Shown: one piece after another, positions 1-64,000 of the stretch
Position numbering within the stretch: the first letter of the stretch is position 1
Layout: each line of letters begins with the position of its first letter
Assembly (NCBI RefSeq): GCF_002770725.1
Contig: NZ_NQVN01000019.1
Span: 1 to 64,000, forward strand
From: Pleomorphomonas carboxyditropha
GTDB taxonomy: Bacteria > Pseudomonadota > Alphaproteobacteria > Rhizobiales > Pleomorphomonadaceae
DNA: 64,000 nt
Direction of reading: 5' to 3'
The notes under the pieces: model-generated
What the model was told of the DNA's origin: nothing
The model's input: only the letters and a program-made list of their open reading frames with translations
The model's database searches: none
Position numbers and translations under genes: made by a program

Positions 1-223
1 GCAGCGACACGCCGGAGGCGGCCAGGTGGTCGGCGATCATCGCGCCGAACATGTCGTTGGCGATGCCGCCGACGAAGCCGGTCAGCGCGCCGAGGCGCGA
101 CATGGCGACGGCGATGTTGAGGCAGGAGCCGCCGACCGCCGGCACGTAGGCGTCCCGGCCACCGGCCGACTTCACAGGCACGAAATCGATCAGTGCGTCG
201 CCGCAGGATAGAAGCATCGCCAT
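1..223 (-). CDS. PfkB-family sugar kinase, N-terminal part (runs off the left edge)
   Basis: The 74 residues visible begin MAMLLSCGDALIDFVP and contain GGSCLNIAVAMSRLG, the substrate-contacting segment near the start of ribokinase/PfkB sugar kinases such as fructokinase. The ATP site and catalytic Asp lie outside the window. A second in-frame ATG two codons downstream is an alternative start. It is the last visible gene of the leftward carbohydrate operon that starts at 7138, so it probably phosphorylates the sugar released by the glycosidase encoded upstream. The family is clear; the substrate is inference. Confidence 0.8.
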   Translation of the reverse strand, partial: MAMLLSCGDALIDFVPVKSAGGRDAYVPAVGGSCLNIAVAMSRLGALTGFVGGIANDMFGAMIADHLAASGVSL

Positions 224-243
224 GTTCCCGGACGCTTGGTCTT

Positions 244-343
244 AGAGCATTTCCGGCGAAAACAGGGTCGCCAAAAATGCTCTATCTCTTTGATTAGGCG
301 CAATTTCGGACGCAAAACCGGTTCCCACTTTTGCTGAAATTGC
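244..343. repeat. Two adjacent rhizobial-type palindromic repeats
   Basis: The first unit has 9-bp arms AGAGCATTT (244-252) and AAATGCTCT (275-283). The second has arms GCAATTTC (300-307) and GAAATTGC (336-343) around AAAACCGGTTCCCACTTTTG. The second core is shared with the copy at 1846-1891. They fill the gap between the PfkB and ABM genes. Confidence 0.7.
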
Positions 344-364
344 ACTAAATTGTCGGCCGCCCGG

Positions 365-655
365 TCAGATCGCCCGGACGAAGGTCAGGGTCGACTGCCC
401 GCCGACCGCCACGTCGGCCAGCCAGGCGTTGAAGCTCACGCTGTGCGGCGCGGCGATATGGCTTTCGAAAGCCGCCTGGTCGGCATAGGTCTCCACCACC
501 TCGAAGCGATTGGGCTCGTCGCGATGGCGGAATACCTGGAACTGCCGGTTTCCGGGTTCCTGCCGCACCTTGACCGTGTGAAGGGTAAGACGGTCGGCGA
601 GCGCGTCGGCCAGACCGTCCTTCGCTTCGAGATGGGCGATGAGCGAGACTTCCAT
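365..655 (-). CDS. ABM-domain monooxygenase (YgiN-like), 96 aa
   Basis: This is a single antibiotic-biosynthesis-monooxygenase (ABM) domain of about 95 residues, the usual length. It shows the ferredoxin-like fold pattern with FQVFRHRDEPNRFEVVETYA and a C-terminal helix containing AFESHIAAPH. Family members are small cofactor-free dimers such as quinol monooxygenases; many have no known substrate. It lies 40 bp downstream of the ABC ATPase gene in the same leftward operon, and ABM proteins recur in sugar-catabolic operons for reasons that are unclear. The enzymatic role here is not established. Confidence 0.8.
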   Translation of the reverse strand: MEVSLIAHLEAKDGLADALADRLTLHTVKVRQEPGNRQFQVFRHRDEPNRFEVVETYADQAAFESHIAAPHSVSFNAWLADVAVGGQSTLTFVRAI

Positions 656-695
656 GTTTTCCTCCGTCGGGACGATTCGGCCCGGTCGATGAGCC

Positions 696-1778
696 TCAGT
701 TTTTCAGAACCGCGCAGTTGCGGCCGGCCGCATCGAACCACACGCCGGCACCGGGACGAACGGCGAGTTCGACCTCGTCGCCCGGCAGCACGCCCGGCCG
801 CTCCCTCAGGACGACCGTCAACGCCTCGCCGTCGGAGACGCAGCGCAGCATGGTCTCGGCGCCGGTCGGCTCGATGACCACCACCTTTGCCCGCAAGCCG
901 GAGCCGGGCGCCAGCGTGAGGTCTTCAGGCCGGATGCCGAAGGCGCCGGCGCCGGGCACGACCCCGCCGGCCACCTGTGGCGGCACCGCGAACACCGCGC
1001 CTTGCGCCGAGCGGAAGGAGGTACCCGTTTCCGTCTTTTCGAAGGCGCCTTCGAGCATGTTCATCGCCGGCGAGCCGATGAAGCCGCCGACGAAGCGGTT
1101 GGCCGGCCGATCGTAGAGTTCGAGCGGCGTGCCGACCTGCTCGATGCGGCCGGCGTTCATGACGACGATGCGGTCGGCCATGGTCATGGCTTCGACCTGA
1201 TCGTGGGTGACGTAGACGGTGGTGGTCTTCAGGCGCTGCTGCAGCTCGCGGATTTCCGTCCGCATCTGGACGCGCAGCTTGGCGTCGAGATTGCTGAGCG
1301 GCTCGTCGAACAGGAACACCTTCGGATCGCGCACCAGGGCGCGGCCCATGGCAACGCGCTGGCGCTGGCCGCCCGACAGCTCGCGCGGGTAGCGCTTGAG
1401 ATAGGCTTCCAGCCCCAGCATGGCGGCGGCCCTGTCCACCCGCTCATGGATGTCGGCCGGGGTGCGATGGGCAAGCTGCAACGCGAAGGCCATGTTGTCC
1501 TCCACCGTCATGTGCGGGTAGAGGGCGTAGTTCTGAAACACCATAGCGATGCCGCGGTCTTTCGGCGCTTCCCAGTTGACGACGCTGCCTCCGATCCGGA
1601 CCTCGCCTTCGGTGATCGCCTCGAGGCCGGCGATCATCCTGAGCAAGGTCGATTTGCCGCAGCCCGATGGCCCGACGAGCACGATGAACTCGCCGTCGGC
1701 AATCTCGAGGTCGATCCCATGGACGACCTTCAGGCTGCCATAGCTCTTTTCGATTCCGTTGAGATTCAAGCTGGCCAT
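696..1778 (-). CDS. Sugar ABC transporter ATP-binding protein (UgpC/MsmK type), 360 aa
   Basis: This is the ATPase of a CUT1 carbohydrate importer. Walker [10 protein letters not shown] lies at about residues 36-44, the Q-loop in [14 protein letters not shown], the signature at LSGGQRQR, Walker B at [13 protein letters not shown] and the switch His in VTHDQVEAM. The last 130 or so residues form the TOBE/regulatory domain typical of UgpC and MalK ([22 protein letters not shown]). Length is normal. It follows the glycosidase gene in the operon and would power the permease pair encoded at 3994-5732. Confidence 0.93.
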
Positions 1779-1845
1779 CGGGGCCTCCTTTCTCGAGCAA
1801 CGCGTGTTCCGACGAACGAAGGCGTTGCTCTACTTGCTTGTTGCC

Positions 1846-1891
1846 GCATCGTTTCTCGCGGAAAACCGGTTCCCACTTTTCCGCACGATGC
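1846..1891. repeat. Rhizobial-type palindromic repeat
   Basis: Arms GCATCGT (1846-1852) and ACGATGC (1885-1891) flank a core with GGAAAACCGGTTCCCACTTT. It shares the AAACCGGTTCCCACTTTT core with the repeat at 300-343 and lies between the glycosidase stop codon and the ATPase start. Confidence 0.7.
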
Positions 1892-1894
1892 TCC

Positions 1895-3937
1895 CTATGC
1901 GAACTCGACCACGATCATCTGGTGACCGTTCACCTCGGGAACCCGGATATCGATCCGGCCGGCAGCCTCGGTGAAGGCGAGCGGCGCCCCCTGCGGAGCG
2001 GCCGAGACGGACTTGACCGGCTTGTCGGCCCTGAGCGACACGTCGATGTCGTAGACCGGGATGACGTCCTCCACGACGTCGAACTCGCTGCCGCGCCGTT
2101 CGGGGATGTAGTGGAGAAGGTGCAGCACGGCGCGGTTCTTGTCGGGCTGCAGCATGTAGCCGCTCTCGATGGTGCTGGGGCCGTTGTGTCGGAACAGCGG
2201 CTGCGGCAGCAGCAGGTCGATCGCGTTGAGCAGGAGATGCTTGACCCAGAGCGGCGCGCATTCCTCGTACTGGCAGGCGATCGGGCTGGCGAAATAGATC
2301 AGCGAGCCCTTGCGGAACACCGCGCCGCCGCCGACCTTGCCGGACGACGGAGCCTGCAGGTGCGACATGTAGTGCTTGTACCTGCGATCGAAGAAGGGCT
2401 GGATGAAATCGGCGAGGCGCTCGACGCCTTCCTCGGAGCCGACGTCCATGCCGTGAAGATAGACCGGATGCTCGCACGGGCCGTAGTTGCGCTGCAACGC
2501 CGAGCCGGCGCGGACATACTGGGCGAAGTCGTGCCGCTCGTAGCGGCGGCCGCGCGCCAGCAAGCCCGTGTCGTCGATCGGCCCCTCCGACAGCACGCTG
2601 AGGCCCCACTCGGGCCGGGCGAACACGTCGCTGCCCGGCTTGAGGCCGGACTGGTAGCTCATGATGATGGCGCCGCCCTTGGCCTGATAGTCGGCCAGCT
2701 TCCGGGCGAACTGGTCGTCGACGCGGATGAAGTCGGGCAGGATCAGCAGCTTGTACTTGTCGAGCGACTGGGTGGTGTCGATGATGTCGAACTGGTGGCC
2801 GCCCTCCATCAACATGCGGGTGATGCCCTGGATGGCACGCGGCAGATCCATGACGCCGCCGCCGAGGAATTCCTCCGGATGCAGCACGCCGATGTCGACG
2901 GCCGGCTTGCAGCCGTCCAGCCAGGGCTCGCAGGCTTCGAGTTCACCGTAGACCTTGCCGACCAGTTCGTAGGTTTCGCGGTCGAGTTCGCCGCTCGGAT
3001 GCAACTGGTCGCCGATCGAGCAGCCGGCGCCCTGCGCCACCATCCTGAACACCTCGTATTCCAGCGCTGCCAGGTTCTTCAGCGTATGAAAGTCGCCCCA
3101 GGTCGAGTGGAACTTGCCCGTCGTGCCGACGACGTCGGGACCGAGGGTGCGCGCGAAGCGGCCGGTGACCGGGAAATACATGTAGCCCCAGCCGCCGCTC
3201 GGCAGGGTTTCCAGCTCGAAATGGGTATAGGCCTTCGCCGCCTGCCGGTGCCGCATGCCGACATGGCCGCCGTTGAAGGTGACGGTCATCTTCGGATCGT
3301 AGCTGTGAACGAGCTCCGACAGCTCGATTTCATAGCGGTTGGCGTTCCAGAAGCCGAATTCCTCGCGGTCGCGCGGGTTGGCCGGGTCGAGGCCGCGCCG
3401 CTCCATCATCGCCATGCTGTAGGGATTGACGCAAACGTCCGGCCGGATGAAGTCGAAGTAGATGCCGTCGGGCGTGAAGCGCTTGAGAATGTCGCGGACA
3501 TGGTCCTTGAACACGTCGGCATAGGGCGTCGACAGGCTGAGCTTGCGATAGAAGCCGGCTTCGAAGGGCGGCGTGCCCTCGAAGCTGCCGTCGGCATGCA
3601 TCACCCGCCATTCGGGATGGCGATAGACGGTCAGCACGTCCCACTGGACGGTGGTATAGATCTCGACGTTGATGCCGGCCGCCTGGCAGGCGGCGACCTG
3701 CTCGGCCAGAAGGTCGCGCTTCAGGCCGGGATGGACCGGACCGAGGATCGTCTCGTCGCCGTGATAGTAGAGGAAGCCGTGGTGGCAGCGGGCGAACAGG
3801 ATGATCGAGTTGACGTGCGCCTTCTTCAGTCTCGCCGCGAATTGCTCGCCGTCGAAGGCGTGACCGACCGAGCCGACCTGCTCGGCGGTGTGGAAGTCGA
3901 GGTGAATTTGGCGCAAGTGTCCGATATGGCTGAGCAT
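1895..3937 (-). CDS. Glycoside hydrolase with beta-galactosidase trimerisation domain, 680 aa
   Basis: The N-terminal 350 or so residues look like a TIM-barrel glycosidase of the GHL6/beta-galactosidase-like class: RQIHLDFHTAEQ at the start, NSIILFARCHHGFLYY, the strand DGIYFDFIRPDVCVNPYS and later VTFNGGHVGMRH. The middle (about 400-600) resembles the glutamine-amidotransferase-like beta-galactosidase trimerisation domain (DIGVLHPEEF, YKLLILPDFIRVDD, GGAIIMSYQSG). There is no signal peptide, so it probably acts in the cytoplasm on an imported oligosaccharide. ATG 3937 was chosen because AAGGAGGAGCACGC sits just before it. The gene lies between the permease and ATPase genes. Substrate and CAZy family are not assignable by eye. 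Confidence 0.82.
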   Translation of the reverse strand: MLSHIGHLRQIHLDFHTAEQVGSVGHAFDGEQFAARLKKAHVNSIILFARCHHGFLYYHGDETILGPVHPGLKRDLLAEQVAACQAAGINVEIYTTVQWDVLTVYRHPEWRVMHADGSFEGTPPFEAGFYRKLSLSTPYADVFKDHVRDILKRFTPDGIYFDFIRPDVCVNPYSMAMMERRGLDPANPRDREEFGFWNANRYEIELSELVHSYDPKMTVTFNGGHVGMRHRQAAKAYTHFELETLPSGGWGYMYFPVTGRFARTLGPDVVGTTGKFHSTWGDFHTLKNLAALEYEVFRMVAQGAGCSIGDQLHPSGELDRETYELVGKVYGELEACEPWLDGCKPAVDIGVLHPEEFLGGGVMDLPRAIQGITRMLMEGGHQFDIIDTTQSLDKYKLLILPDFIRVDDQFARKLADYQAKGGAIIMSYQSGLKPGSDVFARPEWGLSVLSEGPIDDTGLLARGRRYERHDFAQYVRAGSALQRNYGPCEHPVYLHGMDVGSEEGVERLADFIQPFFDRRYKHYMSHLQAPSSGKVGGGAVFRKGSLIYFASPIACQYEECAPLWVKHLLLNAIDLLLPQPLFRHNGPSTIESGYMLQPDKNRAVLHLLHYIPERRGSEFDVVEDVIPVYDIDVSLRADKPVKSVSAAPQGAPLAFTEAAGRIDIRVPEVNGHQMIVVEFA

Positions 3938-3993
3938 GCGTGCTCCTCCTTGGGTAAGTGCTGGACGTGAGTTCGGGGGATGACGGGTGGTGA

Positions 3994-4824
3994 CTAGCGG
4001 CCGCCGAGGCCGGAAAGCGCGATTCCCTTGACGAGGTATTTCTGCAGCGCGATGACCAGCAGGGCGCTCGGGATGACGGAGATGGTCGCCGCCGCCATCA
4101 ACAGGTTCCACTGGTTGCCGGTCTGGCCGAGAAACATGTTGAGGCCGAGCGGCACGGTGGCCATGTTGACGTCGCTGACGATCAGCAGCGGCCAGAGGAA
4201 GCTGTTCCAGTAGCCGATGAAGGTAAACACGGCGAGCGTGCCCATGGCCGGCCGGGTCAGCGGCAGCAGGATGCGCCAGTAGACCGTCCAGATGCCGGCG
4301 CCGTCGATGGTGGCCGCCTCTTCCAGCTCGCGCGGCAGCGTCATGAAGAACTGGCGCAGCAGGAAGGTGCCGAAGGCGGTGAAGGCCCAGGGCATGATCA
4401 GGCCGGCGTAGCTGTTGATCCAGCCGAGCTCGCGCATGATCATGAACATCGGCACGACCAGTACCTCCTGCGGGATCATCAGCGTGCCGAGGTAGATCAG
4501 GAACACGCCGTCGCGGCCGCGCCAGTGCAGGCGGGAGAAGGCGAAGGCGGCCAGCGACGAACTGATCAGCACGATCGCCGTGCCGATACCCGACACCACG
4601 AGACCGTTGACGATGAAACGGCTGAACGGCAGGTAGTTCCAGGCGTCGATGAAGTTATGCCAGCGCAACTCGCTGCCGACGATGCGCGGCGGCACCGAAA
4701 AGACCTCCGCCGCCGGCTTCAGCGCCGTGGTGATCATCCAGAAGAAAGGGAAGATCATCACCACGGCCACGAGGGTGAGCAGCGTTTGCGACAGCGCCGC
4801 CTTCAGAGTCTTGCCCCGGTTCAT
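3994..4824 (-). CDS. Sugar ABC transporter permease (MalG type), 276 aa
   Basis: A six-helix inner-membrane permease starting MNRGKTLKAALSQTLLTLVAVVMIFP. The EAA loop that docks on the ATPase reads EEAATIDGAGIWTVYWRILL. Length fits the CUT1 MalG class. The ATG overlaps the stop codon of the partner permease by four bases (ATGA), so the two are translationally coupled and form a heterodimer pore. The substrate is that of the binding protein encoded at 5930-7138. Confidence 0.93.
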   Translation of the reverse strand: MNRGKTLKAALSQTLLTLVAVVMIFPFFWMITTALKPAAEVFSVPPRIVGSELRWHNFIDAWNYLPFSRFIVNGLVVSGIGTAIVLISSSLAAFAFSRLHWRGRDGVFLIYLGTLMIPQEVLVVPMFMIMRELGWINSYAGLIMPWAFTAFGTFLLRQFFMTLPRELEEAATIDGAGIWTVYWRILLPLTRPAMGTLAVFTFIGYWNSFLWPLLIVSDVNMATVPLGLNMFLGQTGNQWNLLMAAATISVIPSALLVIALQKYLVKGIALSGLGGR

Positions 4825-5732
4825 GCGTAATGAACCCATTTCTTTTGTCCCCAGAATTGGATGGCGGTCACGAACATGATGACCAGGAACAGCATCCAGG
4901 CGATGGACGAGGCATATCCGAGGTCGTAGTTCTGGAAACCCTGCTGGTAGAGATAGAAGACGATGGTGGTCGTCGACGATCCCGGGCCGCCGCCGGTCAG
5001 GATGTAGGGTTGCTCGAACACCTTGAGGGCGGAGATCAGCGTCATCACCGTCGCGAAGAAGATGCTCGGGCTGATCATCGGAAAGGTGATGTGCCGGAAG
5101 CGCGTCCAGGCGTTGACGCCGTCGATTTCCGCCGCTTCGTAGATCGAGGCGGGAATGGCCTGGATGCCGGCGATGAAGATGATCATGTTGTAGCCGAAGC
5201 CGGCCCACACCGACATCAGGATCACCGAGGGCATGGCCCAGTTGGGCGAGCCCAGCCAGTTGGGCGCCTCTATGCCGATCGTCGCCAGCGCCGCCGCGAA
5301 AAGTCCGGTATCCGGCACGAACAGCAGGCGCCAGACCACCGAATTGGCGACCATCGGCGCCACCACCGGCAGGAAGAAGACGAACCGGAACAGGCCGGCG
5401 AAGCGGATGCCCGATGTCAGCCAGACGGCGAGACCGATGGACACCACCAGATTGAGGATGATGTAGCCGACCACGAAGTAGATCGTGTTGAAGCTGATCT
5501 GCCAGAACACCGGGTCCTGGGTGAACATCCGCAAGAAGTTCTTGAACCCGACGGCGACCGCGTCCCCGAGCAGCGGCCACTCGTAGAAGCTGATGACCAG
5601 CGAGGCGCTGATGGGGAAAATGGTGAAGACGAGAAAACCGATCAGGTTGGGGCCGAGAAAGCCGAGCACGGCCCATCGCCTGCGGCGGGCGGCAATCGTC
5701 TGATTGCGCTTTGGCGCCTGCACTTTGCCCAT
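4821..5732 (-). CDS. Sugar ABC transporter permease (MalF/UgpA type), 303 aa
   Basis: Begins with a short basic cytoplasmic segment (QTIAARRRRW), then the first membrane helix LGFLGPNLIGFLVFTIFP. The EAA loop is YEAAEIDGVNAWTRFRHITF. The late helix region has GGGPGSSTTTIVFYLYQQGF, a hallmark of MalF-type CUT1 permeases. It is encoded directly downstream of the binding-protein gene and overlaps the MalG-type gene by four bases. Confidence 0.93.
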   Translation of the reverse strand: MGKVQAPKRNQTIAARRRRWAVLGFLGPNLIGFLVFTIFPISASLVISFYEWPLLGDAVAVGFKNFLRMFTQDPVFWQISFNTIYFVVGYIILNLVVSIGLAVWLTSGIRFAGLFRFVFFLPVVAPMVANSVVWRLLFVPDTGLFAAALATIGIEAPNWLGSPNWAMPSVILMSVWAGFGYNMIIFIAGIQAIPASIYEAAEIDGVNAWTRFRHITFPMISPSIFFATVMTLISALKVFEQPYILTGGGPGSSTTTIVFYLYQQGFQNYDLGYASSIAWMLFLVIMFVTAIQFWGQKKWVHYA

Positions 5733-5929
5733 GGAGTCATATCCTTCGATGAAAGACGAAGCGCCTCGGAAATGCGCGGACGCCTGTCGTGCCTGCGCAG
5801 CTTACCGACTTTAGCTCCTGTTTCGGAGGATGGTGCGGCCCGTCCGTCGGACCGGGCAATGCGGCGGGGGGTGCCGATGTCATCGCCGGGTTTCGGGAGG
5901 AGACGGACGGGCCACGTCGTCGGTGCGGC

Positions 5930-7138
5930 TCAGTTGATCTGCGCCTGCACCTCTTTCAGGACGTCGGCCGGAGCCTTGGTGCCATTGAAGGCCTCCACCG
6001 CATATTGCTGCAACAACTGGGCGATGCGGTTCCAGCGCGGCGTGGTGCGATAGACGTTGACCGTCTTCAGCGCCGTGTCGATGGTCTCGCGGGCGCCTTC
6101 GACGCCGGCCACCTTGTACCAGTAGGCCTGCGCCTCCTTGTAGGCCGGGAAGCCGCGGCCGGATTCGGCGATATACTGCTGGGCCTCGGGCCCGATGATC
6201 ACCGAAATCGCCTTGAAGGCCTCGGCCGGATGCTCGCAGGACCTGGTCACCCCGAAGCCGGTGCCGGACATGGTGGTGATCGACGTGCCGCCGAAGGCCG
6301 GCGTGGTGCCGATGCCAATGTCGAACTGGACGTTGGCCTTGGCATTGATCAGCTGCCACGGACCGTCGATATACATCGCCGCGTTGCCCGAGCGGAACTG
6401 GTCGGCCGGGTAGTTGGACGCGCCGGTCGCCGGCAGCGGCGGCGCCACGTGGTCCTTGCTGGCCAGCGCCGTTACCCAGGAGAAGCCCTCGACGACCTTG
6501 TCGTTGGTCAGGTCCGGACGGTTGTCGGCGATGTAGTCGCCGCCGATGCTGAGCACGAAGGGCAGCCACATGTCGGGCGTGCCGTCGGCGACGAAGCCGT
6601 ATTTGCCGTCCTTGGTCAGCGCCTTGGCGGCGGCCACGAATTCGTCGACGCTCCAGCCCGGCTTCGGCTCGGGGATGCCGGCCTCGGCGAAGCGCGTCTT
6701 GTTGTAGTAGAGGACATAGGGACCGAGGTCGTAGGGCACGGCGAGCTGCTTGCCGTCTTGCTTGAGACCGTCGACGATCGACGGCTCGTAGGCCGAGATG
6801 TCGAAGCCGGCGTCCTCGAAGAACGGCGTCAGGTCGACGAACAGCTGTCCATAATCCGGCGCCCGCTGGGCCTGCAGGCCGGCGATGCAGGCGAGATCGT
6901 TGGCGGCCGCCTGCGTCGCCAGCTTGTTGTAGTAGTCGCGGAAGGCCGTGCTTTCGAACTTCACGGTGATCGCCGGATATTTCTCATGGACCATGTCGGC
7001 AAGATGGTTCCAGACGGCGATTTCCGCCTGCGAATCGGCGGACATCGCCCACCGCAGCGTGACCGGTGAATCCTGGGCGACCGCCAGGGACACTGACGCC
7101 ACTGAGGCAGCCAGAGCCAGCAGCAATGAATGCTTCAC
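5930..7138 (-). CDS. Sugar ABC transporter substrate-binding protein, 402 aa
   Basis: A family 1 extracellular solute-binding protein (MalE/UgpB type). The start is GTG at 7138, preceded by GGGAGG at 7146-7151; translation gives a signal peptide (LLLALAASVASVSLAVAQD) cleaved near residue 21. Mature-protein hallmarks are VTLRWAMSADSQAEIAVWNH, the hinge segment VPYDLGPYVLYYNKTRF and the late AMYIDGPWQLINAKA. It is first in its operon, directly downstream of the operator-containing promoter at 7179-7220. The ligand cannot be predicted; the glycosidase in the operon suggests a beta-linked oligosaccharide or glycoside. Confidence 0.92.
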   Translation of the reverse strand: MKHSLLLALAASVASVSLAVAQDSPVTLRWAMSADSQAEIAVWNHLADMVHEKYPAITVKFESTAFRDYYNKLATQAAANDLACIAGLQAQRAPDYGQLFVDLTPFFEDAGFDISAYEPSIVDGLKQDGKQLAVPYDLGPYVLYYNKTRFAEAGIPEPKPGWSVDEFVAAAKALTKDGKYGFVADGTPDMWLPFVLSIGGDYIADNRPDLTNDKVVEGFSWVTALASKDHVAPPLPATGASNYPADQFRSGNAAMYIDGPWQLINAKANVQFDIGIGTTPAFGGTSITTMSGTGFGVTRSCEHPAEAFKAISVIIGPEAQQYIAESGRGFPAYKEAQAYWYKVAGVEGARETIDTALKTVNVYRTTPRWNRIAQLLQQYAVEAFNGTKAPADVLKEVQAQIN

Positions 7139-7178
7139 TTTTAACCCTCCCAAAACCAGTGCCAACGCTCCATTCGCT

Positions 7179-7191
7179 GACAACGTTGTAC
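7179..7191. promoter_or_regulatory. LacI-type operator 1 (start-site region of the sugar operon)
   Basis: GACAACGTTGTAC, with the perfect 10-bp palindrome ACAACGTTGT at 7180-7189. Its exact reverse complement recurs at 7276-7288. It lies immediately downstream of the inferred -10 of the leftward operon, a position suited to repression. Confidence 0.75.
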
Positions 7192-7220
7192 GTTTTAAAC
7201 TCCGAAATTTCGGCCGTCAA
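7192..7220 (-). promoter_or_regulatory. Promoter of the leftward sugar operon
   Basis: On the minus strand TTGACG (7220-7215) is followed after 17 bp by TAAAAC (7197-7192). The spacer contains the perfect 12-bp palindrome CCGAAATTTCGG (7202-7213), a possible second regulator site. Operator 1 follows directly. Confidence 0.6.
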
Positions 7221-7275
7221 TAGGCATTTCTCGGCGCATATATGGCGAAATATCAGGAAGGAGACATTTCTGTGT

Positions 7276-7288
7276 GTACAACGTTGTC
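7276..7288. promoter_or_regulatory. LacI-type operator 2 (regulator side)
   Basis: GTACAACGTTGTC is the exact reverse complement of operator 1; palindrome centres are 98 bp apart. It overlaps the probable promoter of the LacI gene (TTTCTG at 7267, TATGCT at 7289), which suggests autoregulation and possibly DNA looping between the two sites. Confidence 0.7.
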
Positions 7289-7371
7289 TATGCTATGACG
7301 GGTATCCACTTCTTTGCTATTAGAGGGTGAGAAAGGCGGCGCCGGCATATCGCCCGGCGAGGACACAAGCC

Positions 7372-8412
7372 ATGAATCGAAGCTCCAGCCATTCGGGCGG
7401 CAGGCCGCAGCCGGCGACGATGAAGGACGTGGCACGCGTGGCCGGCGTCGCACTGAAGACGGTGTCGCGAGTGGTCAACGATGAGCCCGGCGTCAGCCCT
7501 CCCGTGCGCAAGAAGGTCAAGGCTGTCATCGCCGAACTCGGCTACCGGCGCAACGACAATGCCCGGGTGCTGCGCATAGGCACGACCCACAGCATAGGCT
7601 TCATCTGCGAGGACCTCGGCGAGCCCTTCGTGTCGCAACTGATCCGGGCCATCGAGAGCGTCAGCATCGAAAACAGCTCCATGCTGATCGTCGCGGCGAC
7701 TGGCGGCGATCTGGAACGGGAGCAGGAGGCGGTGCGGGCGTTGGCGTCCCGGCAGGTCGACGGCCTGATCATCGCGCCGACCGCCCACGAGCAACCCTAT
7801 CTCGGCCGCGAACTGGGCAATGGACTGCCGGTGGTGTTCGTCGATCGGCCGTCGCTGCATCATCAGGTGGACGCCGTGTTGACCGACAACCACGCCGGCG
7901 CCCAGATGGCAACACGCCAGCTCCTGCAATATGGCCATCGCCGCATCGCCTTCTTCAGCAATGCCGATCAGCTGTTCACGCAGGTGGAGCGCATCGACGG
8001 TTACCGGCAAGCTCTCTCGGCCGAGGGCGCCCCTTTCGACGAGGCCCTGGTCTGCTCGGCCTCCGGCAACCCCGGCGCCACGCTGGCCTCCCTGCAAAAG
8101 ATGCTCGCCCTCGCCGAGCCGGTCACCGCGGCGATTACCGGCGATTCCCTTTGCACCTATGCCTTGCTCAGGGCCTTCAAGGCGGTCGGCCGGCACCTGC
8201 CGCTGATCGGCTTCGACGATTTCCCGCTGGCCGATCTCCTGGAGCCGGGCATCTCCGTTATTGAGCAGAACCCGTTCGATATCGGGCGCGTCGCCACCCA
8301 GCTCCTGTTCCGCAGGATTGCCGGCGACACTTCTCCGCCCCAGACGATCAAGCTCGGCACCCGGCTGATCCAGCGCGGATCGGGCGAAGTCGGCCTGCCC
8401 ATCAATTCATAG
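7372..8412 (+). CDS. LacI-family transcriptional regulator, 346 aa
   Basis: The N-terminal helix-turn-helix reads TMKDVARVAGVALKTVSRVVN with hinge helix NDNARVLR, followed by a periplasmic-binding-protein-like sensor domain (THSIGFICEDLGEPFV, HHQVDAVLTDNHAGA, GHRRIAFFSN, PLIGFDDFPLADLLEPGISV). Length is normal. ATG 7372 was preferred over an in-frame GTG 15 codons earlier because the HTH of LacI proteins lies near the N-terminus and a GAGG precedes the ATG. It is divergent from the sugar operon and presumably binds the twin operators at 7179 and 7276; the effector is probably a sugar or sugar phosphate. Confidence 0.93.
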   Translation: MNRSSSHSGGRPQPATMKDVARVAGVALKTVSRVVNDEPGVSPPVRKKVKAVIAELGYRRNDNARVLRIGTTHSIGFICEDLGEPFVSQLIRAIESVSIENSSMLIVAATGGDLEREQEAVRALASRQVDGLIIAPTAHEQPYLGRELGNGLPVVFVDRPSLHHQVDAVLTDNHAGAQMATRQLLQYGHRRIAFFSNADQLFTQVERIDGYRQALSAEGAPFDEALVCSASGNPGATLASLQKMLALAEPVTAAITGDSLCTYALLRAFKAVGRHLPLIGFDDFPLADLLEPGISVIEQNPFDIGRVATQLLFRRIAGDTSPPQTIKLGTRLIQRGSGEVGLPINS

Positions 8413-8496
8413 AGGAATCGGCGAGCGTTCCGGCTTCAACATCGGCTCCCGCGACTTTTGGCTTGAAACCCTTCCCCCTGCCGCTACCATGGCTCG

Positions 8497-8528
8497 GCCC
8501 CGATCGGGCCGACCGGTCGGGGCTTTTT
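8497..8528 (+). terminator. Intrinsic terminator between lacI and ade
   Basis: An 11-bp stem (GCCCCGATCGG with CCGGTCGGGGC, one G-T wobble) around the loop GCCGA is followed by five T. It ends the LacI transcript, but it lies only 20 bp before ade and could also act as a leader attenuator for that gene. Confidence 0.75.
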
Positions 8529-8548
8529 GAAACGAGCCCGAGGTCCGG

Positions 8549-10363
8549 ATGTCCAGCATTGCCAAGCCGACGCGTTTTTCCGTAGAGCCCCTGCACCGCC
8601 TGACCCGCCGCCTCGCCGACGTGGCGTCCGGCCGCGCCGAACCCGACCTCGTCATCGCCGGCGCCCGCGTCCTCTCCACCTATTCCGACCGCATCCTGAC
8701 CGACCGCGAGGTCTGGGTGGCCGGCGGCCGCATCGCCGCCGTCAAGCCGGCCGGCAGCTACCGGGGCGGCTCTGCCGTGATCTACGACGCCCACGGCGGC
8801 ATCGTCGGCCCCGGCCTCGTCGACCCGCACATCCACATCGAAAGCTCGATGGTGACGGCCTGCGCCTATGCCGAGGCGGCGCTCCTCAACGGCACCACCA
8901 CCATCTTCTGCGACAGCCACGAGATCGGCAACGTCATGGATGTCGCCGGCATCGAGGCGATGATGGAGGACGCCCGCGAGGCGCCGCTCTCCATCTTCCA
9001 CACGCTGGCCTCCACCGTGCCGGCCACCTCGCCGGAGCTGGAGACGGCCGGCGGCGACCTGACGGCCGACAAGATCGCCGCCCTGTTCGACAAGTGGCCC
9101 GAAGCCGTGGCGCTGGGCGAAAAGATGGACTTCGTGCCGGTCACCATGGGCGACGAACGCAGCCACGCCATCATCGCCGCCGCCCTCAGTCGCGGCCGGC
9201 CGGTCTCCGGCCACGTCTACGGCCGCGAGTTCGTCGCCGCCTATGCGGCAGCCGGCGTCACCGACACCCACGAGGCGGTCGACCGCGACATCGCCGACGA
9301 CCTGCTGGAAGCCGGCGTCTGGATCTTCCTGCGCGGCGGCCCGCCGACCACGCCCTGGCACTCGCTGCCCGAGGCGATCAAGACCATGACCGAGCTCGGC
9401 GCCTCGCCGCGCCGCATCGCCGTCTGCACCGACGACCGCGACGCCGAGGACCTGCTGGCCTTCGGCCTCGACTGGGTGGTGCGGCAGGCCTACAAGATCG
9501 GCGTGCCGCGCACCACCGCTTGGGCGATGGGCTCGATCTCGCCGGCCACCCGCTACGCCATGGACGGCGAGATCGGCGGCCTCGGCGGCGGCCGGCGCGC
9601 CGACCTGGTGCTGCTCGACGACGACCTGGTGCCGCAGTCGACCTGGTACGGCGGCGAGCTGATGGTCGACCGCCGCTCGATCACCCCGGCGCTGGAGGCG
9701 ACGCTGGAAACCCGCTACCGCTATCCGGACGCTGCCTACGCCACCATCCACTTGCCGAAGGCGCTGAAGCTGACGCCGGAGCTGCCGACCGCGCCGGTGA
9801 CCGCCAACGTCATCCGCACCGAGCTGCCGGGCATCGTGCTGAAGCACGTCAGGCTGACGCTCGAGCCGGCCAACGACTGGCAGACGCTGTTCGACCGCCA
9901 TGACCTCGCCTTCGTCACCGTCGTCGAGCGGCACGGCAAGTCGGACGGCAACGTCGCCCGCGGCCTTTTGCAGAACTTCGGCCTGAAGCACGGCGCCGTC
10001 GCCTCCTCGGTCGGCCACGACAGCCACAACGTCATCGTCGCCGGCACCAACGAGGCCGACATGCGCGTGGCGCTCGACGCCATTGAGGCCGAGCGCGGCG
10101 GCATCTGCGTCGTCCGCGACGGCGCGGTGACGGCCATGGTGCCGCTGCCGGTGGCCGGCCTGATGTCCGACAAGCGGGTGCATCTGGTCGCCGGCGAGGT
10201 GCAGGCGCTGAAGGTGGAGTGGGAGAAGGCCGGCTGCACCCTGCCCTACATGGGCTTCAACCTGATCCCGCTGTCGGTCATCCCGGAAATCCGCATCACC
10301 GACAAGGGGATGGTGCTGGTGCCGGAAATGACCCAGGTGCCGCTGTTCGAGGCGGCGGAGTGA
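8549..10363 (+). CDS. ade: Adenine deaminase, 604 aa
   Basis: Converts adenine to hypoxanthine and ammonia in purine salvage. The amidohydrolase metal site is visible: [14 protein letters not shown] near residue 95, then [21 protein letters not shown] and [10 protein letters not shown]. The C-terminal adenine-deaminase domain carries [34 protein letters not shown] and [13 protein letters not shown], the family pattern that separates Ade from other amidohydrolases. Length of about 600 residues is typical. It is preceded by a terminator and appears monocistronic. Confidence 0.93.
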
Positions 10364-10423
10364 AGGGGCGCCCCGCCTGAGCGGCGAAAAGAGGAATTAT
10401 ATAATAAAAACATATATATAAAC

Positions 10424-10561
10424 TGTCATCCTCCGCGAAGGCGGAGGACTTCGGGCAGAATAAGGCAAGCGGCTGATATAGCTCTCCTCCGATCGGGGGA
10501 GCCGGATATTTCCCTCGCGCCCCTTCCTGCCCGAGATGGTCCGCCTGCGCGGACCATGACA
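10424..10561. repeat. Palindromic repeat family A, inverted pair
   Basis: The forward unit at 10424-10461 reads TGTCATCCT, then the hairpin CTCCGCGAAGGCGGAG, then GACTTCGGGCAGAAT. A reverse unit lies at 10526-10561 with the hairpin GGTCCGCCTGCGCGGACC. They sit in the 233-bp gap between ade and the antiporter gene. Other copies are at 26196-26307, 44158-44535 and 45833-46210. Confidence 0.75.
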
Positions 10562-10596
10562 AATCGTGTGTCGGCCAGCACAAACCGGGATAGCGC

Positions 10597-12240
10597 ATGG
10601 AAACGGTCTCGATCGCACTGGTTCTCCTGCTGGCCGTCGTGGTCAGCGGCACGCTGGCGCGCATGTCGCCCATCGCCCTGCCGCTTCCCTTGTTCCAGAT
10701 CGCCCTCGGCGCCGCCATCGCCTCGGTGGCCAATCTCGGCGTCGAATTGCAGCCGGACCTGTTCTTCCTGCTGTTCCTGCCGCCGCTGCTGTTCCTCGAC
10801 GGCTGGCGCATCCCCAAGGAGGGGCTGTTCCGCGACAAGGGCATGATCCTGGAGCTCGCCCTCGGCCTCGTCGTCTTCACGGTGGTCGGCGTCGGCCTGT
10901 TCATCAACTGGCTGATCCCGTCGATGCCCTTGGCGGTGGCCTTCGCGCTCGCCGCCATCGTCTCGCCCACCGACCCGATCGCCGTTTCCGCCATCGCCGC
11001 CCGGGCGCCGATCCCCAAGCGGCTGATGCACATCCTCGAAGGCGAATCCCTGCTCAACGACGCCTCGGGCCTCGTCTGCATGCGCTTTGCCGTGGCGGCG
11101 GCGCTGACCGGCGCCTTCTCGCTGCCCGAGGCCTTCGTGACGTTCCTCTGGCTGGCCATCGGCGGCATCGCCATCGGCACCGCCGTCACCTGGGGAGCGA
11201 TGAAGGCCAAGAACTGGCTGTCGCGGCACTTCGGCGAGGACAGCGGCTCGCAGATCCTGGTCAGCCTGCTCATTCCCTTCGCCAGCTACCTGCTGGCCGA
11301 GCACCTGCACTGCTCGGGCATTCTCGCCGCCGTCGCCGCCGGCATCACCATGAGCTACGCCGAGCAGTCCGGCCAGGCGCTCGCCGTCACCCGCGTCCGC
11401 CGCAGCGCCGTCTGGGACACCGTGCAGTTCACGGCCAACGGCATCATCTTCGTGCTGCTCGGCGAGCAACTGCCCCAGATCGTCGCCGGCGCGGCGCGGG
11501 TCGTCGAGGAAACCGGCCACCACGATCCGGCGTGGCTGGTGATCTACATCGTGGCGATCAACCTGGCGCTGGCCGCCCTGCGACTCCTGTGGGTGTGGAC
11601 CTCGCTGCGCTTCATCCTGTTCAAAGCGGCGCGCCGCGGCAAGACCTTGGCCAAGCCGAGCTGGCGCCTGGTGGTGGCCACCTCGCTGGCCGGCGTGCGC
11701 GGCGCCATCACGCTGGCCGGCGTGCTGACGCTGCCGCTGGCGATGAACGACGGCTCGCCCTTCCCGGCCCGCGACCTCGCCATCCTGCTCGCCGCCGGCG
11801 TGATCATCGTGTCGCTGGTGGCGGCCAGCATCGGGCTGCCGCATCTGCTTGGGAACCTCGAGCTGCCGCCCGAGCCGTCGAACCAGGAGGAGGAGGACGG
11901 CGCCCGCACGGCGGCGGCCCAGGCGGCGATCCGCGCCATCGAAGAGGCGCAGCACCGGATGGGCGAAGGCCGCGCCGACGCCGACCTCTACATCGACGCC
12001 GGCGCCCGCATCATGGAGCTCTACCGCCAGCGCATCGACGGCCGCGCCAAGACCGGCGACGAACGCGACCTCGCCCGCAAGATCGACGAAATCGAGCGCA
12101 AGCTCCGCCTCGCCGGCCTACGCGCCGAGCGCGACGAAATCTACCGCAACGCCCGCGCCCGCAAGATCTCCGACGAGGCGGCCCGCAAGCTGGTCAGGGA
12201 AATCGACCTCCTGGAAGCGCGTTTCGGGCCGGCGACGTAG
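10597..12240 (+). CDS. CPA1-family Na+/H+ antiporter, 547 aa
   Basis: An inner-membrane cation/proton antiporter of the NhaP/NHE-like CPA1 family with about 12 membrane helices in the first 420 residues. Characteristic segments are FFLLFLPPLLFLDGWRIP, AAIVSPTDPIAVSAI with the PTDP motif, ILEGESLLNDASGLV with the ND pair, and LAGVRGAITLAGVLTLPLA. The last 120 residues form a charged cytoplasmic tail rich in Ala, Arg and Glu. It probably serves pH and sodium homeostasis. It is flanked by family A repeats upstream and converges with hicB downstream. Confidence 0.92.
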   Translation: METVSIALVLLLAVVVSGTLARMSPIALPLPLFQIALGAAIASVANLGVELQPDLFFLLFLPPLLFLDGWRIPKEGLFRDKGMILELALGLVVFTVVGVGLFINWLIPSMPLAVAFALAAIVSPTDPIAVSAIAARAPIPKRLMHILEGESLLNDASGLVCMRFAVAAALTGAFSLPEAFVTFLWLAIGGIAIGTAVTWGAMKAKNWLSRHFGEDSGSQILVSLLIPFASYLLAEHLHCSGILAAVAAGITMSYAEQSGQALAVTRVRRSAVWDTVQFTANGIIFVLLGEQLPQIVAGAARVVEETGHHDPAWLVIYIVAINLALAALRLLWVWTSLRFILFKAARRGKTLAKPSWRLVVATSLAGVRGAITLAGVLTLPLAMNDGSPFPARDLAILLAAGVIIVSLVAASIGLPHLLGNLELPPEPSNQEEEDGARTAAAQAAIRAIEEAQHRMGEGRADADLYIDAGARIMELYRQRIDGRAKTGDERDLARKIDEIERKLRLAGLRAERDEIYRNARARKISDEAARKLVREIDLLEARFGPAT

Positions 12241-12278
12241 GCTCAAATGAGACGAGGCAAGGCGCCGATATCGCGCCT

Positions 12279-12665
12279 TCACGCCCTCAGGCTGGCGCGG
12301 ACGGCCTCGGCGATTTTGCCCGATCGGGTGGCGCCGCTTGCCTGGGCCGATCGATCGAGAGCGGCGAGCAGGTGCTCGTCCATGGTGATCTGCACCCGCA
12401 CCGACTTTCCCGGCAAATCCACCGGCACCGCCACGATAATGGCTCCCTCGGCATCCTCCGCCCGTCGGATATCGTCGGCCGAGCGAACGACGGGAAGCGC
12501 CTCGCCATCCTCGACCATGCCCTCGACATGAAAAGTCAGGGCCATTGCGCCCCGGACGATGACCTCGTCGAGGCTGTTCGCCGTCGAGATGCAGCCGGGA
12601 AAATCCGGGAAGGAAATGCCGAAAACGCCATCTTCTTCATGAACGAGCGCGATGACGTGGGCCAT
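12279..12665 (-). CDS. hicB: HicB-family antitoxin, 128 aa
   Basis: The N-terminal partial RNase-H-like HicB domain has FGISFPDFPGCISTANSLDE, the family hallmark. The C-terminal 45 residues (VRVQITMDEHLLAALDRSA) look like a ribbon-helix-helix DNA-binding domain. It would neutralise HicA and autorepress the operon. It lies 42 bp downstream of hicA in the same direction, so toxin precedes antitoxin, the usual hicAB order. It closely resembles the orphan HicB encoded at 14802-15191. Confidence 0.92.
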   Translation of the reverse strand: MAHVIALVHEEDGVFGISFPDFPGCISTANSLDEVIVRGAMALTFHVEGMVEDGEALPVVRSADDIRRAEDAEGAIIVAVPVDLPGKSVRVQITMDEHLLAALDRSAQASGATRSGKIAEAVRASLRA

Positions 12666-12707
12666 GTGAACCTCCTTGTTCCGATGCCCATGGCAAGCGG
12701 GAGAGGA

Positions 12708-12917
12708 TCACCACTCCCAGCCAGCCTGCGTGTAGATCGACTTCAGGGTGCCGGTCGGTATGTCCCGCGTGCCGGTGTCGATGGTCACCCGGCCGGAGCG
12801 TGCCGGGTGCTTGTATTGCACGTGATCACCCGGCCCCTTGCGAACGATAATCCAGCCTTCGGCGGCGAGCCGCTTCTCGACATCCCGTCGCCTGTTGCTG
12901 TGCTCGCTGCGTCCCAT
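12708..12917 (-). CDS. hicA: HicA-family mRNA interferase toxin, 69 aa
   Basis: A small double-stranded-RNA-binding-fold toxin that cleaves mRNA. RRRDVEKRLAAEGWIIVRKG is followed by GDHVQYKHP, which contains the catalytic His (residue 32), and then VTIDTGTRDIPTGTLKSI, matching the HicA pattern (PHPxxELxxGTLxxI). ATG 12917 was selected for length and the GAGG before it; a longer reading through the operator is unlikely. It is upstream of hicB and behind the palindrome at 12937-12950. Confidence 0.92.
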   Translation of the reverse strand: MGRSEHSNRRRDVEKRLAAEGWIIVRKGPGDHVQYKHPARSGRVTIDTGTRDIPTGTLKSIYTQAGWEW

Positions 12918-12936
12918 CGTTCGCCTCGCCGATGTG

Positions 12937-12950
12937 GTGTATTTATACAC
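12937..12950. promoter_or_regulatory. Candidate HicB operator upstream of hicA
   Basis: GTGTATTTATACAC: two perfect 6-bp arms separated by TT, centred about 26 bp upstream of the hicA ATG. The AT-rich centre probably overlaps the -10 element. The ribbon-helix-helix domain of HicB is the likely binder. Confidence 0.6.
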
Positions 12951-13006
12951 ATGACTGTCCGAGATCAAGATGCAGGGACGCGAGCATCCCGATCGGAAAC
13001 CACAGA

Positions 13007-14050
13007 TCAGCTATTGCCGCCGACCATCCGCGTCAGCACGTCCGGCGTGAAGGGATCGGCCAGCGCCGCGTCGGGGCGGCTGACCGGTGTCTTTTCCGAC
13101 GTCATCTTGGAGAGCCTGGCCGCGCCCTTGTCCTGGAGGATCGCCCGGAAGGCCGGGTGCATGCCGCCGTCGACATAGGACATGGCCGGCAGGTTGGGGT
13201 TGGCATCGGCGATCGCCTTGGCGGCGGCATCGTCCCTCGCCGCCTTGGCGGCGACGGCGGCGGTGAGCGCCGGGTCCACCTCCAGCGGCGGACAGGCGGC
13301 GAGCGGATCGGCCTGGGGGTCGAGGCCCTTGGCGTTGAACACGTAGCGGCGGCCGCAATAGCCGACCTTCGGCTCCTGCCGCGTCAGCTCGAAGGCGTCG
13401 CTGCCCTCCTTGAGGTTGCGCCAGAACGGCATGTTCGGGTCGCTCCGGTGCAGGGCGAGGTTGGCCGGCGTCATGCGGAAGGGCAGCGCCTCCACCTGGA
13501 AGGCTGCCTGGCCGCCCTTGAACGCCTCGCGCGCCACGGCGTAGATCTCGAACGCCGCGTCGTCGGTCACCGCGTAGCAGCCGCGCGACGAGCAGGCGCC
13601 GTGGATCATCAGGGCCGAGCCCTGGTAGCCGAGCGCCGCCTCCAGACGGTTGGGGAAGCCGAGGTTGAAGGAGAGGTAGTAGCGGCTGTCCGGGTTCATC
13701 TGCGCCGGCGCGATGGCATAGAAGCCCTCCGGCGTCTGGCGGTCGCCCTCCACCGTCTTCGGCCCCAGCTTTCCCGACCAGCGGCAGATCGGATAGGTCT
13801 TGAGCAGCGCGTAGCGGCCGTCGCGGCCCATCTTCCAGAGCTCGAGCTCGCTTTCCTGCTTGAAGACGCGGATCAGGATCGGCGCGGCGGCGCCGAGGCC
13901 GCGGCTGTTCATCTCGGACAGCAATTTTGCCGGTATCGGCCGCTCCGACCGCTTGAGGTCGTAGCCGAACAGCGCGCAGCCGGACAGGGCCAGCATGGCG
14001 CCGAGAAGGAACGCGGCCGAACGCAATCTTGTCACAGGCAAACCCTTCAT
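13007..14050 (-). CDS. YafK-like L,D-transpeptidase lipoprotein, 347 aa
   Basis: A lipoprotein signal ends at the lipobox LSGC (Cys about 25). The L,D-transpeptidase (YkuD-type) catalytic region reads ALMIHGACSSRGCYAVTDDA, with the catalytic His and Cys of the HG...S.GC motif. LELWKMGRDGRYALLKTYPIC and the GDRQTPEGFYAI segment match the YafK/murein L,D-transpeptidase family. The last 110 residues, rich in Ala and Pro, are not recognised. It probably modifies peptidoglycan cross-links in the periplasm. The start is uncertain: ATG 14050 lacks a clear ribosome-binding site and a GTG lies five codons inside. Confidence 0.85.
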   Translation of the reverse strand: MKGLPVTRLRSAAFLLGAMLALSGCALFGYDLKRSERPIPAKLLSEMNSRGLGAAAPILIRVFKQESELELWKMGRDGRYALLKTYPICRWSGKLGPKTVEGDRQTPEGFYAIAPAQMNPDSRYYLSFNLGFPNRLEAALGYQGSALMIHGACSSRGCYAVTDDAAFEIYAVAREAFKGGQAAFQVEALPFRMTPANLALHRSDPNMPFWRNLKEGSDAFELTRQEPKVGYCGRRYVFNAKGLDPQADPLAACPPLEVDPALTAAVAAKAARDDAAAKAIADANPNLPAMSYVDGGMHPAFRAILQDKGAARLSKMTSEKTPVSRPDAALADPFTPDVLTRMVGGNS

Positions 14051-14130
14051 CGAGCCGGTTTCACCGGCGCGCCCTGCGCCCCGACACGCGGAATGCGCTA
14101 TCCCAACCGGACGTGATTTGGCAACCGCGA

Positions 14131-14427
14131 TCAGGCCGCCGCGCGCGGCTGGATGCGGTCCAGCACGTCGGCCATTTCCTCGGCGGCGGTGCTCAGATCG
14201 TATTTGGCCTGCATGTTCATGAACCACTGCGGATCGACACCGAAGAAGCGGCCGAGCCGCAGGGCGATGCTGGCGGTGATACCCTGCCGGCCGCGGCAGA
14301 TTTCATTGATGCGGCTGCGCGGAACATCGATCGCCTTCGCCAGCGCATAGACGGAAATCCCCATCGGCTCCAGGAATTCGTGCCTGAGGACGATGCCGGG
14401 GTGCGGCAGCGGAATTTCGCGGGCCAT
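14131..14427 (-). CDS. higA: HigA-family antitoxin, 98 aa
   Basis: An XRE-type helix-turn-helix antitoxin of the HigA group. The opening LPHPGIVLRHEFLEPMGISV and the HTH YALAKAIDVPRSRINEICRG are the family signature; FFGVDPQWFMNMQAKYDL follows. ATG 14427 is preceded by GAGGAGGCC. It lies 13 bp downstream of higB (toxin first, as usual for higBA) and should bind the palindrome at 14729-14749. Confidence 0.93.
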   Translation of the reverse strand: MAREIPLPHPGIVLRHEFLEPMGISVYALAKAIDVPRSRINEICRGRQGITASIALRLGRFFGVDPQWFMNMQAKYDLSTAAEEMADVLDRIQPRAAA

Positions 14428-14440
14428 GATCGGGGCCTCC

Positions 14441-14722
14441 TCAATGGTAGTCGCAGAATTCGACGTCGTGGGCATCGCCATCCTTCCAGACGAAACAGAT
14501 GCGCCACTGGTCGTTGACGCGGATCGAATGCTGGCCCTTCCGGTCGCCGGACAGAGCTTCAAGACGGTTGCCCGGCGGCACTCGGAGATCATCGAGCCGC
14601 GTCACGGTGTCGATCAGAAAGAGCTTGGAGACCGCCCGCCGAAGCACATCGGCGGGTACGCCCTTGACGGCCACGCCCTGATTGAGGCTGGCGGTTCGGC
14701 GATCCCGAAAGCTCTTGATCAT
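14441..14722 (-). CDS. higB: HigB-family mRNA interferase toxin, 93 aa
   Basis: A RelE-fold ribosome-dependent RNase of the HigB (Pfam HigB-like/GraT) type. Recognisable parts are MIKSFRDRRTASL at the N-terminus, LDDLRVPPGNRLEAL in the middle and QHSIRVNDQWRICFVWKDGD followed by the terminal VEFCDYH, all typical of this subfamily. The ATG at 14722 lies where transcription should begin from the promoter at 14728-14756, so the mRNA may be leaderless. A TTG two codons upstream is less likely. Confidence 0.92.
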   Translation of the reverse strand: MIKSFRDRRTASLNQGVAVKGVPADVLRRAVSKLFLIDTVTRLDDLRVPPGNRLEALSGDRKGQHSIRVNDQWRICFVWKDGDAHDVEFCDYH

Positions 14723-14727
14723 GGCCA

Positions 14728-14756
14728 AACGTACAAGAAAGTTGTACGTCCGTCAA
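14728..14756 (-). promoter_or_regulatory. higBA promoter with embedded operator
   Basis: On the minus strand TTGACG (14756-14751) is followed after 17 bp by TACGTT (14733-14728). A perfect inverted repeat, ACGTACAA (14729-14736) and TTGTACGT (14742-14749), fills the spacer and -10. The expected start point falls at or within one or two bases of the higB ATG. Confidence 0.7.
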
Positions 14757-14801
14757 TATAAGAGGAGCGACGCGTTGGTCAACGCCGGCCACCTCGGCGG
14801 G

Positions 14802-15191
14802 CTATACCCTCAGGCTGGCGCGGATGGCTTCGGCGATCTTGTCCGATCGGGTGGTGCCGCTCGCCTTGGCGGAGCGGTCGAGCGCGGCGAGCAGGTGCTC
14901 GTTGAGGCTGATCTGCACCGGGATGGACTTTCCCGGCATGTCCACCGGCACCGCGACGATGATCGCTTCGCGAATTTCCAGCGTCCGGCGAATGTCGTCG
15001 ATCGTCCGCAACGCCGGAAGGGTCTGGCTGTTCTCGCCGAGGGTCTTCACGTGCGCGGCCAGCGCGACGGCCGCCCGGGCGATCGCGTCGTTGAGGTTGC
15101 TCGCGGCCGAGACGCAACCGGGGAAGTCCGGGAAGGACACGCCAAAACTGCTGTTTTCTTCTTCGTGGATGAGCGCGACGGCGTAGGCCAT
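14802..15191 (-). CDS. Orphan HicB-like antitoxin, 129 aa
   Basis: A paralogue of the HicB encoded at 12279: FGVSFPDFPGCVSAASNLNDA in the N-terminal domain and VQISLNEHLLAALDRSAKAS in the ribbon-helix-helix tail. The start at 15191 is supported by AGGAGGCTCAT. No HicA-like reading frame exists in the 350 bp upstream or between this gene and higB, so it stands alone. It may cross-talk with the nearby HicA or act as a DNA-binding regulator. Confidence 0.88.
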   Translation of the reverse strand: MAYAVALIHEEENSSFGVSFPDFPGCVSAASNLNDAIARAAVALAAHVKTLGENSQTLPALRTIDDIRRTLEIREAIIVAVPVDMPGKSIPVQISLNEHLLAALDRSAKASGTTRSDKIAEAIRASLRV

Positions 15192-15547
15192 ATGAGCCTC
15201 CTGGCTCGAATGTCGGAACGAAGGGGTGGTTCGGCGAGGAAAAAAGGACCGGCCACGAAAAGCCTGAAAGCTCCCTCGTGAACCGGAGACCGCTCGGACC
15301 GGAACGGCGCGCCCGATTTCGGCCCGAGACAGTGAACGGTCGCAAAACATGGTAAACAAAACCTCAACATGACGCTAAAGCTCATTTATTCATCAGGACG
15401 CTTCCTTGCCGCGGTGCTGAATGCGGCCACCGGTCGGGATACTGGCATGTGGAGGCACGTATGCATCTCGCGAACGACTGTCGGATGCTGGCAAAGCCCT
15501 TGCGGAAACGACCGTACACGATGGGAAAGAACGTCCGATCGCTCACA
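15192..15547. other. Intergenic stretch without recognised gene
   Basis: I find no convincing reading frame, RNA gene or repeat in these 356 bases. The base composition becomes more AT-rich from about 15340. Short frames here have no family features. Confidence 0.5.
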
Positions 15548-16771
15548 CTATCGGACACACGCCGGTTCCCTGCCGCTCAGCTTTGCCGGTACGGGAGCAA
15601 GGCGCGCATCACTGAACCCAAAATCCGACGCCTTCTGTCCCGTCCGTCTTCTCCAGCCTGAAAGCTCGCCTTTCAGTTGGGTCGGAATTTCGGACTGGTT
15701 CACTTTCAACTCGATAAGCTTCTGGTCGGTCAGTTCATTTTCACCGATGCCATCGATATAAAATGCGACATCCCGGGCGAGACGGTCACCTATCATCTGA
15801 GTATTGCCGCCCTGAAAGTTGGCCGCGATGGCGCGCCGCCTTTCAGCGGCACTCAAAGAGCGCTCCAGGCGGCGTTGGATTTCGGCGACAGCATTGAGGG
15901 CGGCGTCCGTTTTCGCTTGGCGCACATCCATCTGTACCGCCCGATCTAGGAAAAAAGCGTAGTCGACTTCCGTCGGCTGCCAACAATGAGCCCAGTAGGA
16001 ACGATAAAAATCCGCGATCGCTTCTGGTATGCCAGCAGTGCCGCTCGCCCCCATAAGGTCATCGTAGGCCGAGCGGACGGCGCGATCATCTCCCAGCTTG
16101 ACGAACCCTTCCTTCCAAATCCGCCGACGCGCCGGATCGGCCATGACCGCCGCGATAACCTTGGTGGTAGCCTTTTCCGTTCTTGTCGCCATAAATCTGC
16201 GCGCTTCGGACGCTTCCGATCCGAAGGCGGCGTCGATCAACGGCTTGTTGTCCCGATCAATGATCTTAAGAATTCGCTGGACCTGGAAAGCTTGGCCAGA
16301 GGTGGCGCCCTGCGGTCCCCAGGTCATGATGCCGGGATCGGTGGTTCCAAGGTTGAACTCAATGTCGGTGTAGTCCGTGGCCTCGTTTCCCAACGACATG
16401 ATGTAGGCGCGCTGAACAACGGTGGGCGGCGGGACGCTTGGCGCCACAAGCTGCCATAGCGTAGCCGTCACAGCGCCTGTCGTCTCGGCCCTAGTGTTGC
16501 GGAGGCTTGGAAAGCGACCACAGGCAGCGACCGCCTGCACAAGCCGGGTTACGTTTCTTCCGATGATATGGTCGGGTCGGCCGAATTTACTCGTGTCGAG
16601 ATCGCATTTTTCAGCCGCCGCGCCAAACAGGCCCTTCTGAAACTCGGCGACTGGACCGTATTTGCTGTCTTTGATGAGAATACCGGGCCGTGCCTGAAAA
16701 AGAACGATATCTTCAGCATTCGCCGAATACATCAATGCAAACAAGATTGGCAAAGACATTGCTGCACGCAT
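15548..16771 (-). CDS. Secreted protein of unknown function, 407 aa
   Basis: The N-terminus MRAAMSLPILFALMYSANAED is a clear signal peptide cleaved after ANA near residue 19, so the product is periplasmic or exported. I do not recognise a family. Distinctive segments are LQAVAACGRFPSLRN-like cysteine spacing (VAACGRFPS), YTDIEFNLGTTDPGIMTWGP followed by QGATSGQAFQVQ, and a helical, Arg-rich stretch ERSLSAAERRRAIAANF. The aromatic TWGPQGAT segment could suggest a carbohydrate-active or cell-wall fold, but this is a guess. The gene is less GC-rich than its neighbours, which may mean acquisition. It stands alone. Confidence 0.65.
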   Translation of the reverse strand: MRAAMSLPILFALMYSANAEDIVLFQARPGILIKDSKYGPVAEFQKGLFGAAAEKCDLDTSKFGRPDHIIGRNVTRLVQAVAACGRFPSLRNTRAETTGAVTATLWQLVAPSVPPPTVVQRAYIMSLGNEATDYTDIEFNLGTTDPGIMTWGPQGATSGQAFQVQRILKIIDRDNKPLIDAAFGSEASEARRFMATRTEKATTKVIAAVMADPARRRIWKEGFVKLGDDRAVRSAYDDLMGASGTAGIPEAIADFYRSYWAHCWQPTEVDYAFFLDRAVQMDVRQAKTDAALNAVAEIQRRLERSLSAAERRRAIAANFQGGNTQMIGDRLARDVAFYIDGIGENELTDQKLIELKVNQSEIPTQLKGELSGWRRRTGQKASDFGFSDARLAPVPAKLSGREPACVR

Positions 16772-17074
16772 TCATACCCCCTAAGTCGTCATGAGTTCGG
16801 CATACTTGACGCAAAACAAGACAACGCTTGAGCATGCGAAATTAAGCCCCAAATAAATGAATCTGAGCTGCATTGAATATAGATTTTGACAAATGCCTCA
16901 GGACTACATTGACCTCGGATCAACGCGCCCAAACCGGGCACAAGATATAGTAAGTAAAGTTACTATGCAACTTGAAAGTGAAACGAACCCCACCTCTGGC
17001 CGACCTGAGAGGCTTTCTGGACGAAAACTCGCTCACGCCGACGGCCCTGCCAGGCACAGCTCGCGACGGCATCA
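16772..17074. other. AT-richer intergenic region with an inverted repeat
   Basis: No complete gene. A perfect inverted repeat ATAGTAA (16948-16954) and TTACTAT (16961-16967) looks like a regulator site. It is followed at once by a short rightward open stretch from 16966 or 16972 with no recognisable product, perhaps the remnant of a gene once controlled from this site. The promoter of the leftward gene ending at 15548 must lie in the left half. Confidence 0.45.
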
Positions 17075-17716
17075 TCAACCGCGCGCCGCGCCACTCTCGG
17101 CATAGTTCGCCGCCTTCAGCGTCAGCGCCACGTGGGCGGCGGCGACGGACGACAGCTCCTCCCGGCGCGTTCCGGCCCGCGCCCTGAGCGCCAGCGAGTG
17201 CTGCAGCGCCGCCAGCATCGCCGCGATACCGCCGACATCCGCATCCGCCGCGATCTCGCCGGCTTCGGCGGCGATCGCCATCCGCTGCCGGAACAGGCTG
17301 TCGGTCTTGCCGACGGCGGCGGAAAGCTCGGCGCCGATCTCGGGGTCGGCGGCCGCCTCGCCGGAGATGACGCTGAGGATCGGGCAGCCGAGCGGCTGGC
17401 CGTCCTTCGACACGTAGGCGCCGACGATCTCCTCGAAATAATCCTCCAGCCCCTTTTGCAGCGACGGCTCCTCGAACAGCGCATGCCGCCGCCGCTCGGC
17501 CGATTGCTCGGAATATTGCCGGACGGCCTTGCGGTAGATCTCCAGCTTGTTGCCGAAGGCGGCGTAGAGGCTCGGCCGCGCCATTTGGGTGGCGTCCGAC
17601 AGATGGTCGAGCGAGGTGGCGGTGTAGCCGCGCCGCCGGAATTCGCCGAGCGCCGCCGCCAGCGCCTGTTCCGGGTCGTATTCCCGGGGCCGGCCGCGGG
17701 AGGGTTTAGCTTTCAT
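17075..17716 (-). CDS. TetR/AcrR-family transcriptional regulator, 213 aa
   Basis: The N-terminal HTH reads ALAAALGEFRRRGYTATSLD followed by HLSDATQMARPSLYAAFGNK, with the conserved SLYxxFGNK after the recognition helix. The C-terminal ligand domain contains GQPLGCPILSVISGEAAADP, typical of the TetR_C group with this GC(P/L) segment. It is divergent from gap with only 85 bp between starts, so it probably represses itself and may influence gap; alternatively it acts on the palindrome at 16948-16967. The ligand is unknown. Confidence 0.88.
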   Translation of the reverse strand: MKAKPSRGRPREYDPEQALAAALGEFRRRGYTATSLDHLSDATQMARPSLYAAFGNKLEIYRKAVRQYSEQSAERRRHALFEEPSLQKGLEDYFEEIVGAYVSKDGQPLGCPILSVISGEAAADPEIGAELSAAVGKTDSLFRQRMAIAAEAGEIAADADVGGIAAMLAALQHSLALRARAGTRREELSSVAAAHVALTLKAANYAESGAARG

Positions 17717-17741
17717 TTTGTACCGATTCGCAAGAAATTAA

Positions 17742-17770
17742 TTGCTCCGCCATTTTATGCGACCTAGTAT
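17742..17770 (+). promoter_or_regulatory. Promoter of gap
   Basis: TTGCTC (17742-17747), a 17-bp spacer and TAGTAT (17765-17770). The start point would be near 17777, leaving a leader of about 25 bases with GGAG before the ATG at 17802. Confidence 0.55.
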
Positions 17771-17801
17771 GAAAATGTGAGAGGAAAAATGGAGTTCTGA
17801 A

Positions 17802-18809
17802 ATGGCTGACAAGATCCGCATCGGCATCAATGGCTTCGGCCGCATCGGCCGCATGGTTTTTCGCGCCGCGCGGGCGCGCGACGACCTCGAGGTGGTGGCG
17901 GTGAACGACCTGCTGCCCATCGACCATCTGGCCTATCTCCTGAAATACGACAGCGTGCACGGCGCCTTTGCCGGCGAGGTGGCGGCGGAGGCCGGCGCCT
18001 TGCGCGTCGATGGCCGCGCGGTCGCCGCCTTCGAGGAAAAGGACCCGGCCGCCATCCGCTGGGGCGACGTCGGCGTCGATCTGGTGATCGAGTCGACCGG
18101 GCGCTTTCTCACCACCGAAACGGCCGAGGGCCACGTCAGGGCCGGCGCCCGGAAGGTGGTGCTGTCGTCGCCGCCGAACGACGACACGCCGGTGTTCGTC
18201 ATGGGCGTCAACGCGACCGCCTATGCCGGGCAGGCTATCGTCTCCAACGCCTCGTGCACCACCAACTGCGTGGCGCCGCTCGCCAAGCTGATCAACGATG
18301 TCTTCGGCCTCGAGGAGGCGCTGATGCTGACGGTGCACGCGGCGACGTCCAGCCAGAACACCGTCGACGGCGTGGCGCGCAAGGACTGGCGCTTCGGGCG
18401 CGGCGTCTTCAACAACATCATTCCGGCCACCACCGGCGCGGCGCGCATGGTCGGCCGGGTCATTCCCGAGCTGAACGGCCGGATCAACGGCATGGCGGTG
18501 CGCGTGCCGGTGGCCGACGTGTCGATGGCCGACCTCACCTGCCGGCTCAGGACCAAGGCGTCCTACGCCGAGATCTCCGAGGCGATCCGCGACGCGGCGG
18601 CCGGCGCCTATCGCGGCATCCTGCAATATTGCGACGAACCGGTGGTCTCCACCGACCTCCAGGGCAATCCGCACAGCTCGATCTTCGACGTCAAGGCCGG
18701 CATGCAGACCGCCGACGGCCTGACCAAGCTGATCGCCTGGTACGACAACGAATGGGGCTACGCCAGCCGGTGTCTGGATCTGGCCAAGCACGTGATGCGT
18801 CGAGGATAA
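17802..18809 (+). CDS. gap: Type I glyceraldehyde-3-phosphate dehydrogenase, 335 aa
   Basis: Oxidises glyceraldehyde 3-phosphate to 1,3-bisphosphoglycerate in glycolysis. The Rossmann start IRIGINGFGRIGR, the NAD-type acidic residue in VVAVNDL (Asp36), the active-site SNASCTTNC with Cys152 and the base His179 in LTVHAATS are all visible. KDWRFGRGVFNNIIPATTGA resembles the GapA/eukaryotic branch rather than the usual alphaproteobacterial gap of the cbb or pgk operons. It is not next to pgk, so it could be a second isozyme. Confidence 0.93.
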   Translation: MADKIRIGINGFGRIGRMVFRAARARDDLEVVAVNDLLPIDHLAYLLKYDSVHGAFAGEVAAEAGALRVDGRAVAAFEEKDPAAIRWGDVGVDLVIESTGRFLTTETAEGHVRAGARKVVLSSPPNDDTPVFVMGVNATAYAGQAIVSNASCTTNCVAPLAKLINDVFGLEEALMLTVHAATSSQNTVDGVARKDWRFGRGVFNNIIPATTGAARMVGRVIPELNGRINGMAVRVPVADVSMADLTCRLRTKASYAEISEAIRDAAAGAYRGILQYCDEPVVSTDLQGNPHSSIFDVKAGMQTADGLTKLIAWYDNEWGYASRCLDLAKHVMRRG

Positions 18810-18825
18810 TCGCGCAGAGACGGCT

Positions 18826-18846
18826 CCCGGCGGAACTCCCGCCGGG
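18826..18846. terminator. Hairpin between convergent gap and the IMPase gene
   Basis: A perfect 7-bp stem CCCGGCG (18826-18832) with CGCCGGG (18840-18846) lies between two converging genes. There is no T tract on either side, so intrinsic termination is only a possibility. Confidence 0.3.
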
Positions 18847-18857
18847 CAACGGCCGCG

Positions 18858-19658
18858 CTATTCCCCCGTCAACGCCCGAAACGCCCCGGCCACCTGCGGC
18901 GCGGCGGCGAACACCGGCCCCTTGCCGGAGAGGCCCGGCCCGGCGAGAAAATCGTCCGCCACCCCGCCGGCTTCCTCGACCAGCAGCAGGCCGGCGAGGC
19001 AGTCCCAGGACGACAGCCGGGGCTCGTAGAAGCCGAGATAGTGACCGGCGGCGACATGGGCGAGCGACAGCGCCGCCGATCCGTTGCGCATGAAGACGCC
19101 GCCGGCATTGAGCAGCCCTTCGACGATCCGCCCCATCTGTGCCCCCTGCGCCACCGTGCTGGCGCCGAGGGCGAACAGGCCGCCGTTGATCGGCGTCGTC
19201 CGGTCGACCGACAGGCGCCGGCCGTCGCACCAGGCGCCGCCGCCGGCGATCGCCTGATAGAGCCGGCCGGACATCGGATCGAGGATGAGGCCGATGAGCG
19301 TGCGGCCGTCGCCGACCAGCGCGATCACCACGCACCAGCTGGCAAGGCCGTGCAGGAAGCAGGCGGTGCCGTCGATCGGATCGACCACCCAAGTATAGCC
19401 CGAAGTCTCTCCCTCGCCGCCGCGTTCCTCGCCGAAGAGGCCGTCGAGCGGGAAGGCGGCCCGGATCTCGGCGCGGATCAGGTCCTCCACGTCGCGATCG
19501 GCGATGCTCACCACGTCCTGCCGGCTCGACTTGGTCTCGACGGAGAGACTGTCGTAGCGGTCGAAATAGCCTTTGGCCCAGTCGCCGGCGAGGCCGATGA
19601 TCCGGCGCGCGGCGGCAAGTCGCCCGGCGACGCCGGGCGTGGTTTCGGCGGTCTGCAT
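18858..19658 (-). CDS. Inositol-monophosphatase-family phosphatase, 266 aa
   Basis: A magnesium-dependent sugar-phosphate/inositol-phosphate phosphatase. Metal ligands are visible in GEE (76-78), DPIDGT (93-98) and the late SSWDCLAGLLLVEEAGG (the W-D motif). Length matches IMPase/SuhB. It is the last gene of the leftward ABC operon, starting 4 bp after the LacI stop with its ribosome-binding site inside that gene. Together with the glycerophosphodiesterase it could dephosphorylate the alcohol phosphate released from an imported phosphodiester, for instance inositol phosphate. That specificity is inference. Confidence 0.9.
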   Translation of the reverse strand: MQTAETTPGVAGRLAAARRIIGLAGDWAKGYFDRYDSLSVETKSSRQDVVSIADRDVEDLIRAEIRAAFPLDGLFGEERGGEGETSGYTWVVDPIDGTACFLHGLASWCVVIALVGDGRTLIGLILDPMSGRLYQAIAGGGAWCDGRRLSVDRTTPINGGLFALGASTVAQGAQMGRIVEGLLNAGGVFMRNGSAALSLAHVAAGHYLGFYEPRLSSWDCLAGLLLVEEAGGVADDFLAGPGLSGKGPVFAAAPQVAGAFRALTGE

Positions 19659-19662
19659 CTCG

Positions 19663-20712
19663 TCATTTTCCTCGGGAAGACGGCGCCGCGCCGGTCGAGC
19701 CGCGACGCACCAGCGTCACGTCGACAATTTTGGCGGCGGGCATGGATGGGGATGGCCGATCCGGCGCGTCGATCTGGCCGATCAGGCAGTCGACGGCCGA
19801 GCGGGCGACCTCGACGGGGTCCTGCCGGATGGTGGTCAAGTCGTAGCTGAGCCAGCCGGCCTCGGCGATGTCGTCACAGCCGATCACCTTGAGGTCCTCG
19901 GGAACGCGCAGCCCGGCGCGGCGGCGCAGATGGTCGAGAAAGCCCAGCGCCAGATAGTCGTTGCCGCAGTGAACGCCGTCGACGGTCACCCCGGCGGCGA
20001 GGAAGGCCTCGGCGGCCGCCACGCCGCCGGCATAGTTCTGGACCGGGCCGCGGAAGTCGCCGACGATGTCGAGGCCCAGCCGCCGGGCGTGGCGCAGGAA
20101 GCTGTCGCGCCGCCGGCCGATCGAATAGGACTGCCGCTCCTGGCCGGCCAGCGCGATCCGCCGGCAGCCGGCTGCATAGAGTTCTTCGGCCATCAGCCGC
20201 CCGGCCTTGTCCATGTCCATCGACACGTTGGCCACCGTCGGCCCCACCTCGGGCTTGTTGATCAGCGTCAGCGGCACGCCATAGGCGGCGCAGGCCTCGG
20301 CGATCTCGCCGGGCGAGGCATCGCCGGTGACGATGGCGCCGCAGACGTTGTAGTGAACCATCATGTCGATGAGATGCCGCGTGTCGCCGCCGGTCGCCGT
20401 CGGCAGGACGAACGGGCGATAGTGCTCCTCGATCAGCCGCCGGGCGATCTGGTCCATCATCGCCGCCCGAAACGGATTGTCGAGGTCGGAGACGACGAGG
20501 CCGATCAAGTTGGTGCGCTGCCGCGACAGGCTGCGGGCCAGGAAATTGACGCGGTAGCCGAGGCTGCGCGCCGCCGCCACCACCTTCTCGCGGGTGGCCG
20601 GCGCCACGCTCGCCCCTTCGGTGAACGTGCGCGACACGGCCGAGCGCGACACCCCGGCGAGCAGGGCGACGTCGTCGGCCGTCGGCACGCGATGCTGTCT
20701 GTCCTGCTTCAC
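19663..20712 (-). CDS. LacI-family transcriptional regulator, 349 aa
   Basis: The HTH is [20 protein letters not shown] with the hinge [13 protein letters not shown], then the sensor domain ([65 protein letters not shown]). The GTG start at 20712 overlaps the diesterase stop (GTGA), so the gene is co-translated inside the operon it presumably controls. The 16-bp palindrome at 26119-26134 upstream of the binding-protein gene is the likely operator. Confidence 0.92.
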
Positions 20713-21443
20713 ATGGGTCTCCCGGCGTCGGCCACCAGCTCGGGAGTGTTGGAGCATATGCCGAGCACCGGCAAGCGGATGAGGTCGTCGAGCACCGTCT
20801 TGCGCTCCTCGTGCCACAGCACGACGCCGAGCTTGCGACGCCGCGCTTCGGCAAGAAGATCGTCGGTGACGAGATCCTGCGGCCGCTCGCCGCCGCGCTC
20901 CCAGCAGAGATGGATAATGTCGGCGCCCGACCGTTCGGAGAGAGCGAAGGGATCGGCGCCGAGCGGCACCAGCACGGCGAGCGGATAGGGACAGCCAGCG
21001 GCGGCGAGCCGCGCCACCTCGTCGACCTTGAAGCTGCCGAGACCGGCGCGGCGGAAGCCCTTTTCGGAGAGGAGGCGGCTGGCGACCGGGCCGGAACCAT
21101 CCGCCTTCAGCTCGACATAGAGCGCCTGGTCGAGGGCGGCGGCGAGGTCGATCACCTCGGCAAGGCTCGGCAGGGCGGGTGCACGGGCGCGCAATTCGGC
21201 AAAGGCGAGATCGGCGATCTCCCCCTCGGCGCCGAACATGCGCGCGAGCCCGGCATCGTGGGAGATCACCGCAACGGCGTCGGCGGTGAGCTGCACGTCG
21301 ATCTCCCACATGTCGGCGCCGAGCTCGGCGGCGAGCCGGAAGGCGGCAAGCGTGTTCTCGGGCGCGTGGGCGCTGGCGCCGCGATGGGCAATGGCGAGCG
21401 GCCGATGGTCGGCACGGTGGGGCCAGGGAATGGAATTGCGCAT
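20709..21443 (-). CDS. Glycerophosphodiester phosphodiesterase, 244 aa
   Basis: A cytoplasmic GDPD-family enzyme (UgpQ-like) that hydrolyses glycerophosphodiesters to glycerol 3-phosphate and an alcohol. Family residues are in [20 protein letters not shown] (catalytic His and the E of PENT) and [18 protein letters not shown]. There is no signal peptide. It starts 10 bp after the ABC ATPase stop and overlaps lacI by four bases. Its presence in an ABC operon points to an imported glycerophosphodiester. Confidence 0.92.
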
Positions 21444-21453
21444 GATGATCGCC

Positions 21454-22509
21454 TCAAACCGCGTTGCCGTGCCGGTCGAACACCAGCAGCCTGTCGCTGT
21501 CGACCGCCCAGTCGACCCGATCGCCGACACGGGCATCGTCGCCGGCCGGCTGGATCGAGCGCAGGATGGCCCCGCCTTCCAGCTCGATGTCGAACAGCGT
21601 CTCGCGCCCTTGCGGCTCGACGAACACCACCTGACCGGAAACGCGGGCGCCGCCGGATGTGCCGACATGCTCGGGCCGGATGCCCAGGCTGATCGGCCGG
21701 CCGGCTTCGAGATGGCGGAGCCGGCCCGGCAGCGGCAGGCTGACGCCGCGGCTGGCGAAACCGCCATCGCCCGTTACCTCGCCGTCGAGGAAGACGATGG
21801 GCGGATTGCCGAGGAAGCCGGCGACGAAGCGGCTCGCCGGCTGGCGATACATCTCCGAGGGCGTCGCCACCTGCCGGATGGCGCCCTGGTCCATGATGGC
21901 GATGCGGTCGCACATCGACATCGCCTCCACCTGGTCGTGGGTGACCAGGATCGAGGTGATGCCGGTCTCCATCTGGATGCGGCGGATCTCCGAGCGCATC
22001 TCGAGGCGCAGCCGGGCGTCGAGATTGGCGAGCGGCTCGTCGAGCAGCAGCACGTCCGGCTGGCGGACCAGCGCCCGGGCCAGCGCCACGCGCTGCTGCT
22101 GGCCACCCGACAGCTGCGACGGGCGGCGCGCCAAGAGGTCGCCGATATGGGCCAGCTCGGCGATGGCGCGCACCTTGCGGTCGATGTCCGCCTTGCCCTC
22201 CCGGCGGATGGTCAGCGGGAAGGCGATGTTGTCGAACACCGTCATGTGCGGATAGAGGGCGTAGTTCTGGAACACCACGCCGACGTTGCGCTTCTGGCTC
22301 GGCAGGTGGCTGACGTCGCGTTTCCCGAACAGGATGGCGCCGCCGTCGACGCGGTGGATGCCGGCGACGGCGAACAGCGTCGTCGACTTGCCGCAGCCGG
22401 ACGGGCCGAGCAGCGCCAGCATCTCGCCGTCCTCGACCACGAGGTTCATGTCCTTGATGACCGTGGTGCGGTCGAAGGTCTTGGTGAAGTCGCAGATGGT
22501 GAGCCGCAT
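21454..22509 (-). CDS. Sugar/glycerophosphodiester ABC transporter ATP-binding protein, 351 aa
   Basis: A UgpC/MalK-type ATPase: Walker [11 protein letters not shown]-loop [14 protein letters not shown], signature LSGGQQQR, Walker [14 protein letters not shown], switch [11 protein letters not shown], and a C-terminal TOBE domain ([10 protein letters not shown]). The ATG overlaps the permease stop by one base (TGATG). It would energise the permease pair encoded at 22509-24654. Confidence 0.93.
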
Positions 22510-23333
22510 CAGCCTTTGGTGCCTCCGCCGAAGATGTTGGTCAGCCGCTCGCGGAAGATGGCGTAGAGCGCCAGGATCGGCAGCATGTAGAACAGCCCGA
22601 CCGACTTGAAGAGGTTGAAGTTGTAGGTGGTGGAATCCGGGTCGGAGACCGCGTTGAGATAGGTCGACAGCACCTGGAAATCGCTGGACGGCGCCAGGAT
22701 GCGCGGCAGCATGTATTCGCCCCAGGCGTCGATGGCGGCGAACAGCGCCAGCGCGAACAGGCCGGGCTTCACCTGCGGCAGCACCAGGCGCCGCCAGACG
22801 GTGAAGCGGCTGGCGCCGTCCTGCACGCCGGCCATCTCGATCTCCCAGGGCACCGTGTCGTAGAAACCCTTCATGATCCAGATGCCGAAGGGCAGCATCA
22901 GCGCCGCCTTCACCAGGATGACGCCGGTCAGCGTGTTGTAGAGACCGACGAACTGCAGCACCAGGAACACGCCGATGATCAGCGTCACCAGCGGAAAGGC
23001 GTGCATCACCAGCACCCCGGCCAGCAGGAAGCGGCGGAACGGCACGTTGAGGCGCGACAGCGCATAGCCGCCGGTCGAGGAGACGACGAGGACGATGGCC
23101 ACGATGCTGGCGGTGAACAGCAGCGTCGTGACCGTCGGCCGCCAGACGTCGCCGGTCACCCTGGGATCGACCAGGAAACGCCAATGGGCCAGCGTCAGGG
23201 CATTGGGAATGGCCGAGCCGGGCGGCGCGTTGGTCACCGTGTCGACCAGCAGGAACAGGTACATGATGGCGATCGGCGCGCTGGCCAGCGCAAGCAGCAG
23301 CGCCAGCGGCCACAGGGAGAGGGTCCGTCTCAC
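22509..23333 (-). CDS. ABC transporter permease (MalG type), 274 aa
   Basis: A six-helix permease beginning MRRTLSLWPLALLLALAS. The ATPase-docking EAA loop is IEMAGVQDGASRFTVWRRLV. WGEYMLPRILAPSSDFQVLS and the final helix are typical of CUT1 MalG proteins. It lies 10 bp downstream of the partner permease gene. Confidence 0.92.
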   Translation of the reverse strand: MRRTLSLWPLALLLALASAPIAIMYLFLLVDTVTNAPPGSAIPNALTLAHWRFLVDPRVTGDVWRPTVTTLLFTASIVAIVLVVSSTGGYALSRLNVPFRRFLLAGVLVMHAFPLVTLIIGVFLVLQFVGLYNTLTGVILVKAALMLPFGIWIMKGFYDTVPWEIEMAGVQDGASRFTVWRRLVLPQVKPGLFALALFAAIDAWGEYMLPRILAPSSDFQVLSTYLNAVSDPDSTTYNFNLFKSVGLFYMLPILALYAIFRERLTNIFGGGTKG

Positions 23334-23343
23334 GCCGTCCTCC

Positions 23344-24654
23344 TCAGAATTCGATCTTCGGCCGGCCGACGAGGTCGTCGAAGCGGAACAGCCGCAGGTA
23401 GATCACCGACAGCGTCACCCCGACGACGACCAGCATGACGGCCATGGCCGCGCCGAGCCCGTATTGCAGGTCGCCGGTGTAGTTGTTGAGCGCCGTGTTG
23501 AAGGACTCCAGCGCCCAGACCGAGGTCGTCCGGCCCGGCCCGCCGTTGGTGGTCAGCCAGATCTCCTGGTAGGAGGACAAGAGCGACAGCGTCTGGTAGC
23601 TGACGACGAACAGGATCGGCCAGCGCAGCTGCGGCAGGACGATGTAGCGCACCTGCTGCCAGCGGCTGGCGCCGTCCACCTCGCTCGCCCACAACTGCTG
23701 GATGGGGATGGCCTTCAGCGCGCTGGAGAACAGGATCATCGAGAAGGAGGCGCCGATGAAGCCGTTGACCAGGATGACGATGGTCCAGGCGGTCGGCACC
23801 GAGCCCTTCATGTAGTTGAAGGCCGGCAGGCCCAGCGCTTCGGCCGCCGTGTAGACGAAGCCGCCCTCCCAGGTGAACCACTTCCACATCACGGCATAGA
23901 GCACCACCGGCGTCAGGCGCGGCAGCAGCCACAGCACGCTGAACACGCCGGCGGTGGCCGGCGGCAGGTAGAAGGTGCCGATGGCCAGGAACAGGCCGAC
24001 GAAGACGGTGAACGACAGCGTTGCCGCGACGTAGAACACCGTGTTGACGATCAGCCGCAGCGTGTCGGGGCTCGACAGCAGGCGGGCGAAATTGCCCGTC
24101 GTCCACTGCCAGCCGGTGTAGCTCGCCGCGACGATGCGGTCCACCGTCGCCTCGGGCGCGTCCGGCAGAACGCCGACAACCGCCTGCCGCGCCGCCGCGG
24201 CGTCGGCAAAGCGCGTGTTGAGGATCGACGCGCCGAACAGGTCGGCGGCGACCTTGAGATCGCGGATGGCGCGCGGCCGGTGCGGCAGGCCCTTGAGCTC
24301 GCGCTCGAAGGCGCGCCCGTCGGTGAACCGGCGGCCCACCAGCCGCTCCTCGATGTCGGCGACGAAGGCCGGATCGACGCCGGCCGCCCGCGCCCGGGCC
24401 AGCGCCTCGGGAGTGACCTCGAACACCGTCTCGGCGAGCCTGTCGAGCGCCGCCGGCTCGACGCCGTCGTCCCGGAGGCCGGTCAGCAGGTTGCCGGTGA
24501 TGACATGGGCGCCGCCGCTGACGCCGGTCGAAATGCTCATGTTGGTGAAGGCGATGATGCCGGTCAGCGCCACCGGCATCAGGAACAGGCCGGCGAGCAC
24601 CAGGAGCGCCGGGCTCAGGAATCCGAGGCCGAGGAGGTAACGTTGGAAGGGCAT
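23344..24654 (-). CDS. ABC transporter permease (MalF type) with a large inserted loop, 436 aa
   Basis: The first membrane helix (PALLVLAGLFLMPVALTGII) is followed by about 135 extra residues (45-178) before the usual GWQWTTGNFARLLSS and the remaining helices. The insert is charged and predicted helical (RLAETVFEVTPEALARARAA, FVADIEERLVGRRF, LKGLPHRPRAIRDL). The core keeps the EAA loop (SEVDGASRWQQVRYIVLP) and GGPGRTTSVWALESF. Known MalF proteins carry a periplasmic P2 loop elsewhere, between later helices. The insert may contact the binding protein. ATG 24654 has GGAG before it. Confidence 0.88.
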   Translation of the reverse strand: MPFQRYLLGLGFLSPALLVLAGLFLMPVALTGIIAFTNMSISTGVSGGAHVITGNLLTGLRDDGVEPAALDRLAETVFEVTPEALARARAAGVDPAFVADIEERLVGRRFTDGRAFERELKGLPHRPRAIRDLKVAADLFGASILNTRFADAAAARQAVVGVLPDAPEATVDRIVAASYTGWQWTTGNFARLLSSPDTLRLIVNTVFYVAATLSFTVFVGLFLAIGTFYLPPATAGVFSVLWLLPRLTPVVLYAVMWKWFTWEGGFVYTAAEALGLPAFNYMKGSVPTAWTIVILVNGFIGASFSMILFSSALKAIPIQQLWASEVDGASRWQQVRYIVLPQLRWPILFVVSYQTLSLLSSYQEIWLTTNGGPGRTTSVWALESFNTALNNYTGDLQYGLGAAMAVMLVVVGVTLSVIYLRLFRFDDLVGRPKIEF

Positions 24655-24711
24655 GGATATCTCCGGGCCAACCGGCACGCCGGGCGGGGAGCCCCCACCC
24701 GGCCGCCGCGA

Positions 24712-26067
24712 TCAGCGGATGATGATGGCGTCGCCGAGCGAGGTCTTCACCTCGGTCTCGACCGCCTTGACGGCGTCGGCGACCGACGACGTCTTGGTCC
24801 ACGATGCTTCGAGGCCCTTGAACATGGCCTTCCAGACGACGCCGAAATTCGGGTCGTTGGGGATCGGTTTGGCGTGCGGCAGCAGGCCCTCGGTGGCCGT
24901 GGCGGTCCAGCGGTCGTTGGCGTAGAAGGGAATGGCCGCCTCGGCCTCGCCGATGGCGAGATGGCCCGACTTCACCGCATGCAGCGCGTTGATGCGCGGC
25001 TCGGAGGCGATGGTGATCAGCTCGGCCGACAGCGCCGCGTCCTCGTCGCTGCCCGCCTTCGACAACAGGTAGACCAAGGGGTGGGTCAGCGTGTTGGCGT
25101 GGCCCTCGGCATTGCCGGCCGGAATGAGGCTGTACTGCATCTGGCCGAAGAAGTCCTTGAGGCCCCACTTGGTCTCCCATTCGGCCTTCTGCCAGGTGCC
25201 GGCGTGCCAGGCGCCGACCTGATCGCCGGCCACCGCCTGGTGCCAGCTGTCCCAGGTGCTGCCGAGATGGGTGGCCGGCACCACGCCCTTGTCGACCGCG
25301 TCGACGAAGAACTGGTACATGCCGGTCAGCGCCGCCGTGTCGAGCAGCAGCTTGCCGCTCTCCTCGTCGACCATCTCGCCGCCGAAGCTGGTGTAGAACT
25401 GCCAGTAATCGGTGCCGTTGACCGGGCGCGGCAGGAAGCCCTTGCCCTTTTCGACGAAGCCGCCGTCCTGCATCTTCTTGACGTCGTCGAGCATGGAATA
25501 GAGCGTGTACTCGCCGCTCTCCACCTTGGCCGGCAGCGCCTCGATGTCGGCGTCCGAATAGCCGATCTGGCGCAGATGCGTCTTGGAAAAGAAGAAGGGG
25601 CGGGCCTCGGCGTCCTGCGGAATGCCCCAGATCTTGCCGTCGAAGCTCGAGACGGCGATCAGGTTCGGGTAGATCTGGTTGAGCGGCCAGGCGTCGAAAT
25701 CGACATAGTCCTCGATCGGGCGCAACAGGCCCGACTTCGACCAGCTGCCGATGTCCTCGTGGCCCGAGACGATGATGTTGGGGGCGGTGTTCGATTCGCC
25801 GGCCAGCGTCACCGCCTGCTTGAAGTCGTCCCAGCCGCTCCAGGCCTGGCCCTCGACGGTGATCTTGATGTCCTCGCCCCGGATGGCGGCTTCCTGCTGA
25901 TAGAGGTCGGCGGCCATCTTGATGGCGTCGATGCGATAGTTGGCGGTCGGCCCGGTGCCACCGGACCAGACCTTGACGGTGACGTCCCGGGCCAGCGCTG
26001 CGGCGGCCGTCGACGCCAGGATGGCGCTCGCCACGGCGAGCGTGACGGAAATCTTGCGATACGACAT
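24712..26067 (-). CDS. ABC transporter substrate-binding protein, 451 aa
   Basis: An extracellular solute-binding protein with a signal peptide (ISVTLAVASAILASTAAAAL, cleavage near ALA-RD at residue 27). The mature protein starts VTVKVWSGGTGPTANYRIDA and contains IKITVEGQAWSGWDDFKQ, GKIWGIPQDAEARPFFFSKT and AGTWQKAEWETKWGLKDF. It is larger than the average family member. First gene of the operon, behind the palindrome at 26119-26134. The ligand is unknown; the diesterase and IMPase genes suggest a glycerophosphodiester or sugar alcohol phosphate. Confidence 0.9.
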   Translation of the reverse strand: MSYRKISVTLAVASAILASTAAAALARDVTVKVWSGGTGPTANYRIDAIKMAADLYQQEAAIRGEDIKITVEGQAWSGWDDFKQAVTLAGESNTAPNIIVSGHEDIGSWSKSGLLRPIEDYVDFDAWPLNQIYPNLIAVSSFDGKIWGIPQDAEARPFFFSKTHLRQIGYSDADIEALPAKVESGEYTLYSMLDDVKKMQDGGFVEKGKGFLPRPVNGTDYWQFYTSFGGEMVDEESGKLLLDTAALTGMYQFFVDAVDKGVVPATHLGSTWDSWHQAVAGDQVGAWHAGTWQKAEWETKWGLKDFFGQMQYSLIPAGNAEGHANTLTHPLVYLLSKAGSDEDAALSAELITIASEPRINALHAVKSGHLAIGEAEAAIPFYANDRWTATATEGLLPHAKPIPNDPNFGVVWKAMFKGLEASWTKTSSVADAVKAVETEVKTSLGDAIIIR

Positions 26068-26118
26068 GGTTGGCTCTCGTTGTGGTTCGACAAGAAGACG
26101 CCGATGGATCATCGGCCG

Positions 26119-26134
26119 TTGCACGCGCGTGCAA
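26119..26134. promoter_or_regulatory. LacI-type operator of the diesterase ABC operon
   Basis: TTGCACGCGCGTGCAA is a perfect 16-bp palindrome with a central CG, the pattern of LacI-family operators, 52 bp upstream of the binding-protein ATG. The LacI protein encoded in the same operon (19663-20712) is the probable ligand. Confidence 0.7.
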
Positions 26135-26195
26135 TCGTGATAGCCGATGAATATGTCAGGGGCATTACGCCGGATCCCCCGCCTTGCCGCTCTAT

Positions 26196-26307
26196 CCGCC
26201 AGAGGTCCCGCGCCTTCGCGCAGGGAGACACCATATGAATGGGATATGTTATTGTTTTATATATAGCTCTGGCATTCTACGCGAAGGCGTAGAATCTCGG
26301 GCAGAAT
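26196..26307. repeat. Palindromic repeat family A, inverted pair
   Basis: A reverse unit at 26196-26230 (hairpin with CGCCTTCGCG) and a forward unit at 26270-26307 (hairpin CTACGCGAAGGCGTAG, then AATCTCGGGCAGAAT) flank an AT-rich core ending TTTTATATATAG. The stem sequence differs from other copies but stays paired. Confidence 0.75.
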
Positions 26308-26362
26308 GGGGCGCAACGCCGATATCGGGCTCCCATAACGGAGCGCTCCTAGGGCCTGAGCC

Positions 26363-26482
26363 GAAATTCGCTGGGGTGCGGCAGATGACGACGGCTTCGA
26401 GAACCGGAGCGGAGCGGGCTTAAGGCCCGTGAGCACCGGAAGCGCAGAAGACTAAGCCAGATGCCCGCCCCAGTAGAATTTC
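26363..26482. repeat. Palindromic repeat family B, copy 1
   Basis: About 120 bp bounded by GAAATTC and GAATTTC. Inside are CTGGGG paired with CCCCAG near the ends, GAGAACCGGAGCGGAGCG, the central hairpin GGGCTTAAGGCCC and GTGAGCACCGGAAGCGCAGA. It ends 4 bp from the stop codon of the TetR gene. Copy 2 is at 37133-37253. Confidence 0.75.
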
Positions 26483-26485
26483 CGC

Positions 26486-27133
26486 TCAGGTCCGGCCGTA
26501 GTAGGCCATGAACACGTCGAGCCCGTTGTCGACGATCCGCTCGACGCCCTCGGGCGTCGGCCGGAGACCGCAGCCGAACAGCGACTTCTTCATCACCTCC
26601 GAGGTGCAGAGGGCGATGAAATGCTGGGCGGCGACGGCCGGGTCGCAGGGTTTCAGGCGGCCGTCCTCGATGGCCCGGGCGAAGGCCTCGGTCAGCCGCG
26701 TGGTGCCGCGCTCGGCGCCGGCCCGGAAGAACATGGCGCCGACGGCGGGGAACTTCTCCACCGCGCCGACCACCATGCGGATCGACGACATGTGGTTCTC
26801 GCCGGTCAGGAGCTCGTTGAAGCTGATGGCGAAGGCGCGCAGGTTGTCGCGGAAGCTGCCCTCCGTCGGCTCGAAGGCGTCGAGGGCGGCGGCGAGCTCC
26901 CGCTTCTCGTCGGTGATCAGCTCCTCGAACAGCTCGTCCTTGTTGGTGAAGTAGACGTAGAGCGTGCCCTTGGAGACGCCGGCCGCCTTGGCGATGGCGT
27001 CCATCGCGGCGCCCTCGTAGCCCTTGGCTCGGAACACCTCGCGGGCTCCGTCGAGGATCTGCCTGCGTTTCTCGCTGTCTTGCCCTTCAGGGCCGGCCAC
27101 CGTTTCGCCGGGCCGCGCCGATACCTTGCTCAT
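26486..27133 (-). CDS. TetR-family regulator of the efflux pair, 215 aa
   Basis: The HTH reads ILDGAREVFRAKGYEGAAMD and AIAKAAGVSKGTLYVYFTNK, with the conserved GTLYxYF. The C-terminal domain has the layout of AcrR/TetR_C_7-type regulators. ATG 27133 (MSKVSARPG) follows AGGGGTGG; longer readings are less likely. It is divergent from the emrAB-like genes and the palindrome at 27307-27325 lies between them, so it should repress the pump until a toxic ligand binds. Confidence 0.9.
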   Translation of the reverse strand: MSKVSARPGETVAGPEGQDSEKRRQILDGAREVFRAKGYEGAAMDAIAKAAGVSKGTLYVYFTNKDELFEELITDEKRELAAALDAFEPTEGSFRDNLRAFAISFNELLTGENHMSSIRMVVGAVEKFPAVGAMFFRAGAERGTTRLTEAFARAIEDGRLKPCDPAVAAQHFIALCTSEVMKKSLFGCGLRPTPEGVERIVDNGLDVFMAYYGRT

Positions 27134-27306
27134 CCACCCCTGCCCTCGCGGTCCTCGCGGGACCGGCTGCATTGTCGGCCTTCCAGCCCTGCCGGGCTAT
27201 CCTGCCTTTGGCGATCCGGCCTCACGGAAGCGATGCCGACAATCACGTTTTGCTGAGAATGCCCGTTCGCGGGGCAAAACGTCAACCAACCGTCGCCATC
27301 GCATAT

Positions 27307-27325
27307 TGACCGAACGGTTCGGTCA
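27307..27325. promoter_or_regulatory. TetR-type operator between regulator and efflux genes
   Basis: TGACCGAAC and GTTCGGTCA flank a central G, a perfect 19-bp palindrome of the size bound by TetR dimers. It lies about 110 bp upstream of the HlyD start. The gap 27134-27436 holds no other recognisable element. Confidence 0.75.
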
Positions 27326-27436
27326 TGAGATAACACTTTCGACGATCAGCAACAATACTGATCCAGATATTTTGCCCGGCACCAGAGAGCGGCGCGGTCC
27401 TCCCGGCAAGCCGGCGACGGACATATGGAGATCACC

Positions 27437-28669
27437 ATGGCCAAGCGCGAAGGCAACGCCGCTCACGAGAGCGACGGCTCGGAAGCCACTGTCACTGCGA
27501 TCCGCCCGGCGAGCGAGCACGCTCCCCAGCCGACCCCGCCGCACACCCATGAAGCCAAGCCGGGGCCGCACCTCGTCGAGCGCGGCAAGCCGGCCGAAGC
27601 CGCGGCCGAACCGCCCAAGAAGAAGGGCATCCTGGGCCGCCTCGTCCTCGTCGCCCTCATCGGCGCCGCCGCCTGGTTCGGCGGCAAGGCCGGCTATGCC
27701 TGGTGGATCGACGGCCGTTTCCTGGTCACCACCGACGACGCCTATGTCGCCGCCGACATCACCACGCTGGCCGCCAAGGCCTCCGGCTACGTCACCGAGG
27801 TGATGGTCGCCGACAATCAGGTGGTGAAGAAGGGTGACGTCCTCGCCCGCATCGACAGCGGCGACTACACGCTGGCCGTCGCCCAGGCCGAGAACGCGCT
27901 CGCCGGCAACCTCGCCACCATCGCCCGCATCGACAAGCAGATCGCCGCCGGCGAGGCGCAGGTGGCGCAGGCGAGGGCCGGCGTCGCCTCCGCCCAGGCG
28001 ACGCTCGAATCGAAGGAAATCAACTTCACCCGCCAGACGACGCTGGTCACCAACAGGGTGTCGGCCCAGTCGCAGCTCGACGACGCCCGCACCGACCGCG
28101 ACGCCGCCCGCGCCGCCGTCGCCTCCGCCGAGGCGGCCGTCGCCGTCGCCGAGGCCAACATCGAGGTTCTCAAGGCCCAGAAGGCCGAATCCGAGGCCAC
28201 CGGCAAGACGCTGCAGACCGCCGTCGACAAGGCACGGCGCGACCTGTCGTTCACCGAGATCCGGGCGCCGGTCGACGGCGTGGTCGGCAACAAGGCGCTG
28301 GAAGTCGGCACCTACGTGACGCCCGGCCAGCAGCTCGCCTCGCTGGTCGCCACCGGCAGCGCCCATATCGAGGCCAACTACAAGGAAACCCAGCTCGCCG
28401 AGCTGGTGCCGGGCGAAACCGTGCGCATCACCGTCGACGCCCTCGGCGAGGAGGAGACCATCCTCGGCAAGGTCGAGAGCCTGTCGCCGGCCACCGGCTC
28501 GGTGTTCAGCCTGCTGCCGGCCAACAACGCCACCGGCAACTTCACCAAGGTGGTGCAGCGCCTGCCGGTGCGCATCTCGGTGCCGGCCGACGTGGCGGCG
28601 AGCGGCAAGCTGCGCCCCGGCCTCTCCGTGGTGGTCGCCGCCGATCCGCGCACCGCGCCCACCGGCTGA
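27437..28669 (+). CDS. EmrA/HlyD-family membrane fusion protein, 410 aa
   Basis: A periplasmic adaptor for an MFS multidrug pump. A Pro/His-rich cytoplasmic leader is followed by one membrane helix (LGRLVLVALIGAAAWFGG, about residues 66-84), the lipoyl half-motif VTTDDAYVAADITTLAAKAS, a long alpha-hairpin (about 125-245) and the second half FTEIRAPVDGVVGNKALEVG. Ends with the beta-barrel region (VRISVPADVAASGKLRPGLS). ATG 27437 was preferred to ATG 27425 because GGAG precedes it. It forms an operon with the MFS gene. Confidence 0.92.
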   Translation: MAKREGNAAHESDGSEATVTAIRPASEHAPQPTPPHTHEAKPGPHLVERGKPAEAAAEPPKKKGILGRLVLVALIGAAAWFGGKAGYAWWIDGRFLVTTDDAYVAADITTLAAKASGYVTEVMVADNQVVKKGDVLARIDSGDYTLAVAQAENALAGNLATIARIDKQIAAGEAQVAQARAGVASAQATLESKEINFTRQTTLVTNRVSAQSQLDDARTDRDAARAAVASAEAAVAVAEANIEVLKAQKAESEATGKTLQTAVDKARRDLSFTEIRAPVDGVVGNKALEVGTYVTPGQQLASLVATGSAHIEANYKETQLAELVPGETVRITVDALGEEETILGKVESLSPATGSVFSLLPANNATGNFTKVVQRLPVRISVPADVAASGKLRPGLSVVVAADPRTAPTG

Positions 28670-28750
28670 GGCCCCTCACTCGTTTCGAACCGACCGGCTT
28701 GCGCGGCGCCTCCCGCCGCGCACCCTCGGCCGACAGCCATCGGTCACCCC

Positions 28751-30316
28751 ATGTCCGCCATTGCCTCGGCCGGTGCCGGCCCCACCTTCACCACCCGCCG
28801 GCTGTTCACCTTCATCTGCATGGTGTTCGGCATGTTCATGGCGATCCTGGACATCCAGATCGTCTCGGCGTCGCTCAGCGAGATCCAGGCCGGCCTCGGC
28901 GCCGCCAACGACGAAATCTCCTGGGTCCAGACCTCCTACCTGATCGCCGAAGTGATCATGATCCCGCTGTCGGGCTACCTGTCGCGGATGATCTCGACGC
29001 GCTGGATGTTCACCATCGCCGCCGGCGGCTTCACCTTCGCCTCGATGATGTGCGCCTTCTCGTCGTCGATCAACGAGATGATCCTGTGGCGCGCCGTGCA
29101 GGGCTTCATCGGCGGCGGCATGATCCCCACGGTGTTCGCCTCGGCCTACACCATCTTCCCGCGCAGCAAGATGGGGCTGGTGACGCCGATCATCGGCCTG
29201 GTCGCCACGCTGGCGCCGACCATCGGCCCGACGGCCGGCGGCTATCTCACCGAGCTGTTCTCCTGGCACTGGCTGTTCCTGGTCAACATCATCCCCGGCA
29301 TCTTCGTCACGGTGACCAGCTATTTCCTGATCGACTTCGACGAACCCGACTTCAGCCTGTTCAAGGTGTTCGACTGGTGGGGCCTCGCCGCCATGGCCGC
29401 CTTCCTCGGCTCGATGGAATACGTGCTGGAGGAAGGCCCGAGCAAGGACTGGCTCGACGACGAGCGCATCGCGCTGCTGACCGGCATCATGGTGATCGGC
29501 GGCATCGTGTTCTTCGTCCGCGCCTTCACCCGCAAGAACCCGGTCGTCGACCTCTGGGCGTTCAAGAACCGCAACTTCGCCTTCGGCAGCGCCTTCTCCT
29601 TCTGCCTCGGCATCGGCCTCTACGGCCTCACCTACCTCTACCCGCTCTATCTCGCCCGCGTCCGCGGCTTCTCGGCACTACAGATCGGCGAGACGATGTT
29701 CGTCTCCGGCGTGGCCATGCTGCTGACGGCGCCGATCGCCGGCCGCCTGTCCAGCAAGCTCGACCCGCGCGTCATGATGGGCATCGGCTTTGCCGGCATC
29801 GCCGTCGCCACATGGCTGTCGACCGGATTCACCGCCGACTGGGATTTCTGGGAGCTGTTCTGGCCGCAGATCTTCCGCGGCGTGTTCATGATGATCTGCA
29901 TGATCCCGATCAACAACATCGCGCTCGGCACACTGCCGCCGGCCGAGATGAAGAACGCCTCGGGCCTGTTCAACCTGACCCGCAACCTCGGCGGCGCCGT
30001 CGGTCTCGCCCTGATCAACCAGATCATGACCAACCGCAGCGACCTGCATTTCGACCGGCTGCGCGACGCGGTCAACATCACCAGTTCCACCGCCATGTCG
30101 ACCATCAGCGGCATGGAGCACACCTTGTCGGGGCTCGGCAGCAATGCCCACCTCGCCGCCATCTCGCGGCTGACCAGCCTCGCCCAGCAGCAATCCACCA
30201 TCATGGCCTTCAACGACATCTTCGATCTGTTGACGGTGCTGTTCCTGGTGCTGGTCATCGCCCTGCCCTTCGTGAAGAAACCGGCGGCCCAGGGCGGCAG
30301 TGGCGGCGGGCATTAG
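28751..30316 (+). CDS. EmrB/QacA-type (DHA2) MFS multidrug exporter, 521 aa
   Basis: A 14-helix drug:proton antiporter. MFMAILDIQIVSASLSEIQA in helix 1 is the DHA2 motif D1 region, GFIGGGMIPTVFASAYTIFP and LVATLAPTIGPTAGGYLTEL are the motif C region, and GGAVGLALINQIMTNRS lies near the end. The 3' 927 bp (residues 214 to the end) are duplicated at 36174-37100. The complete copy ends TAG, the downstream fragment TAA, and the TAG begins the short repeat that bounds the inserted island, so the 3' junction may have been remodelled. Confidence 0.93.
   Translation: MSAIASAGAGPTFTTRRLFTFICMVFGMFMAILDIQIVSASLSEIQAGLGAANDEISWVQTSYLIAEVIMIPLSGYLSRMISTRWMFTIAAGGFTFASMMCAFSSSINEMILWRAVQGFIGGGMIPTVFASAYTIFPRSKMGLVTPIIGLVATLAPTIGPTAGGYLTELFSWHWLFLVNIIPGIFVTVTSYFLIDFDEPDFSLFKVFDWWGLAAMAAFLGSMEYVLEEGPSKDWLDDERIALLTGIMVIGGIVFFVRAFTRKNPVVDLWAFKNRNFAFGSAFSFCLGIGLYGLTYLYPLYLARVRGFSALQIGETMFVSGVAMLLTAPIAGRLSSKLDPRVMMGIGFAGIAVATWLSTGFTADWDFWELFWPQIFRGVFMMICMIPINNIALGTLPPAEMKNASGLFNLTRNLGGAVGLALINQIMTNRSDLHFDRLRDAVNITSSTAMSTISGMEHTLSGLGSNAHLAAISRLTSLAQQQSTIMAFNDIFDLLTVLFLVLVIALPFVKKPAAQGGSGGGH
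29389..30315 (+). repeat. 927-bp direct repeat, left copy (3' part of the MFS gene)
   Basis: Aligns without gaps to 36174-37100 at a constant offset of 6785. I see five substitutions, at 30085, 30145, 30176, 30235 and 30299, all in the last 231 bp; the first 696 bp appear identical. The two copies flank the Detocs block in direct orientation. Confidence 0.9.
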
Positions 30317-30380
30317 GTGTTTGATCGCGGTTTTCGATAGTGCATTCTTTTCGCCGGGTGGAAGGAGGCGCTGTGGGCCA
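30314..30380 (+). repeat. Short imperfect direct repeat, left edge of the island
   Basis: Starts with the MFS stop codon: TAGGTGTTTGATC, then GCGGTTTT, GCATTCTTTT and GTGGAAGGAGGCGC. The same order of blocks occurs at 36119-36182 after the membrane-protein stop codon. The first 13 bp are identical. Confidence 0.75.
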
Positions 30381-30407
30381 AGTTCTTCACGGAAGCGCCA
30401 CATAGAC

Positions 30408-31616
30408 TTATAGCAAGTCGGCGGCATATCGTTCCAGAAAGAGCTGGATGGTACCTGCCGAGAGATGAGAAGAGTATCTCTGATATCTATCATTCTTATA
30501 ATGATCAGCGTGATCGCAGACACCTTTCAAACCGAACATTATAGGACGTGGGGACGCAGCATCCCTGCATGCGCTGTAGACAGCGTACATTTCCATATCA
30601 AAAGCTATTAGCTTCCGATTTTGCTTACGCACCTCTTCTGTAACTGTCTCGTCAGCGATCACCGAAGAGCCAGAGGCCATCGGCCCGCACTTAATGCGCG
30701 GTATCGCGATCGGCTTCTCCCCCTCAAACCTCTCGGAGATCGTCAGAAGAGCATGGCTATCCTGCGCCAGAACTTTAAACTTCTCTGTTATTTCTGGCGA
30801 AAGACAAATCTGATCAGGATTAATCTCGAATGTTTCCTTGGTGTACTTTCCCATTTGCCAATCCCACGCGGGATCAGCAACGACAACCTCTCCAAGCTCC
30901 GCCTCCCCCCGGACTCCCGCGCATATTCCAGCCATAACAACCAAGCGAGGCCGAAGATTGCAAATAACCTTAGTGACTAGTGTTGCGGTGGCGACCATCC
31001 CCATACGAGGCGCAGAGATCGCATCAACCGAATATTGCTTGCCACCGCTCTCAAAGCGACCGGAATAGTGAAAGCTCGCCGAGTCGAACGCTTGGGCAGG
31101 GCCGAATCCCCATGGGATTCTTCTAACGAAATCCAGTTCCGGCGATGATAGTGCAGTAACTATGCACACGTCCCTTTTAAAATAGAGCGGCTTAACTTGA
31201 TCTAATGATGATCTCAGATAGCCTACCTTCGCCACAAGACGTTCACGCCATCCATTATCAGCAGGGTCATAGAGGTCCGCGACCCAAACACCATTATTAA
31301 ATTTATCCAAGAATTCTTCCAGCAGCTTTCTGAACCCTGTCAATGCAAGAACATTTGGCGGCTTTTTGAACCGCTGACTTCGCTCTAGCTCGGTGAGAAG
31401 GTTGAGACCACCCTTTTCGTCAGGAATATCCCCATCACGAAAAGGCAATGCAATATCAAGAATAAGTAAATCGTAGCGAATTAGAGACAGCCGCTCCCGG
31501 GCAGCCAGACTTGTCGTTTCTGTTTCAACTGAGTCGGCATCCGAGCATTTACTCTCCACAAGTGACTTTAATAGATGAAGTTTAGCCGCATCGTCATCAA
31601 CAATTAGTATTCTCAC
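30408..31616 (-). CDS. dtcC: DtcC-like effector: receiver domain fused to a nucleoside-phosphorylase-like domain, 402 aa
   Basis: Residues 1 to about 135 are a response-regulator receiver: acidic cluster DDD (7-9), phospho-acceptor D54 in LLILDIALP, and LALTGF. Residues 148-402 match the MTA/SAH nucleosidase (PNP_UDP) fold: VVMAGICAGVRGEAELGEVV, GPMASGSSVIAD, the catalytic Glu region DMEMYAVYSA (E342) and KGVCDHADHY (D369). In the published Detocs system this fusion hydrolyses ATP to adenine and ribose triphosphate after phosphotransfer from DtcA, stopping phage growth. The GTG start at 31616 overlaps the dtcB stop (GTGA). AT-rich relative to the flanks. Domains are seen; the ATP substrate is inferred. 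Confidence 0.88.
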   Translation of the reverse strand: MRILIVDDDAAKLHLLKSLVESKCSDADSVETETTSLAARERLSLIRYDLLILDIALPFRDGDIPDEKGGLNLLTELERSQRFKKPPNVLALTGFRKLLEEFLDKFNNGVWVADLYDPADNGWRERLVAKVGYLRSSLDQVKPLYFKRDVCIVTALSSPELDFVRRIPWGFGPAQAFDSASFHYSGRFESGGKQYSVDAISAPRMGMVATATLVTKVICNLRPRLVVMAGICAGVRGEAELGEVVVADPAWDWQMGKYTKETFEINPDQICLSPEITEKFKVLAQDSHALLTISERFEGEKPIAIPRIKCGPMASGSSVIADETVTEEVRKQNRKLIAFDMEMYAVYSACRDAASPRPIMFGLKGVCDHADHYKNDRYQRYSSHLSAGTIQLFLERYAADLL

Positions 31617-32089
31617 CTTTTACTCCCATAAGAGAGAATGTCGTTCATCCAGTATTCTAGTTCCGCTTCCCATTTCCGGTCACCCGAGCTATACCAAAGT
31701 AATGCTTTGAAGGTATTTGGAAATTTGAGATGCAGCTCAGATCTTAAAGCATCTAGACTGACTTCGGCGCCATCGTCTCGCTTGAATCCCGGAAATTGAG
31801 TAATAACGATTGTGGGAATGGAGATTTTTCGGCGAACCATGTGTTCAAACACGGTAAGGCCACCAAAGTTCTGTGGGCGCCCTCCAGCCTCATGCGGACC
31901 AACGTCATAGGTACTTAAAGACATATCTAGCAGCATAATTGTGGGTTTAGAGTCAACAATGGAACTTAGTCCACTCGATACCGATCGCTCTACGCACATA
32001 GTAGCGTCTTTGTACCGACTACGCACGAAGTCCGATATACGTTTAGCCTTAAATGCATCGTCTTCGACAAGCAAAACTCGGGGCATCAT
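31613..32089 (-). CDS. dtcB: DtcB-like stand-alone receiver protein, 158 aa
   Basis: A single receiver domain: VLLVEDD with acidic residues 9-11, phospho-acceptor D55 in IMLLDMSLS, and TIVITQF for the switch Thr. After the phospho-acceptor there is an extended loop (YDVGPHEAGGRPQNFGG). There is no output domain. In Detocs, DtcB is thought to drain phosphate from DtcA and so prevent accidental firing of DtcC. The first ATG overlaps the dtcA stop codon by four bases, and dtcC follows with a GTGA overlap, so the three genes are coupled. Confidence 0.87.
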   Translation of the reverse strand: MMPRVLLVEDDAFKAKRISDFVRSRYKDATMCVERSVSSGLSSIVDSKPTIMLLDMSLSTYDVGPHEAGGRPQNFGGLTVFEHMVRRKISIPTIVITQFPGFKRDDGAEVSLDALRSELHLKFPNTFKALLWYSSGDRKWEAELEYWMNDILSYGSKR

Positions 32090-35000
32090 GCGGTCTCTAT
32101 GGATTCACTTTGCAGGGTAATTGCTATCACGACACTCACACTAACAACGAATGAGTTATCCGTGAAACAAAAGTCAAGCGACTGCCGATTATCAGATGCT
32201 ACTATACGTTTCAATTTAAGGAATCCAGACCCTCCTTCAAGCTTTACCCTCGATCGCCAGTCTCCAGAGACTATTTGTTCTCGTATTTTGTTAACCCTAT
32301 TTTTATTATTCGCTGATATTACGTGAGGAGCAACTTCACTCTCAACATTGATTATGACTCGTATCGCGCTATCGTCCTCAAGGGGCTCGCTACGCATCTT
32401 TATTTTGACATTCGGCGTATTGCCGTTAACGCCGCAATGACGATGAACATTATCTAACACTGTGAAGAGGATGTCAGTAATTTCGACAAGAACATCAGGG
32501 CCTTGGAGGCCAAGGTCCTCGATTTCCATCTCCAGCTTCGGTTCAAACGAGCGATGAGCGTTCATCGTTGCCTGAACAGCAATTTCAACAATTTGATGCA
32601 TCGTTCGGAGTGCAGCACGCTCATTCTTTTCGTTTGGCGCAAACCAGGCTGCGACCCTGTCCAAGCTTGCCTGCCAGTCTGTTGAGGCTTCAGCCACCGC
32701 TTTTTGCAATTCGAGGCGTGCTTGGTGTGAGCTTGCGAGCGACTTCGAGTCGCTAAGCATTCCTAGGGCGCTTTCCGCCCTTTCACGAAAATCACCGATA
32801 AGATAGTTCTTGACCTGTTGAAGGCTACGCTGAAGGAAGACATCCAACATCTCGTAGATTTTTTGAAGCAGATCATCCAGCGTGGTCGACTCGTCGATAC
32901 CCGACCTAACATAATAAACTGACAAGGGAGTCATTTCGTAGGCAAACAGACCATCTGGTTTGTTCGGTGTACGAATTTGAAGGCGGGTCTTTATCAGATC
33001 GGATACAAGCTGTTCATACTCGATAGAAAAGCGCTCGATGTCTTCCTTGAAATCACGCCACCTGTCAGGGACGTCAAATTTTCCGGTCGCTTTATCACGG
33101 GCAACAAGGACTCCCGCTTCCTCTAGAGGGCCTCGCAGATGCCCCGCCAACGAGCCATGTCGCACGCGCATGCTGAGATAGGCATCGAGACCACACTCCT
33201 CATCATTAAAGTAGCGATGAACGACCGAATCTATAATCTCAATTAATAACTGCCCCTGTTCATCTTTCGGATAGAGCACCAAGCCAGTACCGCTAACATC
33301 TTTCCCTCCAAGGAAATCTTTGACAAGCTTTTCGAACTCTCCGGGATCTTCGAAGCCGGATTTGGCGCGGGTCAGCGCTTTGTATCGTTCAAAGCTCTCT
33401 GCCAACTCTTTCGATGCCCAACGTCCAAGACGAACAAGATCTACAAATACTCTGCTGCGATCTACGTCTTCGATCCCCTCTTCAATATCTATGCCTCTCG
33501 TTATATCTTTGATTTCATTCCGATATTCTGCGCTACGGTCGCTGTCGATCAAGGCAAGGGATGAGCAAACCGAGATTCGCTCTCGGAGCGTATCGCGCGA
33601 GGTTTTGAAAAGCCAGAAGCTGACGTCCATAACCGCCGGTATGCACACGTTGCGAAGGAAAGTTTTAACAGCCGCTGAGTTCGCCGCAAGGCCGCTTTCG
33701 GCTAGTTGGGTAGGTCGCTCAAATCCATACCCAGCAAGCGTATCCTCGTACGCAAACTGCAGCTGTTGAAAGATCTCCCTGTCTTCCTTAATTTGCAGGT
33801 ATTCGAAGAGAACCACCGCGAGGGAAAGCTTATTATCGATTTCAAAGCGGATAGCCCTCAACTCGGATGTTATCCTCTCTAGCGCCAATAGTTGGCGAGT
33901 TCCCTCGCCGTTTACACAGAGACTTGCTGCTGTACCCACCGCATTCTCAAGATTTCCCAGTTCGATATAGGCAGCCACTATAATCGGTGCCATCCTTCGC
34001 TCGTCGCGCGATCCGGCTACGGGATAATGACAGAGAACGTCTAGCGCGAGCTGAGGCGAGCCGTCAGCGAGGGCTTTTCGAGCGCAAATCTCGCGAGCGA
34101 TGGGGGACCCTGCACAGGCAATAGCGTCACCAGAAAGTGCTTGTCGCACCTCAGCCGCTGGCGCCACGGCTTTCGTCATCTCAAGAAGGACATCCGCGCA
34201 AGAGGCCGGGATTGTAATGGCTTGCCAAGGATGTAGAGTTTTTGAAAATAAGAAAAGGCCACTAGCGCGGGAAAGCGAAAATACAGGCAAGTCAAAAGAC
34301 TGCAGCATTACAAAAGAGCTTATGGCGCGAATAATGTCTAGATGCCGAAAATTGGCTAACCGTTTCAGACCTGCATCGATAGTCTGCGCAAAATTCGTAT
34401 TTCTTTCGATTGAAATTGCAACCAATCGCGCAATATCGGCAGCAAAATCCGTAAACTTTACATTTACCTCCTCTGGATTAGACAAAAACGCTTCAAGCGA
34501 TATACCATTTCCTTTCACATCCCTATTTAGCTCGGCTACGGATTGTAAAGTAGGACTTTGGAGGAACTGCATTCGTTCTCCCAACGCATCGCCTCCTGAT
34601 GTCAATCGGGAGAAAGCATATAGCGTTTCTGCAGACGGGATTTGTTCAGACTCACTCAAACTACTTAGAGCGTCCCGGAGGGTCATGTAAGCATCGATGA
34701 TCGAGAGAGAGCTAATCGAAGCAAGAACCCCCGAGGCTTGTTCGTCACTCAATGATTCAAAAGTCTCGATACCGAGCAAATAGCTGTAGGCAAGATGTAC
34801 CGTTACTGGCACCTTCCAGTTAGCCATGCTATTGCGCAATCGCGACTGGAATCGGGCATAGATTGTTCCCTCTTCGTTGCGTTGGCTTACCCAATACGCA
34901 ATGACGGCAGCGGCGCTTCCCGGTGCAACACGCCCAAATGAACCAGCAAACTCCTTCTGAGCCTCAAGGCCACGTCCTGTTTGCAAGATCGCGATACGCA

Positions 35001-35469
35001 GCTCGATTGCCCAGAGACAAAGTCCAAACTCTTGCTCTATGTGGTCAAGTGCGACCAATGCGGCTTCGAATTCACCAAGAAGAACCTGCTTTTCGATCCC
35101 CTCTTGGAGTTTCCAAAAGCGGGTAATCTTCTCGCGCTGTTCGTCTAGAAGTTTTATTAGGAGATGGACACGATTAGTCAAGGACATCCCGGTCTGAACG
35201 TCGGAAAATACAAGAGATGACGGTTCGCGAACGGGAGATACAGGAAATATTCTTACCGTCTTGGACGGGAAACCTGTCAGCCAAGCTAGGAATTCGGGCG
35301 TCTCACTCGACGGTAACGACGCAAGCCCACCAAGTATAAGATCAACTCCCGATTTTTTGGGCGCGCCAAACCTGTGAATATGCGTAAGATATGGGCTCTT
35401 CGGGGTATTGAAAGTACCCCTGATTGCATTCTTGGCGGCGTCAATCGGCTTACGTCTGCGCTTTCTCAT
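32086..35469 (-). CDS. dtcA: DtcA-like sensor kinase: helical N-terminus and C-terminal GHKL ATPase, 1127 aa
   Basis: The first 700 or so residues are almost entirely helical with TPR/HEAT-like character (LLGEFEAALVALDHIEQEFG, AYIELGNLENAVGTAASLC) and no membrane segment, suggesting a cytoplasmic sensor. MRVRHGSLAGHLRGPLE (767-783) is a distinctive segment. The C-terminal GHKL ATPase has an N-box in EITDILFTVLDNVHRH (Asn1007) and a G-box in GGSGFLKLKRI (1079-1089), but the usual DxGxG box appears degenerate (IINVESEVAP). In Detocs this protein senses infection and phosphorylates DtcB and DtcC. ATG 35469 was chosen over a TTG two codons earlier. Domain layout, partners and order fit DtcA; sequence identity to known DtcA was not tested. 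Confidence 0.85.
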   Translation of the reverse strand: MRKRRRKPIDAAKNAIRGTFNTPKSPYLTHIHRFGAPKKSGVDLILGGLASLPSSETPEFLAWLTGFPSKTVRIFPVSPVREPSSLVFSDVQTGMSLTNRVHLLIKLLDEQREKITRFWKLQEGIEKQVLLGEFEAALVALDHIEQEFGLCLWAIELRIAILQTGRGLEAQKEFAGSFGRVAPGSAAAVIAYWVSQRNEEGTIYARFQSRLRNSMANWKVPVTVHLAYSYLLGIETFESLSDEQASGVLASISSLSIIDAYMTLRDALSSLSESEQIPSAETLYAFSRLTSGGDALGERMQFLQSPTLQSVAELNRDVKGNGISLEAFLSNPEEVNVKFTDFAADIARLVAISIERNTNFAQTIDAGLKRLANFRHLDIIRAISSFVMLQSFDLPVFSLSRASGLFLFSKTLHPWQAITIPASCADVLLEMTKAVAPAAEVRQALSGDAIACAGSPIAREICARKALADGSPQLALDVLCHYPVAGSRDERRMAPIIVAAYIELGNLENAVGTAASLCVNGEGTRQLLALERITSELRAIRFEIDNKLSLAVVLFEYLQIKEDREIFQQLQFAYEDTLAGYGFERPTQLAESGLAANSAAVKTFLRNVCIPAVMDVSFWLFKTSRDTLRERISVCSSLALIDSDRSAEYRNEIKDITRGIDIEEGIEDVDRSRVFVDLVRLGRWASKELAESFERYKALTRAKSGFEDPGEFEKLVKDFLGGKDVSGTGLVLYPKDEQGQLLIEIIDSVVHRYFNDEECGLDAYLSMRVRHGSLAGHLRGPLEEAGVLVARDKATGKFDVPDRWRDFKEDIERFSIEYEQLVSDLIKTRLQIRTPNKPDGLFAYEMTPLSVYYVRSGIDESTTLDDLLQKIYEMLDVFLQRSLQQVKNYLIGDFRERAESALGMLSDSKSLASSHQARLELQKAVAEASTDWQASLDRVAAWFAPNEKNERAALRTMHQIVEIAVQATMNAHRSFEPKLEMEIEDLGLQGPDVLVEITDILFTVLDNVHRHCGVNGNTPNVKIKMRSEPLEDDSAIRVIINVESEVAPHVISANNKNRVNKIREQIVSGDWRSRVKLEGGSGFLKLKRIVASDNRQSLDFCFTDNSFVVSVSVVIAITLQSESIETA

Positions 35470-35647
35470 GCTCAACGGCCTGCAATTATTAATTGTATAG
35501 AATTGAATATCGAAAGCTTTTTATGGGCGCAAGGGCTCGGGGAAAAAATGATAAGGACCGAATTTGCTTTTTGGAACGTTGGGATTACACTTGTGAAACA
35601 GTTGTGCAAGGAGCGGCTTGGGCAACATATCGAGAGATAAGAGTAGC
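35470..35647. promoter_or_regulatory. Divergent promoter region of the island
   Basis: For the rightward gene, TTTGCT (35563-35568) with a 17-bp spacer and TACACT (35586-35591). For dtcA, a TATACA -10-like element on the minus strand (35499-35494) about 25 bp before the ATG with no clear -35. The region is AT-rich, unlike neighbouring host promoters. Confidence 0.5.
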
Positions 35648-36121
35648 ATGGGCGACAGAATTCTAAGTAATGAGGCCATTGCCAACCACGTTTGGAAGTA
35701 TTTTGAGATCCACGCCAGCCAGAGGCTGACTGTATTTAATTTTTTCTCGGCGTTCTCTGGTTTGATTATAGCCGGAATTGGCGCCGTGGGGCAGGCTTCC
35801 CTCAATTATGCAGTTGTCGGAATCGCCTTAGGGGCCATACTGGTCGTGGTCTCCTTTGTATTTTGGAAATTGGACCAACGATCAGCCTTTCTTGTGAAAC
35901 ATGCGGAGGAGGCGCTGAAAGTGCTCGAAGGCGAAATGACTGCCGACCTTAAGCTCTTTACAAGCGAGCCGGTCCGACGCTCCGTGGCAAATAATGACGC
36001 TAATTGGCTTATCCAGCCTTGGACATTTGGCAAGTCGTTCCGATGCCTCTTCTTACTGACGGCAATTTGTGGTTTAGCTGCCTTAGTATTTTTCATAGCC
36101 CGCCTCTTGCGAGGGATCTAG
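35648..36121 (+). CDS. Small membrane protein next to the Detocs genes, 157 aa
   Basis: Three predicted membrane helices: about 28-50 (TVFNFFSAFSGLIIAGIGAV), 52-73 (LNYAVVGIALGAILVVVSFV) and 130-153 (FRCLFLLTAICGLAALVFFI). VWKYFEIHASQRLTVFNFF and FWKLDQR at 72-78 resemble a family of small bacterial membrane proteins that I recall near defence genes (RipA-like or 2TM/SLATT-like), but I cannot confirm the family. ATG 35648 follows GAGATAAGAG. It is divergent from dtcA and inside the same repeat boundaries, so it travelled with the system and might be an accessory or second effector. Confidence 0.75.
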   Translation: MGDRILSNEAIANHVWKYFEIHASQRLTVFNFFSAFSGLIIAGIGAVGQASLNYAVVGIALGAILVVVSFVFWKLDQRSAFLVKHAEEALKVLEGEMTADLKLFTSEPVRRSVANNDANWLIQPWTFGKSFRCLFLLTAICGLAALVFFIARLLRGI

Positions 36122-36182
36122 GTGTTTGATCCGGGTTTTGAGGAAGCATTCTTTTAGCGGCAGTGGAACGAGGCGCCATGGC
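36119..36182 (+). repeat. Short imperfect direct repeat, right edge of the island
   Basis: Starts with the membrane-protein stop codon: TAGGTGTTTGATC, then CGGGTTTT, GCATTCTTTT and GTGGAACGAGGCGCC, running directly into the second MFS copy. It mirrors 30314-30380. Confidence 0.75.
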
Positions 36183-37100
36183 CGCCTTCCTCGGCTCGAT
36201 GGAATACGTGCTGGAGGAAGGCCCGAGCAAGGACTGGCTCGACGACGAGCGCATCGCGCTGCTGACCGGCATCATGGTGATCGGCGGCATCGTGTTCTTC
36301 GTCCGCGCCTTCACCCGCAAGAACCCGGTCGTCGACCTCTGGGCGTTCAAGAACCGCAACTTCGCCTTCGGCAGCGCCTTCTCCTTCTGCCTCGGCATCG
36401 GCCTCTACGGCCTCACCTACCTCTACCCGCTCTATCTCGCCCGCGTCCGCGGCTTCTCGGCACTACAGATCGGCGAGACGATGTTCGTCTCCGGCGTGGC
36501 CATGCTGCTGACGGCGCCGATCGCCGGCCGCCTGTCCAGCAAGCTCGACCCGCGCGTCATGATGGGCATCGGCTTTGCCGGCATCGCCGTCGCCACATGG
36601 CTGTCGACCGGATTCACCGCCGACTGGGATTTCTGGGAGCTGTTCTGGCCGCAGATCTTCCGCGGCGTGTTCATGATGATCTGCATGATCCCGATCAACA
36701 ACATCGCGCTCGGCACACTGCCGCCGGCCGAGATGAAGAACGCCTCGGGCCTGTTCAACCTGACCCGCAACCTCGGCGGCGCCGTCGGTCTCGCCCTGAT
36801 CAACCAGATCATGACCAACCGCAGCGACCTGCATTTCGACCGGCTGCGCGACGCGGTCAACATCACCAGCTCCACCGCCATGTCGACCATCAGCGGCATG
36901 GAGCACACCTTGTCGGGGCTCGGCAGCAACGCCCACCTCGCCGCCATCTCGCGGCTGACCGGCCTCGCCCAGCAGCAATCCACCATCATGGCCTTCAACG
37001 ACATCTTCGATCTGTTGACCGTGCTGTTCCTGGTGCTGGTCATCGCCCTGCCCTTCGTGAAGAAACCGGCGGCCCAGGGCGGCGGTGGCGGCGGGCATTA
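36174..37100 (+). repeat. 927-bp direct repeat, right copy
   Basis: The partner of 29389-30315. Identity begins abruptly at CGCCATGGCC in the middle of the transporter gene and runs to the base before the last base of the stop codon. The sequence after this copy (CCTTTTCCACACC) differs from that after the left copy. Confidence 0.9.
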
Positions 37101-37101
37101 A
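36178..37101 (+). pseudogene. 5'-truncated copy of the EmrB-like MFS gene (307 codons)
   Basis: Keeps residues 215-521 of the transporter in frame, starting at MAAFLGSMEYVLEEG and ending TAA. It lacks the first five or six membrane helices and the DHA2 motifs, so it cannot be a working pump, although an ATG happens to open the frame. Two of its five substitutions relative to the full copy change the protein (LTGLAQ for LTSLAQ; QGGGGGGH for QGGSGGGH). Absence of stop codons indicates a recent origin. Confidence 0.88.
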
Positions 37102-37132
37102 CCTTTTCCACACCGGGACGGAGACCGTTTGA

Positions 37133-37253
37133 GAAATTCGCTCCGGTGAGTCGGCTGGCACGGCTTTCGAGAACCGGAGCGGAGCGGACTTTGAGGTCCG
37201 TGAGCACCGGAAGCGCAGAAAGTCGCGTCAGACGGCCGCCGGAGTAGAATTTC
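37133..37253. repeat. Palindromic repeat family B, copy 2
   Basis: About 121 bp bounded by GAAATTCGCTCCGG and CCGGAGTAGAATTTC. Inside, CTTTC pairs with GAAAG, and the central hairpin is GGACTTTGAGGTCC where copy 1 has GGGCTTAAGGCCC. It lies between the converging MFS fragment and pstB, where it may end transcription from both sides. Confidence 0.78.
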
Positions 37254-37264
37254 AAAACGGTCTA

Positions 37265-38092
37265 TCAGCCGAAGCGGCCAGTCACATACGCCTCGGTGCG
37301 CTGGTTCCGCGGGTGGGTGAAAATGTCGTCGGTGGCGCCGAACTCGATCAGTTCGCCGAGATACATGAAGGCCGTGTATTCGGACACGCGGACCGCCTGC
37401 TGCATGTTGTGGGTGACGATGGCGATGCAATAGGCGGCGCGCAGCTCGTCGATCAGTTCCTCGATCTTGGCGGTGGAAATGGGATCGAGGGCCGACGCCG
37501 GCTCGTCGAGAAGCAGCACCTCGGGACGAATGGCGATGGCGCGGGCGATGCAGAGGCGTTGCTGCTGGCCGCCGGACAGGCCGAGGCCGCTCTGCGCGAG
37601 CTTGTCCTTGACCTCCTCCCACAGCGCGGCTTCGCGCAGCGCCGCCTCCACGCGCTCGTCCAGCTCGGCCTTGCCGAGCTTTTCGTGCAGGCGGACGCCA
37701 AAGGCGATGTTCTCGTAGATCGACATCGGGAACGGCGTCGGCTTCTGGAACACCATGCCGATGCGCCCCCTCAGCTCTTCGAGGTCCTCGGATTTCGACA
37801 GGATGTTGCGACCGTCGAACAGAACCTCTCCCGTCGCCGTCTGTCCGGGATAGAGATCGTACATCCGGTTGAAGATCCTGAGCAGCGTCGACTTGCCGCA
37901 GCCGGACGGGCCGATGAAGGCCGTGACGGCCCGGTCGCGCAAGGTCACGTCGATGCCCTTCAGGACCTCGTGGTTCCCGTCATAGGAAAAGCGCAAGCCC
38001 CTGGCATCGATCTTGGCCGGCTTTTCCAGCGCCGAACCGATGGCGCGGCGCCCGTTCGATACACCGGCTTCGGGCGGACGAAGGTTGATCAT
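37265..38092 (-). CDS. pstB: Phosphate ABC transporter ATP-binding protein PstB, 275 aa
   Basis: ATPase of the high-affinity phosphate importer. Walker [20 protein letters not shown], the PstB-typical [20 protein letters not shown], signature [16 protein letters not shown], Walker [14 protein letters not shown], and [20 protein letters not shown] are all diagnostic. Last gene of the leftward pstSCAB operon. phoU, which often follows, is not present here. Confidence 0.96.
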
Positions 38093-38104
38093 GGCGGCTG
38101 TCCT

Positions 38105-38941
38105 TCAGGAATGTTTGGAGGTGCCGAGCGCGCGGGCGCCAATGTTGATGACGAGGATGGTCAGCGTGATGATGAACGCTCCCGCCCAGGCGAGCCGCTG
38201 CCAGTCGTCGTAGGGGCTCATGGCGAACTGGAAGATGACGACCGGCAGGCTCGCCATCGGCGCGTTCATGTCGGAATTCCAGTATTGATTGCTGAGCGCG
38301 GTGAACAAGAGCGGCGCGGTCTCGCCGGCGACGCGGGCGTAGGCGAGCAGAATGCCGGTGAGAAGGCCGTTGCTCGCCGCCCGCCAGACCACCGAGACGA
38401 CGACGCGCCAGCGCGGCGTGCCGAGCGCCACCGCCGCCTCGCGCAGCGAGCCGGGCACCAGTTGCAGCATGTCCTGAGTGGTCCGGACGATGACCGGCAA
38501 GGCGATGATGACCAGCGAAACGGCGCCGGCCCAGGCCGAGAAATGCCCCATCGGCACCACCATGGCCGTGTAGACGAACAGGCCGATCACGATGGACGGC
38601 GCGCTGAGCAGCACGTCGTTGAGGAAGCCGGCCGCGGCGGCCACGCGCGACCGGCCGGAGAATTCGGCCAGCGCCGTGCCGGCCATGACGCCCAGCGGCG
38701 CGGCGATCGCCAGCGCCACCAGCGTCATGACGGCGGAGCCGTAAAGCGCGTTGGCAAGTCCGCCCGCCACGCCCGGCGGCGGCGTGTCCAGGTAGAACAG
38801 CTCCGGGCTGATGGCCGCGACGCCACGGCTGAGCAGCGTCCAGAGAATGGCGGCGAGGATGACGAGGCCGAAGGCCGTGGCGACCATCGACAGCAGCATG
38901 GCGATGCGGCTGGTCCAGCGTCGACGGGAAAGGCGGGACAT
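38105..38941 (-). CDS. pstA: Phosphate ABC transporter permease PstA, 278 aa
   Basis: Six membrane helices. [40 protein letters not shown] and [20 protein letters not shown] match PstA. ATG 38941 (MSRLSRRRW) lies 11 bp after the pstC stop with GAGG before it. It pairs with PstC to form the membrane channel. Confidence 0.95.
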
Positions 38942-38952
38942 CGGCAACCTCG

Positions 38953-39912
38953 TCAATGAAACGTGGAACGCTGGATCATCCACTTGGCCAGTCCGAGGAC
39001 GAAGAAGGTGATGACCGACAGGATGAGGCCGAGGGCGATCAGGCTCGCGGTGTAGAGCGGCGACGTGGCTTCGGTGAATTCATTGGCGATCGAGGCGGAA
39101 ATGGTCGTGGCCGGCGCCATCAGCGAGGCGGCGATCCGGTGCGAGTTGCCGATGACGAAGGTCACCGCCATGGTCTCGCCGAGCGCCCGGCCGAGACCGA
39201 GCATGATCCCGCCGACAAGACCGGTGCGGCAATAGGGAATGACGATGTGGCGGATCACTTCCCAGGTGGTCATGCCGACGCCATAGGCCGCTTCGCGCAG
39301 CATGGCCGGAACGGTCGCAAAGACATCCCGCGTCACCGCCGTGATGAAGGGCAGCGCCATGATCGCCAGCACCACGCCGGCGGTCAGCATGCCGACACCA
39401 TAAGGCGCGCCCTTGAACAGCACGCCGATGCCGGGCAGATTGCCGAGCGTGGCGATGAGCGCCGGCTGTATCGTGCTCTGCATGATCGGCGCCAGCACGA
39501 AGAAGCCCCAGAGCCCGTAGATGATGCTCGGAATGCCGGCGAGCAGCTCGATGGCGATGCCGATCGGCCTTCTCAGCGGCGGCGGGCAAAGCTCGGTCAG
39601 GAAGATGGCGATGCCGAAGGACAGGGGAACGGCGATCACCATGGCGATGGCCGAGGTGACCAGGGTTCCGTAAATGGGCGCGGCGGCGCCGAACAGATCC
39701 TTGGCCGGACTCCAGCGGTCCGACCAGACGAATTCCGGGCCGAATTCCCTCAGCGCCGGCAGGGCGCCGAGGGCGAGCGCCACCAGCACGCCACCCAGAA
39801 CGGCGACGACCAGCGATGCGGAGCCCCGGCTCAGGAGGATGAACAGCCGGTCGCCGAACCTGGTTCGGGCCGGGCGAGGCGGCCGGCCGGCCGCCGCCCC
39901 GAGGCCGGACAT
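38953..39912 (-). CDS. pstC: Phosphate ABC transporter permease PstC, 319 aa
   Basis: Helices and PstC hallmarks: [60 protein letters not shown] and [19 protein letters not shown]. The start is uncertain: ATG 39912 gives a length like the family, but an in-frame TTG at 39960 behind AAAGG would add 16 residues. Confidence 0.93.
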
Positions 39913-40068
39913 GGAGGGACCGTCGGCCACCGTGCCGGCGGAGGAGTCGGACGTCTTCAATGCTGGCGCCTTTGACCCGAAGGGAAGAAACGGATTTCGG
40001 CAAATGGAATCGGCGGGTGAAGCCCGTGCCCCCACCCGCCGAAGCAATGCTCTCCTCGGACGAAGAGA

Positions 40069-41124
40069 TCACTGCACCGCGGTAAACGCGGGCTGGTCGC
40101 CGACCTTGATGGCCGACCAGGACGTCTCGACGAGCTTGGAGACGTTGTCGGGAATGGCGACATAGTCGAGGGCGGCGGCGTCGTCCTTGCCGTTCCTGTA
40201 GATCCAGTCGAAGAAGGTCAGCGCGCCCTTGTAGGCGTCCGGGTCCTTGCTCGCGTCGGTGTGGATGATCACCCAGGTCGAAGCGGCGATCGGCCAGCTC
40301 GTGTCGCCCGGCTGGCCGGTGATGACGACGTTGAAGTTCTTGGCGCCGGCCCAATCGGCATTCGAGGCGGCGGAGGCGAAGGTGTCGAGCGACGGCGTCA
40401 CCACCTTGCCGGCGTCGTTGACCATCTTGGCAAAGCCCAGCTTGTTCTGGACGATGTAGGCATACTCGTTGTAGCCGATGGCGCCGGCGGTTTGCTTGAC
40501 GGTGTTGGCAACGCCTTCGGAGCCCTTCGCGCCGAGGCCGACGGGCCACTCGACGGCGGTGTCGGAGCCGATCTTGTCCTTCCACTCCGGCGATACCTTG
40601 GACAGGTAGTTGGTGAAATTGAAGGTGGTGCCCGATCCGTCCGAGCGGTAAACGACGACGATCGGCTGGGCCGGCAGCTTGAGGTCGGCGTTCAGGGCCT
40701 TGATCGCCGGGTCGTCCCAACTGGTGATGGTGCCGTCGAAGATGTGCACCAGCGTCTCACCGTCGAGAACCAGCTCGCCGGGATTGACGCCCTCGATATT
40801 GTACATCGGGACGATGCCGCCCATGACCATCGGGAACTGGATCATGCTGTTCTGGGCGAGTTCGTCGTCCGAAAGCGGCTTGTCGGAAGCGCCGAACGTG
40901 ACCGTGCCGGCTTCGACCTGCTTGATGCCGCCACCGGAGCCGATCGACTGATAGTTGAGAGCCACGCCGGTCTGTTCCTTGTAGGCAGCGCCCCACTTGG
41001 AGAACACCGGGTAGATGAAGCTCGAGCCGGCGCCGGAAATGTCGGCGGCCTGAACCGTGGTTGCCACGAGGAGGCCGGCCAGGCCGGCGGCGGTCGTCGC
41101 AAGGATTTTTTTGAATGGGGTCAC
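40069..41124 (-). CDS. pstS: Phosphate-binding protein PstS, 351 aa
   Basis: Periplasmic phosphate receptor with signal peptide ([20 protein letters not shown], cleavage after QAA near 27). [37 protein letters not shown] and [20 protein letters not shown] carry the phosphate-ligand loops. GTG start at 41124 with GGGAGAG upstream. The first gene of the operon, 80 bp downstream of the Pho box. Confidence 0.96.
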
Positions 41125-41203
41125 GTCGTCTCTCCCAAGGTGCTTGTGTACTGGCCCGGAGGGAACCAGCTTGGTTCGACAAACGTCCGGCTATGCCCGT
41201 AGC

Positions 41204-41221
41204 ATGACAGTCGGGTGACGG
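41204..41221 (-). promoter_or_regulatory. Pho box upstream of pstS
   Basis: On the minus strand CCGTCAC (41221-41215), a 4-bp spacer CCGA, then CTGTCAT (41210-41204): two 7-bp half sites at 11-bp spacing as bound by PhoB. The rest of the 41125-41443 gap shows no gene. Confidence 0.8.
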
Positions 41222-41443
41222 TCATATCGGTGTGGTTTTCAATATAGCGTGATTGGACCCGGCGGACGCGGATCGCGGCGCCGGCCTGTTTTCCTCTAGC
41301 CGATTGTTCTCCGGGGACGTTTGGGCAGGCCGGTCCCGGAAAACGGCGTATAGCCACGCCAAAACGGAAAAGACCTCCGGCCATCCGCCCGAAGGCAATC
41401 GCCTGTGAAGGCACGGAAACCTATATTGGCTCACGGAGCGGCC

Positions 41444-42127
41444 TCACCGCTTCGCCAGCCGGGTCAGCTCGCGGATCTGGCCGACGGCGCCCATGGGGCC
41501 GATGGTGCCGGCGATGTCCCAGAGCATGGCGGCGTCGGCGTAGATGCCGCGCCACAGGCCGCGCTTGACGGCCTTGGCCGGGCTCGCCACCCCGGGCCAG
41601 CCGACGATGGCCACCCGATGGCCGCCGGCGATCAGCAGCCGGTTGAGGAACACTTCGAAGCCGAAGCGGCGCAGCTGATCGAGCGCCGCCAGCCGGTCGG
41701 CGATCAGCGCCATCGGGAACACGCGCTCGCCGGAAATATAGTCGATGCCGATGCGCCGCCACACCCAGGGCGCGTTGCCGCGCAGCGACACCGAGGCGTA
41801 GGCCGTGCCGTCGGCCACCGGCGCGATCAGCGCGTCGACGGCCTCCGCCGTCAGGCCCTGGAGATCGGCGTCGACCAGCACCACGTGGCTCGTCCGCACC
41901 GTCTGGAGGCCGAGGCGCAGCGCCTGCGTCTTGCCGCGGTTGTCCGGCGCGCGCAGCAGTTCGGCGCCGTGCCGCAGCGCGACATCGCCGGTGCCGTCGG
42001 TCGAGCCGTCGTCGACCACCAGCACGCGGTCGAGCCGCCGATGGCCGACCACCGCCCTGAGCACGCCGGGCAGCCGCGCCGCCTCGTTGAAGGCGGGGAT
42101 CAGGCAGGTGAAGCGCGGGCCGGTCAT
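41444..42127 (-). CDS. Family 2 glycosyltransferase, 227 aa
   Basis: A GT-A fold glycosyltransferase: FTCLIPAFNEAARLPGVLRA at the start, VLVVDDGSTDGTGDV for nucleotide-sugar binding, and VVLVDADLQG supplying the DxD metal site. There are no membrane helices. The ATG overlaps the stop of the VTT gene (ATGA), so the three genes 41444-43837 form one leftward operon. The acceptor may be a lipid, given the neighbouring ceramide-glucosyltransferase-like enzyme. Confidence 0.88.
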   Translation of the reverse strand: MTGPRFTCLIPAFNEAARLPGVLRAVVGHRRLDRVLVVDDGSTDGTGDVALRHGAELLRAPDNRGKTQALRLGLQTVRTSHVVLVDADLQGLTAEAVDALIAPVADGTAYASVSLRGNAPWVWRRIGIDYISGERVFPMALIADRLAALDQLRRFGFEVFLNRLLIAGGHRVAIVGWPGVASPAKAVKRGLWRGIYADAAMLWDIAGTIGPMGAVGQIRELTRLAKR

Positions 42128-42702
42128 CGCTTCGCCCCTCCCTTGCGCCGAAAATAGACGACGGCGACCACCACGAGGCCGGCGGCCAGCAGCAGCATCG
42201 CCTCGCCCGACAGCCAGCCGGCGATGGCCTCGTGGGCGCTGCCGAACAGATAGCCGAGGGCGACGAAGAACAGCGACTTGGGGATGGCGGCCAGCGTATT
42301 GGCGATGATGAAGTCGGCGAAGGGCATGCGGGCGGCGCCGGCCGCCGTCAGGGCGGCGAAGCCGGCGGCATGGGTCAGCTTGGCGGCCACCAGGATGCGG
42401 GCGCCGTTGCGCCGGAAGCCGCGCATCAGGCCGAACATCCGCCGTCGCGACAGGCCCAGCCGCTCGCGCCACTTCGGGCCGAGGCCGCCCAGCGCCATGC
42501 GGCCGACGAAATACATCAGGCCGTCGCCCAGGACGTCGGCGACGATGACGCAGGGGATGACCTGCCACAGGCTGAGGATCGACAGGCTGGCGAGATAGCC
42601 GGCGATCACGGTGACGATCGGCCCTTCGAGCACGGCGAGCGGCGTCAGCACCCACAGGCCGTAGGTCGACATCATCGACACGAGCTCGGTGTGCTCAATC
42701 AT
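42124..42702 (-). CDS. VTT/DedA-family membrane protein, 192 aa
   Basis: Several hydrophobic helices with the DedA/VTT pattern: VLEGPIVTVIAGYLASLSIL (the E in the re-entrant segment) and GDGLMYFVGRMALG, then KLTHAAGFAALTAAGAARMP and IPKSLFFVALGYLFG. DedA-family proteins are linked to phospholipid or polyprenyl-phosphate flipping and membrane homeostasis. It overlaps both neighbours, the upstream glycosyltransferase by 8 bp. Confidence 0.87.
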   Translation of the reverse strand: MIEHTELVSMMSTYGLWVLTPLAVLEGPIVTVIAGYLASLSILSLWQVIPCVIVADVLGDGLMYFVGRMALGGLGPKWRERLGLSRRRMFGLMRGFRRNGARILVAAKLTHAAGFAALTAAGAARMPFADFIIANTLAAIPKSLFFVALGYLFGSAHEAIAGWLSGEAMLLLAAGLVVVAVVYFRRKGGAKR

Positions 42703-43837
42703 GGTCCACCAGGACCGGCGTCATCCGCTCCTCGGCGTCGAGCGGCGCGATGGCGTTGCCGCGCCATTCGATGTCGCGCCTCAGGAAGGTCGCCAGCCAC
42801 AGCACCGGCAGCAGCGCGTCCCGGAGCGGCAGCGCCACGATGTCGCGCCAGCCCGACGGCCAGCCGGCCCGCCGCATCAGCACCAGTTCGGCGCCGTACC
42901 AGAGGCCGGCGGTGATCGGCAGCATCACCGCCGCCATGTCGAGCCGGTCGGCGGCCACCACCGTCAGCACGAAGGGCACCAGCGGCCCGTTGAGCGGCTC
43001 GACGGCGAACAGCCAGGGGAAGCCGTCGCGGCGCACCCGGCTCCAGCGCAACTGCCGGTTCCACACCTCGCGGAACGTCCGCCGGCCGATCGGCTGAGCG
43101 AAGGGCAGCGGCGTCAGGCGCACCTTGAGGCCGGCGCCCCGCACCAGCTTGGTGGCGTTGACGTCCTCGGCCAGATAGCGGCCGAGCGCCTCGAGGCCGC
43201 CGGCTTCCTCCAGCATCCGCCGGTTCCAGAACAGCGTCTTGCCCTGGGCGAAGCCGTTGCCGAGGCTGTCGGAGGCGAATTGCAGGCGCGCCTGGTTGCC
43301 GTTGAGGAAGGCGCATTCCAGCGAGCCGGCGAGGCCGTCGGGCCGCTCGCCGATCGGCGGCGACGAGACGAGGCCGGTCTCCGCGTCCCAGGCGGCGACG
43401 ACGGTGCCGAGATAGCCGGCCGGGAGGTAGAGATTGCTGTCGGCCATGCACACCCAGTCGGCCTCGGCCGCCTGCCAGCCCGGCGAGAGGTTGTTGAGCT
43501 TGGGATTGTGGGTGATCCGCTGCTCGCCGGTGAACAGGCGGGCGCGGCGTTCCGGATGCGCGGCGATCAGCTCCTTGAGCAGCGGCACGGCCGGGTCGTC
43601 GTCCGACGGCGCGCAGAAGATCACCTCGTAGTCGGGATAGTCCTGCGCGAACGAGCTTTCCAGCGTCTCCCGGTCGAAGGCCTCCCGGCCGCACACCGGC
43701 CTCAGCAGCGTCACCCTCGGCCGGCCGATCGCGCCTTCGAGCGGCGGCCGGCGGCGCAGGCGAACGAGGTAGAGACCGACGGTGAGCAGATGGGCGGCGA
43801 GCAAGGCTGCGGCAAGGACGATCACGGCTTCTGTCAT
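42695..43837 (-). CDS. Ceramide-glucosyltransferase-like family 2 glycosyltransferase, 380 aa
   Basis: An N-terminal membrane helix (VIVLAAALLAAHLLTVGLYL), a GT2 core with VTLLRPVCGREAFDRETLES, VIFCAPSDDDPAVPLLKELI, the metal site in DWVCMADSNLYLP, LAEDVNATKLVRGAG with the catalytic Asp, and RQLRWSRVRR (the Q/RxxRW motif). C-terminal helices follow. This is the ceramide glucosyltransferase/HpnI group, so a glycolipid or hopanoid product is likely. ATG 43837 gives a start at the first helix. Confidence 0.88.
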   Translation of the reverse strand: MTEAVIVLAAALLAAHLLTVGLYLVRLRRRPPLEGAIGRPRVTLLRPVCGREAFDRETLESSFAQDYPDYEVIFCAPSDDDPAVPLLKELIAAHPERRARLFTGEQRITHNPKLNNLSPGWQAAEADWVCMADSNLYLPAGYLGTVVAAWDAETGLVSSPPIGERPDGLAGSLECAFLNGNQARLQFASDSLGNGFAQGKTLFWNRRMLEEAGGLEALGRYLAEDVNATKLVRGAGLKVRLTPLPFAQPIGRRTFREVWNRQLRWSRVRRDGFPWLFAVEPLNGPLVPFVLTVVAADRLDMAAVMLPITAGLWYGAELVLMRRAGWPSGWRDIVALPLRDALLPVLWLATFLRRDIEWRGNAIAPLDAEERMTPVLVDHD

Positions 43838-44157
43838 GCGGGAACCACCTGAGCTTCCGGAGACCGGAGTTGAAAACCTGCACGGCCGACCATCGACCAG
43901 ATGCAAGCGGCCGCTGTAGTCCCTGGACAGGCACGTGACGCTTGTAACCCAATCGCCACGTGGCATGAAGGAAACTATGGCGATCGCGTTATTTAGCTGA
44001 ATAATAATGGCCGTAGAACGTCATTGCCCCCGTGTTGATGCCTTTCGATCGGCTACCCGACGCAGTCGACTTCATCAATCATGAATTCGGCCAAGTCAAA
44101 CCAATCCGCTTGGGGGCGTTCTAGGGGCGCGGTTCGAAACGGCAAGGTCGTCGTGCG
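43838..44157. other. Intergenic stretch without recognised gene
   Basis: 320 bases upstream of the glycosyltransferase operon with mixed composition. It must contain that operon's promoter, but no strong -35/-10 pair, operator or RNA was recognised. Confidence 0.45.
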
Positions 44158-44535
44158 GGACCTATATCAGCTTCACTGCCCTATCCTGCCCGAGGTCCTG
44201 CGCCTTCGCGCAGGATGACAGGTGATGGATAGGGTTACGGATACGCTATGGATGTACTATGTAACTGTTTAATATATATAATTCTGTCATCCTATGCGAA
44301 GGCATAGGACCTCGGGCAGAATGGAGCGATCGGCCGATATCGCGCTCCAAATGTCGCGACATCCTATATCCGTCCCTCGCCCTTTTCGGCCTGAGGTCCT
44401 CCCGCCTTCGCGCAGGGCGACAGATAAATTACATCTATAAATCAATATTATAGCCTCCCAAAACGCCAGCGAGGTGGCCTCGGGAGGGAGGTCGGCCTCG
44501 CACTCGACGCCGGGGGCATGTCGCGCGGCCGGCGT
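44158..44535. repeat. Composite repeat, left copy (three family A units)
   Basis: Opens with GGGACCTATATCAGC and contains a reverse unit (44183-44220), a forward unit (44285-44322, hairpin CTATGCGAAGGCATAG) and a reverse unit (44388-44422), then a conserved tail with CCTCCCAAAACGCCAGCGAG and TCGCACTCGACGCCGGG. The same order recurs at 45833-46210, in direct orientation, on the other side of the VOC/WYL gene pair. Confidence 0.8.
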
Positions 44536-44557
44536 TTCCGGCTCGAATTCCGGTCGA

Positions 44558-44938
44558 TCAGGCGATGTTCGTGGTGTCGGTTGCGCAGACGCGCAGCCTG
44601 TGTCCGTCGGGATCGGCGGCCACGAATGTATAGCCGAATTCCAGCGTGGTCGGTTCGAGTACGATCTCGATGCCCCTCGCCTTCCATTCCGCCCAAAGCG
44701 CATCGACTTCCTCGGTCGTGGCGTTGCTGAAAGACAGCTCGAAGCCGCCGATGCCCTGCTGGGGCTTGGGGTCGATAGCGTGCTTCGCCTGCAGGCCGAC
44801 AACAAAACTGTCGGCCAGGGCGAAGACGCAAAAATCCTGGAATGTTTCAACGGGATCGGCTTTCAGTATATCCTTGTAGAATGCCGTGCTGCGATCGACG
44901 TCATCCACGTAAAGTATGAGGCTATTGGGTCGAAACAT
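44558..44938 (-). CDS. VOC (glyoxalase/bleomycin-resistance) family protein, 126 aa
   Basis: One VOC domain: SLILYVDDVDRSTAFYKDIL at the start and FGYTFVAADPDGHRLRVCAT at the end, with paired beta-alpha-beta-beta-beta modules between. Such dimers bind metals or small ligands; members include glyoxalases, dioxygenases and drug-sequestering proteins. The start ATG 44938 follows GAGGGAAAT. It is divergent from the WYL regulator that probably controls it through the inverted repeat at 45012-45038. Confidence 0.85.
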   Translation of the reverse strand: MFRPNSLILYVDDVDRSTAFYKDILKADPVETFQDFCVFALADSFVVGLQAKHAIDPKPQQGIGGFELSFSNATTEEVDALWAEWKARGIEIVLEPTTLEFGYTFVAADPDGHRLRVCATDTTNIA

Positions 44939-45011
44939 CGCTGATATTTCCCTCGTCTCCGAATTCCGGCCAAGCGGAATGCCTATGGAACCGATGGCCA
45001 ATATCCCCTAA

Positions 45012-45038
45012 CCTTACTGACAAAACACGACAGTAAGG
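45012..45038. promoter_or_regulatory. Operator between VOC and WYL genes
   Basis: CCTTACTG (45012-45019) and CAGTAAGG (45031-45038) form a perfect 8-bp inverted repeat with an 11-bp spacer, 8 bp before the regulator ATG. The placement suits autoregulation by the YafY-like protein. Confidence 0.7.
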
Positions 45039-45046
45039 GACCAGAC

Positions 45047-45760
45047 ATGGCGCGAAGCGACCGACTCCTGCGATTGCTCCAGGCTCTCCGCACCTTGCCC
45101 CATCCGGTGACCGCCGTTCGGCTGGCGGAAGAGACCGGGGTATCGGTTCGCACCATTTATCGCGATATCGACGGTCTCAGGGCCGCCGGGGCAACCATCG
45201 ATGGCGCGACGGGCCTCGGCTACCATCTGGTCGAGGATATGGCCCTGCCGCCTCAGACGTTCAGCCGGGTCGAGATCGAAGCCCTGGTCTTGGGGCTCGA
45301 GGAGGTCAAGCACGTCGGCGATCCGAAATTGGCCAGAGCCGCCGAGGCGGTGTTCGCCAAGATCACGGCAACACTGCCGGAGCGTCTGCAACTGCATGCC
45401 ATTCACGCCGTGAACGGCATCTACAGGCCGACCGCGCCCGCCGCCCCGTCTCTCGACATGGCCGCCCTGCGTTCGGCCTGCTGGCAGGAAGACGTTCTGG
45501 CGATTCGCTACACGGACGAAAAAGGGCAGACGACGGATCGGGAGATCTGGCCGCTTTCGATTCTTTACCTCGAAAACGCGCTGATACTGATCGCAAAATG
45601 CTGCCGGCGAAAGGCGTTCCGACGTTTCAGAATAGATCGCATCAAGGATTTCAGTCCGACCGGTCACAGCTTTCGCCCGCATAGGGTCGCCCTGCTCCGG
45701 GAGTTCGTCTCGCAGGCGCAGGCCGAGGAGCGGCGCCCGTCGGATACCAAGTCCAGGTGA
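45047..45760 (+). CDS. YafY-type HTH/WYL-domain regulator, 237 aa
   Basis: N-terminal winged helix-turn-helix (LRLLQALRTLPHPVTAVRLA, ETGVSVRTIYRDIDGLRAAG) with the DeoR-like TIYRDI motif, a linker containing GLGYHLVEDMALPPQTFS, and a WYL domain (LAIRYTDEKGQTTDREIWPL, FRRFRIDRIKDF) that binds small ligands or nucleic acid. This is the usual regulator found divergently to VOC or glyoxalase genes. Confidence 0.9.
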   Translation: MARSDRLLRLLQALRTLPHPVTAVRLAEETGVSVRTIYRDIDGLRAAGATIDGATGLGYHLVEDMALPPQTFSRVEIEALVLGLEEVKHVGDPKLARAAEAVFAKITATLPERLQLHAIHAVNGIYRPTAPAAPSLDMAALRSACWQEDVLAIRYTDEKGQTTDREIWPLSILYLENALILIAKCCRRKAFRRFRIDRIKDFSPTGHSFRPHRVALLREFVSQAQAEERRPSDTKSR

Positions 45761-45832
45761 TCCCAACAGGGCCCGGGACAGGGGATCCGAATCCTTGCGC
45801 AAAGCCGGGAGTGTCCCTCAAGACGGACACGG

Positions 45833-46210
45833 GGGACCTATATCAGCCGCGCCGCCCTATCCTGCCCGAGGTCCTATGCCTTCGCATAGGATGACAGATT
45901 TATATATAGGAATCAGCTTCATAGGTCGTCATCCTATCTATGGGTTGTCCTATCTATAGATTGTCATCCTATGCGAAGGCATAGGACCTCGGGCAGAATG
46001 GAGCGATCGGTCGATATCGCGCTCCAAATGCCGCGTCGCCCTATATCCATCCCTCGCCCTTTTCGGCCCGAGGTCCCGCGCCTTCGCGCAGGATGACAAG
46101 CGAATTATATACAGAAATCAAAATATTATAGCCTCCCAAAACGCCAGCGAGGCGGCCTCGGGAAGGAGGTCCGCCTCGCACTCGACGCCGGGGGGCGTGA
46201 TGCGCGGTTG
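45833..46210. repeat. Composite repeat, right copy (three family A units)
   Basis: A reverse unit (45859-45896), a forward unit (45962-45999) and a reverse unit (46064-46098), with the same opening GGGACCTATATCAGC and the same tail CCTCCCAAAACGCCAGCGAG. It is the same length as the left copy. An extra partial unit (GTCATCCTATCTATGGG) lies inside. The remainder of the gap to 46407 shows only the hairpin at 46361. Confidence 0.8.
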
Positions 46211-46360
46211 GGAAGCGACCGCGCGTTCTCCGGAGGTGCGGGAGTTATCACCGCCGGAAACTCGAAAAGGATCGGCGCGGCCTGGCGCCCCTCCCTCAAA
46301 CCTTGAAATCCTCCGCCTCTTTTATCCTCTCGAAACGATTCATCTGCAAGCCGCCGCTCG

Positions 46361-46398
46361 CGCCGGGGCGTATTCCGCCCCGGCGGAGTGGCTTTTTT
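46361..46398. terminator. Hairpin downstream of the GH3 gene
   Basis: A perfect 10-bp stem CGCCGGGGCG (46361-46370) with CGCCCCGGCG (46376-46385) and the loop TATTC. Six T follow on the plus strand after a 7-base gap, and the corresponding A tract precedes the stem when read leftwards from the GH3 gene. It is probably a transcription terminator, direction uncertain. Confidence 0.5.
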
Positions 46399-46407
46399 GT
46401 CATACAA

Positions 46408-48780
46408 TTAGGCGACGGCGAACCGGCTCTCCATCCGCCACTCCCTAGGCAGTTTGCGCGTCTTGCCGGTGACCTCGACCTTGGCCTTCAGGCGGATGTC
46501 GGCGCTGGAGGCGCCGAGCTGCAATTCGTGCTCGCCCGGCTCGACGACGCGGTAGCCCTCGGGGCCGGTGAAGCACAGCATGTCGACCGGCACGGAGAAG
46601 GTCACACGCTTCACCTCGCCCGGCTGAAGCTCGACGCGGCCGAACGCCTTCAGCTCCTTGACCGGCCGCACCACCGAGGCGAGCACGTCGCGGATGTAGA
46701 GCTGCGGCACGGCGACGCCCTTGCGCGAGCCAGTGTTCCTCACCGTGAAGCTGGCGACGATCTCGCCCTTTTCCACGTCCACCGTGTCGGCGGCGAGCTT
46801 CAGATCCTCGAATTCGAAGCTGGTATAGGACAGGCCGTGGCCGAACGGATACTGGCTGCCGAAGTGGCGGGCGATCGGCGTGCCCGAGCTCTTGAGCTTG
46901 TGATTGTAGAAATAGGGCGCGGCGCCGACGTTCTTCGGCACCGACAGCGTCAGCCGGCCGGACGGCTCGACCTTGCCGGTCAGCACGTCGCAGAGCGCGT
47001 TGCCGCCTTCCTGGCCGGCGAAGAAGGTCCACACCTGGGCGGCGATCTTGTCTTCCAGGCCGCCGAGATTGTAGGGCCGGCCCGACGACAGCACCACGAC
47101 GACGGGCGTGCCGGTGGCGACCACCGCGTCGAGCAGCTTCTGCTGCACGCCCGGCAGCTCCAGCGTGTCGGCGTCCGAGCCCTCGCCCACCGTGCCGGTC
47201 TGGAAGATGCCCGAGAGGTCGCCGACGCAGACGATGGCGACATCGGCCGCCTTCGCCGCCTCGACGGCACCGGCGATCAGGTCGGTGCGCGTCGACAGCG
47301 ACGATGCCTGCTCGACCACCGACGAGTCGGCGACGTCGCCGGGGAACACCGGCGCGCCGGCCTTGCGCTCGTCGAGGATGTTGCAGCCGCGGGCATAGAT
47401 CAGGTTGGCTTGGCCGGCGGCGGCCTGGAAGGCGGCGCGCGGCGTCACCACCGGGCCGGCGCTCTCGTTGGCGTCGGAGAGGATCAGGTGCACCGGGAAG
47501 GAATAGTCGCCCAAGAGCGCCAGCGGGTCGTCGGCGGCCGGGCCGATCAGCGCGATCTTCTTGCCCGGATCGAGCGGCAGGATGCCGTCGTTGGCGACGA
47601 TGGTCACCGACTGCTCGGCCACCTTGCGGGCAAGGCTGACCGCCTCCGGCGTTTGCAGCCGGATCGCCGTGTCGTCGGCATAGGGCTTCTCGAAGATGCC
47701 GAGGCGGAACTTCTCGGTCAGCACGCGGACGACGATCTCGTCGATCTTCTCCAGCGTGATCAGGCCGCGGTCGAGCGCCTCGCGGAGATGCGTCGCGCAG
47801 TCCTCGCCCGGCAGTTCCTGATCGAGGCCGGCGTTGAAGGACAGCGCCGCCGCCTCGGCCTGATTGCTGGCAAGGCCATGGTGCTGGTAGAGCAGGCTGA
47901 CGCCGATATAGTCGGCGACCACCAGGCCGTCGAAGCCCCAGTCCTCGCGCAGCACCTTGGTCAGCAGGTGCTTGCTCGCATGGCTCGGCTCGTTGTCGAT
48001 GTCGTGATAGGCCGGCATCACCGAGCCGGCGTTGGCCTGCTTCACCGCCATTTCGAACGGCAGCAGGAAGATGTCGTTGAGCTCGCGCCAGCCGAGGTGG
48101 ATCGGCGCGTGGTTGCGGCCGCCTTCCGAGAAGGAATGGCCGGCGTAGTGCTTCAGCGTCGCCAGGAAGTCGCGCTTCGGCCCCTGCATGCCGCGCACGT
48201 AGCGGGTGGCCATGACGCCGACCAAATAGGGATCCTCGCCGAAGGTCTCCTCGGTGCGGCCCCAGCGGGCGTCGCGGGCGACGTCGAGCACGGGAGCGAG
48301 GCCCTGGTGGCCGCCGAGCGAGCGCACCTCCTCGCCGATGATCCGGCCGACCGCCTCGATCAGCTCGGGATTGAAGGTGGCGCCATAGGCGAGCGACGAC
48401 GGGAACAGCGTGCCGCCGCGCGCCATCATGCCGGAGAGGCATTCCTCGTGGCTGATCGCCGGAATGCCGAGCCGCGTCTCCTCGACCAGGAACTTCTGCA
48501 GGCTGTTGAGCGCCCGGACGCCCTCGGCCGGATCGACCGAGCGGGTGCCGAGCGGCCGGGTGATCTGCCCCAGGCCCTTCTTCAGCATGTCGGTCAGCGT
48601 CGTCTCGTCCGACTGACCGATGAACGCGTCCTCGGTGCGCGGGCGGTGCTGGCCGTGCTGGTCGAGCACCAGCCACATCGCGTGCATCTGGGCGATCTTC
48701 TCTTCGATGGTCATGCGTCCCAGGAGGTCGGCGACGCGATCGGCGATCGGCTTGCTGGGGTCTTTGTAAACGAAGGTCAT
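46408..48780 (-). CDS. GH3-family beta-glucosidase (BglX-like), 790 aa
   Basis: A three-part GH3 enzyme. The N-terminal barrel contains ISHEECLSGMMARGGTLFPS and LATLKHYAGHSFSEGGRNHA, with the nucleophile in GFDGLVVADYIGVSLL. The alpha/beta sandwich has KIALIGPAADDPLALLGDYS, and the C-terminal fibronectin-like domain ends near FTVRNTGSRKGVAVPQLYIR. No signal peptide, so it hydrolyses an imported beta-glycoside in the cytoplasm. Last gene of the leftward ABC operon starting at 53105. Beta-xylosidase activity is an alternative. Confidence 0.92.
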   Translation of the reverse strand: MTFVYKDPSKPIADRVADLLGRMTIEEKIAQMHAMWLVLDQHGQHRPRTEDAFIGQSDETTLTDMLKKGLGQITRPLGTRSVDPAEGVRALNSLQKFLVEETRLGIPAISHEECLSGMMARGGTLFPSSLAYGATFNPELIEAVGRIIGEEVRSLGGHQGLAPVLDVARDARWGRTEETFGEDPYLVGVMATRYVRGMQGPKRDFLATLKHYAGHSFSEGGRNHAPIHLGWRELNDIFLLPFEMAVKQANAGSVMPAYHDIDNEPSHASKHLLTKVLREDWGFDGLVVADYIGVSLLYQHHGLASNQAEAAALSFNAGLDQELPGEDCATHLREALDRGLITLEKIDEIVVRVLTEKFRLGIFEKPYADDTAIRLQTPEAVSLARKVAEQSVTIVANDGILPLDPGKKIALIGPAADDPLALLGDYSFPVHLILSDANESAGPVVTPRAAFQAAAGQANLIYARGCNILDERKAGAPVFPGDVADSSVVEQASSLSTRTDLIAGAVEAAKAADVAIVCVGDLSGIFQTGTVGEGSDADTLELPGVQQKLLDAVVATGTPVVVVLSSGRPYNLGGLEDKIAAQVWTFFAGQEGGNALCDVLTGKVEPSGRLTLSVPKNVGAAPYFYNHKLKSSGTPIARHFGSQYPFGHGLSYTSFEFEDLKLAADTVDVEKGEIVASFTVRNTGSRKGVAVPQLYIRDVLASVVRPVKELKAFGRVELQPGEVKRVTFSVPVDMLCFTGPEGYRVVEPGEHELQLGASSADIRLKAKVEVTGKTRKLPREWRMESRFAVA

Positions 48781-48830
48781 TGGGGGCTCTTTGCGGCCGT
48801 CGGCCGTCCTGCGTGGAGGTCTGGGAAGGA

Positions 48831-49961
<1,131 letters not shown>

Positions 49962-49978
49962 GGAATGTCTCCGAAGCC

Positions 49979-50818
<840 letters not shown>

Positions 50819-50820
50819 GA

Positions 50821-51747
50821 TCAGACCTCCGTCTCGTAGCGCTTGGAGAAGCGCAGCAGCACCGAGGCGATCAGGATGACGATGATGAACATCGCCGAGG
50901 CCACCGTGCTGCCGTAGCCGAGCTGGAACGAGGAAAAGACGTTGCGGTACATGTAGGTGGCCATCAGTTCCGAAGCGCCTTCCGGCCCGCCGCCGGTCAT
51001 CACGTAGATCAGGTCGAAGTAGCGCAGCGCGCCGATCACGCTGAGCACGATGGCGGTGCGCAGCGTGCCCTTGAGGTGCGGCAGCTTCATCTTCCAGAAG
51101 ATGGTGGTCTCCGAGGCGCCGTCGAGCTTGGCGGCTTCCGAGATCTCGGCCGGGAAGGAGGCGAGGCCGGCCATGAACAGCACCATGTAGAAGGGAATGA
51201 ACTGCCAGCAGACGACGGCGATCACCGCGCCGAGCGCGAAGCGCGTGTCGCCGAGCCAGTCCTGGGCGAGGGAACCGAGGCCGACGTAGTCGAGCAGCGC
51301 GTTGAGCGGGCCGAAGTTGACGTCGTAGAAGTATTTGAACAGGACGCCCAAGGCGACCGACGACATCAGGAGCGGCAGGAAATACAGGATCTTGAGGATG
51401 CGCGAGCCCTTGCCGGCGTTGTCGAGCACCACCGCCAGGATGAGGGCGATCGGCATCTGGATCAGCACCGAAAAGACGGCGAGCAGGATGTTGTTCCAGG
51501 CGGCTTCCCAGAACAGCGCGTCGGTGGCGAGCTTCTTCCAGTTGTCGAGCCCGACGAAGCGGGCATTGGCGCCGAGGCCGTTCCAGTCGAGGAGCGACAG
51601 GCGGAAGCTGTCGATCAGCGGATAGATCAGGTAGACGGCGAGCAGCAGCACGGCCGGGGCGAGAAAGACGGCCGGCGCCAGTTTCTTGAGGGACAAAGCC
51701 GCCCCTGCCGCTCCGCCGCCGGCGGAACGCGTCGATATATCGGTCAC
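50821..51747 (-). CDS. Sugar ABC transporter permease (MalF type), 308 aa
   Basis: First membrane helix [40 protein letters not shown] in the first periplasmic loop, the EAA loop [20 protein letters not shown], and [20 protein letters not shown], all CUT1 MalF features. Second gene of the operon, behind the binding-protein gene. Confidence 0.93.
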
Positions 51748-51818
51748 GGAAATCCTCCGGTCAGCTATTTTGCCCTGCCGGCGTCAACCGTCGGCAGGAC
51801 CGTTCGTCGGAGGAGAGG

Positions 51819-53105
51819 TTATTGCAGCTTGGCCTTGGCGGCAGCCTCGAACTCCTCGGCCACCTGCTCGGGCGTCTTCGACAGGCCGAACAGCGCCTGC
51901 GAGGTGTCCTTGTGCAATTCGCCGAGCTCGGGCGGCAGCTCCTGGTCCCACCAGAGCTGCACGCTCGGCGCCTTGGCGACCAGCGAGTAGACCTCGGTGA
52001 GGAACGGGTTGTCGGTCTTGACGTCCTTGAGCGGCATGATGCGGTTGTCGGCGAGGCGGCCGGCGGCGGCGGTGTCGTCGGTCAGGAACTTCAGGAGCTC
52101 GACGGCCTTGTCCTTCTCCGGACAGGCGTTCGACACCGAGATGTAGTTGTCGCCGAGCGTGCCCAGGAGGTTGTTCGGATCGCCCTTGCCGTCCGGCACC
52201 GACGGGAACTGGAAGAAGCCGAGCTTCTTGGCGAACTCCGGGTTCTCGTTGCCGATGGTCGAGGCTTCCCAGGTGCCCATCAGCTCCATGGCGGCCTTGT
52301 CGGTGTAGAGCAGGCGCCGCGAGCCGCCGACGTCGTAGTCGAGGCCGTTGTAGCCCTTCTGGAAGGCGCCGGCGTTGACCAGCTCCTGCAGCCGCTTGCC
52401 GGCTTCCACGAACACCGGATCGGCGAACGAGCCGCCGTCCTTGCGCTGCACGGCGTTGGCGAAGGCCTCGGGGCCGCCGATGCGGTCGACCAGGTAGCCG
52501 TAGAACATCGAGCCCGTCCACTTGTTCTTGTTGGCGAGCGCGAACGGGGCGATGCCGTTCTCCTTGAACACGTCGATCACCTTCAGGAGCTCGTCCCAGG
52601 TCGTCGGCGGCGTCACGTTGTACTTGGCGAACAGCTCCTTATTGTAGAACACCACGGCGATGGCGGTGTTCTCGGCCGGCAGGGCGTAGATCTTGCCGTC
52701 GATGGTGGAGGCGCCGAAGCTGGCCGGCAGGAAGCGGTCCTTGAAGGCCGGGTCGCTGTCGAGATAGGGCGTGAGGTCGACCACCTGGCCGGCCTTCACA
52801 TATTCGCGCAACGGTCCGCCGCCCCAGGAGCTGAACACGCACGGCGGCTCGTTGGCGCCGAAGGCGATCTTGATCTTGGTCTTGTAGGCGTCGTTGAGGA
52901 TGTGGGTATCCTCGACCTTGTAGCCGGGGTTGGCGGCCTCGAAGCGGTCGGCGGCGCCGCGGATCACCTTGACGGCGCCGGCCGTGGTCTGCAGGTCCCA
53001 CTCGGTGATGACCTTGTCGGCGGCCTGCGCGGCGAACGGAACGACGGCGGCCATGGCGGCGCCGCAGGCCAGCGCCGAAATCTTGCGAACGAAATTAGAA
53101 GACAC
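51819..53105 (-). CDS. Sugar ABC transporter substrate-binding protein, 428 aa
   Basis: Signal peptide ([20 protein letters not shown], cleavage near AQA-AD), then [40 protein letters not shown] and the hinge [20 protein letters not shown], typical of raffinose/xylooligosaccharide-type family 1 receptors. GTG start at 53105 lies just behind GGGAGGAG. First gene of the operon ending with the GH3 beta-glucosidase, so beta-gluco- or xylo-oligosaccharides are plausible ligands. Confidence 0.92.
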
Positions 53106-53149
53106 CTTCTCCTCCCAAGGATCACGTTGAGTTAGCAACGGGTGACAGC

Positions 53150-53181
53150 GGAACGTTAGCGCTAACGTTCCATCGCGTCAA
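53150..53181 (-). promoter_or_regulatory. Promoter with embedded LacI operator
   Basis: A perfect 22-bp palindrome at 53150-53171 has the arm GGAACGTTAGC, giving the LacI-like centre TTAGCGCTAA. On the minus strand TTGACG (53181-53176) and, 17 bp on, TAACGT (53158-53153) form a promoter whose -10 lies inside the palindrome, so the divergent LacI protein would block it directly. Confidence 0.78.
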
Positions 53182-53364
53182 CTCTACCAGTTGGCTGTTG
53201 ACGGAAACCTGCGGAGGGCTCTTGCTGGCAGGGTGCACCCTGTTCGGTGCCGCCCGTCGCCAGCGGTTTTCCGCGCCTTTTCGGGGCGCGGCGATCGCCG
53301 GCGCAGTTGACAGTCCGCGGGTCATCGGACAAACAGAAACCTGATCCGGAAACCATTCGACCAA

Positions 53365-54417
53365 ATGATGAAGCGACAATACCCAACTTTAGCCGAGGTC
53401 GCCAAGGTTGCCGGTGTCTCCCTGATGACGGCTTCGCGGGCGATCAACAACCGGCCCGGCGTCTCGCCCGAGAAGCGCGAGGACATCCTGCGCATCGCCG
53501 ACGAGATGGGCTATGTGGTCAACCGCGCCGCCCAGAAGCTCTCCGGCGCCCGCACCCGCATCATCGCCGTGGTGGCCGAGCTGCACACGCCCTTCACCTC
53601 CGACCTGGTGCTCGGCATGGGCGCGGTGGCGCGCGCCGCCGACTACGAGATGCTGGTCTATTCGCTGCCGGTCTGCGACCGCCGGCCGCCCGGCTCCATC
53701 CTCGACCTCCTCCACCAGATCGCCGACGGCGTCATCGTCATCCTGCCCTACGAATCCGACTATCTGGAATCGGTCGTCTCGGCCCACATTCCGGTGGTGA
53801 CCATCGAGCAGGGCGCCGTCTCGGCCTTCCCGTCGGTGACCGCCGACAACTACCAGGGCGCCATCTCGGCCCTCCAGCACCTGATCGAGCTCGGCCACCG
53901 CCGCATCGCCTTCATCTCCGGCAACGACCGCCTGACCTCGGCGCGCGACCGCCGCCGCGCCTATCGCGACATCCTCGCCCAGGCCCGCCTGCCCTACGAC
54001 CCCGACCTCGAGGTGGCCGGCGACTTCTCGCGCAAGAGCGGCTTCGAGGCGGCCAACAAGCTGCTCGCCCTGCCCGACCGGCCCACCGCCATCTTCGCCG
54101 CCAACGACATCTCCGCCTATGGCGCCATCGCCGCCATCCGCGAGGCCGGCCTCAGCGTGCCCGGCGACATCTCGGTGGTCGGCTTCGACGACATCCCCAT
54201 CGCCTCGCAGCTCCACCCGCAGCTCACCACCGTCCGCCAGCCGCTGCAGCAGATGGCCCGCGCCTCGGTCAACCTCCTCCTCGCCCTCGTCGCCGGCCTC
54301 GACGCCCCCTCGGAGCAGATCGTGCTGCCCACACAGCTCATCGTCAGAGAATCGACGACGCCGCTGAAGGCAAGGAAGAGGAAGGACGAGGCGGTGAAGG
54401 TGGGGGTTGGGAGGTAG
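53365..54417 (+). CDS. LacI-family transcriptional regulator, 350 aa
   Basis: HTH TLAEVAKVAGVSLMTASRAI with hinge NRAAQKLSGARTR, followed by the sensor domain (IIAVVAELHTPFTSDLVLGM, IADGVIVILPYESDYLESVV, GHRRIAFISGNDRL, SVVGFDDIPIASQLHPQLTT). The C-terminus is Lys/Arg-rich. A second ATG immediately follows the first. Divergent from the GH3 ABC operon whose 22-bp operator it presumably binds. Confidence 0.93.
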   Translation: MMKRQYPTLAEVAKVAGVSLMTASRAINNRPGVSPEKREDILRIADEMGYVVNRAAQKLSGARTRIIAVVAELHTPFTSDLVLGMGAVARAADYEMLVYSLPVCDRRPPGSILDLLHQIADGVIVILPYESDYLESVVSAHIPVVTIEQGAVSAFPSVTADNYQGAISALQHLIELGHRRIAFISGNDRLTSARDRRRAYRDILAQARLPYDPDLEVAGDFSRKSGFEAANKLLALPDRPTAIFAANDISAYGAIAAIREAGLSVPGDISVVGFDDIPIASQLHPQLTTVRQPLQQMARASVNLLLALVAGLDAPSEQIVLPTQLIVRESTTPLKARKRKDEAVKVGVGR

Positions 54418-54470
54418 GGGAAGAGGCAATACCCCTGACTGCCCGCAACGTGGCAATGCTCATGAGGACA

Positions 54471-54499
54471 TTGAGCTAGAACGTCCTTTTTGGTATACA
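54471..54499 (+). promoter_or_regulatory. Promoter of the second higBA-like pair
   Basis: TTGAGC (54471-54476), a 17-bp spacer, TATACA (54494-54499). The -10 overlaps an inverted repeat ATACA (54495-54499) and TGTAT (54506-54510), a possible site for the antitoxin. Confidence 0.6.
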
Positions 54500-54519
54500 G
54501 AATTTTGTATGGAGCAGAC

Positions 54520-54849
54520 ATGAAGGCTCTGGCGTTCATAGGATCAGCACAAGACGACCTACGAGCGTTCCCGGCTGCAGCGCGCGAGGAGGCGGGCTAT
54601 CAATTATACCTAGTCCAAACGGAAAAAGAACCGGATGATTGGAAGCCGTTTTCGGAAATCGGCAGTGGCGTGAACGAAATCCGCGTCAGGGATTCCAGTG
54701 GAATTTACAGGATCATGTATGTTGCGAAGTTCTCGGATGCTGTCTATGTCCTGCATTGCTTCCAGAAGAAGACGCAGAAGACCTCTGTTTCGGATGTCGA
54801 GTTAGCCAAGAAAAGATATAACTCTCTGGTTAGGAGCTTACGGCCATGA
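54520..54849 (+). CDS. RelE/HigB-like toxin (phage Gp49-like), 109 aa
   Basis: A RelE-superfamily toxin of the HigB_2/Gp49-like group: ALAFIGSAQDDLRAFPAAAR at the start, GVNEIRVRDSSGIYRIMYVA in the core and VYVLHCFQKKTQKTSVSDVE with the conserved FxKKTxKTP-like segment. ATG 54520 has GGAG 7 bases upstream. It overlaps the antitoxin gene by four bases. Likely a ribosome-dependent mRNA endonuclease. Confidence 0.9.
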   Translation: MKALAFIGSAQDDLRAFPAAAREEAGYQLYLVQTEKEPDDWKPFSEIGSGVNEIRVRDSSGIYRIMYVAKFSDAVYVLHCFQKKTQKTSVSDVELAKKRYNSLVRSLRP

Positions 54850-55142
54850 GCGACGAAGAAATGATCAGCGAGCGTTATGTCTCAGTTTGGGATGCGATCA
54901 GCGACACACCTGCCGAGGCTCTCAACATGCAGATGCGTTCCGAACTGATGGTCGCGCTGAAGACAATCATCAAGGCAAAGGGTTGGACGCAAGCCGAAGC
55001 TGCAAAGCAGCTTGGAGTCACTCAGCCGCGCATCTCCGACCTCCTGCGAGGCAAGATCAGCCTGTTTGGACTCGACAGCTTGGTCAATATGGTAGCCGCC
55101 GCCGGCCATCAGGTGGACGTGAAGGTTCGAGACGCGGCCTGA
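54846..55142 (+). CDS. XRE-family antitoxin, 98 aa
   Basis: An HTH antitoxin of the kind paired with Gp49-like toxins: KTIIKAKGWTQAEAAKQLGV followed by TQPRISDLLRGKISLFGLDS, and the short C-terminal VKVRDAA. It overlaps the toxin stop by ATGA. It should neutralise the toxin and repress the promoter at 54471. Confidence 0.9.
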   Translation: MSDEEMISERYVSVWDAISDTPAEALNMQMRSELMVALKTIIKAKGWTQAEAAKQLGVTQPRISDLLRGKISLFGLDSLVNMVAAAGHQVDVKVRDAA

Positions 55143-55161
55143 CGGAAACAAACCCGCCAGA

Positions 55162-55455
55162 ATGCAAAGCAAGAAGAAGACGCCGGACTTCCAGCCCGGA
55201 CGCGGCTACAGCAAGGCCGACTGGGACGAGGTTTTGGACAGCCCCGAAGCAACGGCGGAACAACTGGCACAGGCAAAGCCATTTGCCGAGGTTTTCCCCG
55301 AACTTGCGGAAAAGACGCGTCGCACGCGCGGCCCACAGAAGGCGCCGACCAAGGTGTCGGTGACGCTACGGCTCGACAGCGACGTCGTCGAGCGCTTCCG
55401 GGCGAGCGGCAAGGGCTGGCAGAGCCGCATCAACGAAATCCTGAAGCGTGCTTGA
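55162..55455 (+). CDS. Orphan BrnA-like antitoxin, 97 aa
   Basis: The C-terminal half KVSVTLRLDSDVVERFRASG and KGWQSRINEILKRA is the ribbon-helix-helix BrnA antitoxin domain. The N-terminal half (DFQPGRGYSKADWDEVLDSP) is also typical. The BrnT toxin that normally precedes BrnA is absent; instead the gene sits 19 bp after the XRE antitoxin, perhaps as a third gene of that operon. Confidence 0.85.
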   Translation: MQSKKKTPDFQPGRGYSKADWDEVLDSPEATAEQLAQAKPFAEVFPELAEKTRRTRGPQKAPTKVSVTLRLDSDVVERFRASGKGWQSRINEILKRA

Positions 55456-55465
55456 CGCGTCGCCC

Positions 55466-56437
55466 CTACTCTCCATCTGGCTGACCTGCAAACGCATCGA
55501 GCGCCAAGCGCATTTCCCTGAAAGATTGCGGACCGCCATGCCCTTCGGATTCCACGATCACAAGGCGGCTTGCCGGCCAGTGATTGTGAAGCGCCCAAGG
55601 CGTAATGGCTGGCCCGCTGATATCACGGCGGCCGTGGATCAGGACGGCCGGGATATGGGCTATCACCGGCATGCGTTTCAATATCTCCTTGCCGTCTCGC
55701 AGAAAACCGTCGTTGGCCCAGTAATGGGTGACGAGCGTCGCGAAAACCAATCCCCGTTCATCGTCGAACCGCTGATCGATCGGCACCCAATTCGGATCGA
55801 GGGAAATATGGGCCGTTTCCCAGTCGTTCCAGGCGCGAGCCGCCCGCAATCGATCCTCTACGTCCGATGTCGCCAGCCTGCGCGCATAGGCCTCGACGAC
55901 GCGCTCGCCGGGACGCCGACCGGAATCGCGCTCGAACCGTTGCCAAGCCTCGGGAAAGATTCGCCCGACGCCGTCGGTGATCCAGTCCACCTCGTCGCGG
56001 CTGGTGGTCGTGACCGCGACGAGAACCAGTTCCGAAATCTTGTCCGGGTGTTCCTCGGCATAGGCGAGCGCGAGCGTCGTTCCCCACGATACGCCGGATA
56101 TTAACCATGCTCCAATGCCGAGGCGTGTCCTGACCGCTTCGATATCCTCGATCAAAGCTTGCGTCGTATTGGTGTGCAACTCGTCGATGGCCTCGGCAGC
56201 AAGAGGACGACTGCGCCCGCATCCCCTCTGGTCGATCCCGACGATGAGGTATTTCAGCGGGTCGAAGCGCTGCCGGTAACTGCCCGAACCAAGGCCGCTT
56301 CCCGGACCGCCGTGCAAATAAAGCGCGGGCTTCCCCTTGGGATTGCCGGAAACCTCCCAATAGATCCGATTTCCGTGGGCGACCTGAAGAAGCCCGGACT
56401 CAAAGGGTTCAATCGGAGGGTAGAGATCCTCGCTCAT
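55466..56437 (-). CDS. pip: Prolyl aminopeptidase, 323 aa
   Basis: An alpha/beta hydrolase that removes N-terminal proline. ALYLHGGPGSGLGSG gives the oxyanion hole, GIDQRGCGRSRP the family motif, and GVSWGTTLALAYAEEHPDKI the nucleophile elbow with Ser. Later AVLIHGRRDISGPA and VESEGHGGP supply the Asp and His. No signal peptide. ATG 56437 (MSEDLYPPIEPFESG) matches the usual start of the family although no clear ribosome-binding site precedes it. Confidence 0.92.
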   Translation of the reverse strand: MSEDLYPPIEPFESGLLQVAHGNRIYWEVSGNPKGKPALYLHGGPGSGLGSGSYRQRFDPLKYLIVGIDQRGCGRSRPLAAEAIDELHTNTTQALIEDIEAVRTRLGIGAWLISGVSWGTTLALAYAEEHPDKISELVLVAVTTTSRDEVDWITDGVGRIFPEAWQRFERDSGRRPGERVVEAYARRLATSDVEDRLRAARAWNDWETAHISLDPNWVPIDQRFDDERGLVFATLVTHYWANDGFLRDGKEILKRMPVIAHIPAVLIHGRRDISGPAITPWALHNHWPASRLVIVESEGHGGPQSFREMRLALDAFAGQPDGE

Positions 56438-56569
56438 CGGCGGAATTTGGGATAGTAACGGAGCCGTCGTCAATCGAGTTCAGGTCGCCTCCCCCGATTA
56501 CTTGCCGACCTCTGCAATCCCTACCTACCCCCTTGGTGGAACTTTCCGCCCTCACCCCACGGATTCACC

Positions 56570-57040
56570 ATGCGCCTTGCCGGCAACGTCATCTGGTTCG
56601 TCTTCGGGGGCGCGTTCACCGCCCTCCTCTGGCTGCTCGGCGCGGCGGTCTTCGCGCTTTCCATCGTCGGCCTGCCGCTGACGCGGGCGGCGATCGAGAT
56701 GGCCAAGCTCAGCGCCTTTCCGTTCGGCAAGGACGTGGTCCACGTCCGCGAGCTCGACGGCAAGGGCCTGACGCCCACCACGGCCGTCACCGGCACCGTC
56801 GGCTTCGTCTTCAACGTGCTGTGGCTGCTCACCTTCGGGCTGGCGCTCTGCCTCTCCTACCTCGTGCTCGGCGTGATCTACTGCGTCACCATCATCGGCA
56901 TTCCCTTCGGCCTCCAGTGCTTCAAGCTGGCCGGCATATCCCTCTGGCCGGTCGGCCGGCGGGTCGTCAGCCTGGAACTGGCGCAGGCCGCCCGGCGGCA
57001 TACGGCGGAGGAAAGATACGCCCGCTATCGCGGCCGGTGA
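56570..57040 (+). CDS. YccF-domain membrane protein, 156 aa
   Basis: Two YccF-type hydrophobic repeats: GNVIWFVFGGAFTALLWLLG and ALSIVGLPLTRAAIEMAKLS, then VGFVFNVLWLLTFGLALCLS and CVTIIGIPFGLQCFKLAGIS followed by LWPVGR. YccF proteins are inner-membrane proteins of unknown function. It converges with the small gene at 57025 and overlaps it by 16 bp. Confidence 0.9.
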   Translation: MRLAGNVIWFVFGGAFTALLWLLGAAVFALSIVGLPLTRAAIEMAKLSAFPFGKDVVHVRELDGKGLTPTTAVTGTVGFVFNVLWLLTFGLALCLSYLVLGVIYCVTIIGIPFGLQCFKLAGISLWPVGRRVVSLELAQAARRHTAEERYARYRGR

Positions 57041-57336
57041 CCGAACGTCCTCTTGACGAGCATGGCCCTGCTGTTGTCGCCGGACGCCGATGCGGTCGCC
57101 CGCTCCAGGCTGTCCTGCGGCGCCACCCGTTCATAGCGCTCCTCGTCGCTCTGGATGCGATATTGCGGCTGGCCCTCGGACCACGGCAGGATCGCGGTGA
57201 TGCGGTAGACGCCGGCGGCCGAGGCATATTGGAAGCTGGGCTTCAGCAGCACCAGTTCACCCACCTTGAAGATATGGACCGTGGCGCTGCGCCTGACGGC
57301 GGGGCTCGCCCGGAGTAACACGTCGGCAGTTGTCAT
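57025..57336 (-). CDS. Small conserved-looking protein of unknown function, 103 aa
   Basis: VGELVLLKPSFQYASAAGVY and RITAILPWSEGQPQYRIQSD give a beta-rich, SH3-like pattern followed by the basic tail LVKRTFGHRPR. I recall similar short proteins in rhizobial genomes but no function. There is no signal or membrane helix. ATG 57336 is the natural start; a longer frame upstream has no family features. Confidence 0.65.
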   Translation of the reverse strand: MTTADVLLRASPAVRRSATVHIFKVGELVLLKPSFQYASAAGVYRITAILPWSEGQPQYRIQSDEERYERVAPQDSLERATASASGDNSRAMLVKRTFGHRPR

Positions 57337-57812
57337 GAGGATCGACTCCCTTGGGTATGCGGCCGCACCGGTCGCGGATGGCGATGGATTTGGTCCGATG
57401 TCCGCTGGAGATCTCCGTCGGCACGTAGGGCCGCTACTGAAATTCGCCACAATCTCGGAACGAATGACTTGTTTTTCCGACCATCCCAATGACATTTACT
57501 TTGGCAGCTTGAGAAAAATTCGGAGACCGGGTGCCGGAAAACGCAACTCCCAGCGAAAACATCGTACCAATATGCGCCCTGCCCAAAATAAAGACAAGGC
57601 AATGTGCAAGTTTATTTTCAAGGGGTAGCGTTTTGACGTGAAAGAGCCTAAAAGAATGGGGTGACGCTGCTCAGAGGGCGTGAACTGGGAGCCCTCTGCC
57701 TGTTCCTGAAGTGCCCATCACCCGCGTTGCGACCGGCCGGCACTTGCAGACGGAACCAGCCGATCGCCACCCGGCCAGTGGCGCCTTGCTCTCCCAATGG
57801 ATCGGAAAATCA
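57337..57812. other. Long rpsU leader region with a hairpin
   Basis: 476 bases without a gene. A perfect inverted repeat CAGAGGGC (57672-57679) and GCCCTCTG (57691-57698) lies about 115 bp before rpsU and lacks a T tract, so it could be a leader structure. The AT-richer part around 57500-57640 probably holds the rpsU promoter. No tRNA or known riboswitch was recognised. Confidence 0.45.
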
Positions 57813-58085
57813 GTGCAGGTTCTCGTTCGAGACAACAACATCGATCAGGCTCTTCGTGTCCTCAAGAAAAAGATGCAGCGGGAAGGCATTCTCCGCGAGC
57901 TGAAGGCGCATCGCGCCTATGAAAAGCCGTCGGAAAAGCGCAAGCGCCAGCAGGCCGACGCCATCAGACGCTCGCGCAAGCTCGCCCGCAAGAAGGCGCA
58001 GCGCGATGGCCTGCTGCCGATGCCGAAACCGAAGGAACGCCCGGCAAGGCCGGCGCTCGCCGCACGGCCGGCTCCGGCCGAATGA
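57813..58085 (+). CDS. rpsU: 30S ribosomal protein S21, 90 aa
   Basis: The protein begins (M)[20 protein letters not shown] and continues [20 protein letters not shown], the canonical S21 sequence, followed by the basic helix [11 protein letters not shown]. The start is GTG at 57813. The last 20 or so residues are a Pro/Ala-rich extension ([20 protein letters not shown]), common in alphaproteobacteria. A strong terminator follows at 58212. Confidence 0.95.
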
Positions 58086-58211
58086 CGATTTGCCCCTTGA
58101 ATTGCCGGCGACGTCACCTATCTGTCGTACTGTGAGTTTAAACACACGGATAACGCTTCTGGTCTTTGACCACGGATGTACTGGCACTGATCATAGAGGC
58201 GTTGGAGAGAA

Positions 58212-58235
58212 GGTCGGGTTCGTCCCGGCCTTTTT
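58212..58235 (+). terminator. Intrinsic terminator after rpsU
   Basis: A 7-bp stem GGTCGGG with CCCGGCC (one wobble pair), loop TTCGT, then five T, 127 bp downstream of the rpsU stop. It also lies at the 3' side of the converging LysE gene. Confidence 0.8.
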
Positions 58236-58280
58236 GCTATTTGCAGCGTGCCGACGCTGCCGATCGTTTTGTCGCGGTGC

Positions 58281-58910
58281 CTATAGCGCGTTGAAGCCGC
58301 GCAGCAGCGTATAGCCGGCGATCGCCACCAGCAGCAGCCCGGCCACCCGCCCCACCCGGATCGTCAGGGCGGGATTGGCGACGAGGGCGTCGCGGCCGCG
58401 CGCCGCCGCCACCGCCAGCGCGCCATAGACGGCGAACTGCACCGATACGGTCATCGTGCCCATCACCAGCGCCTGCGGCCCCAGCGGGCCGTAGGCCGGC
58501 GTCATGAACTGCGGGTATACGGCGAGGATGAACAGCCAGGCCTTGGGATTGAGCAGGCAGGTGACGATCCCCTGGACGAGCACGCCCCGCGAGACGGCCG
58601 CGCCGCCGACCGTGTCGACGACGATCGAGCTCTTCATCAGCGTGATGCCGATCCACATCATGTAGGCCGAGCCGATCATCAGCATCGGGCCGTAGACGGC
58701 CGGCATCAGGCGGCTGAGGCCCGCCACCGCGACGGTGCCGAACAACGTGTGGCACGCCCCGCCGACCATCAGGCCCAGCGTCGCCGCCAGCCCGGCAGCC
58801 CGCCCGCGCGTCAGCGCGTTGGCCAGCACGAACATCATGTCCATGCCGGGCACCACGATGATGCCGGTCAACAGCAGGAAGAAAAGCCAGAGGTTTTCGC
58901 CATAGGTCAT
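58281..58910 (-). CDS. LysE/RhtB-family amino-acid exporter, 209 aa
   Basis: About six membrane helices. FFLLLTGIIVVPGMDMMFVL with the PGPD-like PGMD segment, GRAAGLAATLGLMVGGACHT and QGIVTCLLNPKAWLFILAVY are family signatures. Exports an amino acid or derivative. It is divergent from the IclR gene, which may regulate it. Confidence 0.9.
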   Translation of the reverse strand: MTYGENLWLFFLLLTGIIVVPGMDMMFVLANALTRGRAAGLAATLGLMVGGACHTLFGTVAVAGLSRLMPAVYGPMLMIGSAYMMWIGITLMKSSIVVDTVGGAAVSRGVLVQGIVTCLLNPKAWLFILAVYPQFMTPAYGPLGPQALVMGTMTVSVQFAVYGALAVAAARGRDALVANPALTIRVGRVAGLLLVAIAGYTLLRGFNAL

Positions 58911-59091
58911 GTCGGTTGCCGGCCGTCGCGCTTGCCCGGCAAAGCCGCCGGAATTCGGAGTGTCGCGCACAGCTATTAGGGAACCGGCCGGCCGGGATCT
59001 GTCAGTTGCGGCGGCAGCCAGGGGCTTTCGCGCTAACCCGTTGTTTTCCCGCGCCCGCCCTGTCCAAAAACTCTCGCACCTTTCCGGGCCG

Positions 59092-59997
59092 ATGCTATAC
59101 AAGACGATGCCTGCCGAAGCCCCGGCAGCCATTCCGGACGGAGAAGTGTTCGTGTCGCGCCAGCCCGCCAAGCCCGGCCCCCTCGAGATCGACGACGCGG
59201 AGGAAGCCGGCCGCAAGTCACCGAGCGGCGTGCAGACGCTGCTGCGCGGCCTGACGCTGCTCGAGCTGGTCGGCCACGGCGTGCACGACGTGAAGGGCCT
59301 CTCCGAACGGCTCGGCGTGCCGCGCAGCACGCTGCACCGGGTGCTGAGCAATCTCGTCGCCGAGGGCTATCTCCATCACGTGCCCTACCAGGGCTATACG
59401 CTCGGCTACAAGCTGATCTACCTCGGCACCCGCGCCCGCGAGCAGCGGCCGCTCACCCAATTGGCCCGGCCCTTCCTGGAAAAGCTGGCCGAATTCTGCG
59501 GCGACACCGTGCATCTCGGCCAGGGCGAAGGCGCCCAGGTGCTCTACCTCGACAAGCTCTCGGGCGGGCGCGGCCTCGAAATGCGCTCGCGCATCGGCCA
59601 GCGCATGCCGCTCGCCTCCACCGGCGTCGGCCGTGCCCTGATGCTCGGCATGCCGGAGGCGCGCTGGCGCGAGCTCTACGACGAGGCGGTGGCGCTCAAG
59701 GAGCGCACCGGCGCCGACAAGCCGGACCTGCCGCCCTGGCCGGACTACCTCGCCACCATGCGCGACTACCGGCAACGCGGCTGGGTGATGGATTTCGAGG
59801 AAAACGAGGTGGGCATCCACTGCGTCGGCGCGCCGATCTACGACGTCAACGGCGAGGTGATCGCCGCCGTCAGCGTCGCCAGCGCCAACTTCCACATGCC
59901 GGAAAAGCGCATGCTGGAACTGGCGCCGGTGGTGGCGGCCACTGCCCGCTCGATCTCCGAGGCCATGGGCGCCGGCGCCGAGCCGGAGAGGCGCTAG
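59092..59997 (+). CDS. IclR-family transcriptional regulator, 301 aa
   Basis: N-terminal winged helix GVQTLLRGLTLLELVGHGVH and LSERLGVPRSTLHRVLSNLV, then the IclR effector domain (LGYKLIYLGTRAREQRPLTQ, RSRIGQRMPLASTGVGRALM, GIHCVGAPIYDVNGEVIAAV, SVASANFHM). An unusual 40-residue N-terminal extension precedes the HTH; an in-frame ATG at 59107 is an alternative start. Candidate targets are the divergent LysE exporter or itself. Confidence 0.9.
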   Translation: MLYKTMPAEAPAAIPDGEVFVSRQPAKPGPLEIDDAEEAGRKSPSGVQTLLRGLTLLELVGHGVHDVKGLSERLGVPRSTLHRVLSNLVAEGYLHHVPYQGYTLGYKLIYLGTRAREQRPLTQLARPFLEKLAEFCGDTVHLGQGEGAQVLYLDKLSGGRGLEMRSRIGQRMPLASTGVGRALMLGMPEARWRELYDEAVALKERTGADKPDLPPWPDYLATMRDYRQRGWVMDFEENEVGIHCVGAPIYDVNGEVIAAVSVASANFHMPEKRMLELAPVVAATARSISEAMGAGAEPERR

Positions 59998-60165
59998 TTC
60001 GGCTAGCTTGACCGATTTGCAATGGCGGTTGATCTGTCGAACCTTCCGGCAAGAGGCCGTCCCTCGACGATGGTGCTTTGAGGCTGCTGGGAACCAGCTC
60101 TATGGGATGAATTGATATTAAAAACCAAAATGATAGCAGTTTAAACTCGCCTTAATGCGTCATAA

Positions 60166-60195
60166 TTGACTTGTTATTGACATGCATTATATACT
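60166..60195 (+). promoter_or_regulatory. Promoter of the Fic gene
   Basis: TTGACT (60166-60171), an 18-bp spacer and TATACT (60190-60195) in a markedly AT-rich stretch (about 60110-60230). A start near 60202 leaves a leader of about 30 bases. A second TTGACA lies at 60177. Confidence 0.6.
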
Positions 60196-60231
60196 TGCAT
60201 TCATACATCACAAAAAACTTGATGCAAAACA

Positions 60232-61776
60232 ATGGCTACCCCGAATGAGAAGCTCGCCGACTCCCTGAGCGTTTTGCAGCGCCTGCAACGCCGGGGGCAG
60301 CGCATATTTAAATCCAGCACCTTCAGTCGCGTCCACCGTGAGCGGCTTTTGCAGAACGGCTTTCTGCGCGATGTCATCAAGGGCTGGCTCATGTCGGCCG
60401 GACCGCAGGCGCATCCGGGGGACACTACCCCCTGGTACGCGTCCTTTTGGGAGTTTTGCGATCGCTATTGCCATGACCGATTTGGAGAAGATTGGTTCCT
60501 GTCGCCTGAACAGTCTCTTTTGCTGCATGCGGAGGCCACGGTCATTCCGTCACAGGTCATCGTCAATAGTCCCAAAGGCACCAACAACAACCTGCCTCTT
60601 CCATTTGGCACGTCGATATATGATCTCAAGGTCAGGGAGATGGCGCCACAAGATGATCTGACCGAGAAAAACGGTCTGCAGGTCTATGCGCCGGATGCCG
60701 CTCTCGTGAAAGTTCCTGAAGCGTTCTTTCAGCGCGCACCGATTGAAGCACAGATCGTATTGGGTGCGGTGCGCAATGTGTCGGGCATCCTGGGCAGATT
60801 GCTCGATGGCGGGCATTCCGTCGTGGCAGGGCGCATTGCCGGGGCGTTCCGACGCGTCGGCCGCACCGATTTTGCCGATGAAATCGTCAAGACGATGAAA
60901 AGCGCCGGCTATGATGTGCGGGAAAGCGACCCCTTTGCCCAGCAATCTCATGTGTCGTCCATCGTTGCCGGAGAGGCACGGATTGCCGTTCGCCTCAAAG
61001 CCATCTGGGAAAGCCAGCGGGATCGCGTTCTTGAGGTGTTTCCCAGAGCGCCGGGGCTGCCATCGGACAAAAGCGGCTACATGAAGTTCGTGGAGGAAAT
61101 CTATCAAAGCGACGCCTATCACTCGCTATCGATCGAAGGTTACAGCGTCACGCCGGACCTTATCGATCGCGTACGTCAGGGCAAATGGAATCCCGAGATC
61201 GATGAAAAGGACAGGCAAAGCCGCGATGCTCTTGCCGCGCGCGGATATTGGCAAGCCTTTCAGCAGGTGAAGGACTCCGTGGCTGCCATTCTCGATGGCG
61301 CGCCTGCCGGGACACTTGTGCGCGAGCGGCACCGGCAGTGGTATCGCGAGATGTTTGGCCCGTCCGTGGTCGCAGGCATCCTGAAAACCGACGCCTTGGC
61401 CGGCTATCGCAACCATCCCGTCTATTTGCGTGGATCGTGGCATGTGCCGCCGCGGGCCGAAGCCGTGCCGGATGGCATGGATGCGCTCTTTGATCTGCTT
61501 GAGAAAGAGACCGAGCCTGCCGTTCGCGCCGTATTGGGACATTGGCTTGTCGGCTATGTGCATCCTTACCCGGACGGCAACGGCCGTATGGCGCGCTTCC
61601 TGATGAACGCAATGCTGGCGTCCGGCGGATATTCCTGGACGGTCGTGCGGGTCGACGATCGCGCCGAGTATCTCGCAGGCCTCGAAAGCGCGAGCGCCGG
61701 TATGGATGTCAAGCCTTTTGCCCGGTTTCTTGCCGAGCGGGTCCGGTGGTCGATGGAGAAGGCAGGTCTGGAATAA
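60232..61776 (+). CDS. Fic-family protein with AbiEi-like N-terminal domain, 514 aa
   Basis: The C-terminal Fic domain has the full catalytic motif HPYPDGNGR (444-452) used for AMP transfer from ATP to target proteins. An inhibitory-helix motif SLSIEG (298-303; S/TxxxEG/N) lies N-terminal to it, so activity is probably self-restrained (class II). The first 240 residues (LSVLQRLQRRGQRIFKSSTF, RERLLQNGFLRDVIKGWLM) resemble the AbiEi antitoxin-type winged helix, making this a toxin with a built-in regulator-like module. It stands alone behind its own promoter and is less GC-rich than the neighbours at its 5' end. Confidence 0.88.
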   Translation: MATPNEKLADSLSVLQRLQRRGQRIFKSSTFSRVHRERLLQNGFLRDVIKGWLMSAGPQAHPGDTTPWYASFWEFCDRYCHDRFGEDWFLSPEQSLLLHAEATVIPSQVIVNSPKGTNNNLPLPFGTSIYDLKVREMAPQDDLTEKNGLQVYAPDAALVKVPEAFFQRAPIEAQIVLGAVRNVSGILGRLLDGGHSVVAGRIAGAFRRVGRTDFADEIVKTMKSAGYDVRESDPFAQQSHVSSIVAGEARIAVRLKAIWESQRDRVLEVFPRAPGLPSDKSGYMKFVEEIYQSDAYHSLSIEGYSVTPDLIDRVRQGKWNPEIDEKDRQSRDALAARGYWQAFQQVKDSVAAILDGAPAGTLVRERHRQWYREMFGPSVVAGILKTDALAGYRNHPVYLRGSWHVPPRAEAVPDGMDALFDLLEKETEPAVRAVLGHWLVGYVHPYPDGNGRMARFLMNAMLASGGYSWTVVRVDDRAEYLAGLESASAGMDVKPFARFLAERVRWSMEKAGLE

Positions 61777-61830
61777 CGCCAATTCGCGCGGCTTGTCTTC
61801 TGATCGACTTCTTTATGGCAGCGCGGTCGT

Positions 61831-62331
61831 TCAAGGCTGCACCGAGACGGCGATATCGGCCATCGATCGGACCAAGAGCAGCGCATCGTCGCGGGAGGGC
61901 AGGAAGCCGCGGCGGCGCCAGAAGGCCGCGGCTTCCTGGTCAATGGCATTGACCAGCAGCGCCCGCCCGCCGATCAGGCTCGCCGCCGCCACGCATCGGG
62001 TCAATGCATGTTTCAAAAGGCCCGTTCCGATGCCCTGGCCGGCATAGGCGGTGTCCGTCGCCAGTTGGCCGAGGAGCAGGCAGGGGACCGGGTCGGGCGG
62101 CTGGCCCGTGCGGATCGAGCGGGGCATGATCGCCGGGATGACGGCGGTCGGCGCCAGGCCATAGTAGCCGACCACCCGGCCACCATCATGGACCACAACG
62201 ACGGCGGTGAACCCTTTCCGTTGATTGGAAAGGGCGCGCGTCCTGAGCCAGGTATCGAGAGCCGGCTTGCCACAGGCGAAGGCCGAAACGTCGTGTTCGT
62301 CGGTCAGCGGTTGGGGCGCGGACAGGGGCAC
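61831..62331 (-). CDS. GNAT acetyltransferase toxin (TacT-like), 166 aa
   Basis: GNAT fold with the acetyl-CoA pyrophosphate loop TAYAGQGIGTGLLKHALTRC, preceded by VPCLLLGQLATD, and the C-terminal IDQEAAAFWRRRGFLPSRDD. The opening LTDEHDVSAFACGKPALDTW is diagnostic of the TacT/AtaT group that acetylates aminoacyl-tRNA. It starts 3 bp after the stop of the DUF1778 gene, the standard TacAT arrangement. Confidence 0.92.
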   Translation of the reverse strand: MPLSAPQPLTDEHDVSAFACGKPALDTWLRTRALSNQRKGFTAVVVVHDGGRVVGYYGLAPTAVIPAIMPRSIRTGQPPDPVPCLLLGQLATDTAYAGQGIGTGLLKHALTRCVAAASLIGGRALLVNAIDQEAAAFWRRRGFLPSRDDALLLVRSMADIAVSVQP

Positions 62332-62334
62332 CGG

Positions 62335-62634
62335 TCAGCGCTCACCACTCCCCGGCGTCTCCCAGGGTGCCGGACGCTTCAGCACCTCGACCATTTCGGG
62401 AACCGGGCGGGCCGGCTCCGACAGAGTGTCGACGAAGGCCTGGAAGCCCTCCTGGCTCATGCGGATCGGCAGCGTCTGTAGCACCACGTCCTCGGCCGCC
62501 TGCATCGCCGCCTCGCGGACGAAGTCGGTCCGCGACCGGCCGCGCAATCTTGCCGCCCGATCGATGATGGCGAGATCCGCCTCGGGAAGACGCATCGATA
62601 CCGGATAATCCTTGCGTTCAGTCGCGCCTGACAT
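62335..62634 (-). CDS. DUF1778 antitoxin (TacA-like), 99 aa
   Basis: Ribbon-helix-helix start YPVSMRLPEADLAIIDRAAR, then LRGRSRTDFVREAAMQAAED, the DUF1778/TacA signature, and a C-terminal toxin-binding tail (FQAFVDTLSEPARPVPEMVE). ATG 62634 follows GAGGAT. It pairs with the GNAT toxin and represses their operon. Confidence 0.92.
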   Translation of the reverse strand: MSGATERKDYPVSMRLPEADLAIIDRAARLRGRSRTDFVREAAMQAAEDVVLQTLPIRMSQEGFQAFVDTLSEPARPVPEMVEVLKRPAPWETPGSGER

Positions 62635-62704
62635 GGCACCATCCTCGTTTTCGAACATAGGATAGGATATGTAGCGCAAAATGCAATACACGATCGCGAC
62701 ACCC

Positions 62705-63472
62705 TCACACGCTCGCCGTCAATCCTCCATCCACATAGAGCGTCTGGCCGTTGACGAAGGACGAGGCGGATGAGGCGAGGAAGACGGCGGCGCCGATCAG
62801 TTCTTCCGCTTCGCCCCAGCGGCCGGCCGGGGTGCGTTTTTCCAGCCAAGCGGTGAAATCGGCGTCGGCCACCAGCGCCGCGTTGAGGCGGGTGCGGAAA
62901 TAGCCGGGCGCGATGGCGTTGATCTGCAGGCCGTGGCGCGCCCAGTCGGCGGCCATGCCGCGCGTCAGGTTGCGGATGGCGCCCTTGGTCGCCGTGTAGG
63001 GGGCGATGGTCGGCCGGGCCAGTTCGCTCTGCACCGAGCCGATGTTGATGATCTTGCCGGCGCCGCGGGCGATCATGCCGCGCGCCACCGCCTGCGACAC
63101 GTGGAAGATGCCGGTGACGTTGACGTCGAACAGCGCCTGCCACTTGTCGGCCGGGAAATCCTCCAGCGGCGCCCGGTGCTGGATGCCGGCGTTGTTGATC
63201 AGGATGTCGATCGGCGCGACATCCCGCTCGATGGCGGCGACCGCCTCGGCCACCGCCTGGGCGTCGGTGACGTCGAAGACGGCGACATGGGCGCGGTGAC
63301 CCTCGGCGATCAGGCTTTCGGCCACCGCCTCGGCCGCCGCCCGGTCGGTGCCGTGGATCACCACCGCCGCGCCGTGGGCGGCCAGCCCCCTGGCCATCAC
63401 CTCGCCGATGCCCCGGCTGGAGCCGGTGACCAGCGCCGTGCGGCCGGTGAGATCGAACAGGGAAAAGTCCAT
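62705..63472 (-). CDS. Short-chain dehydrogenase, gluconate 5-dehydrogenase-like, 255 aa
   Basis: A classical SDR: TALVTGSSRGIGEVMARGLA (cofactor loop TGxxxGIG), ILINNAGIQHRAPLEDFPAD (NNAG), the catalytic Ser in INIGSVQSEL and YTATKGAIRNLTRG (YxxxK), and a C-terminal NGQTLYVDGGLTAS. The HRAPLEDFP segment is typical of gluconate 5-dehydrogenases. It is followed in the same direction after the D-2-hydroxyacid dehydrogenase gene (50 bp gap), consistent with a ketogluconate pathway. Confidence 0.9.
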   Translation of the reverse strand: MDFSLFDLTGRTALVTGSSRGIGEVMARGLAAHGAAVVIHGTDRAAAEAVAESLIAEGHRAHVAVFDVTDAQAVAEAVAAIERDVAPIDILINNAGIQHRAPLEDFPADKWQALFDVNVTGIFHVSQAVARGMIARGAGKIINIGSVQSELARPTIAPYTATKGAIRNLTRGMAADWARHGLQINAIAPGYFRTRLNAALVADADFTAWLEKRTPAGRWGEAEELIGAAVFLASSASSFVNGQTLYVDGGLTASV

Positions 63473-63522
63473 TTGCCGTGGCCTCCAAAAGAAGCGCGGC
63501 GCCCGGAGGCGCCGCATCGATT

Positions 63523-64000
63523 TCAGTAAGGCAGCACCGGCGTCTTCAGCGGCTCGCCGGAAAAATGCGCGGCGACGTTGTCGAACACCAGGTCGCCCAT
63601 CGCCTTGCGCGTCGCGTGGGTGGCGCTCGCCATGTGCGGCGTCACCACCACGTTGGGCCGGCCTTGCAGGGCGGCGGGCACCACCGGCTCGTGCTCGAAC
63701 ACGTCCAGTCCGGCGCCGGCGATGGTGCCGGCGTCGAGCGCGGCGATCAGCGCCGCCTCGTCCACCACCGTGCCGCGCGCGATGTTGATCAGGATGCCCT
63801 CCGGGCCGAGCGCCTTCAGCACCTCGGCATTGACGAGGCCGCGCGTCTTGTCGCCGCCGTTGACGCACATGACCAGGAAGTCCACCCCGGCGGCCAGCGT
63901 CGCGAGGTCGGCGACGAAGGCGTGCGGACAGCCGGCCACCGGCTGCCGGTCGGTGTAGCTGATCGCCATGTCGAAGCCGGCGGCGCGGCGGGCGATCGCC
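63523..64000 (-). CDS. D-2-hydroxyacid dehydrogenase, C-terminal part (runs off the right edge)
   Basis: About 158 residues are visible: AIARRAAGFDMAISYTDRQP from the Rossmann region, DFLVMCVNGGDKTRGLVNAE, ILINIARGTVVDEAALIAAL with the catalytic Arg, AGLDVFEHEPVV with the Glu, and VVVTPHMASATHATRKAMGD with the His. This is the glyoxylate/hydroxypyruvate/2-ketogluconate reductase group. The frame is open to the window edge, so the start lies outside. Confidence 0.92.
   Translation of the reverse strand, partial: AIARRAAGFDMAISYTDRQPVAGCPHAFVADLATLAAGVDFLVMCVNGGDKTRGLVNAEVLKALGPEGILINIARGTVVDEAALIAALDAGTIAGAGLDVFEHEPVVPAALQGRPNVVVTPHMASATHATRKAMGDLVFDNVAAHFSGEPLKTPVLPY

What the first reader, a model, noticed from the sequence alone, without database searches (positions are those of the whole stretch)
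30408..35469. A Detocs-type (DtcA-DtcB-DtcC) phosphorelay defence operon in an alphaproteobacterial chromosome
Three overlapping leftward genes encode a 1127-aa protein with a C-terminal GHKL ATPase, a receiver-only protein and a receiver fused to a nucleoside-phosphorylase-like domain with its catalytic acids (E342, D369). Seen directly: the domains, order and 4-bp overlaps. Established: Detocs uses this architecture, with DtcC cleaving ATP. Inference: the same chemistry here. The block is visibly AT-richer (the line at 32101 has 25 of 60 G+C; the line at 29761 in the flanking gene has 41 of 60).
Basis: partly seen in the sequence, partly recalled or inferred. Interest (0 to 1): 0.85.

Follow-up and report, generated by a model that had tools for sequence, protein, structure and literature searches.

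The report
Detocs phage defence with Cap19 gene
This stretch of a bacterial chromosome carries a known kind of three-gene anti-phage alarm that destroys the cell's ATP, and beside it a small membrane-protein gene whose close relatives keep the same kind of ATP-destroying enzyme company in two otherwise different defence systems, which suggests an overlooked partner of that enzyme.

Summary
Three overlapping minus-strand genes (30408-35469) match PADLOC PDC-M60C, B and A. They have the Detocs layout: histidine kinase (DtcA), lone receiver (DtcB), receiver-phosphorylase effector (DtcC). The phosphorylase domain groups with other Detocs effectors, apart from MTA/SAH nucleosidases. This part is a new member of a known kind.

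It encodes a 157-aa protein with three predicted transmembrane segments, 41% identical to Cap19 of an E. coli CBASS. A stop codon in cap19 strongly affects phage protection there; its role is uncharacterised (PMC9122588 passages).

On plasmids, 45 records carry Cap19. By my sorting, 36 of 45 sit beside a PNP-type effector: 22 CBASS, 12 Detocs, 2 PNP-NACHT. The other 9 look like CBASS remnants. None of the 38 listed records with a related cyclase but no Cap17 is in the Cap19 list. Cap19 tracks the effector, not the sensor.

Against: Detocs found through DtcC mostly lack Cap19 (0 of 60 genome loci), and five distant Cap19-family genes have no recognised PNP neighbour.

The block looks like a mobile cassette.

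The parts
30408..31616 (-). dtcC-like: receiver domain (D7, D8, D54, T93) fused to a PNP/nucleosidase domain (E342, D368), 402 aa, GTG start
   Evidence: (PDC-M60C 1.2e-121)
31613..32089 (-). dtcB-like: lone receiver (E9, D10, D55, T97), 158 aa
   Evidence: (PDC-M60B 1.2e-46)
32086..35469 (-). dtcA-like: 1127 aa from the ATG (1129 aa from an upstream TTG; residue numbers here count from the TTG); C-terminal histidine kinase with N-box N1009, GGSG at 1081-1084, and the invariant His H773 in an R-H motif
   Evidence: (PDC-M60A 3.3e-148)
35648..36121 (+). Cap19 homolog (Pfam 8xMP), 157 aa, three predicted transmembrane segments, transcribed divergently from dtcA
30314..30371 (+). left terminal direct repeat of the cassette (imperfect), starting at the stop codon of the MFS gene
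36119..36173 (+). right terminal direct repeat (imperfect), starting at the stop codon of the Cap19 gene and running into the second MFS copy
29389..30315 (+). 3' part of the complete MFS transporter gene (28751-30316), first copy of a 927-bp direct duplication that brackets the cassette
36174..37100 (+). second copy of the 927-bp MFS segment (5 mismatches), a truncated gene

Best explanation
A horizontally acquired, four-gene anti-phage cassette. DtcA senses infection (its trigger is unknown) and phosphorylates itself, most likely on His773, using its C-terminal kinase domain. The phosphate passes to the receivers of DtcB (a phosphate buffer in described Detocs) and DtcC. [quoted passage not shown] The fourth gene encodes a three-transmembrane Cap19-family protein. 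I infer that it works with the PNP effector at the membrane, either by anchoring it or by acting as an oligomeric membrane effector that responds to its products or to the fall in ATP. Shown here: gene content, domains, conserved residues, family grouping, and the linkage of close Cap19 homologs to PNP effectors across sensor systems. Taken from print: the Detocs chemistry, and that Cap19 matters for protection in CBASS. Inferred: everything about action in this organism and the molecular role of Cap19.
For: PADLOC matches for all three genes. Receiver and PNP residues invariant in 8-9 aligned sequences. DtcA: H773 is the only invariant His in the C-terminal 580 residues of 42 sequences and in the full length of 8; N1009 and G1084 are invariant too. 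Confident model whose best PDB matches are histidine kinases. DtcC lies in a set of 14 Detocs effectors (98/87) inside a group of 26 (98/99), apart from 8 MTA/SAH nucleosidases; window plus these as one clade is rejected (p 0.016). Three-gene order in 40 of 60 genome loci of DtcC relatives. Sporadic: a strong DtcC match in 6 of 397 genomes of the order (the window's included) and in 0 of 13 other genomes of the genus. Detocs described as three genes with a PNP effector that makes adenine and ribose-5'-triphosphate (PMC11249213 passages) and as kinase, buffer and response regulator (PMC11728103 passages). Cap19: 41% identity to the tested protein; the cap19 stop codon strongly affects protection (PMC9122588 passages). 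Linkage: 36 of 45 plasmid records beside a PNP effector, all 22 Cap17 records with Cap19, 0 of 38 listed cyclase records without Cap17 in the Cap19 list.
Against: Cap19 is not a constant part of Detocs: 0 of 60 genome-contig loci and 0 of 6 viral loci found with DtcC carry it (some of these loci are cut by contig ends). In even samples of genomes (398 and 369), the window's was the only Cap19-family match beside a PNP system; the five others are divergent and no PNP gene was recognised near them. Small membrane genes in general are not clearly enriched beside Detocs (6 of 46 loci; 0.047 against 0.037 per kb). On the Cap19 tree three kinds of neighbour need only 3 changes (2 is the least possible), so the swapping between systems rests on few events. 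The 45 plasmid records hold many near-copies and few independent lineages. The DtcA model matches kinases over part of its length only (query TM-scores about 0.2). No direct comparison with an experimentally tested Detocs was possible, and no assay exists for this locus.
Confidence: 0.8

Rival explanations
1. An ordinary three-gene Detocs; the Cap19 homolog is an unrelated passenger gene that happened to lie in the same island.
For: Detocs loci found through DtcC lack Cap19 (0 of 60). Here the gene is divergent from the operon, not inside it. Defence genes cluster in islands in general.
Against: Close homologs sit beside PNP effectors in 36 of 45 plasmid records, under three kinds of sensor and, in Detocs, in four arrangements. 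They are missing from the listed records with a related CBASS cyclase but no Cap17 (0 of 38). Cap19-linked DtcC need at least 5 changes on the DtcC tree. A cap19 stop codon impairs protection in CBASS.
Confidence: 0.22
2. The Cap19-family protein is a restraint or immunity protein that protects the host from the PNP effector when no phage is present.
For: Small membrane partners beside toxic effectors can be immunity proteins (general knowledge). Its absence from many Detocs fits an optional safety device.
Against: In E. coli CBASS a cap19 stop codon impairs protection (PMC9122588 passages). A pure immunity protein would rather be needed for viability. An ATP-cleaving enzyme acts in the cytosol and would not obviously be held in check by a membrane protein.
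Confidence: 0.1
3. A PNP-containing two-component regulator that is not a defence system (metabolic or cell-cycle signalling).
For: Receiver and kinase domains are common in regulation; no assay exists here.
Against: PADLOC candidate-defence matches, sporadic distribution (6 of 397), relatives on plasmids with integrases or transposases nearby in many maps and on viral contigs, deviant G+C and a recent-looking insertion, grouping with Detocs.
Confidence: 0.05

Closest known systems
Detocs (DtcA-DtcB-DtcC) with PNP effector
   Same: Three overlapping genes; large kinase, lone receiver, receiver-PNP effector; conserved phospho-acceptor and catalytic acids
   Different: An extra Cap19-family membrane gene lies in the same cassette; no direct sequence comparison with the tested Detocs was possible
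CBASS with Cap17 (PNP), Cap18 and Cap19 (E. coli upec-117; NZ_CP054230)
   Same: PNP effector domain and a Cap19 homolog (41% identity)
   Different: Sensor and signal differ: cyclase, Cap6 and Cap7 there, a phosphorelay here; no Cap18 exonuclease found here
PNP-NACHT (NLR-like) protein with Cap19 in Pantoea agglomerans plasmids
   Same: PNP domain with a Cap19 homolog as neighbour. That PNP effectors occur in CBASS, Detocs and NLR-like systems is already in print (table passage in PMC10952713)
   Different: Sensor is a NACHT ATPase, in L129 in the same polypeptide as the PNP domain
Detocs followed by a DUF4231/SLATT_1 gene (Agrobacterium Ti plasmid, E. coli pKTa005_3, Klebsiella pINF156.1)
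   Same: Detocs operon with a small membrane gene beside it
   Different: The membrane protein is of the SLATT/DUF4231 type, not recognisably Cap19
MTA/SAH nucleosidase
   Same: Catalytic fold and acids
   Different: No receiver; NCBIfam score 52.4 against a cut-off of 169 bits; a separate clade (98/92) in the tree

Membership tests
Detocs | Three-gene operon in the order kinase, receiver, receiver-effector | tested here: met
   Overlapping genes on one strand; same order in 40 of 60 genome loci
Detocs | DtcA with a histidine-kinase catalytic domain and a phospho-acceptor His | tested here: met
   Model pLDDT 87.7, best PDB matches are histidine kinases over part of the length; N1009 and H773 invariant in 42 sequences. 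That H773 is the acceptor is inferred
Detocs | DtcA groups with other DtcA rather than with unrelated GHKL proteins | tested here: inconclusive
   Profile match to PDC-M60A (3.3e-148) and co-occurrence with DtcB and DtcC; no tree of GHKL proteins was made
Detocs | DtcB is a lone receiver that can take phosphate | tested here: met
   E9, D10, D55, T97 invariant in 9 sequences; PDC-M60B 1.2e-46; buffer function not tested
Detocs | DtcC is a receiver fused to an effector, here PNP with catalytic Glu and Asp | tested here: met
   PF00072 and PF01048; E342 and D368 invariant in 8 sequences; aligned with MTA/SAH nucleosidase
Detocs | Effector groups with Detocs effectors, not with housekeeping nucleosidases | tested here: met
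   40-row tree with 8 MTA/SAH nucleosidases: window in a set of 14 Detocs effectors (98/87); window plus MTA/SAH nucleosidases rejected, p 0.016. 93-row tree: inside a group of 77 (84/86), which also holds 14 freestanding PNPs; four own-genome PNP proteins outside it, on long branches
Detocs | Sequence match to the experimentally tested system | not testable with these tools
   Paper not held. That PADLOC's PDC-M60 is the same family as Detocs is inferred from architecture and recall
Detocs | Cleavage of ATP and phage protection | not testable with these tools
   Needs experiment
Cap19 (CBASS accessory) | Homology to the tested Cap19 (NZ_CP054230 75767-76222), three transmembrane helices | tested here: met
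   41% identity over 136 aa, E 8e-37; three hydrophobic segments; 26 invariant columns in 9 sequences
Cap19 (CBASS accessory) | Located in a CBASS operon | tested here: not met
   The neighbour is Detocs; none of the CBASS profiles used (Cap17, CdnC, Cap7, Cap6, Cap18) hit the stretch scanned, window 26001-42000
Pfam 8xMP (PF24838) | Score above the family cut-off | tested here: met
   32.7 against 30 bits for the window protein; of six relatives scanned, one (L115, 31.6) is above and five (21.2 to 27.9) are below the cut-off

The most novel reading that the evidence does not exclude
Cap19 proteins are dedicated membrane partners of ATP-nucleosidase (PNP) effectors. They are swapped together with them among CBASS, Detocs and NLR-like systems, and form an oligomeric membrane effector that responds to the reaction (ribose-5'-triphosphate, adenine or the ATP fall), so that these systems kill in two steps: ATP cleavage and a membrane event.
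Probability: 0.3. Interest if true: 0.8.

Novelty: new variant of a known kind. Interest (0 to 1): 0.6.

Why it matters
The Detocs operon itself is one more member of a described family, and the sharing of PNP effectors among defence systems is already in print (PMC10952713 passage). The linked gene matters more. Cap19 was named in 2022 as an uncharacterised membrane protein that CBASS protection depends on (PMC9122588 passages); my searches for Cap19 found no other relevant paper in the open-licence library. Close homologs beside the same kind of effector under a cyclase, a phosphorelay and a NACHT sensor, and not beside a related CBASS cyclase when Cap17 is missing, point to a function tied to the nucleosidase. 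That makes a narrow and cheap test possible. It also suggests that annotation of PNP-based defence systems should include this gene, for which PADLOC 2.0.0 gave no convincing match.

Tried and rejected
Chance or mis-call of the three genes: rejected. Housekeeping MTA/SAH nucleosidase: rejected by the receiver fusion, the operon, NCBIfam scores far below cut-off and the tree. The idea that the 36126-37247 ORF is a further cassette gene: rejected; the true frame there (36163-37101) is the duplicated 3' part of the MFS gene. The idea that Detocs generally carries a small membrane gene: not supported (6 of 46 loci, 0.047 against 0.037 per kb); only particular families (Cap19, DUF4231/SLATT) recur. 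The idea that Cap19 goes with the CBASS cyclase or with Cap18: not supported; of the three mapped cyclase records without Cap17 (effectors TIR, TIR, NucC), the two TIR ones keep a Cap18-type exonuclease, and none is in the Cap19 list. Cap19 structure: the model had only two sequences in its alignment and low confidence (pLDDT 62.1), and its PDB matches (best E 0.26) mean nothing. No convincing PDB relative of Cap19 by sequence. No tRNA in the window. No match in E. coli genomes for the window's dtcC or for a Mangrovibacter Detocs, so the published E. coli Detocs island could not be tied in. The 5 differences between the MFS copies do not tell clearly which is original.
Full report
Observation. 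dtcC-like 30408-31616, dtcB-like 31613-32089 and dtcA-like 32086-35469 lie on the minus strand with 4-bp overlaps. They match PADLOC PDC-M60C (1.2e-121), PDC-M60B (1.2e-46) and PDC-M60A (3.3e-148). DtcC has a receiver and a PNP_UDP_1 domain. The cassette has 48.8% G+C against 65-68% in the flanks, and the two quoted line counts are exact.

The kinase. DtcA has no Pfam match up to E 1. Its C-terminal 580 residues with 41 relatives give a confident model (pLDDT 87.7, pTM 0.85). The best PDB matches are histidine kinases, among them a bacteriophytochrome (1.9e-05), GacS and ZraS, over part of the length (query TM-scores about 0.2). In those 580 residues only one histidine is invariant in all 42 sequences, H773 in an R-H motif; N1009 and G1084 of the ATP site are invariant too. 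Over the full length of 8 sequences H773 is again the only invariant His. I infer that H773 takes the phosphate. In the model it lies between two short helices some 90 residues before the long helical hairpin, so this is not the usual place, and it is untested.

Membership. Relatives keep the same order: 40 of the 60 loci found in genome contigs with the DtcC profile hold DtcA, DtcB and DtcC together. In a tree of 93 PNP domains the window's lies in a group of 77 (84/86) that holds the Detocs effectors and 14 freestanding PNPs; four of the five other PNP proteins found in its own genome and the CBASS Cap17 domains are outside, the former on long branches. With 8 MTA/SAH nucleosidases added to 32 of these rows, the window stands in a set of 14 Detocs effectors (98/87) within a group of 26 (98/99); the nucleosidases are a separate clade (98/92), and window plus nucleosidases as one clade is rejected (p 0.016). 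A strong DtcC match is present in 6 of 397 genomes of the order, the window's included, and in none of the 13 other genomes of the genus. [quoted passage not shown] The original paper is not held; that the tested system comes from Vibrio alginolyticus, and that PDC-M60 is the same family, are recalled or inferred.

The fourth gene. Between dtcA and the right end of the cassette, on the plus strand, 35648-36121 encodes 157 residues with three hydrophobic segments and a match to Pfam 8xMP (32.7 against a cut-off of 30 bits). It is 41% identical over 136 residues to Cap19 of the E. coli upec-117 CBASS (locus NZ_CP054230). In that system a cap19 stop codon strongly affected protection against phage lambda cI-, while a catalytically dead Cap18 exonuclease did not (PMC9122588, passages). 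Nine Cap19 sequences from Detocs and CBASS loci share 26 invariant columns, including most of a W-x-YFE-x-H-x-x-QR-x-T-x-FN stretch.

Linkage. tblastn with a CBASS Cap19 finds 45 plasmid records at E up to 1e-5. I sorted them by coordinates against the Cap17 list and the DtcC lists, and by maps. 22 lie in CBASS with Cap17 (5 maps read). 12 lie beside Detocs (5 maps read). 2 lie beside a PNP-NACHT locus in Pantoea agglomerans (both maps read; domains). 9 are Cap18-Cap19 pairs next to umuD, as if the rest of a CBASS like that of L044 had been deleted (2 of 9 maps read; the other seven have the same match figures as one of these two). So 36 of 45 are beside a PNP effector, though many are near-copies: 8 of the 12 Detocs records are one Klebsiella type, and 8 of the 22 CBASS records one Acinetobacter type. 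One Detocs copy (L131) is damaged: dtcA is annotated in two pieces around an IS3 element, and its Cap19 is shortened in front of IS903. All 22 Cap17 records (E up to 1e-30) have Cap19. Two more Detocs-Cap19 loci are on the chromosome of E. coli PSJ-36 and in a viral contig.

Control. The cyclase of the same CBASS has 83 plasmid matches, 60 of them listed. The 22 with Cap17 are among the 60. None of the other 38 listed is in the Cap19 list, although 14 of these have cyclases nearer to the query (61-67% identity) than the Acinetobacter, Pseudomonas and K. grimontii ones that do carry Cap19 (52-55%). Three of these 38 maps were read: two have a TIR effector, with a Cap18-type exonuclease but no Cap19 match, and one has NucC. 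The TIR effectors share their N-terminal part with the Cap17 model (PDLC00759, residues 6-181 and 11-174). So Cap19 goes with the PNP part, not with the cyclase, Cap18 or the N-terminal domain. The 23 unlisted records were not looked at.

Evolution. On a tree of 61 Detocs DtcC domains the Cap19 label needs at least 5 changes, and one clade for its 7 rows is rejected (p 1e-46). On the Cap19 tree, one clade for the Detocs-linked rows is rejected (p 0.0096) and one for the CBASS-linked rows weakly (p 0.036), but the three kinds of neighbour need only 3 changes. The trees had been seen before these tests. The window's Cap19 groups with Acinetobacter CBASS ones and L117 (91/95), on a long branch. 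In Detocs loci the gene stands in four arrangements: divergent before dtcA (window), same strand before dtcA (L009, L047, L116, L130), same strand after dtcC (L006, L131), and convergent after dtcC (L115).

Evidence against a general rule. None of the 60 genome-contig loci, and none of the 6 viral loci found with DtcC, carries Cap19; some of them are cut short by contig ends. In even samples of 398 genomes (E up to 1e-6) and 369 genomes (E up to 1e-10) the Cap19 profile hit six genomes in all; the window's was the only one beside a PNP system. The other five are divergent (E 1e-13 to 1e-38), and no PNP gene was recognised in the 15-20 kb around them. Small membrane genes as such are hardly more frequent beside Detocs than farther away (6 of 46 loci). 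Cap19 is thus an optional partner, and the claim concerns its close subfamily.

The insertion. The cassette follows directly on the stop codon of a complete MFS transporter gene and is followed by a second copy of the last 927 bp of that gene, with 5 mismatches. Its two ends carry an imperfect direct repeat (alignment score 76; best of 300 shuffles 35); a pattern made from it occurs only at these two places in this genome and in none of 13 other genomes of the genus. In one of six relatives whose regions were fetched, the MFS gene and the phosphate-transport operon lie about 3.2 kb apart with no match to the cassette between them; in the other five the operon was not in the stretch fetched. 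The cassette holds no recombinase gene that I recognised. Entry by recombination of a circle that carried the MFS segment is my guess; a long target duplication is the alternative.

Mechanism and weight. Detocs function is well supported by family (about 0.9). That Cap19 is a functional partner of the PNP effector I hold at about 0.7; the kind of action (anchor, pore, product-gated) is open, and the subunit number implied by Pfam's family name was not tested. Full-text searches for Cap19 with CBASS or with phage listed PMC9122588 and one paper on Shiga-toxin PCR, seen only in the listing; no paper held Detocs, transmembrane and nucleosidase together. The library holds only open-licence papers.

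Noticed in passing
L002:360-1787 (Agrobacterium Ti plasmid); the same by profile in L056 and L058: Directly upstream of a Detocs operon lies an HNH_2-PNP-EAD7 protein, a second PNP effector candidate in the same island.
   Followed up: partly
L132:1078-3054 (Klebsiella pINF156.1): A TIR-annotated protein with an N-terminal PNP-like domain stands just upstream of a Detocs operon that is followed by a DUF4231 gene.
   Followed up: partly
L002:7415-7906, L004:7232-7684, L132:7774-8256, L079:3496-3981: DUF4231/SLATT_1-type membrane genes beside Detocs operons of different branches; a possible alternative membrane partner (L079 only by a local profile).
   Followed up: partly
L117:9629-11651 and L118:9426-12432: Divergent Cap19-family genes lie near proteins with weak nucleoside 2-deoxyribosyltransferase-type matches (DUF4406, Nuc_deoxyrib_tr), which would be other enzymes acting on the N-glycosidic bond. 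Both below Pfam cut-offs, so only a lead.
   Followed up: partly
L093-L106: Freestanding PNP proteins of about 280-310 aa without a receiver, in contigs labelled mostly cyanobacteria and actinobacteria, that fall with Detocs effectors in the trees.
   Followed up: no
L128:7001-10525 and L129:7001-10525: Pantoea agglomerans strains with Cap19 and a PNP-NACHT locus, one gene in L129 and annotated as two in L128; the Cap19 of L129 is shorter, 130 aa.
   Followed up: partly
window 37121-37268: A repetitive element of about 150 bp with inverted-repeat ends and many copies across the genus.
   Followed up: no
window 58120-58239: Rfam ar35 alphaproteobacterial sRNA (74.5 bits against a cut-off of 45).
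   Followed up: no
L045 and L127 (Klebsiella plasmids): umuD-Cap18-Cap19 arrangements that look like deletion remnants of the CBASS in L044.
   Followed up: partly
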